Shown piece after piece: positions 1-64,000 of a DNA stretch of 64,000 bases. The translations under genes were made by a program, and so were the position numbers. Source of the DNA: Tetrahymena thermophila SB210 (taxonomy: Eukaryota > Ciliophora > Oligohymenophorea > Hymenostomatida > Tetrahymenidae); assembly GCF_000189635.1 (NCBI RefSeq), contig NW_002476569.1:126727-190726 (forward strand), in the 5' to 3' direction. How positions within the stretch are numbered: position 1 is the stretch's first letter; the number at the start of each line of letters is the position of its first letter. The notes below the pieces were generated by a model, which saw nothing but the letters and a program-made list of their open reading frames with translations, was not told where the DNA came from and searched no databases.

Positions 1-461
1 AGTCTTAATTACATTTTTTTAAATTTAATATAAAATATTGATAATATTATACTTATCTCAATCAACTTTATTATTAATTTATTAATTTGAGATTAAATTT
101 AAATTGATTATTTTATAATTAATTAATACTTATTTATTTCTACATTAACTTTTTTATTGATAAAATAATTTAATATTTTAATTTGTTTATTAAGTTGTAT
201 GTATGTATATCTATATAATATAATAAATATGACTTATTGGACGAAAGTCTTAATTAAATTTTTTTAAATTTAATATAAAATATTAATAATATTATACTTA
301 TCTCAATCAACTTTATCATTAATTTATTAATTTGAGATTAAATTTAAATTGATTATTTTATAATTAATTAATTCTCATTTATTTCTACATTAACTTTTTT
401 ATTGATAAAATAATTTAATATTTTAATTTGTTTATTATTTTGTATGTATGTATATCTATAA
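1..461. repeat. Two tandem direct repeats, period about 245 bases
   Basis: The stretch from 1 to about 213 recurs from 246 to about 461 with few changes. Both copies begin AGTCTTAATT and end in a GTATGTATGTATATCTATA run. No reading frame is evident. The first copy begins exactly at the window edge, so the array may extend further left. Confidence 0.8.
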
Positions 462-1999
462 TTTTGTTGACTTTCAAATTAATTATGAAATATTTGAATC
501 AAACTAGTTATATTCTTAAAGTAAATCATAAAACTATTCAAAATACTTTATAAATAATTATTAATCAATACCATTTAATGTATACATTTAATCAAATTAC
601 TAACTAATTTATATTTCTCAATAAATTAAAATAATCTTTTTATCATTATTTATCACTCTTATTATTTTTAAAAATGTTTTAATTAATAGTAAACACAATT
701 TTAAATACATGATCTAATTTAATTAAGTTCAATTAATTAATAATATAATCATTATAGAATTATTTACTATTTATATTTTAAATCTACTTTTATTTTTATA
801 ACTTCTCCCTCCATTTTTGTTATTATGTTAATTTATCTTGTATATTTTAATTATGGATTTATTTTTTAATTTATTATCTTAATTTATTTTATCAATATTT
901 ATTTTTATGAATAATTTTATTATTCTAAAAAAAAAAAAATCTAATTTTTGTTAAAATTATTTTTCAATTTTTTATTTTTATTCTCTCAATTTTTTATGTT
1001 AATTATTAAAATAATATCTTTCAATTCAAATTTATTAATTTTAATTGTTTTTTGTTTTCTCAAATGTTTCTTTCTAAGTATTATCCATCCATCTATTTAA
1101 TTTTTATACTAATTTTTTAATTAATTGCTATTCTGTTTAAGCTTTAAAATTTATTATTATATTATTAAGATGAATAAATTAAACTATTTAATTTACTTTA
1201 TAAATTAATTCTTCTTAGTAAGATTTATCTATGTTAAGTTATTCATCTTTTTAGTAATTTTTGTTTATTAATTCTTTAATTCTTATTTAATATTTTACAG
1301 TTATTTTTGGTAATCTTAAAATTACTAATACTCTGTAATTTTTAATCATGTAAAAAGATAAAATTGATTTTTACTTTATCTAATTTATTTAATAATTCTA
1401 AAATGTATTTTTCTTAAATATTTTGAATGAATGTTTTCAAATATTATTAAATAATATCAGTAAATTGATAAAAATAAATAAATGAATATATATAAATATT
1501 TTATATTTATTTTCAATTCAATTATTTAAATAGGGTAGTGATAATTTAAATGAATGTTTAATAGCTTATTGAATATTAAACTCACTTAATTAATAATAAT
1601 TTAGATTAATTTAGCTTCAAATTTATTTAGAGTGTATGAAAATCGTACAAAATATCAGAATAAGTAACTTGTAAATTCATTAAATTAATAATAATTTATA
1701 CAATAAATTTAAAAAATAATTCTCGTCTTAAATAAATTGAATCAATTTTCTTGGAAGGCTTAAATAAATGCAAAAATTTTGATAGTGATGTTTCGGCTTA
1801 TATCACGGAGTTTACAGTAAATCTCATGAATTTTCTCACCACTTTTAATTTTAATTTTATATTTTTCCTATAAAATCTAATTAAATAAAATAATGAAAAT
1901 AAAAGTCTTTCTTTTATCTCATTTAATTATTTTATAACTCGCTTCTCTAATAATTATGGATTACAATTAATATTAAATCATTAAAAATAATAAATTTTC
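462..1999. other. AT-rich non-coding stretch
   Basis: Only A/T-dominated sequence with homopolymer runs is visible. I found no frame with coding character on either strand under the ciliate code and no RNA gene. Confidence 0.5.
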
Positions 2000-2305
2000 A
2001 TGTTCCCAACTAATTAAAATCTTTTTGTTGTCTTTAAAAACAAAGATAAATTCACCACATAACCCTTTATCCCAATTTAAGATTCATGCCTTATTTTAAA
2101 CTTCCTGTCTCCCTACGAAGATATGCTTCTTGACCCTAATTACCCTAAAAATAATCTTAGAACTGAACTTCATTCTGACATTAGATATATCAAAGTTGTT
2201 GCTTATCTCTCCAGAAATTAACCAGACTATTATTAGAATTTGGCCATGTTACTTAAAAAATGTGAAGACATTGCCTAAGAGATGGATAGACATATTATAA
2301 AATGA
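2000..2305 (+). CDS. Small hypothetical protein (101 aa)
   Basis: An open frame under the ciliate code (TAA and TAG as Gln) runs from ATG at 2000 to TGA at 2303. The last 60 codons, from an internal ATG at 2123, look most like protein: they are richer in G and C than the flanks and contain stretches such as DPNYPKNN and LLKKCEDIAQEMDRH, which suggest a charged helix at the C terminus. The first 40 codons are less convincing and could be 5' flank or intron, so the real start may be 2123. I do not recognise the family. There is no clear neighbour in operon-like spacing. It could also be the last exon of a longer gene or a relic. Confidence 0.35.
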
Positions 2306-3239
2306 TATTATATTAATTATTGAATGATTTAAATTAATAAATTTTTACTAATTGCATGGTTATACATATTTGTTTTAACTATTAATAATAATAATATTCA
2401 GTTTAAATATTTTATTTTACTTAGACATCTTTTAGCATACTAATTTATTTAGCTTTCTTCCAAACTAGCTTTTATAATATCAGTTTATCAATATTTTTTT
2501 TAATTTTACTATCTAGTTTCAATACATGTTTGCTATTTTTCATTCTTAATGCTATTGAGGTTCCTAATGATGTCTGATAATTTATTAGCCTATTATTTAT
2601 TTTTGTTATCTATTTTACCTTTATTCTTTTATAATTTATCTTTTTATGATAATTATTTATACACCAAGTTCTATATTATATAAATCAACACTTTGTTTCC
2701 TTTACTTTAAATTTACACTAGGTTCTAATTCCAAAAATTTTAATACTCTTATCTCGCAACCCATTCATTTTCCTAAACAAGGTTTTACAGTGTTTATATA
2801 TTAATAAAATAAATATTTTTCACAATTTTAAAAAAATAAAATAGAAAAATAGATATACTTTTGTTCTTCAATTTAACTTTATTAGATAATTTATTTAAAA
2901 AATAAAATGAAAGATATAAAAGTACTTTAATTAATGTTTATAAATTAAGTTTTTTTTTATGATTGAATAAGTTTGTTATTTTTGAAAACAGATTTTTTAT
3001 TTGAAGGTTCAATGCTTGCTAAATAAATATATAAGATTTTAAATTTAATTTTTTGTTCATTTTTATGGAGTATTTGCAAGGTACTTTTAATAAATAAATA
3101 AATAATTTGCTTGTTTATTATAAACAGTAGGCTCTTTCTAAATATTATTTAATAAAATTTTTATAAAAGTCAATGAATAATAATTAATTATTTTGCTTCT
3201 AATTAAGTTCTTATCTATTTTGCAATTTCATATAAATAA
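2306..3239. other. AT-rich intergenic stretch
   Basis: I see no gene. It precedes the left edge of segmental duplication copy A, and its sequence is not shared with the DNA to the left of copy B. Confidence 0.5.
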
Positions 3240-3284
3240 TAGTATCATAAATAGCTAGCGTTTTAAAGTTTTATAGAGAAGTTA

Positions 3285-4130
3285 CTTAAGCACAAATTAA
3301 AAGAAATAGGAAATCCGTATCACTTATTAGGACTTGATGATAAGAAGCATTGCAGCAGAAAGATATTAAATCAGCTTATGAGGCAATGACTTTAAACTAT
3401 CACACTGATAAAAATATAGTGATATGGCTAACAGCTTTATAAATTACTGGAGATCTATAGCAAATGAAACAATTTGAAGAGATTAAATAAACAACTTTTA
3501 ACTAGCAAACAAAGTAGATGAAATGAATACTACACAAAGAAAGTTTGATGATGACTTGCTGAAGAGGGTATAAGAATTTAAGTAAATAAGAAGAGTGAAA
3601 GAAATAATAAATGAAAGACCTAATCAAAAGAAATGAAAAATAAAAAGTGGTAGAATAAATAACATAAGAAGAAGAAAAGCAAATACAGAGGTAAAAAGAG
3701 AAAAAAGGGCAGGATCTAAGTTAGTAATCAATAGTTTCATTTAAAAGTAAACTCAGTTAAAGATAAGCGGAGCAAGTAAGATAAAGTTCAAAAAAATCAA
3801 AAAATAATTAACATGTAAATTAAATAAAATGGATTAATAAAGCATATCATAATCTTGGACTCTAAAAAAAGGGCAGTAAAAGAATTTTTAACAGCAATTG
3901 CTGATAAATAAAACTCAACTCAAAACAGCAACTAAAGCTATAATAACGAAAATGAAGAATTCCAAAATTTAAACTCACTTAAAATTAGAATTTCTACTAA
4001 AAGAGTAAAAACATATAAAAATGATCAATTTAATTAATAGAAGTTAAAGCAAAAGAATCTAATAAACCAAAGGATATGCCCTTTAACACCAATAATTTAA
4101 ATAAAATTGCAGATATATTATCTAGAAAAA
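3285..4130 (+). pseudogene. Decayed J-domain (DnaJ-like) gene, copy A
   Basis: Around 3295-3415, two reading frames together show a J-domain. The first part gives LKEIGNPYHLLGLDDKK. A shift of frame then gives DIKSAYEAMTLNYHTDKN, which matches the helix II - HPD - helix III layout with HTD in place of HPD. Near 3515 the segment DEMNTTQRKFDDDLLKR resembles the J-domain end, followed by a Lys-rich helical tail. The frame is interrupted by shifts and TGA codons, so it is a relic unless unseen introns rescue it. A more deleted relative lies at 14425-15110 in the same position before the other kinase gene. J-domain proteins stimulate Hsp70, so a functional ancestor would have been a co-chaperone. 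Confidence 0.6.
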
Positions 4131-5166
4131 AGGTATCTCTAAAGTCTAATGATTGAATAGTATTAACAGTAGTGTTAGAGAATTTAATAGAAAGAAAAAA
4201 GTACTTTGAAGAGTCTCTAAAAAAATGGCTGAATTAATTAATTAATGAAAAGCAAAAAGAACAAATTAGAAATTTAATAAAAAAATAATATTATTAAAAA
4301 TAAAATGAGAATTAAAATTTAAAAAAGACTATTTTATAATAACCAAATAAGGTGGAAGAAATTCATTCAAAGATAAATTTGATCAAAATTATATTAAGAA
4401 ATATAAAAAACAAATAATAATAAATTCATCATTTAATCTTTAATCTTAAAAATGTATTTATTGTAATTTATTTATAATATGTATAAATAATTTAAAATTA
4501 ATTTATCTTCTTTTAATCTATTGTATTATTTACTTCTTTTACAAATATAAAACATATAAAGTTTTACTCATAATTAATTTATAGAGTTATTGAGGAAAAT
4601 TATATTTTTTCCTCCTTAATATATCCTTAATATAGAATGTTTATGGTAAATATAAAAGAATACTTTTTATTATATATTTATTAATAGAAAAAAATGTTAT
4701 TTAAAATAAAGTAAATTTAGAACTAAAGAAAAAGATTCTAGTTATAGGATTAATTAGAATAAAAAATATGAAGAAATCTACTAATTATGGATTTTCGATC
4801 AAATTTAAAAAATAAAATTAATATCATTGATTTAATATGGAAATATTTTTTTAATTCATTTTATCATAATTTATAAATTAATTTTTAAAATATTTTTTAT
4901 TTTAACAAAATAATAAATGAAAACTAATTGGCTTAAAAATGGGACTTAATTTAAATATTAAAAATAAATATTTATTAAAGGCTTTAATTTGATTTAGCTA
5001 GCCCAATCAATCTAAGGCTGCAAAAATTGGAACGTTATAAAGAAGAGGAATTAGTATATTCAAACAAATCTTTTTATTAAGTTAAAAAGCTGTATTTAGC
5101 AAAGCAAGTAAAAAATTAGATAAAGTTTGATAAAAGCTCTAAAAAAGTTTAGGTTGTCATAAGATA
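4131..5166. other. 5' flank of kinase/LRR gene A
   Basis: No gene is seen here. The last 430 bases or so, from about 4740, are well conserved with 15420-15855 upstream of copy B and probably include the promoter and 5' UTR. No motif could be assigned. Confidence 0.45.
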
Positions 5167-8100
5167 ATGAGTGTTAAGTAAACAAAGAAACAAATAGCTA
5201 GCTTAGTGGTTAATTGCTGCTCTAAAAAAACCAGTATTAAGAAGTTTTTCGAACTTATCGAGGTTTAACAAAGCCATTACACTGACTTCTCCTATTCAGG
5301 AAATGGTGCATTTTCATTTGTGCTAAAATCGACCAACAAAAAGACAGGCTAAATCGTAGCTCTGAAAGTGACTGAATGTGATGATAACGACATAAATGGT
5401 ATGAAGCAGGTTGATGAAGAATATAGACTGCTTAGATAATTTTCTAACTGTAAATACATCGTTTAGGTATTTAATTGTTTCTTTTTAACAGAAGAAGAAA
5501 GTTCAGATGAAGAGAGCAGTAATGATGATAGCGAGGAGATCAAAAAACAAAAAAAAGAAAAAAATCTGTTCTTTGTAGTTGAGCAAGAGTTCTGTTAAAG
5601 TAAATAATTTTAATTGCTTTTATTGTTTTAAGAGTATCATCGATCAAATAAGGAGTAGATTTAAAATTTAGTAGAGCGGCATTTTAATATTGCTACTTTT
5701 TGTTGATTTTGATAAGACTTTATTTGAAGATTTTCTTTTGTTTATGATCATTTATTTTGATCAAATTGAATTTAAAACAAAGAAAGTTAATGCATTATTC
5801 TAATAAAAAAATTTGAGATTTCTTATATCTTTCTTTGATAATTTGATTTTTCCATTTTCTTAATTCACCATTTTAAAAGAAGTGAATATTGATTGGTACT
5901 TATTAATAATAATTGATTGTTCCATTTATTTATCAAAATAATTAATATTTATATCATTCATTCATTTTAAAAATGATATTGCTTGATTTCTCATATTTTA
6001 TTTATCAAAAATTTAAATCAAATTTACTGATATATTCCTTTTATTTATTCACTTTATTAGCCTTAGACTCTAAGAAAGAATACATTCATTAGGTATTTAT
6101 TTTTTGATTATTTATATTTAAAACTAATAAATTTATGGAACAATCTTTATTTAATAAATCAATCATTTTTCTTTTAATTTTAATTATTAATTGATTTAAT
6201 CATTTTTTTGTAAAATTATTTATTCAAAACATACATTTAATGATACATAAATTAAAAAATTCGAGAAAGGAATAAATGAAGCCATTATTTTCTCTTCTTT
6301 ACAGCTTTAAATTTATAAAAGGATTTGACTTCGCCTTCTAAAAAAAAATTATTTAAAATTTCATAAAATTGCTATTCCTAAAATAAAAATATTGCCAATT
6401 TTTTAGGCACAGAGACAGAGGGCGATATTTCATTTAATTTTTATAATTTTAAGCTAATATTTTTCATTTTATATATATTATTTTTTAATTTTCAAAAAAT
6501 AACTCTCATATATCAAACCCCCCCTAAATCTACTCCTTATATGTTAATAAAAAGTATTCTTTTAGCTTAAGAGACAACTAATTTTCATTAATTTCATTTT
6601 ATTTTATCAAAAATAGCAAATTTAGAAAATTTCTTCACTCAATGCAGATTAAAAAAATCATATCCATGCTAACAATAGAAAGAAGTTATGGCAATTTAAA
6701 TGCTTGATTCTATAGCTTATCTTCACAGATTTGATTTACTTCATAGGGATATCAAACCATCTAATTTTCTTCTTTCATTAGATGAGAAGGAAATTCCTAC
6801 TGTCAAGATATGTAATCAAAAATTAAATAAATAAACCAACAATATATTCTTCTATTTTAAAAATTTCTTTGATTTTATTTATTTGATCTGAAAAAATAAA
6901 ATGAAATGATTTTTAAGAATTAAAGATAATCAATTAAATGATTAAATAAATTAGTTTATTAGTTATTAATTATTCTAATTAAAAATTTTCAATTTTAAAT
7001 ATTTTAAATAACTAAAATAAATTGAAAACTAATCATTTTTAAGCACGAATTAAACATTTTTGATAATCTTAACATCGATTAACTAAACTATGACTAAAAC
7101 GAATTGTATTTTTAATTATGGAAAATTAAGACTTTTAATAGTATTACCTAAAATATTTCATCCAAATTAAAAAAAATAAAATAAATAATTCAATTAAATA
7201 AATTTAACTTAAGCCTTACTATTTAAAATTTACTTATTTTTAAACTTAAAAATTAATTTATTTTTTATTTAAAATAAAAATTAGGTGATTTGTCTTTTGC
7301 TTCTGCTCTTAAGAACAATAAATCCAGAATTACAGTTTCTAAAATTGTAACTTAAACTTTCAATAAACATTTAATTTAACTTTAGTCTAATAAAATACTA
7401 AAAGAAAGGAACTTAAGCTTATTTTGCTCCAGAAGTAGAAAAAGGCATTTACAAAAAAGGGGTATTTTAAAAATTATAAATAATTTAAACAAAAATATTT
7501 TTTTTTAAAAATAAAAATATAGTCAGATATTTTCTCATTAGGAATAGTTTTGTTAGAGTTAGATAATATGGCAATTTTTAATTTTAACGAAACTACAAAT
7601 GAAGATAAATTAGAAATTAAATTTGCTAAGATTTTCCCTAATTATTAGATTGACAGACAATCATATATCTACAAGATAGCTTATTAATGTCTAAATTACT
7701 ATGTAGAAAATCGAAAATAAGCCATAGATTTACTCATTCAGTTCATATAAGAAAACTAAAATTATTTAGCAGTTGAACTTTCTTCTGTAATTAACAGAGT
7801 AAATATTTTTATTTTGATCTCTTCATTTGTAAAAAATTTATAAATGTAATTTTAGTCTTAATTATTGCAGAAATCAGAGCAACTAAGCTAAATTCAAAAA
7901 TCTATTATTGAAAAATAATAGAAAAAGAAGAGTGAAATCTTAGAACTCTCTTAATCATCCAAAGTAAATCAGTAATTTATAAGAAGGATATTTTTAATTC
8001 ATATTTATAATTTTAAAATCAATAGAATCAAAAACATTTCAAAAATTTAATCTAAATGTTTGATGTCCTTCAGTAAAAACCCTTTAAGGCATAAGAATAT

Positions 8101-10855
8101 GAAACTATTCTAAAGTTACTTTAGAGTATTCCTAAATATGACAGCAATTTTGAATTCATTTCTGTAGGTGCGAAAGGTTTGGTCCTTGGAACTTTTAACA
8201 AAACTTTAGGATTTAAAACAGTTTTAAAGATTCAATAAGTTCAATCTAAACATGAAGTTGTTCAAGAAGTTGGAATCATGAGAGATTGCTAAATGCCTCT
8301 TGTCATTAAGTTTTATGGCTATTTCTACTTGTCAGTCAATAAAAATGATGATTTTGTAGTTTATGAGATAGAGAAATGTTCTGGTAATATTTAAAAAATA
8401 AATAAATAAATTTTTTATCATTAATTTTCTTTTAATTATGTGAAAGTTTAATTTATAATTTATTATTTAAAGGTAACTTAAAATAGTATTTGACAAGACT
8501 TCAAAAAGAAAACATTGCCCTTACTGATAACCAAAAAATGCAAATTGCTGTATAGATTATTGATGTTGTAAATTATCTCAATTATAATGGAATTGTTCAC
8601 AGAGATATCAAATTAGATAACATTCTCTATATTGAAAGTTAATCTGATGTTCCCACAATTAAATTAGGTATTTTATTTTACTAATTTAGTTTTCATTTCT
8701 ATAAATAAATATTTATATTTCTCAATTCATTTTAAATTAGCCGATTTTGATCAATCTAGAAAGCTGCCTTATGAATTGTATTATAGAGATGATGAATTAG
8801 TTAAAGACTACTTTCCAGTATAAGGAATTGTAAATTTTTTAGATTAAAAATAAATTTATAACTTAATTAAAAAAAGAGTGGCACATTTGGGTATATAGCA
8901 CCAGAATTTTTCTAAAACATTTTGTACACTTTTGAGGTAATATATTTTCAATAACACATTTTAACTTTAATCTACTTACAATTCATTTTATTTTTTATTT
9001 CTTTATTTCTTTATTTATTTATTTATTTAGTTATTTATTTATTTATTTATTTGTAGTGTGAAGTATTCTCAGTTGGAGTTTGTCTTGCTTTATTAGATAA
9101 TTTTGAGAAATTAGAACCTGTTATTTTAAAAAAAGCACAAGATTACTTTTTTGGATTCAAAATACCTTTTGAATAAAATTTTCATGTAAAAGAAGAATTA
9201 ATAAACAGAAAGAGTTAGATTTATGATATCCTACTAAAAACTGTTGTATTTCAACCAAAGTAAAGGAAACCCTTATCTTAGATACTCCTTTACTTTTAAA
9301 AATAAGGATACTATTATTATTCTTAAATTTTTTCTCAAATTTCAACTGTAATTTTTCATTTAATTATAACTCTTTTATTCTTCATACATTCTTTTTAAAC
9401 TCAGGTCACTTCAGATCTTAAATATTTGAAAATACTTTCTCTTGATCATAAGTAAATTTTAATTATTCTATTAAATTTATTTATACCTCAATACTTTTTA
9501 AATTCATTTTTTTATTATTTTGGTTTTAATATTTTTAAATTATTTATAAAACAAGAAATTAAAAATTACTTAAAGGTGATGCTAGAAAAATCGCTTCCGA
9601 AATAGCTAAATATCCTACTCTCTCCACTTTAAGCCTTTGACCTCTAGTAATTTTTTACACATTTTCTCAATTTATAGTTTAAATAAATAATTAAAGAAAT
9701 CAAAGAATAACAAACAATATTTAATTAATTAAGTATTTTTGTTCATTTTAATTAGTAACAACAACATAGGCTCAGATGGGGCGAAAGCAATTGCTTCCGA
9801 AATAGCTAAATGTCCTACTCTCTCCACTTTAAGCCTTGACCTTGGGTAATTTTTTACACATTTTCTCAATTTATAGTTTAAATAAATAATTAAAGAAATC
9901 AAAGAATAACAAACAATATTTAATTAATTAAGTATTTTTGTTCATTTTAATTAGTAAAAACAACATAGGCTCAGATGGGGCGAAAGCAGTTGCTTCCGAA
10001 ATAGCTAAATGTCCTACTCTCTCCACTTTAAGCCTTGACCTTACGTAATTTTTTACACATTTTCTCAATTTATAGTTTAAATAAATAATTAAAGAAATCA
10101 AAGAATAACAAACAATATTTAATTAATTAAGTATTTTTGTTCATTTTAATTAGGTTAAACAACATAGGCTCAGATGGGGCGAAAGCAGTTGCTTCCGAAA
10201 TAGCTAAATGTCCTACTCTCTCCACTTTAACCCTTTGGCTTGGGTAATTTTTTACACATTTTATCAATTTATAGTTTAAATAAATAATTAAAGAAATCAA
10301 AGAATAACAAACAATATTTAATTAATTAAGTATTTTTGTTCATTTTAATTAGGGGGAATAGTATAGGCTCAGATGGGGCGAAAGCAGTTGCTTCCGAAAT
10401 AGCTAAATGTCCTACTCTCTCCACTTTAAGCCTTGACCTCTAGTAATTTTTACACATTTTATCAATTTATAGTTTAAATAAATAATTAAAGAAATCAAAG
10501 AATAACAAACAATATTTAATTAATTAAGTATTTTTGTTCATTTTAATTAGGATGAATAGTATAGGCTCAGATGGGGCGAAAGCAGTTGCTTCCGAAATAG
10601 CTAAATGTCCTTCTCTTTAAGATTTAAGGATTGATTTAAGGTATTTTATATTTGAATATAAAAATTAAAAGCACAAGGAATAATAATATATAAAATGTAA
10701 TTAATAATATTAAAATAAATAGGAATAATAAATTGAATGGGGATGTTTAGTTTATGAATCTTTTACCAAAAGATATTTAAATAAAAATTAAACATTTAAA
10801 TTAAGTAGTTTTTAATAGATTAATAGAAAATAATTAATTTGTAAAATAAAATTGA
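5167..10855 (+). CDS. Tandem two-kinase plus LRR-array protein, copy A (in-frame TGA at first array exon)
   Basis: Predicted exons are 5167-5599, 6617-6811, 7285-7346, 7405-7461, 7523-7798, 7871-7963, 8026-8383, 8473-8667, 8741-8829, 8877-8936, 9057-9347, 9405-9451, 9556-9646, 9756-9845, 9955-10044, 10154-10243, 10353-10442, 10551-10640 and 10723-10855; every join keeps phase. Kinase 1 spans about residues 40-330: loop SGNGAFSFV, VALK Lys67, HRDIKPSN with Asp189, DLS instead of DFG, and APE 238-240. Kinase 2 spans about 415-690: VGAKGLVLG, Lys440, HRDIKLDN with Asp536, DFD instead of DFG, and APE 594-596. An LRR array follows. Exon 13 has one extra base compared with copy B, creating an in-frame TGA at 9638-9640, so the product would be about 746 residues and lack the array. 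A predicted soluble Ser/Thr kinase; no membrane segment or signal peptide is seen. The substrate is unknown. Confidence 0.8.
5651..6537. mobile_element. TIR element in kinase gene intron 1 (copy A), MITE-like
   Basis: The 13-base terminal inverted repeats AGGAGTAGATTTA (5651-5663) and its complement (6525-6537) are perfect, and a TA dinucleotide flanks both ends. That is the target duplication typical of Tc1/mariner-type DNA transposons. The inside is AT-rich with no open frame long enough for a transposase, so it looks like a non-autonomous element. It accounts for most of the 1017-base first intron; the equivalent intron in the second kinase domain is only 89 bases long. The same element sits in copy B, so insertion preceded the duplication. 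Confidence 0.7.
9556..10640 (+). repeat. LRR exon/intron tandem array A (6 units, 199-base period)
   Basis: Six LRR exons (9556, 9756, 9955, 10154, 10353 and 10551 onward) are separated by five introns of 108-109 bases that are nearly identical. Each 90-base exon encodes one 30-residue repeat around a core NNIGSDGAKAVASEIAKC followed by PTLSTLSL. The inner units differ almost only in the last three codons before the donor and the first codons after the acceptor. Junction residues include D-L-G-K, D-L-T-L, W-L-G-G and D-L-Q-M. The first unit has a 91-base exon and a divergent start; the last has a divergent end (SLQDLRIDLR). Confidence 0.9.
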
Positions 10856-13800
10856 AAGTATATGTTAAGATATTATTTTACATAAAAATAAAATGTTCAT
10901 TTATTTTGAATAATTTTGTGTTTAGTTAATTGAATTATGATTGTGAGATATATTTAATTAAAATAATAATTTTTCAACAATGAAAATATTAATTTTTTTA
11001 ATTATAAAATTAAATTAAAATTTAAGTTTTACAAATAGTTTTAATAATTATTTACTTATTTATATTATATTAATAATATTTTTTTAATGAATGCATAAAA
11101 TAATTATTCAGATAAAATAAATTAACAAATTTTCTAGAAATTTAGTTTGATGCAAAATTAAATTAGAAAAACAATATAATTAATATATTTCATATAGTAA
11201 AAATATAAAATTTATCGTAAAGGATATTGATTATTTTATTTTAAAGTGTTTATAATTTATCATTTTTTCAAGAAATATAAAGAAGAACAGTAAAAATAAA
11301 ACTTTAATTTTTTAAAAACAAAATATAAATAATTTTTTTAAATATTTCTTATCCAGTTTTGAAATTCATCTTGCCGACTATATTATGTTTTCAGAATTTC
11401 AATAAATTAGGTTATCAATCTTCATAAATATTTTGTTTTTATATAACATTTTCAATAATTAAATAATTCAGGATACTGAGATGTGATAATTTATTTCTTG
11501 TCTAATCTATAAATAAATTCCTGTGCCTATCAGAATAAACTTGAGTAGGATTAGTTTAAGATGTTACTATATGCCTTACTATAAAAGCATGGAATTTTTA
11601 TTATGATCTATCCTGACCTATGATTTCATAAGCAAAATAGATATTTTAATAAATTAAATTATGATTTTTTTAATTAATGATTTAAATTAAATTTATTATT
11701 TTATTTTTAGCTATTTATTTACATTTATAATTTTTTATTTCTTATAATATTTTTTATTTTTTCAAGCTTAAATCATTTAATAATATCAAAATTTACTTAC
11801 TTTTTTAGAAGTATTTATAAATCTAAATATTCGATTAAAATCTTGAATTCTGAATCTGAAATGGTAATTTTATTATTATAATAATAGTTTTTTAGGTTTA
11901 TTTTGATATAAGGTAAATAATTTTTTAAAGAATACTTTACTCATTTCAAATACTTTTTTATTCAAAATAATTAATCTCATTTATTTTTTAAACATTCAAT
12001 AAAAGTATACTGACTGCTACGTACAATAAATAATTCTTCATATAAATACATCAGATTTTATTTTCTAATGCAAAATGAAAATTAATTTTGAAGTAATTTT
12101 ATAAAGTCAAAAAGTAAATAATAATAAAACTTAAAATTTAATTCTAAATTCAATTTTATTAGGGATATCTTAATCGATAAAAATTTACCAATATCCTAAT
12201 AAGAGTGAATTTGATTGCATTTCTTATGAAATAAAATTAAAAGTATTTCCTAAAATTGAATATGTATAAATGCTAAATAAAGAAATATAATTTTAACAAG
12301 AATCTATTCTAAATTATCAAGCACATTTTTCTGGAGATTATCTTTTAATTATTATCATTGAGTTCTCTACCTTAATTAATTTAATATTTTTTGATAAGCT
12401 TCTTATATTTACATTATATTTAATTTAATTTTATTTTTATTTTAAATATGAAGATTTTTATTTAATTAATTGAAGATTATTTATAATTTTAGTTTGAAAA
12501 AATTTTAGAATAAACACTAAATAAATTAAAGCTACCTTTAAAATTAAATAATATCAAAACTATCTTAAAATTAATATTTTATGTGTTAAGCTTTATTATT
12601 CATTAATCTACACTTTAAATTATGAAGTAATTCTAAATAATTTCATAAGCTTATATTAATTAATTATAATGAAAATATCAAAATAAATATTAAATTTCTG
12701 TTAAAATAACTTTCTTATAAAATGAATTTTTGTAACATTAATAAACTTTTGTAAGATTTATCACACCGACAACAATAAATTCTTTAATCTGTCTGTATTA
12801 TAAACATTAAATTATTTTTAAAATATTTCAATTTTTTATTCTTCGATTCTATTAATTTTTTATATATATATTTTAATATTTTAAAGTAAAATTGCTAGTT
12901 GGTAATTTGTTAATTCATCATAAGCTACATAAATATCTATTTATTAATAATTATCTTTTTACTATTTTAATTATCACTCAATATTTTCGGATTAACAAAC
13001 ATCAAGAATTTTTTCATATTAATCAACAATTTTATAAATTTAATAATCCTATTTTTGTTAAAGTTATTAATTTAACTTTATTAATATTTTTTTTTATGTT
13101 TCAAATATTATTTTAATCTATTTTTTAATTTGATTTTATATATTATCTTTTATTTATTTATTTATTTATTTATTTTTAATAGCATTTTATAAAATTTTGT
13201 AGATACTAATTATAAATATTTCTTAATTGCTTTTAAAAATTCCAAATAAATTAATCAATAAAGTTTTAAAAAATTTTTAAAATAAGTTAGAATAAATAAT
13301 AAATTTAAGCTATCTTTAATGTAAAATAAACAGTAAATTACAATTTTTTAATTACAATTGTTAAGCTGTATTAATAATATAAATTAAGAAGCAAATTTAA
13401 ATTACTTATAATAGAAAATTAATAATTAAATAATCTCTCATTTTTTTAATCTATCTTGGTTTAATATTTATATTTATTTATTTATCTTAAAATCTTTATT
13501 ACTTACTGATATTCTTCATTACTTAACCTATCAATTTCATTTTTTAATTATTTTGTTTTGATTAATGTTATTGGTAACAATTTTACATGAAACAAAAAGG
13601 AATTTTTCATCTGTTCGAACAAATAATTGATAAAACTTTTCAATGTTTAAGTTTATTTATTTATTTTATCTCATTTGTTTTTCGAATATAATATGATTGA
13701 TTTTAAAGGATCTATAATAATCTAGGCTAATTTTTTTGCATTCAGTTTTTTCATTAATGTAATTCTAAATTATTAGAAATATGTTCTTCCATCTTCAATT

Positions 13801-14136
13801 AACCATATTAGTATTAAAAGTGTTTATATTATTAATTAATTGGCTTAAATACATTATATTATATTAAAATAATAAATTTTAATAAAGTTTAAACATAAAA
13901 CAATATAGTTGTTTTAATTGCTATTTTTATTTTATCATGAAATTTAGTTTAATCAGTTTATGTTTATGATAGTTATTCTTTTTTAATTATTAAATTATAA
14001 ATACCTAGATGTTTTACTAAATCTCTTTCTATTCTTCTTTGTTGTTAATCTAATTCATCTAAATCGGTTTCATATTATAAGTTACAAAAAAAAATGAAAA
14101 TCCTTCAATTATTTAATTTTTACTAATATTACATAC
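10856..14136. other. Intergenic DNA between the duplication copies
   Basis: The first 480 bases are the 3' flank shared with copy B. The rest is AT-rich, with a TTTA microsatellite near 13150-13176. Two weak coding-like stretches were seen: 12165-12480 on plus (a frame open under the ciliate code, with segments such as YQYPNKSEFDCISYEIKL) and 11468-11629 on minus (53 codons from an ATG). Neither has a consistent gene model or a recognised domain; they may be relics. Confidence 0.4.
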
Positions 14137-14196
14137 TGTAAATGCTCATTAATTAAGGTATTCCCTAAGTATCTTTTTTGCACAAAAAAAGTGCCC
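14137..14196. repeat. 60-base dispersed repeat, copy 1
   Basis: A segment running from TGTAAATGCTCATTAATTAA through GGTATTCCCTAAGTATC to an A-tract between GCAC and GTGC is repeated almost exactly at 24630-24690, same orientation. It lies about 250 bases before the left edge of duplication copy B. There is no frame. It may be the end of a mobile element or a regulatory or boundary sequence. Confidence 0.75.
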
Positions 14197-14424
14197 TAAA
14201 ATTTCATGAATTTGTTAAAAATAAATAATGTAAACATTATTAAAAATTCTTTTTTTCATTGAATTTGTTAATTTTATATTTTACATGCAAAGCTCATTAA
14301 AAATAGAAATTATCATTGTTTAGATTGAAGATTGTATTTATATGACTAGCATAGGTGAAAGAAATTTGTTAATTTGTTGGACCTCACTATAGTATCATAA
14401 ATATCTTTTTATAGGAAGTAGCTT

Positions 14425-15110
14425 ATGCAGAAATTAAAAGAATTAGGAAATCCTTATGATTTATTAGGGTTAGAAGATAAAAAGCGTCATAGCATGATAG
14501 AAATTAAAAATCGCCTTATGAGGAAATGACATCACACCAATAAAAGCTCTAGTGACGATGCTTATAGCTTATAATTGTTTGGAGATCTATATCTAATGAA
14601 ACAATTTGAAGGATTAGATAAACAACATTTAACTAGCAAAAAAGAGTATATGAAATGAATACTGTACAAAGAAAGTTTTATGATGACTTGCTGAAGAGGG
14701 AATAAGAATTTAAGTAAATAAGAAGAGAATAAGTGAAAGAATTTTTAACATCAAATATTGATAAATAAAACTCAACTCAAAACAACAGCAATATCTCTGA
14801 TAACGAAAATGAAGAATTCCAAAATTTAAACTCACTTTAAAATAAAATTTCTACTAAAAAAAAGAGCATATAGAAATGATCAATTTAATTTAAGTTAAAA
14901 CAAAAGAGGCTAATAAACCAAAATATATAACCTTTAATACAAATAACTTATAAAAAATGAAGGATATATAATCTAAAAGAGGTATCTCTAAAGTCTAATT
15001 ATAGAATATTATTAATAGTAGTGTTAGACAACTTAAAAGAAAGAAAGAAAAAAGTACATTGAAGAATCTCTAAAAAAAAGGCTGAATTAATTAATTAATG
15101 TAAGCCAATA
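14425..15110 (+). pseudogene. Decayed J-domain gene, copy B
   Basis: From about 14425 the frame reads MQKLKELGNPYDLLGLEDKK, the start of a J-domain closely matching copy A (LKEIGNPYHLLGLDDKK). The helix II and HPD region is scrambled by small deletions and a TGA at about 14527. Fragments of the downstream helical tail persist to about 15110. It is more eroded than the relic at 3285, and part of the Lys-rich tail is missing. It is not expected to make a protein. Confidence 0.55.
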
Positions 15111-15855
15111 AAATAAAATTAAAATTTAATATAAAATAAGACAAAACTATTTTATAATAATTGAATAAGGTAGATGAAATTAACTTCTTTATTTTTATAG
15201 CTTGTTTATTCAAAAGATAAATTATATCAAAATTATTTTAAGAATAAAAAATAATAAATAATAATTAATTCATCATTTAATCTTTAATTTAAAAAATTTA
15301 TAGTAAATTATAATATGTATTAATAATATAAAATTAATTTATCTTAAATTAATCTATTTATTTAAACAAATGTCATACAATTAGCAATTAACAGTATTTT
15401 AATAAAATTTATTATTTATGTAATTGAAGTAAAAAATATGAAGATATTTACTAATTAATTATAGATTTTTGATCAAATTTAAAAAAATAAAATAAAAATG
15501 CTTCATTTATTATTGAAAATATTTTTTTAATTCATTTTATCATAATTTATAAATAAATTTTTTAAATATTTTTTATTTTAACAAAATTATAAAGGAAAAC
15601 TAATTGGCTTGGAAGGTAATGGTACTTAATTTAAATATTTGAAAACCAATATTTATTAAAGGCTTTAATTAGATTTAGTTAGCCTAATCAATCTAAGATT
15701 GCAAAAATTGGAATGTTATAAAGAAGAGGAATTAGTATATTGATGCAAATCTTTTTATTAAGTAAAAAAGCTGTATTTAGCAAAGCAAGTAAAAAATTAG
15801 ATAAAGTTTGATAAAAGCTCTAAAAAGTTTAGGAAGTTTAGGTTATCATAAGATA

Positions 15856-18800
15856 ATGAGTGTTAAGTAAACAAAGAAGCAAATAGCTAGCTTAGTGGTT
15901 AATTGCCGCTCTTAAAAAATCAGTATTAAGAAGTTTTTCGAAGTTATAGAGGTTTAACAAAGCCATTACACTGACTTCTCCTATTCAGGAAATGGTGCAT
16001 TTTCATTTGTGCTAAAAGCGACCAACTAAAAGACAGGATAAATCATAGCTCTCAAAGTGACTGAATGTGATGATAACGACATTAATGGTATGAAGCAGGT
16101 CGAAGAAGAATATAGACTGCTTAGATAATTTTCTAACTGTAAGTACATCGTTTAGGTATTTAATTGTTTCTTTTTAACTGAAGAAGAAAGTTCTGATGAT
16201 GATTGCAGTAATGATGATGAAGAAGAGGGAAAAAATGAGAAAAAAGAAAAAAATCTGTTCTTTGTAGTTGAGCAAGAGTTCTGTCAAAGTAAATAATTTT
16301 AATTGTTATTATTTTTTTATGAATCGCATCGAACTTTAGGAGTAGATTTAAAATTTAGTAAAGCGGCATTTTAATTTTGCTGCTTTTTGTTGATTTTGAT
16401 AAGACTTTATTTGAAGATATTCATTTGGTTATGATCATTTTAATCAAATCTAATTTAAAACAAAGAAAGTTAATGCATTATTCTAATAAAAAAATTTGAG
16501 ATTTCTTATATCTTTCTTTGATATTTTAATTTTTCCATTATCTTAATTCACCATTTTTACAAATGAGTTTTGATTGGTATGTATTTATTAATAATAATTG
16601 TTCCATCTATTTATCAAAATTATTAATATTTATATCATTCATATTATAAAAGATACTGTTTGATTTCTCATATTTTATTTATCAAAAATCTTAATCAAAT
16701 TTACTTATATATTCCCTTTATTTATTCACTTTATTAGCCTTAGACTATAAGAAATCATAGAATACATTCATTCGGTATTTATTTTTTGATTATTATCAAT
16801 ATTTATTTATATATTTAAAACTAATAAATTTATGGAACAATATTTTATTAAATCAATCATTTTTCTTTTAATTCAAGTTATTCATTGATTTAATATTTTT
16901 TTTGTTAAATTTTTTATTCAAAAACATAAATTACTAATCCTATAATTAAAATATCACCAACTGTGTAGGTAGGTAGGTACAGATGGTGATATTTCATTTA
17001 ATTTTTATGATTTTAAGCTAATATTTTTTTTTTAATTTTTAAAAAATATGGATCGTCCAATATATCAAACCCCCTCTAAATCTACTCATTCGATGCTAAT
17101 CAAAAATATTTTTTATATTTAAGAGGCAACTAATTAATTTCCACAAATTTCATTTTATTTTATCAAAATTAGCAAATTTAGAAAATTTCTTCACTTAATG
17201 CAGATTAAAAAAATCTTATCCATGCTAGCAATAGAAAGAAGTTATGGCAATTTAAATGCTTGATTCTGTAGCTTATCTTCACAGATTTGATTTACTTCAT
17301 AGGGATATCAAACCATCAAATTTTCTTCTTTCATTAGATGAGAAAGAAATTCCTACAGTCAAGATATGTAATCAATAAATATATAAATAAACCAACAAAT
17401 AAATTTGATTATTTTCAAAATTTTTCTTTATTTCTTTAAGTTTAAACCTTAAAATAAATTAAAATGATTTTTAAGAATTAGAGATAATCAGACTAAATAA
17501 ATAAGTTAATTAGTTATAAAATATTCTAATTTAAAATATTTAATTTTAAATCTTTTAAATAACTAAAATAAATTGAAAACTGATCATTTTTTAGCACGAA
17601 TTAAATATTTTTGATGATGTAAAAATCTTTATCTAAACTTTTACTCAAGCTAATTTTATTTTTAACTAAGGAAAATTAAGACTTTTTATAGTATTTATCT
17701 AAAATATTTCATCTAAATTAAAACAAATATTTAAGTAAATACAAAAAAATTTAAATAATTCAAATTAAATAAATTTAATTTAAGTCTTTCAATTAAAAAT
17801 TTACTTATTTTTTTTAAATTAGAGACAAAAATTCTAAATGTTTTTTAAGTTAATTTTAGTATTTAAACTTTAAAATTAAAATATTTTCTTTTTAAATTAA
17901 AAATTAGGTGATTTGTCTTTTGCTTCTGCCCTAAAGAACAATAAATCCAGAATTACAGTTTCTAAAATTGTAACTTAAACTTACAATAAACATTTAACTT
18001 AACTTTAGTCTTATAAAATATTAACAGAAAGGAACTTAGGCTTATTTTGCACCAGAAGTTGAAAAAGGCGTTTACAAAAAAGGGGTATAATAAAAATTAT
18101 AAATAATTTAAACAAAAAATATTTTATTTAAAAAATAAAAATATAGTCAGACGTTTTTTCATTAGGACTAGTTTTGTTAGAGTTAGATAATATGTCAAAT
18201 TTTAACTTTAATGACACTACAAATGAAGATAAACTAGAAATTAAATTTGCTAAGATTTTCCCTAACTATTAGATTGACAGACAATCATATATCTACAAGA
18301 TAGCTTATTAATGTCTAAATTACTTTGTAGAAAATAGAAAATAAGCTATAGATTTACTCATTTAGTTTATATAAGAAAACTAAAATTACTTAGCCGTTGA
18401 ACTTTCTTCTGTAATTAACAGAGTAAATATTTTTATTTTGATCTCTTCATTCATCAAAAAATTTGTAAATATAATTTTAGTCTTAATTAAAGTAGAAATC
18501 AGAGCAACTTAGTTAAATTCAAAAAACTATTATTGAAAAGTAATAGAAAAAGAAGAGTGAAATCTTAGAACTCTCTTAATCATCGAAAGTAAATCAGTAA
18601 TTTATAATAAGGATATTTTTAATTCATATTTATAATTTTAAAATCAATAGAATCAAAAACATTTCAAAAATTTAATCTAAATGTTTGATGTCCTTCAGTA
18701 AAAACCTTTTAAGGCATAAGAATATGAAACTATTCTAAAGCTACTTTAGAGTATTTTTAAATATGATAGCAATTTTGAATTTATTTCTGTAGGTGCGAAA

Positions 18801-21596
18801 GGTTTGGTCCTTGGAACTTTTAACAAAACTTTAGGAATTAAAACAGTTTTAAAGATCCAATAAGTTCAATCTAAGCATGAAGTTGTTCAAGAAGTTGGAA
18901 TCATGAGAGATTGTTAAATGCCTCTTGTCATTAAGTTTTATGGCTATTTCTACTTGTCAGTCAATAAACAAGATGATTTTGTAGTTTATGAGATAGAGAA
19001 ATGTTCTGGTAATACTTAAAAAATAAATAAATAGATTTTTTATCATTAATTTTATTTTAATTATGTGAAAGTTTAATTTATTATTTATTATTTAAAGGTA
19101 ACTTAAAATAATATTTGACAAGACTTCAAAAAGAAAACATTGTGCTTACTGATAACCAAAAAATGCAAATTGCTGTATAGATTATTGATGTTGTAAATTA
19201 TCTGAATTATAATGGAATTGTTCACTGAGATATCAAATTAGATAACATTCTCTATATTGAAAGTTAATCTGATGTTCCCACAATTAAATTAGGTATTTTA
19301 TTTTACTAATTTAGTTTTCATTTCTATAATAAATATATATATTTCTCAATTCATTTTAAATTAGCCGATTTTGATCAATCTAGAAAGGTGCCTTATGATT
19401 TGTATAGAATGGATGGCGAAATAGTTAAAGACTACTTTCCAGTATAAGGAATTGTAAATTTTTTAGATTAAAAATAAATTTATAACTTAATTAAAAAAAG
19501 AGTGGCACATTTGGGTATATAGCACCAGAATTTTTCTAAAACATTTTGTACACTTTTGAGGTAAAATATTTTCAATAACACATTTTAACTTTAATCTACT
19601 TATAATTCATTTTATTTTTTATTTGTTTATTTCTTTACTTATTTATTTATTTGTAGTGTGAAGTATTCTCAGTTGGAGTTTGTCTTGCTTTATTAGATAA
19701 TTTTGAGAAACTAGAACCTGTTGTTTTAAAAAAAGCACAAGATTACTTTTTTGGATTCAAAATACCTTTTGAATAAAATTTTCATGTAAAAGAAGAATTA
19801 ATAAACAGAAAGAGTTAGATTTATGACATCCTACTACAAACTGTTGTATTTCAACCAAAGTAAAGGAAACCCTTATCTTAGATACTCCTTAACTTTTAAA
19901 AATAAGGATACTATTATTATTCTCAAATTTTTTCTCAAATTTCAACTGTAATTTTTCATTCAATTATAGCTCTTTTATTATTCATTCATTCTTTTTAAAC
20001 TCAGGTCACTTCAGATCTTAAATATTTGAAAATACTTTCTCTTGATCACAAGTAAATTTTAATTATTCTATTAAATTTATTTATTCCTCAATACTTTTTA
20101 AATTCAATTTTTTATTATTTTGGTTTTAATATTTTTAAATTATTTATAAAACAAGAAATTAAAAATTACTTAAAGGTGATGCTAGAAAAATCGCTTCCGA
20201 AATAGCTAAATGTCCTACTCTCTCCACTTTAAGCCTTTACCTCTAGTAATTTTTTACACATTTTCTCAATTTATAGTTTAAATAAATAATTAAAGAAATC
20301 AAAGAATAACAAACAATATTTAATTAATTAAGTATTTTTGTTCATTTTAATTAGGTAAAACAACATAGGCTCAGATGGGGCGAAAGCAGTTGCTTCCGAA
20401 ATAGCTAAATGTCCTACTCTCTCCACTTTAAGCCTTGACCTCTAGTAATTTTTTACACATTTTCTCAATTTATAGTTTAAATAAATAATTAAAGAAATCA
20501 AAGAATAACAAACAATATTTAATTAATTAAGTATTTTTGTTCATTTTAATTAGGTTAAACAACATAGGCTCAGATGGGGCGAAAGCAGTTGCTTCCGAAA
20601 TAGCTAAATGTCCTACTCTCTCCACTTTAAGCCTTTGGCTATAGTAATTTTTTACACATTTTCTCAATTTATAGTTTAAATAAATAATTAAAGAAATCAA
20701 AGAATAACAAACAATATTTAATTAATTAAGTATTTTTGTTCATTTTAATTAGTAACAACAACATAGGCTCAGATGGGGCGAAAGCAGTTGCTTCCGAAAT
20801 AGCTAAATGTCCTACTCTCTCCACTTTAAGCCTTGACCTTAGGTAATTTTTTACACATTTTCTCAATTTATAGTTTAAATAAATAATTAAAGAAATCAAA
20901 GAATAACAAACAATATTTAATTAATTAAGTATTTTTGTTCATTTTAATTAGTAACAACAACATAGACTCAGATGGGGCGAAAGCAGTTGCTTCCGAAATA
21001 GCTAAATGTCCTACTCTCTCCACTTTAAGCCTTTGGCTATAGTAATTTTTTACACATTTTCTCAATTTATAGTTTAAATAAATAATTAAAGAAATCAAAG
21101 AATAACAAACAATATTTAATTAATTAAGTATTTTTGTTCATTTTAATTAGTAACAACAACATAGGCTCAGATGGGGCGAAAGCAGTTGCTTCCGAAATAG
21201 CTAAATGTCCTACTCTCTCCACTTTAAGCCTTGACCTTAGGTAATTTTTTACACATTTTCTCAATTTATAGTTTAAATAAATAATTAAAGAAATCAAAGA
21301 ATAACAAACAATATTTAACTAATTAAGTATTTTGTTCATTTTAATTAGGTCTAACAACATAGGCTCAGATGGGGCGAAAGCAGTTGCTTCCGAAATAGCT
21401 AAATGTACTATTCTTTAAGATTTAAGGATTGATTTAAGGTATTTTATATTTGAATATAAAAATTAAAAGCACAAGGAATAATATAAAATAAAAAGTAATA
21501 AATAATATTTTAATAAATAGGAATAATAAATTAAATGGGGAATTTTAATTTGTAAATCTTTTACCAAAAGATATTAAAATAAGAATTTAACATTGA
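15856..21596 (+). CDS. Tandem two-kinase plus LRR-array protein, copy B (in-frame TGA in kinase 2)
   Basis: Predicted exons are 15856-16288, 17173-17367, 17908-17969, 18028-18084, 18147-18422, 18496-18588, 18651-19008, 19098-19292, 19365-19453, 19501-19560, 19657-19947, 20005-20051, seven LRR exons (20156-20245, 20355-20444, 20554-20643, 20753-20842, 20952-21041, 21151-21240, 21349-21438) and 21521-21596. Exon sizes match copy A. Kinase 1 keeps its glycine loop, VALK-type Lys (IALKV here), HRDIKPSN, and DLS in place of DFG. In kinase 2 the Arg codon of HRD (residue 535, AGA in copy A) is TGA at 19226-19228. Conventional translation would therefore stop after 534 residues, losing kinase 2 and the LRRs; read through, the protein would be 953 residues. 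The LRR array itself is in frame throughout. It may be a young pseudogene, or the TGA may be a polymorphism or sequence error. Confidence 0.8.
16338..17089. mobile_element. TIR element in kinase gene intron 1 (copy B), decayed
   Basis: This is the same element as 5651-6537. The left terminal repeat is intact at 16338-16350. The right one survives as TAAATCTACTC at 17077-17087 and then diverges, and the TA target duplication is no longer visible. It is about 135 bases shorter inside and encodes nothing. It shares its insertion site with copy A. Confidence 0.65.
20156..21438 (+). repeat. LRR exon/intron tandem array B (7 units, 199-base period)
   Basis: Seven 90-base LRR exons alternate with six near-identical introns of 108-109 bases. 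Residues at successive exon junctions read Y-L-Q-Q, D-L-Q-L, W-L-Y-N, D-L-S-N, W-L-Y-N, D-L-R-S and D-L-R-N, always followed by N. Outside these codons the inner units are almost base-for-base identical; one unit has IDSDG for IGSDG. The units beginning at 20753 and 21151 are nearly identical, as are the ends of those beginning at 20554 and 20952, which points to expansion by two-unit steps. Confidence 0.9.
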
Positions 21597-23525
21597 AATT
21601 AAATAGCTTTAGATAGATTAATAGAATATTTGTAATTTGTAAAGTAATATTTAAAGTAATTTTAAGATATTATTTATATTCAAATAAAATGTTCTTATAT
21701 TATGAATAATTTTTATTTAGTTTATTAAATTATGATTGTGAGATATATGTAATTAAAATAACAATTTTTAAAAATTGATTTCTATTTCAAAAAATTATTA
21801 ATTAAATTTAAAATTAAATTAATACTTTAAATAAGAAAAATTAGAATATTATGATTTAAGTAAACATGTATATTATTTTAAACCTTGTTTTTTTAATTTA
21901 ACAGATAAATTTATAAATTAAAATTTAAGTTTTACTAATAGTTTTTATAATTATTTATTTATTTAAATTATATTAATAATATTTTTTTAATAAATGAATA
22001 AAATAATTAATCAAAGAAAAAAAATTTAACAAATTTTTAGAAACTTAGTTTGATGCAAAATTAAATCTGAAAAACAATATAATATATTTATCATATAGTA
22101 AAAATATAATATTTATTTGTAAACGATATTGATTATTTTATAAATAATATAATTTCTCTTTTTTTTAAAGAAATATCAAGAAAGACAGTAAAATAAAAGT
22201 TTAATTTTTTGAAAGCTTTAATTAAAATAAATAAATAAATTTAAATTTTTACAAATATAAAATCTGAGGTAGAATATATTCATTTGATTAAACTAATAAA
22301 TAAATATAATAAGTAAATATGCAACTTACTTCTCTAAATTTCAAATAATGTCTAAATTAAATATTTATGTATCAAGCTTTACTAGTCTTTTCAGTTTCAT
22401 TAAATTTTTTAATTATCGTTCTAAGTATTATCTGTTTTAAATCAGTTTTAATTAATATTTAAATAAATAAAATATTTAATTTTTAAGTTTTACTAAAATA
22501 AAGATTTTTTCATAAGAGCGATCTATAATTTCAAGGTATTTAGATTTTAACAGCCACTTAACCCCAATAATTTTGTATTACTACTGCTAATTATTTTTCA
22601 TAAAATTAAAATTTTTTTCTTAGTAAATCAAAACATTTCAAATTTATAAATAAAATATTTCACTGTTTAATAAAAAAAATCTATCAAGAATTTCAAAATG
22701 CTTATAAAATTGCTTTTAGTAATTAACATCTAAGATAAATTCTTGAAAGCAATTTATTTTTTTATAAAAATGCTTGCTTTTAAGGAAAAAATCTTAAAAA
22801 TAGAATAAATATAATAAAGTAAAGAAATTAATTTTATACAAATTTGAGCTACACATCGCAAAATTAATATCAAGATTCTTAAGATTTTTGCAATTTTATA
22901 TTCCATTTAATATTTCTCCTTAAGATTTTTTATAGTTTCTGTTAATAAATTTTTAGTAAAAAACATATTTACTCATTATATTAAATGCTAATTGAAATAA
23001 ATAAATGATAATATATTTAAAGATTTTTTACTATCTTATGACTAAACTTTTAAGATTTTAAATCTAACCTAAATATAACCATAAATTAGGCATTTTGATA
23101 TGAGATGTATTCAAGCTAATTAAAAACAAAAATCATTCATGTATTTAAATTTAAAAAATGAGATATTACTTTAAGGTAGTGAGACATTTGCTATATTTAA
23201 GCTCATTAAGTATTTCGTACAAACAGGATTTACTTTGAACTTGGCTTTTATATTTTTTTGATGTTAAGTATATATATATACCATTAAAAATTAATTTACT
23301 CTTTTAAATGCAAGTGAAAAGAACTAATATGAGCAAACTAATTTAAATGATGACTAAGTATTTTAGGGGTCATATCTTTGGATATAGTTGATTTAATCCT
23401 AAGTTATTAATTATATTTTTAAAGAAATAAATAAAAATTTTAATTAAAAATAGTTCAATAAATTTTTCAGTTTCTTTATTCTTTATTTTGTTTTAAATCA
23501 ATTAATAAATAAAGATAATTTTTTT
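21597..23525. other. AT-rich intergenic stretch
   Basis: The first 650 bases or so are the 3' flank shared with copy A. The remainder to 23525 shows no frame I can support on either strand. Confidence 0.45.
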
Positions 23526-24312
23526 TCAAAATAAAGTAACAAAAAAAATTTCAAATAAAATAAAAAAAAAATGTTAATTTATAATTTTTATTAATTACTC
23601 AATTTATAAATGCAGCTCTTATAAATTTGTAATTTGATTAAATAAATCAAGTGAATTTATATCACTTTCATCTATAATATCTTTTAAAAACACCAATTTT
23701 CTTAATTTTTTACATTTTCTTAAATTTTCAGCTAAATCAGCAACATAAGAAGGAAATCTAGCAAACTAGAATCTAAATAAACATAATGTAAATAAAATAA
23801 GTAAGATAAATTAAGGAAATACATTTGTATGATTTATAACTCAGTCAGCTATTCTAAGATAGATAATTAAGCATATAAGTTGATAGCTTAAATAGAACTT
23901 AAATCACTATACCTTTTTTAAAAAAGTGTTAAAAATATTTATCTAAAATGAATGAGTAAATGATGTTAGTATTTATTCTAAAAAATTTATTACAATTCGA
24001 AGGTTAAAATAAAATTTAGAGAAATAATAACTTCACTAAATAAACGCAAAGAATTGTAATCATTTTCACCATTAATTCTAAATATGAGTTTTAAAGTAAC
24101 TAATTTTTATAATTTTTTTAAATTTCTAGCAAGATTCAGCACAGCTTCACTGTCATAACTTTAAATAGTTATTATAAAAAAATGAATAATAAAATTATAT
24201 ATATAAAACTGCGAAGATATACTATAAGTCAATAGTCAAATCAGACAGAATTTGGCATTCAATCAATTTCACACAAATCTATTCAATTTTAGGAAAATCT
24301 TACTAAGTCAAA
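23526..24312 (-). CDS. LRR protein gene, minus strand (5' end unresolved)
   Basis: Three phase-consistent exons on the minus strand are 24312-24223, 24158-23913 and 23772-23526, the last ending in TGA at 23528-23526. The first is a standard 90-base LRR exon with phase-2 edges (CVKLIECQILSDLTIDL). The second, 246 bases, carries two or more repeats (SEAVLNLARNLKKLQKLVTL). The third includes VADLAENLRKCKKLRKLVFL and NQITNLQELHL. The repeats follow the Lxx-Lx-L strand plus helix pattern of the other LRR genes here. No start codon was found; a further exon ending near 24371 (SRALHLS) may belong. Expected to be a soluble, binding-type scaffold; no enzymatic domain is visible. It lies tail-away from the LRR gene at 25066. 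Confidence 0.6.
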
Positions 24313-25065
24313 CTTAATTTTTTTTAATTAAGAAAATATTAATAAACTAACATTCATTAATTAATGATGAAATTTACGACAGATGCAATGCTCTCGATTT
24401 TGTGAAAGAATTACTATTTAGAAACTTTTGAGTTAATAAAATTATTTTTAATGCTAAATAGTTAAAATATATTAAAAATTACATCGCTTGATTTACTAAG
24501 CTCTTTTGTGTAGTGGATTGCATTTTTAGAATTTTTTTACCCCATTTTTAAAAAAGTTAATTCAAACGAAGGAAAACAGTTTCAATTTATTTTTTATTTA
24601 ATTAATTTGATAAAAAAAATAAAATATAATGTAAATGCTCATTAATTAAGGTATTCCCTAAGTATCTTTTTTGCCCAAAAAAAAGTGCCCCATTTAGTCA
24701 TTTGTATATATATATTTTTAAAACTTGGAATTAATATAATTGGAAATTAGAGTAAATAAATAAATAATATTTGTTAATTTAAAACTAAAATTATTATTTT
24801 TAAAAATAAATTTTGAGTTATGTAAAAAAAATATAAAATAGATAGAAGAAAGGTAGATTTTATAAAATTAATTAAGAGTTTTAGCTATTATTTTTATAAA
24901 GAAATTTTTGTTTTTAACAAATCAATTTTTACAATTAAAATTTAAATTAGAAAAAATGTTTGGAGTTGAAAAAAATGTAAAGAAACAAAATAAAATAAAA
25001 TTTTTAATTTTTTAATGAAATTAACATAGATATTTACTAAAAAGAAGAAAGATGTTTAATTCACT
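24313..25065. other. Intergenic stretch between divergent LRR genes
   Basis: It holds the unresolved 5' end of the minus-strand LRR gene, the second copy of the 60-base repeat at 24630-24690, and AT-rich DNA. No other gene is seen. Confidence 0.45.
24630..24690. repeat. 60-base dispersed repeat, copy 2
   Basis: It matches 14137-14196 in the same orientation with one or two differences (GCCC for GCAC and one extra A in the A-tract). The two copies bracket duplication copy B and the minus-strand LRR gene. Confidence 0.75.
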
Positions 25066-27047
25066 ATGCAATTCAGGTAATTAAAAAAAAAATAAATTTA
25101 ATAATATTTTTTTGAAGCAGCTAAACAGTTGACAACAATGATTTGAATAATCTTTTAACTATGTTAAAGCCATATCATAAGAAGATAGAAATATTTTTTG
25201 CGTAAAATTAATTTTAGCTATAATTTATTGTTAATTTTGTAATATAGTGAACAAATATAGTTCAAATCTTCAGCAATACAAAAATTTGGAGAAATATTAA
25301 TGTCTATAAAAAATATAAATTATCTTCAACTAGTTATCAAGTAAATAATTATATGTTTATAAATTTGGTTTGATATTCATGTTATTATTTAAGAAAATGT
25401 GTATTAGAAGGATTAGAAGAGATAGAACAACTGGCTTTAGTGTTACAAAAACTACAAATTTAAGAAATAAACTTGGTTCTTTAGTAAAAAAAATATTAAA
25501 CTCTTCAAAATTTAAATCAAAAATTAGATATTTAATTCTTCAAAAAGACTTTTAGATAAAATAACAACAAAGCAGTAAATTTCAACCAAATATTTTATAA
25601 GTTAAAAAAATTATGCAGAAAAACTTTTTTATAATTTGATTTAATTTTAAAATATGGTATGCATACTTATTCAAAAAAAAAATTATAAATAGAATAATTT
25701 TAAAGAGAAAAAATTATTGGTTTTTAATAATAAATTTTGTTGATAAAGATAATTTATAATTTAAATTTGATCTATTGACATACTCAAATATAAATAAATA
25801 GAATATATAAATATAATTTTTAAGAGCATTTAAAAATATTATCACAAAGAAATAAAAGTGATTGATTAATCTTTAAGATGTTTATTTAATGAAAAGATAA
25901 TCGAATTTGAGATAGTAAGGTTATATTAAATTAATATAACTATTTTCTTCCAATAAAACTGTGAAGGATCTATCTTTGGATTTAAGGTAAATATTAAAAA
26001 TTCTTATAAAAATGAAGCATTACTAATTATCTTTAAAAATAATCTAAGTGTAAATTCTTTAGGACCTACAGGCTGTTCTTAGGTATGTCAATATCTAAAA
26101 AACTTTGAAAATATACAAGTTCTCAGTCTTAATTTAGGGTATTTATTATTTTAAAAAATAAAATTAATCTTTAAATATTTAAAGATCAAATACAATTAAA
26201 CAATCTGGAGCGATCGCTTTAGGTTAAGAGCTTTCTAAACTTTAATCTTTGAAAGAACTAAATTTGAATATATCGTAATTTATTAATTATAAATGTAAGA
26301 AATAAAATTAAATTCTTTTATAAAAGTTGCAATAGCATAGGTTAAGATGGAATAAAGTAAATGCTTAATAATATATTAAAAATTACTGCTTTACAAACCT
26401 TAGATTTAAATTTAAAGTAAGTTTTTTATAACTTCCATAAAAAGATTAAATTCTATTTAATTTAATTTAACAAAAGTTAAAATTTCTTATCTGATTTTGG
26501 AGCTAAGCAGATAGGTGTTGAATTATTTGCTTCTAAATTATAAAAAGTGTCTCTAGATTTAATGTAAGTATTTTTATAATAAAAAAAAATAAAGTAATAA
26601 AATTGTAATATCTATTTTTATAAATAAAGGCATAATTCTTTAAGTTAATAAGGAATAATTGAATTTCTAACATAATTAAATTTTTCGTATTCCCTAATTA
26701 CTATTTCGCTAAATTTAAAGTATAATAAATAATCATTTTAATAAAACAATATTAAATTTATTTATTTATTTATTTACTTATCAAAAGCGAAAATCAAATA
26801 AAAAATGACTCAATAAATGTAATACTTGAGAATCTTTCTCAATTGAAAAGAATCAAATTTCTAGAATTACTTTTTAGGTGAAACTAAATTTAATTTAGAT
26901 AAAGCATAATTTAATTTCTAATTTTATAGTGTTGAAAGAAATACTGATACTGAATAGTATATATAGTTTGGTAGAGCTTTAAAATAATGCCAATACTTAA
27001 ATGCTTTAAAAATAAATGTCTGTGATCAGTCGTATATTATTAAATGA
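25066..27047 (+). CDS. Leucine-rich repeat protein (about 340 aa, 12 exons)
   Basis: Exons are 25066-25076, 25118-25201, 25248-25340, 25394-25483, 25897-25986, 26049-26138, 26185-26274, 26327-26416, 26477-26563, 26630-26719, 26788-26877 and 26930-27047. They sum to 341 codons with every intron in phase 2. Nearly every internal exon encodes one LRR of 28-31 residues, for example SGAIALGQELSKLQSLKELN and LNNILKITALQTLDLNLK. The start ATG at 25066 was chosen because it gives phase 2 into exon 2. The fourth intron is long (413 bases) and could hide a decayed repeat. There is no signal peptide, membrane segment or catalytic domain, so a cytosolic binding protein is likely. Unlike the kinase-linked arrays, these repeats have diverged fully from one another. 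Confidence 0.72.
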
Positions 27048-27705
27048 ATATTAACATTAATTTTATGAAAATTAAAAAAATACTTAGAAAGTTTATCTAG
27101 CATCTATAGTAAAACAATTCAATTCTAAGGTATATGCTCAAGTCCAAAAGAATGATTTAATGTTATGCTTATTCATGAATTAATGAAGAATCAAAAAAGA
27201 GTTCGAATCAATTAATTAACTAAGAAAAACAAATACTTAATATTTATTTTTGTATTTTTTGTATTAAAATATAATGTACAGTAATTTCTCTTTTATTTAC
27301 ATTTATTTAATTATAATTAATCCAAAAAAAATAAAACTCTCCAAATAAGTTAATGGGAATAAAGGAATTTATTGATTCCTTTAATTAATTAGGAGTTAAA
27401 GTGTATATAATATAATGAAATATTTTCATTTCCACACATAATATTTATGAATTTGTAGGTTTAAATAAATGAATGAGAGGTTGATAGATTAATAAAATAT
27501 AAAAAATTGAATTTATATAAAAGAAATTCAAAAAATAAACAAATTAAGAATAATTCTACTAAAAAAATAAGTTTAAAATTATTCATTTAAAAATCAATAA
27601 ATACTAAATTTTATTTTTATCAATCTAACTCAAGAAGGTTTTTTAAAATAAAATAACAATTTAATTTTAATGTTAGATATATGATATAAAATTAGTTTCT
27701 GTAAT
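27048..27705. other. Intergenic region between convergent genes
   Basis: AT-rich DNA between the stop codons of the plus-strand LRR gene and the minus-strand kinase-like gene. No gene is seen; 3' UTRs of both genes are expected here. Confidence 0.5.
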
Positions 27706-30700
27706 TCATTCAGTTTTCTTTTCCTATGTATACTATTAAAGCACTGATTAAACTTGATCATATTTAAAAATAGGAAGATAAAGCAATTATTAAACTTTTT
27801 ACATCATCAATTCAATATCGTCTTTTAATTCTTCATCAAATTATTTACTAATTTTTTCCTTTTTATCTGTAAAGAGTGAAGAAACGGTATTTAAAAATAC
27901 GTCTTATAATCTAACAACTTCATTTTATTAATTAAATAAACAAAATTATTGCTTTTAAGGATCTTCAAAATCAGTAGATTAAATATTTATTTTTTGCAAT
28001 TTATTTTTCATAAACTAATCATCATCGAGTATTTGATATAATTATGAATTTTCAAGGGCATTATTTTGACCAATCAATCTAATCTCTGGTTCAATATCTA
28101 TTTTATTATTTTCATAATCATTATAATAACACCACTAATACAAACAATTTTAATCAAACTAATCCATATCAAAACTTAAAACTATCTTATATTGATGAGA
28201 AACTGTTTCTTGTTAGTTTTATTATTATTTATATTTCATAATTAAAACAAAATCTTAATCAAATTAATTTCTATTGTAGTGATTTTTTTGTTTTTCCTTT
28301 TATTTTATTTCATAAAGCTAATCAAGTTCAAATTTAATCAACTCCAATATTGCATGATTACAAATTAAAATCTCAAAGAAATAAATATGAATTTAATTAT
28401 TATTAATCAATATTTTTATAAATTACTTGAAATCGAAGTAAGAAATCTTGTTATCTTTTAAATTTAATTTGATAATTTTCTCTTATTTATTGGTTTTATG
28501 TAATATATCATTCATAGTTATTAGAGATTATTTTGTTAGATTGCACTACTAAAAATTTAATATTATTTGTTTGTGATGAAAAGTATTTAAAATATTATCA
28601 AATAAACAATGAAAGCCATCATCTCCAACATTTATTTCATTAAAGCAAAATTACAGAATAAAATCTTTGTTTTTAAAGTTAAAATTTGCTATTTTTTTTA
28701 CTGTAAAGCAATAATTCTTACTAAAAGCTATTAAATTTTTAATAAGCTATTGATAATCTATTGAAATATATTTTTATTTGATATTTTACTCAGTTGTATC
28801 ACTGTCATTTTAAATTTATTTGCTATCTAAAATATTGATTTTATATTTTAAATCTATCAAAACTTCTGAGCTTTATTCTTGGTCTATGTAATATTAAAAA
28901 ATGTCATCTCTTTCTTTTAAAGTAGTATCAGTTTGAAAGCAGCTGAATAAGGATTACTCAATTTAATAAGAATCATAATCTTTAAATTAAGTAATAACCT
29001 ATTTAAAGCACGAGTAACTTTCAATGAGCATGAACTGTTAATAGTAATTCATAATGCACAAATATAAATCATAAAATTTATCTAAAATATTATGTAAATT
29101 ATTATCATGGTAGTATTATATTTTCAAGTGAGGAAAACTATAAACAATATCGTCATCATCTTCATCGTTTCTATCTTCATCTTCATAGGTAAAAGCACTT
29201 TTTCCATAAGATATAACTAATTTCTAGAAATGCATTTTATTTTAAATGGAGGAAATAATTAAATCAATTTTTTCATATTCTTTGTTAATATATTCATGTT
29301 TGTTCTTCATATCGATTTTAATTATATTCTATTCTCCTATGTCTAAAAATTTATATTCATCTAGTATTTATCCTCTGTAATCCTAATGTTTTCCTAGCAT
29401 AAATTGCATATTTTATAAGTCTGTTTCGTTAAGTTATAAATTTAATCTACTTGCATTATCTTTTTCCCCATTAATTTATATTTACTCTTCTTTAATATTT
29501 AATTTCATTTCATCTTACATTTTATTTTCAATGTTAGAAATTTATTTGTCAGAGATCAAAAGTCCTTTCTACATTTCTTATTCAGAGCCAAGTACACTTA
29601 TGCTTAAATCAAATTCCACTTTTTTTGAGCTTTCTTAATTAGATAATTCTGGTTCAAGCAAATAATTTTAATCATTAGCATGAGAAAATAAGAACTGAAT
29701 TTGATTATTTATTTTTTAAATTTCTCTTAAATAGCTTATAGCTTTTTCATCAAACTAACAATTGATTATAACAACTTCTATCAAGTTATTTTCAATTATC
29801 TGAACTAAATATTACCATATTTTTAAATTCATAAAAAGAAAATTTGAAAATTTGATGATAATTTTGCAATTATTTTAAACATAATATGCTAAATAATTTA
29901 AAATTATTAAAATATCTTCTTCCATTTCAGAACATAAACTATTTTTAACATCGAAAAGCAACTAGTAATCTTAAGAACAAACATTTTCATCGCCATTCAA
30001 ATCATTTTAATTTTGATCTATTTTACATAATTTCTAATAAATGTCTTTTATCTTTTATCTACAGCAACTTGCATTTTAATTTTTATTTATATAATCTTCT
30101 TTAATTTATTTTAATTATTGCTATTTTAAAATCAATTCTTATGAGAATTCATAAAAAATCTTAAATTTAAGATTGATTGGTGAATTAGTATTTAAATTAA
30201 TCATTTTAAACATCATATATAAGTGCTTTTATAAATTTGGGTATTAATAATTTACTTCAAAATTTCCTATTTCCTATTTTGCATATTTTTCATGGTAAAA
30301 ATAAAAATCAATTGTTCTGGTTTAAAACTTATTTAATAATTCAATAAATTGTTATTCTAAATTGTTTTATAATTAAAAGAAACTCATTTCAAATTTTACA
30401 ATTGAATCGCTTTTATTTTCTGAATTTATTTTAGTTTTAAATTCTATCTAATTTATTAAGCAAATACTTTAAACTTGTAAATATTTTAAATCCTTTTCTA
30501 GTATCTCTAAAAAATCGATCAATGCATCATCTTCACACAAGAAATTAAACTCTAAAAGACTACTCTTATTTGTTGCATATTCAATGGAAGGTAGCAAGTT
30601 TTTAAGTATTTCAATATTTTTGATATTAATGGAAATGACACCTTTTTCTTTTACTTTAAGATATTCGCACATATTATGCAAATTGTAAGATCCCAATTCG

Positions 30701-32046
30701 AAATAAAAATTTTAGCATATTTTCTCATGATACAATTATAGTAATTTGTATTTATTATAAATATGTTCATATTCTTTTAGTCCAATCACTGGTTTAATAA
30801 TCATTTATTCTGAATTCATCTCAATTACACAATTTGATTGATCAAGCAGATATAATAATCTGATACTTTATTAATCAATTTTGTAAACTGAATAACTATT
30901 GGTTTCTTCATTGTAAACCACATCATTAGAATAAGTTAATTCCTCTCTGATAATAGCTAGGTTAAGAAAAAATGGAGAGTTTTTTACTGAATTTTCATCT
31001 CCAAAAATTTTAATATTACTATCAGCTTTATTTAAAATAGAGCTAATGAGATAGAGCACTAATTTTCTGCTATTTTGCTAACTTTTTTCATATAAAATTA
31101 AAAAAATATCATTCCATTTTTTTTCATAAAAGAAATTTTTAAGCTGGCTATCGTTGCAAAATAAAAATAAAAAAGTTATAGCAAGCTGAGTTTTATCACA
31201 AAGTTTTGCTTCTTCAGGACTGTTAAATTCTTTAATTATATATCCATCACTATTTGGATCTTTTTATATGTAGGTATTCAAATTATAATTATAACTAAAG
31301 CTGGTCAAATAATCTTAGTAGTTTTCTAACAAAACAGCACCTCCAAAATCAATGAAAAAAGGCTCATTTTCATACGAAACAACAATATTCAAAGGCTTTA
31401 TATCTGAATGAGCTATACCAAGTTCATGCATTTAGTTTAGCTTATTATTAAGAACAAAAAAGTATAATTCAAAGAGATGACTGCACTTAGTTTTTTCTTT
31501 TAAAGCATATAAATTAGTTTTACCAGCTATTTGTTAAAACTATCTATTTTCATCTATTTTTGAAATAATATCTAAAGTTATTTTCTTATCTTTTAACATT
31601 TACAATATTTTGTATTCTGAGTCAAAATTTTCCGAATCAAGAAGATTTTTTTTAACAATTACAAATGATTTTAATTCACTCTTGTAAATAAGCTCTACAA
31701 TGGTATTTTTATTTTATAACAATCTGCATAATTCAAATTATTATTGTTAATTGTTTTCTTCATTTTAGTTTAACTTGTTTATTTTATCATTAAACCTAGC
31801 TCTTCTTTTTTTTTTAAATACCTTCTTTAAGATTGTATTTTAAGCTTCTTCATCATTCTAAAAAAAATTAACTTAGAATATACTGTTTTCTTTTTTAATT
31901 TCTTAATCTTATTCAGGCTTTGAATCTAATTATTAGCTTTCTGTCTATACTTTTGACGTTTCCAAATCATTAATCAAAGAATCTTCTAGCAAATCAGAAT
32001 TTTTGCATGTATAATCTATTTTTAGAGGTTAATAAATTTAAAACAT
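27706..32046 (-). CDS. Very long protein with N-terminal kinase-like domain (1446 aa, intronless)
   Basis: A single open frame under the ciliate code runs from ATG at 32046 to TGA at 27708-27706. After a Gln/Glu/Lys-rich N terminus of about 100 residues there is a kinase-like domain. It has a lysine strand FVIVKKNL (about residue 125), MHELGIAHSDIKPLNIVV with the catalytic Asp (about 215) and FIDFGGAVLL (about 235). The Arg of HRD is Ser, and no APE motif or glycine loop could be placed, so the fold may be divergent or weakly active. The remaining 1100 residues alternate hydrophobic strands and helices with acidic or Asn-rich linkers and have no recognised domain; some segments (INLKFKIFYEF) look like solenoid strands. 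No membrane segments. It converges on the LRR gene at 25066 and is back-to-back with the kinase-TPR gene at 32928. Confidence 0.85.
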
Positions 32047-32927
32047 GAAAAAATAAATTTCTTTCTAAATCTATTTTTATTTTATGTTATGAGACTTTTT
32101 TAACTTAAAAGGCTTTTTTTTATGAAATTGAATTAATTAATTTTATCTTTTTAATTTAATAAAAATACTTTTTTAATTCAAATTTATATAAATATTTTAA
32201 TTACTTTCAATCCTAATTAATTAAGCCATACTCCTACCTCCTTCCCTTCCCCTTAAATTTTTTGTTGAATGTTTCCAATATATAAGTTTAATATAAAGTT
32301 AATCAACAGTAATTAAGTAATTAGAGTGTATTTTATTTAATTGAAATTTGTATTAAAGACAAAATTATTATTTTTATTAAATTAGTAATATCTATATAAT
32401 ACTAAACAATTTACTTCAAGGAAAGTAATAATTTAGAAAATTTGTATTAGATAGATTTATAAATTGTTTTTTTATTAGAATAATAATAAATTAATTATTA
32501 AAAAATTTAGCTTTATTTCATAATATAGATCACACATATCAATTTCAATTTTCAATTAGAATATTTAAGTTTTACTAAGAAATATGTTTTGCAATTTTAT
32601 TTATAATTGATAATTAATTATTTTCAAAGATTTAAACCACTTTCTTTGTATTAATAACTATTTTATCAGCTATAGCAATTCTTTTAAATACTATCTAAAT
32701 AATTATCAAAGAAAATAAATTCTTTGATATTAAGTAGAAGTTTAGGGTTTAAGAAGATTACTGCATTAGTTGCATAATAAATATAAAATAATATATCCTA
32801 TTTTAGAGTAATTTTACTAAAATTAAGGTTATCTCACTTTAAGATTGAAAGAAACAGATAGAATTTCTAGAATCTTTCATAGAAATAGGCATTTATATTT
32901 TCATAATAATAACAATAGTTTAGTATT
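32047..32927. other. Divergent intergenic region upstream of two kinase genes
   Basis: It contains the 5' flanks of the minus-strand gene and of the kinase-TPR gene. The last 500 bases are clearly similar to 36100-36645 upstream of the second kinase-TPR gene, including a GAAGTTTAGGGTTTAAGAAG stretch (about 32737 and 36457), so a conserved promoter/5' UTR is plausible. The frame of the kinase gene stays open upstream of its ATG, but the paralogue supports the ATG at 32928. Confidence 0.45.
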
Positions 32928-35825
32928 ATGAAAAATTTACTATAAAATAGAAGCTAAAAGTAAACCATATAAGTTAAAGAAAAGGAAGGAAAGCCCAAAA
33001 TATTTTTAAGTGAATGTAATTCAATAAATATAGAAAAGACAATTTAGTCAAAGATTAATAAAACTTATAGTAATGGCATTCATAACAAGTATTAATGTTA
33101 AAATTAATAAATATATGAATCATTCTTTTAGCAAAATGAATTTTAGGGAGATTAATAAGAAAATGCAATAATTTAGAGCGAAGAGATAAAAAATAGTCAA
33201 AATGTTTAATTACAATTTTCAGACAACAATATTTAAACCTATACACATTAAGAATAAAATTATTTTTAAAAAAAATAATATATCAATACACATTAACAAG
33301 AAAATATTAAATCAGAAATATTTGGCAATTTATAAAGCTTTTATGAAGAAAATAAAAATATACATACTTTGCAAATAAAATATCAAAATTCTTTAGATAA
33401 ATATATTAATTTATATGATAAAGAACAAACGAATTAAGATTTGACTATTAAAAGAAGAGATTTAACTAAAAAACTAACATAAAAAACAATTTAAAGCTAA
33501 AATAGCTTTAATCCTAGTTATCATGATATATAATAATAATCTGTAAAATATTCAGGAGATTATTAGGAATAACCATCAAATATGTTAATTACTAACTAGT
33601 ATACGAATTTTATGAATAACCAATCATAAAATTAATAACTTTAGATTGAATAAAAATTAAAATAAAAAGGTTATCGCTAGGGTTAACTTATAGCAAAAGG
33701 TAGTTTTGGAAAAGTTTATGATGGAAAAATAATTGCATAAGATGAGAATCAAGAAAAAGAATGTGTCTTTAAAGTATTATTTTATTAAAACGACAAGTAG
33801 TTATAGGATATAGAGTAAGAAGTTTAAATTATGAAAAAATTTGAGAAAAATATTAATTTTTTATAGATTATTGACGATTTCAAAATAGATGAAGGTATAT
33901 TTGTTATTGTTATCGAAAAATGCAAATATACTCTTCAACAATAATTAAAAGATTTATAATAAGGTGGATTCAAATTTTTATTGCTTCTTTAAATTATATT
34001 TAACCTTCTTGATGGATTGATTTTACTCAAAGCACATAAGATTCTTCATTGTGATATTAAGCCTACAAATATCTTAGTCAAACAGGAAGGGATTCATGTT
34101 TATTGTGATTTTGGTATATCTGTAACAATAAATGAATCTGAAAATGGAGTTGATTTTAAAGGATATACTGAATATTATGCGCCTAAAGAATAACTAAAAA
34201 ATGATAAATAAAAGGCTGGGAATTGGACAGACATATTTTCTCTAGGAAGGACATTTCAAGAAGTACTTAAAGTATACTAATAGATAAATGGGTAGGAGAT
34301 AAAAGAATTTAATGAATTCGTTAATTAGATGACTGAAGATGATATAAATAAAAGACCTGATTGCTTAAAGATTCATGAAATGTTTTTTAAATATGTTTTA
34401 AATTTAAAAGAAAATTTTATAGATAAATTCGAATTTTATAAGCTGTACACAAACAAAATATAACAATTGTTGCTTTTATTTGCTTATGATGAAAATATAG
34501 ATAGATAATTCTACTCTGATGTTTAAATTTATTACAATAAACTGTTACTTACCTTTTACCAAAATATTCATGACACAAATTAGCCTTACGATCAACCAGA
34601 ACTAGCAACCTTATTGTACAACCTTGGAAATTGTTATTTTAAATAAAGAAAGCGCAAAGAAGCATTATAATACTTTGAATAGTCACTTGAAATAAGGGAA
34701 AGGCTATTTAAATATGATCACATTGATACAGCTAACACTTTATTCAAAATAAGTTATTGCTAATTTGTAAATAATGAGATTAAATTAGCTTACGATTTTT
34801 CATATAGAGCTTTGATCATGAGATTAAAACTCTTTAAAAACAGTAATCACCCTGACATCGCTGATTCTCTTAATGATTTAGGATTGCGCTGTTAAAATTT
34901 AGGGGATAATAAAAAAGCGATGGATCTTATTTAAAAAGCTATAGATATGTTAGAAGCAATCAACCAAAATAATAATGAAAAATTAGCAATTTATTACAAC
35001 AGTCTTGCAGTTATTTAACAAAATAATGGAGAATATCTAAAAGCAAAAATTAATCTTGAAAAAGCTAATGAAGTTCTAGAAAAATTTGAAAAAAAAAATA
35101 TTCCTTATTAGTCACTCATAATTTAAAACATTGGCAACTTAAATAATTTTTTAGGAGATTACTAGAAAGCTGAAAAATATTTATTAAAATCTCTTAATCT
35201 AAGAAAAGAAATATTTAAAGAAGACCATTAAGATATTGCTACAAATATGAATTACATTGGTGATAGCTACTTAGGTTTAGGAGATTACTAAAAAGCTTTA
35301 GAATTCTATTTAAAATCTCTAAGGATAAGATAGAAAATATTAAATAAAAACCATAACTCAATTGCAACTTCTCTTAACAGTGTTGGAAACTGTTATCTGA
35401 AGTTAAAAAACTACAAATAAGCATAGAAAAATTTATTTTAGTCTCTAAATATGAGATAAAATTGTAAAGAAATAAACCCTCTTCACATTGCAATTTCTCT
35501 CAATTAAATTGGAGAGTTTTACTATGAACTTAAAGATTATAAAATTGCACTAGAATATTATCAAGAATCTCTTGCTATTGCTAAAAGAGCACTCAGATAA
35601 AATCATCCTCACTTTGCAAAGTATTTTTATAATTTAGCCCTTTGCTACTAATAGCTAGGATATGATTTTAAATCTTAGCTTTACTTTCTATTTTCTTATG
35701 AAATAAAAAATTAAGCTAATTAATTCATATTAGAAAAAGAATTAAAAATGTCTCCTTATTTATAATTCTATTTGAAATTCTTGCAGTACACAAAAAAATA
35801 CAAAAAAAAATTTGAAATAAATTGA
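32928..35825 (+). CDS. Protein kinase with C-terminal TPR repeats, copy 1 (965 aa)
   Basis: One uninterrupted frame with no intron. A Gln/Asn/Ser-rich N terminus of about 245 residues is followed by a kinase domain: AKGSFGKVYDG, VFKVL with the ATP-binding Lys, ILHCDIKPTNILV (Asp near residue 375), CDFGISV, YAPKE in place of APE, and WTDIFSLG. From about residue 555 there are about nine TPR units spaced 42 residues apart, of the kinesin-light-chain type, such as ATLLYNLGNCYFKQRKRKEA and ATSLNSVGNCYLKLKNYKQA. TPRs bind partner proteins, so this is probably a soluble kinase recruited by protein-protein contacts. The ATG at 32928 was chosen because the paralogue starts at the same codon. Its tandem copy follows 820 bases downstream. 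Confidence 0.88.
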
Positions 35826-36645
35826 AATTTTCTAATTAAACAAAAATATTTATTTATTACATTAACTTTATTAACTAATTAAAAATAGCTTATTTATCAA
35901 CAATATATATATATATCTAAAGAGTCTCATAAAACTTTAATTTTATTCAAAATATATTTTTGGTATGATATAAAGGATATTGAGAATGTGAACTCATTTT
36001 AAGAAAATCCAATTTGATCAAATTTACACGTATTTCTTTAAATTTTTATAAAAAAATATTAAAATTATTTTTATGGAATTAGTATTATATATATCTTTTA
36101 AATACTAAACAAATTTTACTTCAAAGTAAGAATTTAGAAAACTTTTGTTAGATTTATAAATCTTAATTCTATTTGAATATTAATAGTGCAATTATAAAAA
36201 AATATAGCTTTCATTCAATTGTTTTGTTTTAATTCATAAATATATATAAATCAATCTTTAATTAGAATATTTAAGTTTAGATTTACTAAAGAATTAGATT
36301 AGATAATTATAATGAATCATTTATTATTTTTATTATAATATATAAATTGATTTCTTTCAATTAATAGCTATTTTTTATCAATTATAGCAACTTTTTAAAA
36401 TATTATCTAAATAACTAAATAATTATAAAAGAAATAAGTCCTTTGATATTTAGTAGAAGTTTAGGGTTTAAGAAGATAATAGTATTAGTTACATAATAAA
36501 TATAAAATAGCGTATAAAATTTTAGAGTTCTTTTTCTAAATTTAAGGTTATCTCACTTTAAGATTTAAAGAAGCAGATAAAAAATTTAGAATCTTTCATA
36601 AAAGCCAACATTTTTATTTTCATAATAATAACTTTATCTTGCTTT
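35826..36645. other. Intergenic region, 5' flank of kinase-TPR copy 2
   Basis: The right two-thirds align with the flank upstream of copy 1 (about 32390-32927), so the duplication unit includes the promoter region. No gene is seen. Confidence 0.5.
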
Positions 36646-39444
36646 ATGAACAATTTACTAGTAAATAGAAGCTAAAAGTAAGCTATATAATCAAAAGAAA
36701 AGGAAGGAAAGTCCAAAATATTTTAAAGGTAATGTAATTCAATAAATCTAGAGAAGACAATTTAGTCAAAGGCTAATCAAACTTAAATTAGTGACATTCA
36801 TAATGAGTTTTAATGTGAAAATTAACAAATAGATACATCATTCTTTTAGCAAAATGAATTTTAGGGAGATTAATAAGAAAATGCAATAATTTAGAGCGAA
36901 GTAACTAAAAAAAGTCAAAATATTTAATTACAATTTTCAGATGACAATAAAACCTAAACACATTAAGAATAGAATTATTATTAAACAAAATAATATATCA
37001 ACATATAATAACCATGTAATTTTATTTAAACATAAGTATTTGACAATTTATAAAGCTTTTATGAAGGAAATGAAAGTATACATACTTTTTTAGAAGATAA
37101 TAATTATCTAAATAAGTTTAATAATTTAGGTGATGAATAATAAACTAATTAAGATTTGACAATTAAAAAAAGAGATTTAGTTAAAAAACTACTATAAAAA
37201 ACGATTTAAAGTTAAAATAGCTTTAATTCTAATTATCATGATATATAATAATAATCTGTAAAATATTCAGGAGATTATTTGGAATAACCATCAAATATTT
37301 TAATTACTAACTAGTATACAAATTTTATGAATAACTAATCATAAAATTAATAAATTGATATTGAATAAAAATTAAAATATAAAGGCTATCGCATAGGTTA
37401 ATTTATAGCAAAAGGTACTTTTGGATAAGTTTATGATGGAAAAATAATTGCATAAAATGAGAAGCAAGAAAAAGAATGTGTCTTTAAAGTATTAATTCAT
37501 TAAAACGATAAGTAGTCATAGGATATAGAGTAAGAAGTTTAAATTATGAAAAAATTTGAAAAAAATATTAATTTTTTATAGATTATCGATCATTTGAAAA
37601 TAGATATAGGTATAGATGTTATTGTTATAGAAAAATGCAAGTACACTCTTCAGCAATAATTAAAAGATTTATAATAAGGTGGATTCACATTTTTATTGCT
37701 TCTTTAAATTATATTTAACCTTCTTGATGGATTGATTTTACTCAAAGCACATAAGATTCTTCACAGTGATATTAAGCCTGCAAATATCTTAGTCAAACAG
37801 GAAGGGATTCATGTTTATGCTGATTTTGGTATATCTGTAGCAATAAATGAATCTGAAAATGAAGTCAAAATAAAAGGATATACTAAAAACTATGCACCTA
37901 AGGAATTAATATTAAATAATAACTAAAAGGCTGGGAATTGGTCAGACACATTTTCTCTAGGCAAAACATTTCAAGAAGTACTTCAAGTATACTAATAGAT
38001 AAATGGGTAGGAGATAAAAGAATTTAATGAATTCGTTAATTAGATGACTGAAGATGATATAAATAAAAGACCAGATTGCTTAAAGATTCATGAAATGTTT
38101 TTTAGCTATGTTTTAAATTTAAAAGAAAATTTTAAAGATAAATACGAATTTTATAAGCTGTACACAAACAAAATATAACAATTGTTACTTTTATTTGCTT
38201 TTGATGAAAATAAAGATAGATAGTTCTACTCTGATGTTTAGATATATTACAATAAACTGTTACTTACCTTTTACTTAAATATGGATGACACAAATTAGCC
38301 TTGCAATCGACCAGGACTAGCAACCTTATATTATAACCTTGGAAATTGTTATTTTGAATAAAGAAAACCCAAAGAAGCATTAAAATATTTTTAATTTTCT
38401 CTTAAAATAAGGAAAAAAATATTTAAATATGATCATATTGATATTGCTAACACTTTAGTAAAAATAGCTAAATGCTAATTTGCAAATAATAACAATCAAA
38501 AAGCTTTAAATTTTTCATAAAGAGCTTTGATTATGAGATAAAAACTTTTTAAAAATAGCAATCACCCTTACATCGCTGATTCTCTTAATGATTTAGGGTT
38601 GCGCTATTAAAATTTAGGGGACAATAAAAAAGCGAGAGATAATATTTAAAAATCTGTAAATATGTCAGAATCAATCCATCAAAGTGATAATGAAAATACA
38701 GCAATTTATCTCAACAGTCTTGCAATTATTTAATAAAATAATGGAGAATATCAAATAGCAAAAAATAATCTTGAAAGAGCTAATGAAATGCTAGTAAAAT
38801 TGGGGAAAAAAAAACTTCCTTTTTTCTCACTCATAATTTAAAACATTGGAAACTTATATAATTTTTTAGGAGATTACTAGAAAGCCGAAAAATATTTATC
38901 AGATTCTCTTGATCTAAGAAAATAAATATTTAAAGAAGACCATTAAGATATTGCTACAAATATGAATTACATTGGTGATAGCTACTTAGGTTTAGGAGAT
39001 TACTAAAAAGCTTTAGAATTCTATTTGAAATCTCTAAGGATAAGATAGAAATTATTTAATGAAAACCATAACTCTATTGCAACTTCTCTTAATAGTGTTG
39101 GAAACTGTTATCTGAAGTTAAAAAACTACAAATAAGCATAGAAAAATTTATTTTAGTCTCTAAATATGAGATAAAATTGTAAAGAAATAAACCCTCTTCA
39201 TATTGCAATTTCTCTCAATTAAATTGGAGAGTTTTACTATGAACTCAAAGATTATAAAATTGCATTAGAATATTATCAAGAATCTCTTGCTGTTGCTAAA
39301 AAAGCACTCAGATAAAATCATCCTCACTTTGCAAAGTATTTTTATAATTTAGCCCTTTGCTATTAATAGCTAGGATAGGATTTTAAATCTAATTCATATT
39401 ATAAAAAGAATTATAAACATCTCCTTATTTATAATTCTATTTGA
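36646..39444 (+). CDS. Protein kinase with C-terminal TPR repeats, copy 2 (932 aa)
   Basis: This intronless tandem paralogue of the 32928 gene keeps the same layout: AKGTFGQVYDG, VFKVL, ILHSDIKPANILV, ADFGISVAI, YAPKE, then about eight or nine 42-residue TPRs. A deletion of 46 bases near 39389, compared with copy 1, removes the end of the last TPR and shifts frame, so the C terminus differs and stops at TGA 39442-39444 instead of the position homologous to copy 1 (39492-39494). The kinase part is complete and likely active; loss of the last repeat may change partner choice. The N terminus (residues 1-245) has diverged much more than the TPR region. Confidence 0.87.
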
Positions 39445-40285
39445 AATTCTTGCAGTACACAAAAGAATACAAAAGAAAATTTGAAATAAATTGAAATGTT
39501 AAATTTAACAAAAATATTAATTTACATTTACTTTATTAACTTAATAGCTAATTTATCAACAACATATCTAAAAACCCTAAAACTTACTTTGATTTAATTA
39601 AAATCATAATTTTTTGTATATTTAATTTAGTTTATAAATATATCTTATTATATTCTTAACTATCAAGTTTATAATTTAAGTAAATACTTTGTTAGTTTTT
39701 AAGAAATAATTATTATCATATTAATTTAAAATAATACACTATCAGATGTACTAATAATCAATTATGATTTAAGTATATTAACATATATTAATAATAATTC
39801 TTTTACTTCAAGAGAAAAAAAATTTTTTTATCATATTTTATAATCAAGAAGGTAGTCATTCCTTTGAATTTATAGAGAGGTCTTATTCTACTTAATGTTT
39901 ATTTATATTATATAATATATTGATAAACATATATAAAAGTAATAAAATTCAAATTATTTACAATTAATTTTATATTAAAAATTTTTAGATTGAATTTATT
40001 AGCAAATTAAAAATTTGAAAGAAAAACCTAGATAATATTTCAAAAAAAAAAAAGAAAAGGTTGAAAAATAAAATTTTTTAATTAATTATTAATTTGCTTT
40101 TTTATGATCAAAATTAAAATTTTATTCTAAGTTACTAAAATTTTTTAAAATATTTTTTTTTAACAAGCTTTGATTGCTTAATCTTTAAAATAAAAATTTG
40201 TAATAAGCAACAAAAAATAAATTAATAAACCAGGAAATTTACTCATTTTAAGAAAATAATAGTATTTAAATATTAAATAGAATAA
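39445..40285. other. AT-rich intergenic stretch
   Basis: It begins with the old homologous 3' end of the kinase-TPR copy (to about 39494), then AT-rich DNA. No gene is seen. Confidence 0.5.
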
Positions 40286-42530
40286 ATGTAAATTGATTTA
40301 TAATAGCGTTATAGTAACTTAGAAAAGGTATGTAATAAATTAATCACTTATTATCAATTAAGAATATAAAATTTATAAAAAAAAGTTACTTTCTTCAGAT
40401 TTAACTTGCTCTAATTCTCTTTAATTAGTTTTGAGGTAAAATAAACCATTAATTTTAATTTCTTTAACAACAAATTTTTTTTCCTTATTAATTACATATA
40501 TTATTTTTTGATAATTAATTTTTATTTATTATAATTAGAAAAAGTGATATTTCTGAAAATTAAGTAAAACATATAGCCTAAAAAATCTCAAAATTAGTAG
40601 ATATCAGAAGCTTGAAGATAGATTTATCGTAAAAATGAAAATATATTTATTATGAAATAAATTTTCTATTTTATTTTTTATCCTTATCAAAAGATATTAT
40701 CAAAACTTATTATTTTTTTTTATTATTTTTAAACTAATATTTAATGAAAATAAAACTACTCTTAATAATAAGTTATTAACAAACCAAATTATCAAATAAT
40801 TTATATGTCTTAAAATTTAAATTAAATATTTATTTTAATAGTGAAAATATTCTTTTAGAGGAAGCAACTAAAAGTCTATCTAAAGCAATAGGATAATGCA
40901 TAAACCTATAAGAACTAGAACTTATCTTTTTGTATCAATATAACTTACTTTTTATTTATTTTAAGTTTTCTTTTTATTTTATTGATAACAATTGTTTTTA
41001 CTAATTAATTTTCTTTAAAAATTAATTATTTAAAGCTCAAGCGGAATTGGATAAGAAGGATTAAAAAGCATAGGATTAAATTTAAGTAATTGTTCAAAGT
41101 TAATTAGCTTAAAACTTGATTTAATGTAAAAATTATTTATTTATATTTATCTATTGATGAAAAACAAATTTGACAAGATTATTTTAAAAATATTTTTTTT
41201 TGTTGTTTAATATTAAAATTCTAAATATATTTATTTTATTATTAAAAAGAAAAAATTCAATTTATGATTAAGGAGTGATAGAGTTGGTAAATGGTCTAAG
41301 AAGCTGTTAAAGTTTAACTAATCTATCTATAGATCTATAGTATATCATAAATTATTTGTTTTACTTCCTTCATATCAATCAATATTAATTATTATCAAAA
41401 ATTTTTAATCAATTTTTATTTTTGGCTATTTAGTGAAAGTAAAGAATTAAAATTCATAAATTAGAGTATATTTTAAATATTTATTAAAAGTATGAATCAT
41501 GTTAGCAGTTTAGGTCTTTTAGAAATTTTAAAATTTTTAGGTTCTCATAAGAAAATTGAAATATTTACTTTAAATTTACAGTAAAACTAACTAATATTTC
41601 TTATTTTTTTTGATTATCTTAATTTTCCTTCTTTTACTTTTTAAATATTTTTTTGATTTTTAAATTAATTTATTTATATACTTTAATAACTTTAAAAATT
41701 TAACTAATTATGATACAAAGTTATAATAACTTAGGAGATGAAGAAAAAGCTAATTAATTTGTTTAAACTGGTGAATCAATGTGCTGTTCAAACCTTAAAA
41801 CAATGAATCTTTATTTAAGGTAAATATTAATCTTTTCATTATAATTAACTTGTTTTTTTCTAAAATTATGTCAAAAATATAAACAAAGAAAACTTCAATT
41901 TTAAAAGTGAATTTTGAGATATATTTAAACAAAGATATTTTAAATTTAAAAATACGTTCAAAAGAACTTAAAAAATTTATTTATTTATATATTTTTTTAA
42001 AGGAACTATACTTTATTAAATATTTATTTCATTTATTATAGTCGAAGCTATTTTGGAATAATTGCCATAGCTTATATAGCTTCATTTATAGGAAGCTAAA
42101 TAAATTTAACGAATCTTCATTTTGAAATAATGTAAACTATTATTGATTTTCAATTTTCAATTTCATTTCAAAATAATATTACTAACAGAGGTAGCAAAAT
42201 ATTAGATTAACACAAACTTATTCTTGCTAAAAGTTTAAAAAATTGCTAAAAACTAGTATATCTCTATTTGGATCTATCGCCGTAAATATTTGTTTATTTA
42301 TTTAAATTATAATCTTTTTATTTTCTTGCTGATGATAACTAAATTGATATAAATTACATAACTAAAGTTTTCAATAAATAAAAAACATATATTAAAATAA
42401 ATACAAAAATAACAATTCAAAAATCATATAAATTAGATCTTGGTACTCACATTAATCTTTTGAAGGGGAAAAATTATTCAAATTAGTTAATAAAATGAAG
42501 AGATTGGTTTAGAAAAAAGTAGTTTTTTGA
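40286..42530 (+). CDS. Leucine-rich repeat protein (about 324 aa, 11 exons)
   Basis: Exons are 40286-40327, 40386-40435, 40539-40628, 40842-40931, 41036-41125, 41250-41339, 41434-41580, 41721-41819, 42042-42131, 42189-42281 and 42437-42530. They total 325 codons with no in-frame TGA. The first intron is in phase 0 with a strong GTATGT donor and all later ones are in phase 2. Five internal exons are exactly 90 bases, one LRR each (for example SLSKAIGQCINLQELELIF and GLRSCQSLTNLSIDL). The 147-base exon carries one and a half repeats and probably reflects an intron loss. There is no signal peptide or catalytic domain; a cytosolic ligand- or partner-binding protein is inferred. It lies between the kinase-TPR pair and the unknown-family gene at 42913, with which it converges. 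Confidence 0.72.
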
Positions 42531-42912
42531 ATCAGAATATTAAAATATTAGTAAATTAATTATAAATTTACAATAAACTAATTACAAGCAAATATTTATT
42601 TAAATAAAACATATGTATTCTATATATACTGTAAATCAACATTATAACAATTTGCTTTTTTAAAAATATTTTGTCATTCGTAATAAAAGAAAATTTCCTC
42701 CAATTTACTTTTTTCAGGGGGAATTTTCTTCTCAATAAGAAATCTTATGCTAAATAAATTATTTAAATAACCTTTTAAATGTTTCTTCTTTATTTAACTT
42801 TATTTAAAAAACAAGGTTTTTAAGTGTTTATTGAGATCAAATTTATCTTTTTTTAATTGAAAATAAAAACTTATTATGAAAAAAACATTGTTAAATGTAT
42901 AAAAAAATGCTA
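42531..42912. other. Short intergenic region between convergent genes
   Basis: AT-rich DNA between two stop codons. No gene or RNA is seen. Confidence 0.5.
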
Positions 42913-45411
42913 TCATAATTATGAACAAACAACAAGATATTTTAATTTATAAAATAAATTTATTGTTTTTAATATTTTAGGATTAATCAAATTATTTTTA
43001 TTATTATTAGGATTATCACTTAGTCCTATTTTTAAAGTATTAATTTTCTTACCATTTTATTTAAGCTAGTTGAATAGCAATGAGATAAATTTGTTAGGTG
43101 TGCAAATTTAAAACTCAATTAGCTACTGTTTATTTCTAAGAACAAAAAAATCAATATTTTCTATTAATTCTTTTTAAATTGTTTAACATTAAGGTCTATC
43201 AATGTTGTATGAAATTTTTGTTAAATTTGGTAAATCTTTAGTTAAATTATTCATAATTCTAATATTTTTGTAGAAAATACAAGTATTATTAATTATTTCT
43301 CCTATTTCTTTAGAAAGAATTTCATCATAGTATCTTAAGATGATTGTGAAATATAAATCTTTTCTGCCCATTTAATTTTAAGAAGAGCACTTACAATCCT
43401 AATCTTATTTAGAAAACCAATTTACTATTACTTTAGTAGACATTTATAAAATTTTAATGGAATTAACTGAGTCGAAAATGATTTATTTTATATATTCTAT
43501 TTTTTAATTGCTAAAGCCACTAGCATATAAATGGAAGAAATTATCAATTAAAAGTTGTTTGAGATATTCTTATTATTATTCATTGCTTTCTTTTTAATAA
43601 ATTTAAGAGATAGATTGATTTACTTTTTCAAATAAATTAATACTCATTTGTGACCAAAATTCAATATTTTTATTTTCCTTTAAAAATTATACCACATCAT
43701 TCATCTAAAACACATTCAATGAACTTGATATGCAATATCTATTCAGATTTTTTTCTGAAAAAGTAAAAGTAAAACTCTTCATTTTATCATTCATTTATTT
43801 TAGTTTTACAGCAAAATCAAAGAATTAATTTAATTCATGCAATATTTTTTAACAATTTAATTATTCATTTTTCTAAAAATAATCAAAATAGCATTCAATT
43901 AACTAAACTAATTTGTTGGAATTAATTTAATTTTTAGTTAAAGTATTCCCGTTTTCAAATTAATCTAATTGAAAGAGTCTGAAAAGGATTGAACTTTTAT
44001 TTAAATATTCAAGTATAATTTGTTAATATAATTAACATAAAGTCTAAATCTATGAATGATTTTCAACTTAATTACATTTAGGCAAATCTTTTACTATAAT
44101 TGAAGCTCTTTCAGTAAGCTTTAAGTTTTCAGGGAGAATATTCATTTGAATTAAATGCTTAGAATAATTTAACAATTACTAAATTACTTTTAAATAAAAT
44201 TCTATCTTAGCTTGTTCTTACAAAAAGTCAGTATATTATTAAACATATTAATTTTCATTTGGATTAACTATTAAACTATGTAAAGCAATATTTTCGTCAT
44301 CAATATTATATATATTCTCCTCTAATTCTTTTATTATGTAAAATCCTTATTAATTATTCACTAAAATATAGCTTTTGATCACTGATTCCATTTAAAAGCT
44401 TCTCAGCATATTTTTAAAAAAATTAATTTCTTCATATTTTTTTTGTGCTTCTTCTTTACTTTGGAAACTTTCGATAATCAATTAGTATTTTTAAGGGCCT
44501 TCAATTACACTAAAAGCGAAATAACTCTGATCTTCCATGAAAATAGTTGGCTTGAAAATTACTATTTGCTATTTATCTTAGACAATTTATTTTAATATTT
44601 CTTTATGAAGTTCATAGATAATTGGTTTATATTTTTTAATCTGATTTAGTAAATCTTCTTATTTTATTTCAAAATCGAATTCTGATTATGTAAAAAGCTT
44701 AGGCCAATCCATTTTTAGATTATTATTATTATTTCTTTGGTAAACAACATAACTTTCATTGATTAGATCAGAACCAATAATGTTAATTTTAATATTAAAA
44801 TATTAATTAACTTATTTTTAGAACACAAAGCAATATAATTATTATTCAAGTGAAATTTGCACTTAATTTATCAAAATTACTGGATTGAATATTCTTTTGT
44901 GGTATTCAAAGATTTTGAATAGATAATCTCTCAACTCATCATTTTAGCTTTTTATTTTAGCTTATTGTTTATTCTATTTCTTATTCTAAAATAGTTATAA
45001 AGCTATCTAATCTGTAGAATAATCAAAGAATTCATACTCGATGACATATAATAACTCTTAATCCTCCAAAAAGTAGGAATTCAAAATTTATAATACTAAA
45101 TCTGTTCTAAATAAACTTCTACTTAACGTAATAATATTTATTAATTTTTTAATTCCAAAATTATTTATTTTTTCAGTAAAAACCTCAATTTTTTTTTAGA
45201 TTTTTTCATTTTTATCAAAAGCAGTCATACCTACGCAATTCATAAAATTTTAGTTAGATCTAAAACTTAATAAATTACCAGAATATGGTTTTAGCAGTCT
45301 TTAATAAATAGATTCTTCAAATATTTCTAAATGAGGTCTATTTTTTTGAAGTAATCCTAAAATTTTAGAAATTTCTGATTATTTCAATTATTAACAATTC
45401 GATTTTATCAT
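42913..45411 (-). CDS. Unknown-family protein, member 1 (832 aa)
   Basis: A single ciliate-code frame on the minus strand from ATG at 45411 to TGA at 42915-42913, no introns. It is clearly homologous to the plus-strand genes at 46882 and 50748; shared blocks include ILGLLQKNRPHLEIF, IKKYKPIIYE, KPTIFMEDQSYFAF and RYYDEILSKEIGE. I recognise no domain. The protein is rich in Asn, Gln, Lys and Glu, has no membrane segment or signal peptide, and ends in a segment (LLFNQLK-NGK-INTLKIGL, residues approximate) that looks like a single LRR-type strand. The start was chosen because all three members begin Met-Ile. It is the most diverged member and lies head-to-head with member 2. Confidence 0.82.
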
Positions 45412-46881
45412 TTTTTGTTGATCTTAATTTATTATATAATTTAATGATTTGCTTTTGACTTTCTGAATTTAAATTAAGCACAGTTGCTGAACCTAAATTA
45501 AAAATATACATGGCTACAATTTAACTTAATTCTTTTGTCTTTTCTTCTTATTATTTATAGAATAAAATATTAGAATTTATTAAAAATAAATCAATAAAAA
45601 TCTTTTATAATAACTTATATAGAAAAAATATTAGTTAATTGATTAACTAAAATTTTGTTTGTTGTAGACAACTCAAAATCTAAATAAAATTTTTATATCT
45701 AATTAAATTTATGACTAAATTATTCCTATTGAATTCTTATAAAGAAGTACCGTGTGTGCTCTTGAATAAGGATTATAGTATAAATAATAGATTTAAAAAT
45801 TTCAATCTTTAAGGTTTTAAAATTTTGGCAAAATATTATTTTAAATTAACTCATTGGAAAATGAAGAGTATGGTTGAAGGGATGGATGACATATAATTGA
45901 ATAAATTTATAGCAAAAAAATCTTTTATTATTTATTACATCAAAAAATTAAAACTTAATTTATATTGATTTCTGATGAAATTTAACACAATTTCCCTTTC
46001 AAAAATTAAAAATGTTGAGTGTATGTCTGTCTGTCTACATTAAACTATTTAATAAAATTCTATATTAAAATGATTGCTTTTTTATGTGATCAAAGTATTT
46101 GAATCGTTTATTTTTATTTGACTAACTGACTCACTAATTTATTGGAATATCTAAGATTTATTTTGCTTAGATATTTTTATTTGGCTTATTGACTATATTA
46201 GTTGGCTATTCATTTATTTATTAAGATTGATTTTATAATTTGTAAGAATTCAAATGTATTTATTTAAAGCTAAATTTAAAATAAAGATTTTTGTTGTCTA
46301 CATCAAATTTAATAATTAATTAATTAATTAATAAATAATAAATTCTGAATATTTATTTTTTGTCTACATCAATTATTTATTTTAAAAATTTATTACTTAT
46401 TTTTCAATAAATTTTATTTACCAATTCAATTTTGATTTGTTTTTTCTAGATTAATAGATTTTTTAAACAAATAAAATAATTTATTCATATTAATTAATAT
46501 ATTTCTTAAATTTATGATAAAATATAAGCAACAACAATAAACATTAAATATTATAAAAATAAATAAGATACCATGATTAAATCAATAAAAATTACAAAAG
46601 GATAATTTTTTAATATAAAAGAAATTCAGTTGTTAGTTAGTTGTCTCCTACAAGAAGAATTTAATTAATTTTATATATAAGATTTTTGTTTTTTTTATTT
46701 CAAATCAATTCTGATATTTATTTCTATATAAACTAAAATATAAAAAAATTAATTTAGGCAAAAATCCTTTAAGATCGATGGATTTGGCGATAATTTAATA
46801 TTGAAATGTAGTAATTGACACTTTAAAATTTATAATCAAATTAATGAAAAAAAAATAATAAAATTAAAAGTATAAATAAAA
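45412..46881. other. Divergent upstream region of unknown-family genes
   Basis: It separates members 1 and 2, which are transcribed away from each other. The right part (46166-46665) is repeated upstream of member 3. Short TGTCTGTC and GACTAACTGACT runs occur near 46025 and 46120. No gene is seen. Confidence 0.45.
46166..46665. repeat. Upstream-flank repeat, copy 1
   Basis: This block, with a recurrent TGTCTACATCAA motif, recurs at 49657-50073 and 50090-50500. It stands 200-250 bases upstream of members 2 and 3, so it probably travelled with the genes as promoter-side DNA. Confidence 0.6.
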
Positions 46882-49326
46882 ATGATAGAAATTGGCGGCT
46901 CAAGATATTTAACATAGATTTAAATTTTTAAAATCTTTGGATTGCTTTAAAAGAATAGACCTCATTTAGAAATATTTAAAGATGATATATATTAAAGGCT
47001 ATTCGAATTTAGTATTAACAACAATTCAAATAATGTAAAGAGCTTAAGTATAAGTGCTTTTGATAGAAATGAAAATATTTAAAAAAAAATAGAGGTCTTT
47101 ACTGAAAAATCAAATAATCATTGCTTAAAAAAGCTAATAAACATTATTAAATTATCCAAAAATTTATTTAGATCAGATTTTGTTTTATAAATTTTGAATT
47201 CCTACTTTTTGGATGATGAATAATTATTTTATGCCATAGAATACGAGTTTTTTGATTATTCAACTGATTAGATAAACCAAATATCTTAATAAAATACTCC
47301 CACAATAAACTAAAATATTTAATTGAGGGATTATCTATATAAAATATTTGAGAATCACGTACAAATTATCAATCCAACCATGTAGACAAGTCATGTATAA
47401 TATTGGTTTGAAAAATAGGCTTACAGTTTTGTCTTCTAAAAACAACCAAATTAACATTTTAAAGTAAAAATAAACATAATTGGTTTTGATTTACTTGATG
47501 AAAATTACTTTGTGAGCTCAAAGATAAATAAAAATCAAATTATGGATTGGCCAATATATTTTTAAAAATAAGAACTTGACTTTGAAATAAAACAAGAAAA
47601 TTTACTCAACGAAATTAAAAAATATAAACCAATTATCTATGAATAGCATAAAGAAATATTTTAGTAAATTATCTAAGAAAAAAAGCAAATAACAATATTT
47701 AAACCAACTATTTTCATGGAAGATTAGAGTTATTTTGCTTTTATCGTAAGCGAGGGTGATGAGAAATATCAATTAGTTGTTGAATACTATCAAAATGAAT
47801 AAGAAGCTTAATTAAACTATGAAAAAATTAACTAATAAATAAATTTGTTGAGCAATTTTTAAATCGAATCAGCCATCAAGAAACTTATTTTAATTCATAA
47901 TAAATAAGGAATTTACATAGTAAAATATTTAAATGATTAAATTTATAATTTTGATTATTAAGATTTTCAATTACTCAGTGAATTTATTCACAAACCAATT
48001 TTGACCTAAGATGATTAGTTTGAAGTTAACTTTCAATAAGAGCAAAATAAAGTTGAATTTTATTTAAAATTAATTAAGAAATTACTAAATTATTCCAAAG
48101 ATCTAATTGAAATTGGAATTCACCCAACAAATGTAAAGCTAACTGAAACTACCTCAATTATAGTTAAGGATGCTTACGAGTCTTCTAAGTTTAATAATAA
48201 CCCTTAATCATATTAAATAATGAGTGAGCTCTATTCATAATTAATCATTGAATACTTACATAAAAGTAAAATTTGTTAAATGTACTTTTAAAAAGACAAA
48301 TTTTAATTACCGAAATTTAGATAAAAATAAAATTAATCTAACAACTTAACTAAATTAATTGAAACTTATTATTAGAATTTGAAAAATAATGAAACAGAAA
48401 ATAGTTAATAAATATTAAATAAATTAAACTAGTTCTTTGATTTAGCACTGAAGATAAAACAAATGAATGGTAAATTGAAAAATTTAACATTTACTTTATC
48501 AGAAAAGAACATAGGTAATTATTGCCTATAAAATTCTTTTAATTTGTTTAAAATTATGGATGTGATATAATTTTTGAAAGAAAACTAAAACATTGAATTT
48601 TGTTAACAAACTATCTTAAATTTAATGGAAAAAATGTTTTGTTCTATTTAACCAGTTTTTTAATCACAGGGAAATGAAATTTCTGAGATGGTAAGACAAC
48701 TTTTATTTGATAAATTTTTCCATCTAAATGAAAATGGCTTGAGTATTTAAAAAATAGAGTGTATTAAATAAATAGTTTTTGAATAAACAAAAGACATCAA
48801 CTTATAATATTTAAACCAACTGGAAAACGTAAGTCAGTCTTCCAGAATTTGTTTAGATTGTGCTGATAACCTTTAAAGTTGGATAGGGAGAAAAGATTAG
48901 CTTGTTTAAATAATTGAAAGATACTATGATGAAATTCTTTCAAAAGAAATAGGAGAAGTATTCAATAATAATGCATGTATTTGCTATAAAAATGTTAAAA
49001 TTCAAAATTATTTGACTAGAATTTTACCAAACTTAAAGAAAATCGAATATTGCATCACCAAAAATTACACATGTTAAACAATTTAAAAAGAGTTAATTTA
49101 ATAAGTTGATTTTTTCGATCTTAAAAATAAGAAATAAGTGGTTGAAATTTAAATTTACATGCATGAAAAGTAGGTTTCAATGCTATTCAACTAGCTTAAA
49201 AATAATGGTTAAAATATAAATACATTAAGACTAGGATTTTGCAAAGATTTATATGATTTCTAAAATCCACCTAAACAATATTTATTTTATAAATTAAAAT
49301 ATCTTGTAACTTATTAATAATTATGA
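46882..49326 (+). CDS. Unknown-family protein, member 2 (814 aa)
   Basis: One intronless frame from ATG at 46882 to TGA at 49324-49326. It is very similar to member 3 (50748) over its whole length, with near-identical blocks such as LDFEIKQENLLNEIKKYKPI and KPTIFMEDQSYFAF, and more distantly to member 1. No known domain was recognised; motif searches by eye for kinase, LRR, TPR and nuclease signatures were negative apart from a possible LRR-like strand near the C terminus (LFNQLKNNGQNINTLRLGF). No signal peptide or membrane segment; probably a soluble protein. The upstream flank is shared with member 3. Confidence 0.85.
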
Positions 49327-49501
49327 TTTATTACATTCTTTTTATCTTGTTTTAACTCCTAAAATAAATAAATAAATAAATTAGGGATAACCGAATATTC
49401 TGTCAAATATATAATTTTATTTATCTGGTATTTGGTATTTTTTTCAATAAAAATTTTATAACATTTCATAATTTGGTCAAATAATTAACATTTTTACAAA
49501 C

Positions 49502-49531
49502 TCCGCTGATTAAATATATCCAATCAGCGGA
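49502..49531. other. Perfect 10-base inverted repeat (hairpin)
   Basis: TCCGCTGATT (49502-49511) pairs exactly with AATCAGCGGA (49522-49531) across a 10-base loop. It is unusually G+C rich for this region and lies 175 bases after the stop of member 2. It could be an RNA hairpin in the 3' UTR or the scar of a small TIR element. Confidence 0.7.
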
Positions 49532-49656
49532 ATTTTAAAACCAGGAACAGCTATATATTTAAATTTATAATTTTATTTATGTTATCAAAATATTTGATAA
49601 ATTAATATTAAATAACTAATTTATTGATGTAAATAAGATTTATTTTCCTTAAACAT

Positions 49657-50500
49657 TTTTATTTGGATTATTAGTTATTTTAGCTATTCATTCATCTATT
49701 TATTCATATTGACTAAATTTTTATAATTTGTAAGAAATTAAAAGTATTTAATTTAATTTAAAGTTGTTTACTCCAAATTAATTTATAATAAATAGTTCAG
49801 ATTTTCTGTCTACATCAATTATTTTAAAAGTAACAATTTACTCTTTACTAATAAATTTTTTTATCAATTAAATCTTTATTTTTTCATCCATTAATTAATT
49901 TTTTTAAACCATCAAATAATTTTTAAAATATTTCTTAAAATTAAGATAAAATATTAACAACCACACTAATTATTTGAAAAAATAAGATAACATAATTAAA
50001 TTAATAGGAATTAGCTGATAAATTAAAAAGACATTCAATTGTAAATTATCTGCTACAAAAATCTATTATTGGTTATATAAGCTATCCATTAATTTGGACT
50101 GACTAATGTTTTATAATTTATAAGAATTTAAAAGTATTTACTTAAATTAAAATTTAAGTTTGTCTGTCTATCTGTCTACTTCAAATTAATTTATAATAAA
50201 TATTGCAGATTTTCTGTCTACATCAATTATTTTAAATATTAATAATTTTTCTTTACTAATAAATTTTGTTTATCAATTAATAATTCTTTATTTGTTTTCC
50301 TACATTAATTGATGTGTTTAAACCATCAAATAATTTTTATTAAATATTTCTTAAAAATAAGATAAAATATTAACAACAACAAAGACTCTAAATTTTGAAA
50401 AAATGTATCATAATTAAATCAATAGGAATTAATAGATAAATTAAGTAAGATAAAAAGATATTTGATTGTAAATAAATCATCTCCTAGAAAAATCTAATTA
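49657..50500. repeat. Upstream-flank repeat, copies 2 and 3 in tandem
   Basis: 49657-50073 and 50090-50500 are two copies of the same block that precedes member 2 (46166-46665). Each carries the TGTCTACATCAATTATTTTA motif and a CATCAAATAATTTTTA-like stretch. Only the second is next to a gene (member 3); the first is solitary. Confidence 0.65.
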
Positions 50501-50747
50501 ATTTTAATATAAAAGATTTTTTGAATTTTTCAAATCAATTCTGATATTTATTTCTATGAAAACTTTTATACAATAAAAAATTAGATTAAGCAAAAATTCT
50601 TTTATATAAAATGGATTGGATTGGATTTGATGATAATTTGCTATTCAAAAGTAAGTAATTTGATTGATTGACACTTTGAAATTAATTAATAATCAAATTA
50701 AAGAGAAAAAATAAATTAGATAAAAAGTATAAAAAGTATAAAAAGAA

Positions 50748-53174
50748 ATGATATAGTTTGGCTCGAAATAATAGACATAACCTTAAATTGAAAATATCTT
50801 TGAGATGCTAAAAAAAAATAAACTAACCCATTTAGAAATATTTAAAGATACTATTTAATCAAAGCAAATTTACCTTAATTTTAAAAAATTAGAGTGCTTA
50901 ACTATGGCGGTTTTTGATAAAAATGAAAATATTAAAAAAAAAATAGAGATTTTTGTTAATGAAATGTCAAATAATATTTGCATAGAAAAACTAATAAAAG
51001 TTACTAAATTAATCAAGAACTTTTTTAGAACAGATTTTGTTTTATAAATGATTAATTCCTACTTTTTAGATGATGAAAAATTATTTTATGTTATAGAATA
51101 CGAATTTTTTGATTATTCAACTGATTAAATAAATAAAATATCTTAATAAAAAATTCCCACTATAAACTAAAATACTTAATTGAAGGATTATTTATATAAA
51201 ATATTTGAACATCACATATAAATGATCAATCCAGCCATGTAGAAAATTCATGTTTAATATTGGTTTGAAAAATAGGATTACTGTTTTGTCTTCTAAAAAT
51301 AGCCAAATTAGCATTTTAAAGTAAAAATAAAGTTATTTGGTTCGTATTTACTTGATGAAATTTTTTTTGTCAACTAAAATATAAATAAAAATCAAATGAT
51401 GGACTGGCCAATATATTTTTAAAAGCAAGAACTTGACTTTGAAATAAAACAAGAAAATTTACTCAACGAAATTAAAAAATATTAACCAATTATCTATGAA
51501 TAGCATAGAGAAATATTTTAGTAAATTATCTAAGAAAAAAAGCAAATAACAATATTTAAACCAACTATTTTCATGGAAGATTAGAGTTATTTTGCTTTTA
51601 GCGTAAGCGAAGGTGATGAGAAATATTAATTGGTTGTTGAAAAATATTAAAGTGAATAAGAAGCTTAATTAAACTATGAAAAAATTAACTAATTAATAAA
51701 TTTGTTGAGCAATTTTTAAATAGAATCAGCTATTAAGAAATGTGTATTAATTCATAACAAATAAGGAATTTACATTGTTAAATAATAAAATGATAAAATT
51801 TATAATTTAGATTATAATATTGTCCATGAATTGATTAAATCTACTTTCATACCAATTTTTACCTAAGATGATTAGTTGAAAGCTATCTTTCTATAATAAC
51901 AAAATAGATTTGAATTTCATTTAAAATTAATTAAGCAATTGCTAAATTATTCTAAAGACCTAATACAAATCGGCATTCCCCCTTAAAATTTAAAGCTAAC
52001 TGAAATAACATCGATAATAATTGAGGATAATAATTACGAGCCTTCTTAGTTTAATGATGATCCTTAATCTTACTAGATAATGTGTGAGCTCTATTCAAAA
52101 TTAGTCCTTGAATGCTTGAATAAAAGTGAAATTTGTCAGAGAAATATACAATTTGATTAACATTTTAATGGAAAAAATTTTAACTAAAAATAAATTTAAT
52201 CTAATAACTTAACTAAATTAATTGAAAATTATTATTAGAATTTGAAAAACAATGAAACAGAAAGTAGTTAATAAATATTAAATAAATTAAATTAATTCTT
52301 TGATTTAGCGTTAAAAATAAAATAAATGAATGATAAATTGAAAACACATACTTTTCTTCTATCTGAAAAGAATATAGGCGAATATTGCTTATTAAATTCA
52401 TTTAATTTGTTTAAAATTATGGATGTGATATAATTTTTGAAAGAAAATTAAAATATTGAATTTTGTTCACAAATTTAATTTAATTTAAAGGAATAATTGT
52501 TTAAATCTATTTAGCCAATTTTTTAATATCAAGGAAATTAAATTTCTGAGAAGATAAGATAACTTTTAATCGATAACCTTTTCCATTTGCATGAAAATTG
52601 CTTTAGTTGTTAAAAAGTAGAACATATTAAATAAATAATTTTCGAATAAACAAATGACATCAACTTATAATATATAAAGTAACTACAAAATAGAAGCCCT
52701 TTTTAAATAGCTTTTTCAAATAGCCTGGATAGCTTCAGTTGCATAGACAGAAAAGATAAATTTGTTTAAATAATTGAAAGATACTTTGATGAAATTCTTT
52801 CATAAGAATTAGGAGAAATATTCAACGATACATGTTTTTGCTATAAAGATATTAAAATTCAAAATTATTTGACTAGAAATTTACCAAACTTAAAGAAAAT
52901 ATAATATTCCATCAGTTAATATAATACTTGTTAACTATTTTAAAAAGAGTTAGATTAATAAGTTGACTTATTTGATCTTAAAAATAAGAAATAAGTGGTT
53001 GAATTTTAAATTAACGTAGTTTAAAATGATCTTTTAATAGTATTCAACTAGCTTAAAAATAACGGCTAAAATATAAATACATTAAAATTAAAGACTAGCA
53101 ATCCTTTCAATAGTGAATTTAAAGTTAATTTATTTTATAAGTTAAAATATCTTGTCTCTTATCAACACTAATGA
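50748..53174 (+). CDS. Unknown-family protein, member 3 (808 aa)
   Basis: Intronless frame from ATG at 50748 to TGA at 53172-53174, collinear with member 2. Long blocks are identical (for example MDWPIYFQKQELDFEIKQEN), while the first 80 residues and the region around 580-650 have diverged. The frame is whole, with no extra TGA. No domain was recognised. The C terminus retains the YKLKYLVSYQH-like end seen in all three members. It looks like a recent tandem duplicate of member 2, including about 600 bases of upstream DNA. Role unknown. Confidence 0.85.
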
Positions 53175-53758
53175 TTTCATATTGTTTTATATTTTAAAAT
53201 TAATAAATAAATAAATACTTTTGATTTAAAATGTTATTTTAATGATTAAAAAATTAATTTATTTATTTATTAATATCAATTATAAAATGAGATAAAAATA
53301 AATTTCTATCTGTTTGTTTTTCCTTATTTTTTCTAATAAATATTTTAAAAGACTAAAAACTCTGTCTGCTATTACTTAATATAAACTGAAAGTTTATTAT
53401 AAAAAAAATTGATTAAAATAAAATAATTATATACAATCAAAAATAAATAAATACTGTTTAATCTCTAAACCTCTTACTATGCCGATTCCAGTATTTTGTA
53501 CCGAGGTATGGTATTTAATTTATAAAAATTTTAAATAAATAAATAGATAGATAGATAGATAAATTATTTATTTTTACAATTTATATGTAAAATAATGAAT
53601 GTTTGTTTATTCTTATAAAATATTTAATAATTTATTTTTTCAATTTATAGTGAAAATAATATTTATCCTTATAAAATATTTAAGCATTTTTAAAAAATTA
53701 TAAATTTCAATAATATAAAAATTAATTCTTTCTTGTGATTGCTTAATTTTATTTAATT
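53175..53758. other. AT-rich region between convergent genes
   Basis: It contains a short GATA microsatellite near 53544-53562. No gene is seen. Confidence 0.5.
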
Positions 53759-55273
53759 TCAAATATCTTATAGATCATAAATTATTTGAGGAATATAATT
53801 TTTAGAGTAATCTTTGAAACACTTTTCAAGAGCCTTTAAAGACAGAACATATGATTGGAATTCATTTAATGGTATTTACTCAGGTTCAGATAATAAAGAC
53901 ATTATTATGCTGTTGGTGTTATTAAATATAAAGCCTTTAAACATCCTTGCCATTAATATTTTTGATAAAGTTAAATTTTTTGAATATGACTTAACGCTAA
54001 AAATAATATGTGAATTTATTTCCTCTTCAGCTAAAAATAAATCTTGCAGATGATAATAACATTGGATATAGAATGTGCTTGTGAAATTTATTTTTATTCC
54101 TTTTTATTTCTATATTTTATTTATGTTTTTATGAATTTTGTAATACTCTTAGCATAAATTATTATCACAGAACGCTTCTTAATTCTATTAGCTGATATCA
54201 ATATAATTAAGACCATCATTTAAAGTAATTTCAATATCTTAAGTCAATTCCAAATCTACCTGAGATAATTATTAGTTAACAACTTTTAATTAACTATTAT
54301 CTTTTTAAATAATTACTTTGAGGTTTAACTCCTTGTTAATAATCAAGTACAAATACATGATAAAGTAGATTGAATTAAATACTATTATTATCATATTGTT
54401 GATAGAAAATATATTTTAATTAAAATTTTTATCGCTTTTAATTTCTCTTAAAGTTTTCACTCCTGCAAAAACCATAAAAATAGTTAATCTACTTACTTAA
54501 GACAAAAAATTAGCAATCTGCATTTACTTTTATCTGTATAGAGTATCTTCAAAAACGATATTATTATGTAAAATATTCAATATTATGGATATATGAGTAT
54601 ACCCTGTTTAAACTTTTTTGAAGAAGTAAAGAATAAAAATATATTAAAAAGCCATGATAATAAAATTGTAATATATTAATCTTATTCCGTGTTAGTCTTC
54701 TAAGTAAGAGAACGAAATTAATGTTAAATGAAAAGTAAAGATGCCAATAAAATTTTTAGCTAATTTGTAACCAATTTATTATTTCATCCATATCGAGAAA
54801 TATGATATTTATAAGAAGTAAAATATAACTTGAGCCAAGTAAAAGTAGTAAGCAAAAAATCTATAATTTAATTCTATTTCTTCATTTTAAAGCAACTTTA
54901 GGTAAAAAAAGAATATGAACTAAATAATATTTTGAATAACTCCTCTAGAAACAACAAATCTAAAAGCCATGCAGATTAAACTTGATTAGCATATATATTT
55001 AGCAAATACAGCGTAAATCCAACCTAAATTTAATAGATCAAACACTAAATAAGTTAATTTTTCTCTATCTGTCTAAATTAACCCTGAAATTATAATGATT
55101 AGTTTATCCAATGTAAACAAAACCCAGAAAGTAATTGCATAAGAAATTTCACCGCAATAGTAGAATTTAATACTTAATACGATATTTATTATATCAGAAA
55201 TATACAGCAATCCTAAAAGTGCAATAAACCATATTCTAGTTTTATCTAATTCTACATAAAATTAAGCGTCCAT
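53759..55273 (-). CDS. Multi-pass membrane protein (504 aa)
   Basis: A single minus-strand frame under the ciliate code from ATG at 55273 to TGA at 53761-53759. The N-terminal 320 residues are a series of hydrophobic segments, about seven or eight, such as IWFIALLGLLYISDIINIVL, ITFWVLFTLDKLIIIISGLI, VIFYFLQISYFSIWM, LIYYNFIIMAFQYIFILYFF and VFNSIYFIMYLYLII. The last 180 residues are polar and probably cytosolic (FLAEEEINSHIIFSVKSYSK, then a helical LNEFQSYVLSLKALEKCF). The number of membrane passes would suit a seven-pass receptor or transporter, but no family signature was recognised. It is followed in the same orientation by another membrane protein gene upstream (57132-55841). Confidence 0.78.
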
Positions 55274-55840
55274 AATTATTATTTAATCTTTACTTGTGAA
55301 TAAATATTTATTAATAAATTTTTTTAAATAAATAAATAATATAAAAACTTGATTTTAATATATTGTTTGTTTTTATCCAATTGACATAGACGCAGATAAT
55401 AATAATAATAATACAACTTAAGAAGCTTTCAGATTACAGATAGATTGATCAAATTAAAATAGTCAATATTTAATTAATTTTCTATTAGACTATTTAATTA
55501 AGTAAATAAGTGTCTACAATAAATATTAAAATATGTTATATTCTGTTTTGTAAAAACTTATAAAAAAAGAATATTTAGAAATTTTTTTTTTGTTACTGCT
55601 TATTAATCAAAGGATTTTTAATAAATCAAACATAATTGTTAAATTTCATGCATATACTATATATTTATTAAAATAAGTAAGTAAATAAATAAATCAGTAT
55701 GTAAGTAGTTAAAATTTAACATTAAAAATGTATTTCACAAAAAATAATTAATATTGTATTATTTAGATAATCAACTAACCATTTATAAAACTTTATGATA
55801 AAAATAAATTGTGATAGCAAAATGAATTATATTTTAGAAT
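55274..55840. other. Intergenic region between two same-strand membrane protein genes
   Basis: AT-rich, with an AAT triplet run near 55398-55412. It presumably holds the promoter of the 53759-55273 gene. No gene is seen. Confidence 0.45.
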
Positions 55841-57132
55841 TCAATTTTATTGAGTATTTTGTTGATCAAAGTTGATCTTCCTAAATAAAATACATTTGGC
55901 TAAGAAAGAATTAGGCTTTGTTTTTAGAATTCTGACAGATATTTAATCAATTAAAATTATAACCATTATTCCTGCAAACCAAAGAAGAATCCAAATTTGA
56001 GATTAATAAGTATTAATTTTTAGTAAATCTAAAGTTATGAAAACAGCTAAAGAAATTGCGATTACTTCAAAGAAAATGACTATAAACATTGAGCCACATC
56101 TACAATTTATAATGTGTTTAGTGCAGCATAAAAAAGCAATTATTTTTATTATCAAAGGAATTGAAAAGGTCAGCAACCAATATAATACCATTCCTATGAG
56201 GAATTCAACGATTAAATAATCATTCATTGTATTTTACTTGTCGTAATTATAACTAAAAGCTTTGAAAAAATAAATTGCAAAGCTAAAAAATTAATTATTA
56301 CATGTCTGATTCTATGATTATTATCAAAGTTTTTAAAAGAATAATTACCTGCTTATGTTAGTTGATATCCATAGTATTTAATCTATGCCTTTTAATATAT
56401 TTACTAGTTCGAATCGGTTTAGTTATTTTGTGTCAATTATTCATTCTAAATTATTAATTACTAAATCCTATTATTTAAAGAATTTCTATGGCTTAAACGT
56501 AATTAGTTCTACTAATTTGCTTATTAAGTATTGATTGGAGGTGATAAGCTAATTGATTATGCTTCTAAACAAAAAATTGGCTACTCTACATTCATTTGTT
56601 GACATTCTACTTTTTATGCATTTTCTAAAGCCGCATCATCTCTTGGAGCTTAGAAATTATGAGCTTATTAAATAGGATAGCCAACCATTAATTAGATTGG
56701 TGAACCATCATTCATTACATTTTAAATAATGGAGCTCTTTTTGATATTTGTTTAGGTAGAACAAACAAGATTATTTTTATATTTTTATGAAATATTAATC
56801 CATGTATATTATAAAATCGATACAAATAACAAATTCAGGACAGATATGACTATACATGCAGTTTATTCATCTGAATTTACTTCATTTTTATTAGTGCAAT
56901 CATTTTATACCTTGTGAGGATCTTAATCTTATTAGCATTTAAGGCATGTGTTAGAGTTTTTATCAAAAGTAATACACATGTTTTATGGACAATTAGATTG
57001 ACTCTAACTCTATTTATTTTCAAGAGATTGCAAAGAACGTTAAATTCTGCTTAAATCTTTAAAACTATTGTCTGCAGAGCAGAAGTTTTTAACAAAAAAT
57101 GAGCAGATTAGGATAAAATAATAGATTTTCAT
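55841..57132 (-). CDS. Signal peptide, Cys-bearing ectodomain, multi-pass membrane protein (about 389 aa)
   Basis: Two minus-strand exons, 57132-56405 and 56282-55841, are joined in phase 2 across a 122-base intron; together they make 390 codons. The N terminus MKIYYFILICSFFVKNFCSA is a classical signal peptide. A short ectodomain has a Cys cluster (NCPQNMCITF and NTCLKCQQDQDP, then NDCTNKN). A first membrane segment (CIVISVLNLLFVSIL) leads to a Gln/Asn-rich, probably cytosolic region (NNRIQQLIIQNEQLTQNNQ). About four further membrane segments follow (LIGMVLYWLLTFSIPLIIKI, MFIVIFFEVIAISLAVFI, WILLWFAGIMVIILI). Family not recognised; the layout suggests a surface protein. A shorter model starting at 56372 with a 37-base intron is also phase-consistent but discards an obviously coding exon, so I prefer the long one. 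Confidence 0.7.
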
Positions 57133-58770
57133 AGTTTTTTTAATTTATTGCTTTTTTATTAATTTAAAACTATCTAAATTATTTTGTTATGTCTATCCTT
57201 AATATTATGACTAAATAATAAGTAATTAAGTAATTAATAAGTAAATTATTTGCCTGGTGAAAAACCTATTCCTAACATTTTCAAACAAAATATTAAATAG
57301 CAATTACTTAATTTTTATTAGTATGACTTATTTAATTAAACAAATAGCTATTTGTTTAATATGTCAAAGCTTTTTATGCTTTTCTCTCAGAAATTTTAGC
57401 ATAATAAACTAACTCTATTTATAAAATATTTAATATTAAAATCAGTCTCACAATTATTTAAATAAAATAAAATTCTAATATTTTTAACAAAATAATTTTA
57501 ATTAATACTTTTTTAAATATTTGATTGTTTAAAATAAGTAAAAAATATTTATTTAATTATTCAAATTTAAAATGAATTTCTTTTAATTATTTTAAAGAAT
57601 TATTTAATTATATTGAATTATTTTAAATTCCTTTGTAAAAATATTATTAAAATATCTCTAACTTTTTAATTTGTAATTTGTTTTGTTTTTGCATTTTGAG
57701 AATAAAATATTTTACAATTCATTTTATTATTATTTTTGTAAAATAAATCATTAATTAAAATCTTCAAATATATTTAAATAAATTTTATTTATTTATTTAA
57801 TTTTTTATTTATTTATTGCTTATTATCTTTTAAGTTTTCTAAAAAATTCTTAAAAGTTGTTTGTATCATTTATAAACATTTTTAATCACTTGTTTTATAA
57901 TAAAACTTTATACTGTAAATCATCGTTTATTCACTAAAACTAGTTCCAAAAGGCAAATAAGTTAGCAATTCACAAAAGTAAAAATTTTGCATTCGATTAA
58001 TGACTACTTTTGGATTAAATTTTTTTAAAATGTTTGATATTCAAAATAATATAAAAATATAATAGTACCGTAATTTCTCGATAAAAAAATCAGTCCTAAA
58101 TCAGAGAACAAAGTCAAAAAATTTAGAGAATTTGATAACCAAAATTATTTAAATAATCTTAGCTCTATAAGAGTGAGGTAACACATTAATAAGAAATAGC
58201 CATTAATTAGCTCATGATAATTGTTTAGAATTTTTAATTATATTTTATTTATTTAAAAAAAATAATTTTAAGTAATTAAAAATGCTTATTTTTTTGTTTG
58301 ATTTTAATAATATTTTATTCTGTATAATATAAAATAAAAAGAATCAACTTTGATTAGAAGATTATTAGGGAAATGAATTTTATATTAAACTATCTTTAAT
58401 GCCATATGAATGTTTTGAGACAAATAATACATGGTCATATTGTTGAAAACTTATTATTATGAAATTGTTAGCTATGGAATTAATCTATTAAGAAACAAAC
58501 AAAATTTAACAAAGTAGAATCATAGAATGATAATAAATACAAGGTTAGTAATAAACAGCCTGATTTATGTATAGAAGAATTTAATTTTATTATCAATAAA
58601 GCTGATTGTATATATATTTAATTAAAGATTTAAATTGAATAACTGACTATTTGACTGATTGACTGGTTGACTACTCCTACTTTTACTTTGGATTAAACTA
58701 AAAATATTTCAATAAATTTTTTATTCTCTCTATAGAATCAACAGGAATACTCAAAGTTGACTTATAAATA
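57133..58770. other. AT-rich intergenic region
   Basis: A long stretch of A/T-rich DNA between divergently transcribed genes. A short GACTGATTGACTGGTTGAC run lies near 58650. No gene or RNA gene is seen. Confidence 0.5.
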
Positions 58771-61700
58771 ATGAGGAGTAGAAAAAGTACAGATGAAAAG
58801 AGAGATTCTTCTACTGGTTTAGCTAATTACACTGAACAAAACAGAAAGATTATGTTTGATATTTCGCCTAGAAAAAAAAAAAGATCTTCGATTGATTAAA
58901 AAGAAGTCAATGGATCTCCAACAGAAAACAATAACAAAAGAATTGGTTTACTTCAACCCTTGAAGCTGTTATAAGAGTAAATATAAAAGAGATAGCAGAA
59001 AGTTTAAGAAAGCATTGAGGAACACAAAAAGATAACTTCATCTAACTAAATATTAAAATCTTCATAAAAAATAGCTGGAAATGATAAATCGATGAACTAA
59101 ACGAATCAATTTTTTGGCTCAAAGTTCGAAAATACATTCAGAAATTTATAAAAATCACCAAATAATAATTAAAATGCAGCTTTAAAAATCAGTCCTCCTA
59201 CTTCTTCTTTCAAGCTGGGAATAATATCACCACCTAAAAATTAAACTTCTACTATTGAGACAGACTCCATTATGTCTAGAAATGATTTAGGCAATAGTAA
59301 ACATGAAATTAAAAGCAAAAAGACTAAAAAATTACAGAACATATTCAGAGTAATAACTATGATGAACAAAAAGATGAAGATTAAAAAGAAAGACAAAGAC
59401 ACTGTATTTTTCAATAGATACATCAAAGAATATGAACATGTTGACACATATTTTAATGTTAAGCAAGTATTTTAGTAACTGAATCCTCTCAATAAACCTA
59501 CTCCTTCTATTGTTAAGAGAGGTGATGATTTAGGAGATAAGAAGGATATCAAGAATAAGGATTACTCTAAGGAAATAAATGATCCTTTTGAAAATTAAGC
59601 TTAGCTTATAGAAGAGAATGAAGATGATAAAAGCAATTCTTCTAGCGAAGAAGAAGACGAAGATACAAAAATAAATGAAAAACATAATTCTTAAAAAGGT
59701 GAGAAAAGTTCTTCATTAAACTCGAAGTCATAGTCATAACCTTAAGGAATGTCTCTTTTGAAAAGGCTTTTTTAGAAGAATAATAATTAGGCTCCTTAGA
59801 ATAATTTTAAAAATAACTCTGAGTCACGATTTGCTTAAAAGAAAGCAATGAAAAAAGTAGATTTAGAAGAATTAAATACACAAAAATTGATGAAGTTACT
59901 GCAAAGTTTGTAAAATTCTTATTAAATAGAGGATATTAAAGTGAAAGAAGATGAAGAAGAGAATTAAGACGATTTATTTTATGATAGCTTGCACAAATAG
60001 TTGATTAAAGCTTTAAGTTAAGAACCGAATGGACATGAAAAAAGCAATAATTAATTAAACTTTTGGTAAGAAAGAGAGATTGAAACGATAAATTTCTAGA
60101 TCAAAAAGGCTCACGAGCACAATAGGAAGGTAAGTGACATGAGAAATTCGTATAATTAAAGTTTGATTGAGAATAAATACTTAGAGTTTAAAAAGAAATC
60201 AGATCAAGCATTGAAGCTACTGAAAAAAGGAGGATACAAAATTTATAGGTCTAAACTAAAACAAATAGAAGAAGAAGAAAAAATGAATAGGCATATCATG
60301 GAAACAATTGAGAGATTTGAGCAATTCAATTAAAAAATAAAGTATAAGCCGATGCATCATTAGCATTTTTCTCATAAATCAATTAACTCATAGAAATAAA
60401 TATCTGCTGTTTTAGATAATCAAACAGAAATTAAAAAGAAGAGTCATATGGTTGCAGATAAAATGATGTAGGAATTCATGTCAAAAAATAGAAAAAGCAT
60501 AGTTTGTTCATCATTACCATATAGCATTAGTTAAAGTAAGACTTAAAATTTTAACAAAGGTTAAACATTAAATTTTAGTAAAACCATCTAATTTCCCAAA
60601 GAAAATAATAACTCAATTTAGAAAAATGAAGTTAGTTTTTAGTTAAATAAAGAAAACTTACCTCTTATTGATAAGAGACGCTCAAGCTTAACCAGCGATT
60701 AAAGCAAGTTAAGCAGTCAGTATTCAATTTGCTAATCTAAAGTTAATCCGAGGAAAACGATTGGTTTTAAAGATTTGCAACAGAGCCCTAGTTTCTCAAA
60801 GCGATCGATTGATTCAAAGATAACCTAAAAAAGCATATAAGAAATATATTTAACTGAATAAAAAATAACAATTGATGAAAAAGAAGCAAAATAACCTGAA
60901 GAACACTTAAAAGGAGTGGGAACCTTAGACTTTAATCTGATTAATTCATAAATTAAAGACGATTATATTTTATAAAATAAAAGAGATAGTTTTCATTCTA
61001 AGATATAGAGTCCATCTTCAAAAGAAAAGAAAAGCTCTAATAAAACAATTTAATTTAAAGAAAATATTTAGAATAATAATAATATGTTTTTATCCACTAA
61101 TCTTTCGCCTACAATTAATAAGACACATCACAATCATAGTAAAAGCCTTTAACAAAATTCTTCTCCATTTAACAAATAAAGCAATCTTAAAAAAACGAAT
61201 AGCTTCGCAATAAATAATTCTCCTTTAAACTAAAATTAAAAGCAAATGAACTTTTCAACTTTAAGTAATAAAAATTCTTCTAATAACTAAACCCATAAAA
61301 GAAGAAACACAATAATGAATGTATTTGCCCTCAATAAAAAATAATCATCAAATGCTAGCTAATTTAGTAATCAGCAAAGCCCAAAAATTAATAAAGTGAA
61401 TGAAGAAAATATGCCTTTGATAAGCTCTTTTGGTTAGTAGAGTCCTAAGTTTGTTTAAATAGAAAATATTAAGCAACAAGAAGACACTGTATAGTTATTA
61501 AGAAGAAGAAGCAGCACTTAACATAAAACTGTAATCATATCTAGTCCTTCTTAAATACAAAGGAAAGTAAAAAGAACAAACACTGTGCACTTCTAAGAAA
61601 ATGACTCAGATTCACCTAAGGTTAGCAATTTTTCTAAGGAATTGAATGCTTATAAACTGTAAGAATAGTTAAAATATTCACCTTAAGTGGTCAAAGCTAA

Positions 61701-62328
61701 ATCTCTTATAAGTTAAATATTTAAAAGGCCTGAAAAATTGCAAATAGCACAAATAAAAGAAAAAGAATTTTTCCCCTAGCTTGATTTTTACAGATAAAAA
61801 AGTTTCCAAAATTTAGAAGACACTTATCATTAAAACCATTAATCATTCTGCACAGCAGTTGAAAAAAGAAACAAGCGTATTTAAAATCAATACAGTCTTC
61901 TTAAGTAGAAAGTTGTGGGAAACTCACAATCATTATCTGAAACTCCCACGAGTAGCTCTAATTTTTATAATTCTACAAGTCATAGTTAGAATTAAAAATC
62001 TAATTAGCCCTCAACTTTTTACTCATCAAAGTCACCCCTCATTCTGTTGAAAGATCATTTGAGAAAAGTGTCTGCATTCTAACAAAAGTATTCAAACAAA
62101 GTGCAAACTCTTCTATATGACCTAGATTTTGCCTAAGAAGAAAATACCTTTGTGAAAGGCCAAATGATTAGAACTGTGAATGATTCTTGTAAATCTTACG
62201 AATAAATAACTAGTTAAATCTCTCCTCAACTTGAATGCATACGCGATTTATTTGAGTAATCAACTCAAGATACAAAAAACAAAAAACCATTCATTTAAAA
62301 AGCAACCATTTAAAAAAAAAAAATCTGA
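58771..62328 (+). CDS. Low-complexity Ser/Asn/Gln/Lys-rich protein (1185 aa)
   Basis: One intronless frame from ATG at 58771 to TGA at 62326-62328. The sequence is polar throughout, with many Ser-Pro and Lys/Arg-Ser motifs (likely phosphosites), an acidic stretch near residues 285-300 (NSSSEEEDED), and two charged helical parts. One lies around 190-235 (KNIFRV-like start, MNKKMKIKKKDKDTVFFNRY) and the other around 450-520 (KKSDQALKLLKKGGYKIYRS). No catalytic domain, membrane segment or signal peptide was found. It is probably an intrinsically disordered nuclear or cytoskeletal protein; this is inference from composition only. Base composition is less AT-rich than the neighbouring genes. Confidence 0.85.
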
Positions 62329-63150
62329 TTATATTTCAATTTTACTAATATAAATCATTTAAAATAATTTATATTTTAGCTATTAATTACATTATATTTG
62401 TTTAATTAAAATAAAATAATTTATATTTTAGCTATTTATTACATTATATTTGTTTAATTAAAACAATCAAATTCAATATTAAAAATTAATTGCAAAAAAT
62501 ATTATTTTAAAACAAAAATTATTTCTTACAACAAATTTCATATTCAAAGATTGAAAAAAAAAAATTATTTAGAATTAATAAAGATTTATTTTGTCCTTAA
62601 AAATTAGCAACAATCAATTTGAAATGATAAAAGAGTTAAAACTCTAAATTCTGACAAATTTAAAAAGGTAGTAAATTAATTAAATCTAATATACATTTCA
62701 ATTTCTAATACAAGTTAAATTTCTCTTCAAATTGAATGCAATTTATTTAAGCAATCAACTAATAATACAAAACATAAAAATCATTAATTTAAAAAAAGGC
62801 TATTTAAAAAAAATCTGAGCATTTTTCAATCAAACTCATTTATTTTTTATGCTTTAGTTATATTATTATTTAAATTAAAGTAACATTTTTTTAAATTCAA
62901 TAGTAAAAATTAATTTCTTTAATTAAATATGATTTTAAAACATTGATTATCTATTGTTACAAATCTATTATTATCAAATTTGATTTACAAAAACTGATAT
63001 AAAATATTATTTAGTATTAATGAGGATTTATTTTTTTCTCAAATATTAGCTACCTACAATAAAATCGAAATAGTAAAAATAATTAAAACTCTAAATTCTC
63101 ACAAACTTGAATAGCAATAAATTAGATCTAATATGCATTTCACATTTTAA
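62205..63150 (+). repeat. Tandem duplication of the 3' end and downstream flank of the 58771 gene
   Basis: The last 120 bases of the gene and about 380 bases of its flank (62205-62710) recur in degraded form at about 62713-63150. The second copy still shows the coding tail (CTTCAAATTGAATGCA followed by TTTATTTAAGCAATCAACT) and the stop region, then the shared TTAAAACTCTAAATTCT segment. It contains only a relic of about 35 codons and cannot be a gene by itself. Confidence 0.7.
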
Positions 63151-63394
63151 ATAAATAAAATATTAATTATTTAAAAAATGAAATTATCTATTTATTTATC
63201 TTTTATAAAAAATATATTTTTAGTTTATCTATTTTATATTTTGAGAGTATTTATTTATTCTCATTTCTAACCAGCTTATTATCAAAATTATATAGAAGTT
63301 AATATGAAATTTTTGTTGACATTTATTATATCTAATTAGTAGTTAACATATTGAAAATTAAATTATTGGTTTATTCGATTGGTCCTTCCTTCGC
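62329..63394. other. 3' flank with tandemly duplicated gene tail
   Basis: It contains the 52-base tandem repeat and the duplicated tail described separately. No independent gene is seen. Confidence 0.55.
62360..62463. repeat. Two tandem 52-base repeats
   Basis: 62360-62411 and 62412-62463 are identical except for one base (TATTAATTAC versus TATTTATTAC). They lie just after the stop of the gene at 58771. Confidence 0.85.
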
Positions 63395-64000
63395 TCAAAG
63401 AGCAGAGTTATCCAAGGATTCAGGATTTCCATCATAAAACTCTTTTTAATAGTTTACATTTGAATTTATTTATATTGGATTAAAGCTGCTCTAGATATTA
63501 TTTTAGTTAGAAACTGTATCCATACTGACATTTTTATTCTCAATATCCATTTTCTTACTAGTTTAGCTGCTTTGAGGGGAAGTCACGCTTAGTTCTTAGC
63601 TCTTTGATCTCAGTTTTGAAACTTAGCTTAGGTCAATGTAAGAACAAAGATCTCCAACTTTCCAAATAATTTGTTTCTTTTCAAAAATATTAATATTTAT
63701 GTCAGCAAAGTACTATGATATTATTTTTTCATATTTATTGAGGTGGTGCTTATTTATGAAGAATAGCCCAAGTGAAATCAGAGGGATAAAGAAAAAACAA
63801 GAGAAATATGGCCAGCTCAAATCCCAAAAATTGTATACCTTGACTGTGCTGTCAGATTTAGTTACTTAAACATTCACAATAATGCCTACTATAAATAAAG
63901 TAAACGCCATAATAGCACAGAAGATTTAGAGAGCAAAAATAATTCTATTGATCAGGAAACGATGACACATATCTTCAATCTCATCTATAACTTCTAAAAT
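63395..64000 (-). CDS. Membrane protein, C-terminal part (start lies beyond the window)
   Basis: A minus-strand frame open from the window edge to TGA at 63397-63395, giving 201 residues. It starts inside the protein (EVIDEIEDMCHRFL), has two membrane segments (IIFALQIFCAIMAFTLFIVG and FFFIPLISLGLFFI) and ends in a polar Ser/Asn/Gln-rich tail of about 90 residues. Between them is YEKIISQYFADININIFEKK, then a WKVGDL motif. The spacing of two helices followed by a YEK/I-x-x-Y segment slightly recalls the ERF4/Golgin A7 fold, but this is weak. The upstream portion is needed to classify it. Confidence 0.7.

What the first reader, a model, noticed from the sequence alone, without database searches (positions are those of the whole stretch)
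9556..10640. LRR array A: variation confined to codons at exon-exon junctions, identical introns
In the inner units the 30-residue repeats are nearly identical at the base level, and so are the 109-base introns between them. Differences fall almost only in the last codons before the donor and the first codons after the acceptor (for example D-L-G-K, D-L-T-L, W-L-G-G, D-L-Q-M). In ribonuclease-inhibitor-type LRRs these residues lie on or just after the beta-strand that forms the ligand-facing surface. Conserved introns with changing junction codons are the reverse of what neutral drift gives. It suggests homogenisation of the units together with diversifying selection or a targeted process at the junctions, comparable in outcome (not mechanism) to lamprey variable lymphocyte receptors.
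Basis: partly seen in the sequence, partly recalled or inferred. Interest (0 to 1): 0.85.

Follow-up and report, generated by a model that had tools for sequence, protein, structure and literature searches.

The report
Hypervariable binding codons in repeated receptors
A ciliate gene built from near-identical repeated pieces changes almost only at the codons for its predicted binding surface, while the introns between the pieces stay almost identical, a pattern expected of fast-evolving recognition proteins.

Summary
Confirmed. Array A is a run of phase-2, 90-base LRR exons with 108-109-base introns in a kinase-LRR gene of a Tetrahymena-like macronuclear genome. Among its four inner exons, 13 of 15 variable bases fall in the 18 bases at the exon ends; the five introns differ at three aligned columns. 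The pattern holds in 24 of 24 arrays examined. The variable codons are the solvent-exposed positions of the LRR strand and turn (xLxLxxNx), so the intron sits inside the predicted binding surface. Amino-acid change there exceeds silent change in the other codons 6-8 fold. In the 257-base-intron family, silent sites between the variable codons do not vary, which argues against a junction-targeted mutator. In the 109-base family they are saturated: exon tails behave as old mini-haplotypes shared between arrays, with no detectable linkage to exon heads across the intron. Best reading: homogenisation of units plus selection for diverse surface residues, as in Podospora HNWD and brown-algal LRR-ROCO genes. 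The gene family is known (Xiong 2019). Genes A and B each carry a disabling change in this assembly. Somatic variation is untested.

The parts
7568..7798 (+). gene A predicted exon 1 (start ATG)
   Evidence: open frame, GT donor in all three paralogues
7871..9347 (+). gene A predicted exons 2-7 (7871-7963, 8026-8383, 8473-8667, 8741-8817, 8877-8936, 9057-9347): protein kinase domain
   Evidence: Pfam Pkinase E 4e-27 on the spliced product; GT-AG in A, B and C11a
9405..9451 (+). gene A predicted exon 8: first LRR strand (VTSDLKYLKILSLDH and the split codon), ends in phase 2
9556..9646 (+). LRR exon 1 of array A, 91 nt: one extra base at the x7 codon, reads into TGA
   Evidence: 90 nt and open in paralogues B and C11a, 91 nt with TGA in A
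9647..9755 (+). LRR intron 1, 109 nt
9756..9845 (+). LRR exon 2 (NNNIGSDGAKAIASEIAKCPTLSTLSLDL, junction residue G)
9846..9954 (+). LRR intron 2, 109 nt, identical to intron 1
9955..10044 (+). LRR exon 3 (KNNIG...SLDL, junction residue T)
10045..10153 (+). LRR intron 3, 109 nt, identical to intron 1
10154..10243 (+). LRR exon 4 (LNNIG...TLWL, junction residue G); its last 14 nt match tails of C75 and C55 arrays, its core and following intron are C11-type
10244..10352 (+). LRR intron 4, 109 nt (one substitution against introns 1-3)
10353..10442 (+). LRR exon 5 (GNSIG...SLDL, junction residue Q encoded TA|G)
10443..10550 (+). LRR intron 5, 108 nt
10551..10640 (+). LRR exon 6, C-terminal type (MNSIG...LQDLRIDL)
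10723..10855 (+). predicted terminal exon of gene A, ends at TGA 10853-10855
   Evidence: open frame after an AG acceptor; splice site inferred
18192..20049 (+). kinase part of paralogue gene B; the Arg codon of HRD is TGA (19226-19228)
20156..21438 (+). array B: LRR exons at 20156, 20355, 20554, 20753, 20952, 21151, 21349 (90 nt each) with 108-109-nt introns

Best explanation
These are kinase-LRR proteins whose LRR domain is a tandem array of one-repeat exons kept alike by exchange between units (unequal crossing-over and gene conversion, within and between neighbouring genes), while selection keeps the exposed residues of the concave LRR face diverse. Shown by sequence: introns and exon cores are homogenised; the codons N-4, N-2 and N-1 relative to the conserved Asn (with N-6 and N+1 less strongly) are very variable; the same codons vary in a second family with another intron. 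Inferred: (a) the diverse residues bind ligands and the N-terminal kinase passes on a signal; (b) because the phase-2 intron cuts the surface into an exon tail (N-6 to N-2) and an exon head (N-2 to N+1), recombination in the identical introns and cores re-pairs tails and heads, making new surfaces from old parts; (c) the ligand class (prey bacteria, toxic prey products, parasites or non-self) is unknown.
For: Within-array diversity: exon tails (8 nt) 0.26-0.56, heads (10 nt) 0.11-0.47, cores 0.005-0.16, introns 0-0.21; tail and head each exceed core and intron in 24 of 24 arrays. Surface pN over silent pS of the other codons: 8.0 (jackknife SE 1.9) in 16 short-intron arrays and 6.2 (SE 0.5) in 7 arrays with 257-nt introns; surface pN over intron divergence in the latter 11.9 (SE 2.8). 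Silent sites of the Leu and Asn codons between the variable codons in the 257-nt family: pS 0.000. Between-array structure: Fst 0.65 intron, 0.53 core, 0.17 tail, 0.24 head (13 nt). Kinase part of the same genes pN/pS 0.19-0.22 and kinase introns 4.1-6.6%, against 0.4-1.2% for LRR introns. No detectable tail-head linkage across the intron (P 0.13, 95 junctions) or across the core (P 0.13, 116 exons), but strong linkage inside tail and inside head. Identical 14-nt tails shared between array groups: 13 pairs against 3.0 expected, P 0.0005. HMMER aligns N-4, N-2 and N-1 with the x positions of LxLxxN in a solved LRR chain (DRC5).
Against: Within the surface codons themselves silent change is as high as amino-acid change (pN/pS 1.12 in the 109-nt family, 0.80 in the 257-nt family), so selection shows only against other codons and introns; multi-base codon differences make the split into silent and amino-acid steps uncertain there. 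In the 109-nt family the silent sites of the structural Leu and Asn codons are as variable as the surface codons (flank pS 0.54, surface pN over flank pS 1.03). The intron ratio in that family (31.9) has a jackknife SE of 36.8. In the decayed array C119b surface pN is only 1.8 times core pS (0.49, 0.27). Genes A and B each carry a disabling change in this assembly, so these two copies may no longer be under selection. Linkage tests across the intron have modest power. Sharing of 8-nt tails alone is only suggestive (18 pairs against 11.9, P 0.078). No expression, ligand, strain or germline data.
Confidence: 0.7

Rival explanations
1. A local mutator or programmed process acts on the exon ends (germline or during macronuclear development), producing diversity without selection.
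For: In the 109-nt family silent sites of the Leu and Asn codons at the junction are saturated (pS 0.46 and 0.75); surface codons in both families have high silent change; diversity is 0.03 or less in the first 11 intron columns; the extra base in array A exon 1 lies in the x7 codon.
Against: In the 257-nt family the Leu and Asn codons between the variable codons show no silent change in 47 units, and codons 5-6 away from the junction vary. Most exons keep 90 nt (exceptions: 91 nt in A, three of 87 nt in C75c), unlike error-prone joining. Tails recur exactly: 38 types in 95 junctions and shared 14-mers, so they are stable on the time scale of duplication.
Confidence: 0.11
2. Old standing variation: a few diverse seed units were amplified recently; the junction parts are old and have not yet been homogenised, with no present selection for diversity.
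For: Silent saturation in the 109-nt family, low Fst of tails and shared tail haplotypes; genes A and B are damaged.
Against: Homogenisation would have to cover intron and core on both sides yet skip 8-14 bases without selection; the 257-nt family shows codon-sized variation inside young units.
Confidence: 0.14
3. Relaxed constraint: surface codons are free to drift while the rest is held by purifying selection.
For: Variable residues are solvent exposed; core pN/pS is only 0.66-0.90.
Against: Silent sites of the other codons and introns, the neutral yardsticks, are 6 to 32 times less diverged than the surface codons (the upper figure poorly determined).
Confidence: 0.04
4. Assembly artefact: collapsed or mis-joined repeats.
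For: Several contigs end inside or next to arrays (C12, C75, C119) and two contig ends share units (L035, L037).
Against: Collapse removes variation and cannot place it at the same codons in 24 arrays on many contigs.
Confidence: 0.01

Closest known systems
Tetrahymena 90-bp-exon LRR genes, group III (Xiong et al. 2019, PMC6564038; abstract, sections 8, 9, 11, 15 part 1 of 2, 25, 27 and search passages seen)
   Same: Exactly 90-bp exons, phase-2 introns, tandem arrays, ectopic recombination, some fused to protein kinases: I file it in that family.
   Different: The parts seen report purifying Ka/Ks for most genes and six conserved leucines; 'positive selection', 'diversifying' and 'ligand' do not occur in the main text. 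Diversification of concave codons against homogenised introns is not described in the parts seen; supplementary figures (sequence logos) were not seen.
Brown-algal LRR-ROCO genes (PMC11378527; passages seen; the original Zambounis 2012 paper is not held)
   Same: One LRR per exon, phase 2, tandem exons, positive selection at four concave sites (14, 16, 18, 19), which I infer are the same N-6, N-4, N-2, N-1 positions.
   Different: 72-bp exons, ROC-COR instead of kinase, alternative splicing of LRR exons; the passages seen do not use introns as the neutral yardstick.
Podospora HNWD (het-d/het-e) WD40 repeats (PMC1805685, PMC2873952; passages seen)
   Same: Near-identical repeats exchanged within and between loci, four surface codons per repeat under diversifying selection.
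   Different: NACHT-WD40 in a fungus; allorecognition role described there, unknown here.
Fungal NLR ANK/TPR repeats with high internal conservation (PMC4986451; passages seen)
   Same: Conserved repeats with positively selected sites, nearly all on the concave side.
   Different: Different repeat folds; that paper found no LRR in fungal NLRs.
Lamprey variable lymphocyte receptors (recalled)
   Same: Diversity on the concave LRR face.
   Different: Somatic assembly from cassettes; nothing of the kind shown here.

Membership tests
Tetrahymena group III 90-bp-exon LRR genes | tandem exons of exactly 90 bp, at least three in a row | tested here: met
   5 of 6 array A exons and 7 of 7 array B exons are 90 nt; A exon 1 is 91 nt. 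The exon finder itself asked for 90 nt.
Tetrahymena group III 90-bp-exon LRR genes | phase-2 introns | tested here: met
   exons read open from their second base, with a split junction codon
Tetrahymena group III 90-bp-exon LRR genes | T. thermophila intron peaks at about 257 and 122 bp | tested here: inconclusive
   window arrays 108-109 nt, related arrays mostly 102-119; a family with introns mostly 241-265 nt is in the same genome. The paper's consensus-repeat masks were not available.
Tetrahymena thermophila (species) | telomerase RNA | tested here: inconclusive
   RF00025 hit, 162 bits; the sequence agrees with T. thermophila TER as I recall it; no record was compared
RI-type LRR domain | LxxLxLxxNxL-like consensus, match to known LRR models | tested here: met
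   PF13516 LRR_6 E 2e-17 for the whole peptide; PDB LRR chains such as DRC5, NLRP2 and Ran GTPase-activating protein 1
Protein kinase | kinase domain with Lys, HRD, DFG | tested here: inconclusive
   Pkinase E 4e-27; gene A has HRDIKLDN but DFD in place of DFG; gene B has TGA at the HRD Arg. Motif names recalled.
Podospora HNWD type | homogenised repeats plus diversifying selection at surface codons | tested here: met
   by comparison with other codons and introns, not by a codon model
Podospora HNWD type | NACHT and WD40 domains | tested here: not met
   kinase and LRR found
Brown-algal LRR-ROCO | ROC-COR domain, 72-bp exons | tested here: not met
   no ROC hit in the 450-aa kinase part or the 149-aa LRR part; exons are 90 nt
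Lamprey VLR | somatic assembly from cassettes | not testable with these tools
   no germline genome or clonal reads available
Diversity-generating retroelement target | adenine-only changes from a template repeat | tested here: not met
   variable codons differ at all bases, e.g. AAC, TCT, GAC, TGG, GGG (by inspection); reverse transcriptase and template not searched

The most novel reading that the evidence does not exclude
The intron-split surface is a combinatorial device: short tail and head cassettes (about 14 and 10 bases) circulate among arrays and are re-paired by recombination inside identical introns and cores, and in the short-intron family the ciliate code makes almost every pairing readable (18 stops in 9025 tail-by-head pairings, 2034 under the standard code). 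In the boldest form, not excluded, re-pairing also happens somatically when the macronucleus is built or its many copies recombine, so that clones carry different receptor surfaces. I give the germline form about 0.4 and the somatic form the probability stated here.
Probability: 0.07. Interest if true: 0.95.

Novelty: new variant of a known kind. Interest (0 to 1): 0.62.

Why it matters
Tetrahymena species are reported to have more than a thousand LRR genes in most cases, function unknown (PMC6564038). If their exposed codons are kept diverse against an internal neutral clock (one intron per repeat), they are candidates for a germline-encoded recognition repertoire in a single-celled predator, parallel to fungal and brown-algal systems. 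The one-intron-per-repeat layout gives a built-in neutral control that repeats without introns lack, and it makes the role of recombination in building binding surfaces measurable in a genetically tractable organism.

Tried and rejected
Exon finding failed twice (loaded only the window; one search had a regular expression one residue off) before worked. A fuzzy-match script for broken units timed out and was replaced by blastn. In one search the coordinates of the first LRR exon were two bases off, so its translation after the exon-8 part is out of frame and is not used; one search reads that exon correctly. Junction-targeted mutation rejected for the 257-nt family on its invariant neighbouring codons; error-prone joining judged unlikely on mostly constant exon length. 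Adenine-specific (DGR-like) change rejected by inspection of codons. Functional constraint on introns judged unlikely because array C119b has 20% intron divergence. Structure prediction was not run: the tool takes proteins read letter for letter from the DNA and this one is spliced; I relied on HMMER alignment to solved structures. No codon-model test was run; recombination breaks tree-based tests and no such program was at hand.

Rows dropped before counts: L032 (duplicate of array B), three of seven L037 units (duplicates of L035), other-family hits of the exon finder (on L039+, L040+, L041, L044 and in the window at 25897-26630 and 41036-41491). The 17 short-intron arrays hold 137 finder exons; without C119b (18) and three last exons with QDL, 116 were used; the three QDL exons remain only as the downstream head of a junction. 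Other last exons (C119, C330) were kept. C75c and C12b are probably two pieces of one array cut by contig ends. C160 (L047) was fetched but has a single match and was not used. The exon finder required 90 nt and some conserved core residues, so core diversity is underestimated: blastn found further units, including three 87-nt exons in C75c and one 90-nt exon in C11a. Array numbers are lower bounds. For the 257-nt family 20 regions were asked for and 6 obtained; with L040, already held, 7 arrays and 47 units were used, two of them with only three units.

Full report
WHAT IS THERE. The window is part of contig 11 of a 101-Mb, 445-contig genome; its genes read open in the ciliate code. The telomerase RNA agrees with that of Tetrahymena thermophila as I recall it; no record was compared. 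Array A is the LRR part of a predicted kinase-LRR gene: exons 7568-9451 encode a kinase (Pfam Pkinase, E 4e-27) and a first LRR strand, then come one 91-nt and five 90-nt LRR exons (9556-10640) and a short terminal exon. Array B (20156-21438) and a third copy upstream of the window (C11a) are paralogues with the same exon plan.

In array A, 13 of 15 variable bases among the four inner exons lie in the last 8 or first 10 bases of the exon. The five introns (109, 109, 109, 109, 108 nt) show three variable columns, two of which come from one length difference. Per short-intron array, mean pairwise difference in the last 8 bases is 0.33-0.56, while introns are 0-0.03 in 15 of 17 arrays; the exceptions are C175a at 0.09 and the decayed C119b at 0.21.

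IT IS GENERAL. Seventeen short-intron arrays on C11, C75, C12, C55, C119, C330 and C175 and seven arrays of the 257-nt-intron family all show higher diversity in exon tail and head than in core and in intron, 24 of 24. Two of the 24 (C75c, C12b) are probably pieces of one array, and two of the seven have only three units.

WHICH CODONS. Relative to the conserved Asn (N) of LxLxxN, the strongly variable codons are N-4, N-2 (split by the intron) and N-1, with weaker variation at N-6 and N+1. HMMER aligns N-4, N-2 and N-1 with the x positions of LxLxxN in a solved LRR chain, DRC5. In RI-type LRRs these residues line the concave face (established knowledge). In the 109-nt family, pooled over 16 arrays, at least 11 residue types occur at each of the three.

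SILENT AND AMINO-ACID CHANGE. In the 257-nt family surface pN is 0.48, silent pS in the other codons 0.078, intron divergence 0.041, and pS at the two structural codons next to the variable ones 0.000. This is what selection for amino-acid diversity predicts and local hypermutation does not. In the 109-nt family surface pN is 0.55, core pS 0.069 and intron 0.017, but pS at the structural codons is 0.54. There the junction segments look older than the units that carry them. Against the reading: within the surface codons silent change is high too (pS 0.61 and 0.49), so a dN/dS test confined to them gives 0.80 and 1.12; repeated amino-acid replacement would also scatter third bases, but I cannot separate the two. 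In the decayed array C119b surface pN is only 1.8 times core pS.

HOMOGENISATION. LRR introns differ by 0.4-1.1% within and 0.7-1.2% between the three C11 arrays, while the kinase introns of the same genes differ by 4.1-6.6% and kinase pS is 0.10-0.11 with pN/pS 0.19-0.22. Most simply, the LRR units have exchanged sequence after the genes duplicated. Across arrays, Fst is 0.65 for introns and 0.53 for cores but 0.17 for tails and 0.24 for the first 13 bases of the head. Exchange removed variation except at and next to the surface codons.

CASSETTES. Bases inside a tail, and inside a head, are strongly linked; tail and head are not detectably linked across the intron (P 0.13, 95 junctions) or across the core (P 0.13, 116 exons). 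Identical 14-nt tails occur in different array groups more often than chance allows (13 pairs, 3.0 expected, P 0.0005), although 8-nt tails alone are only suggestive (18 pairs, 11.9 expected, P 0.078). Exon 4 of array A carries a tail otherwise seen in C75 and C55 arrays, on a C11-type core with a C11-type intron, as a short conversion tract would leave it. The ciliate code helps in the short-intron family: 17 of 95 split codons are TAA or TAG, read as Gln, and all but 18 of 9025 possible tail-head pairings avoid a stop, against 2034 stops under the standard code. The 257-nt family uses none (0 of 35), and there only 49 of 1225 pairings would stop under the standard code, so this is no general rule.

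DAMAGE. Gene A has one extra base in its first LRR exon, which then reads into TGA, and gene B has TGA in place of the HRD arginine. These may be recent pseudogenes or assembly errors. C11a is open in the parts read (exons 1-8; first LRR exon; seven finder exons; one more LRR exon).

WHAT IS KNOWN. The gene family, its 90-bp exons, phase-2 introns, expansions and ectopic recombination were described by Xiong et al. 2019 (PMC6564038; abstract and sections 8, 9, 11, 15 part 1 of 2, 25 and 27 read, plus search passages). Its main text does not contain 'positive selection' or 'diversifying'; supplementary figures were not seen. Searches for Tetrahymena LRR with positive selection and concerted evolution, with ectopic recombination, for later work on these genes, and for ciliate LRR with hypervariable and immune, listed no other paper whose title or abstract start treats this (in one search only 12 of 47 papers were listed; open-licence papers only). 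The closest systems are brown-algal LRR-ROCO (PMC11378527, passages) and Podospora HNWD (PMC1805685 and PMC2873952, passages), with fungal ANK and TPR repeats (PMC4986451, passages).

VERDICT. A real and widespread pattern in a known gene family, best explained by selection for surface diversity in homogenised repeats: new in its detail, not in its kind. The function as a recognition repertoire is inferred, and somatic variation is untested.

Noticed in passing
window 19226-19228: Gene B has TGA in place of the HRD arginine codon of its kinase domain; genes A and C11a read Arg there.
   Followed up: partly
window 8741-8817: The kinase motif DFG reads DFD in genes A, B and C11a.
   Followed up: no
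window 10442-10551 and related arrays: 17 of 95 split junction codons in the short-intron family are TAA or TAG (Gln in this code), 0 of 35 in the 257-nt family.
   Followed up: partly
L034, L035, L042, L053: Signs of multi-unit duplication inside arrays: alternating units with identical or nearly identical ends, and a 3-nt in-frame deletion present in three units of C75c.
   Followed up: partly
L035 and L037: The ends of contigs C75 and C12 share at least three LRR units in the same order and probably join.
   Followed up: no
window 25897-26719 and 41036-41580: Weaker LRR-like 90-nt exons picked up by the exon finder, perhaps older LRR genes or chance matches.
   Followed up: no
window 1-460 and 62360-62463: AT-rich tandem repeats of 245 bp (1.9 copies, 96%) and 52 bp (2 copies, 98%).
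   Followed up: no
window 8987-9052: A TTTA run of about 17 copies in a kinase intron of gene A.
   Followed up: no
window 27706-32415 (-), 32049-35825, 36316-39444 and 58663-62328 (+): Open frames of more than 1000 codons under the ciliate code, not identified.
   Followed up: no
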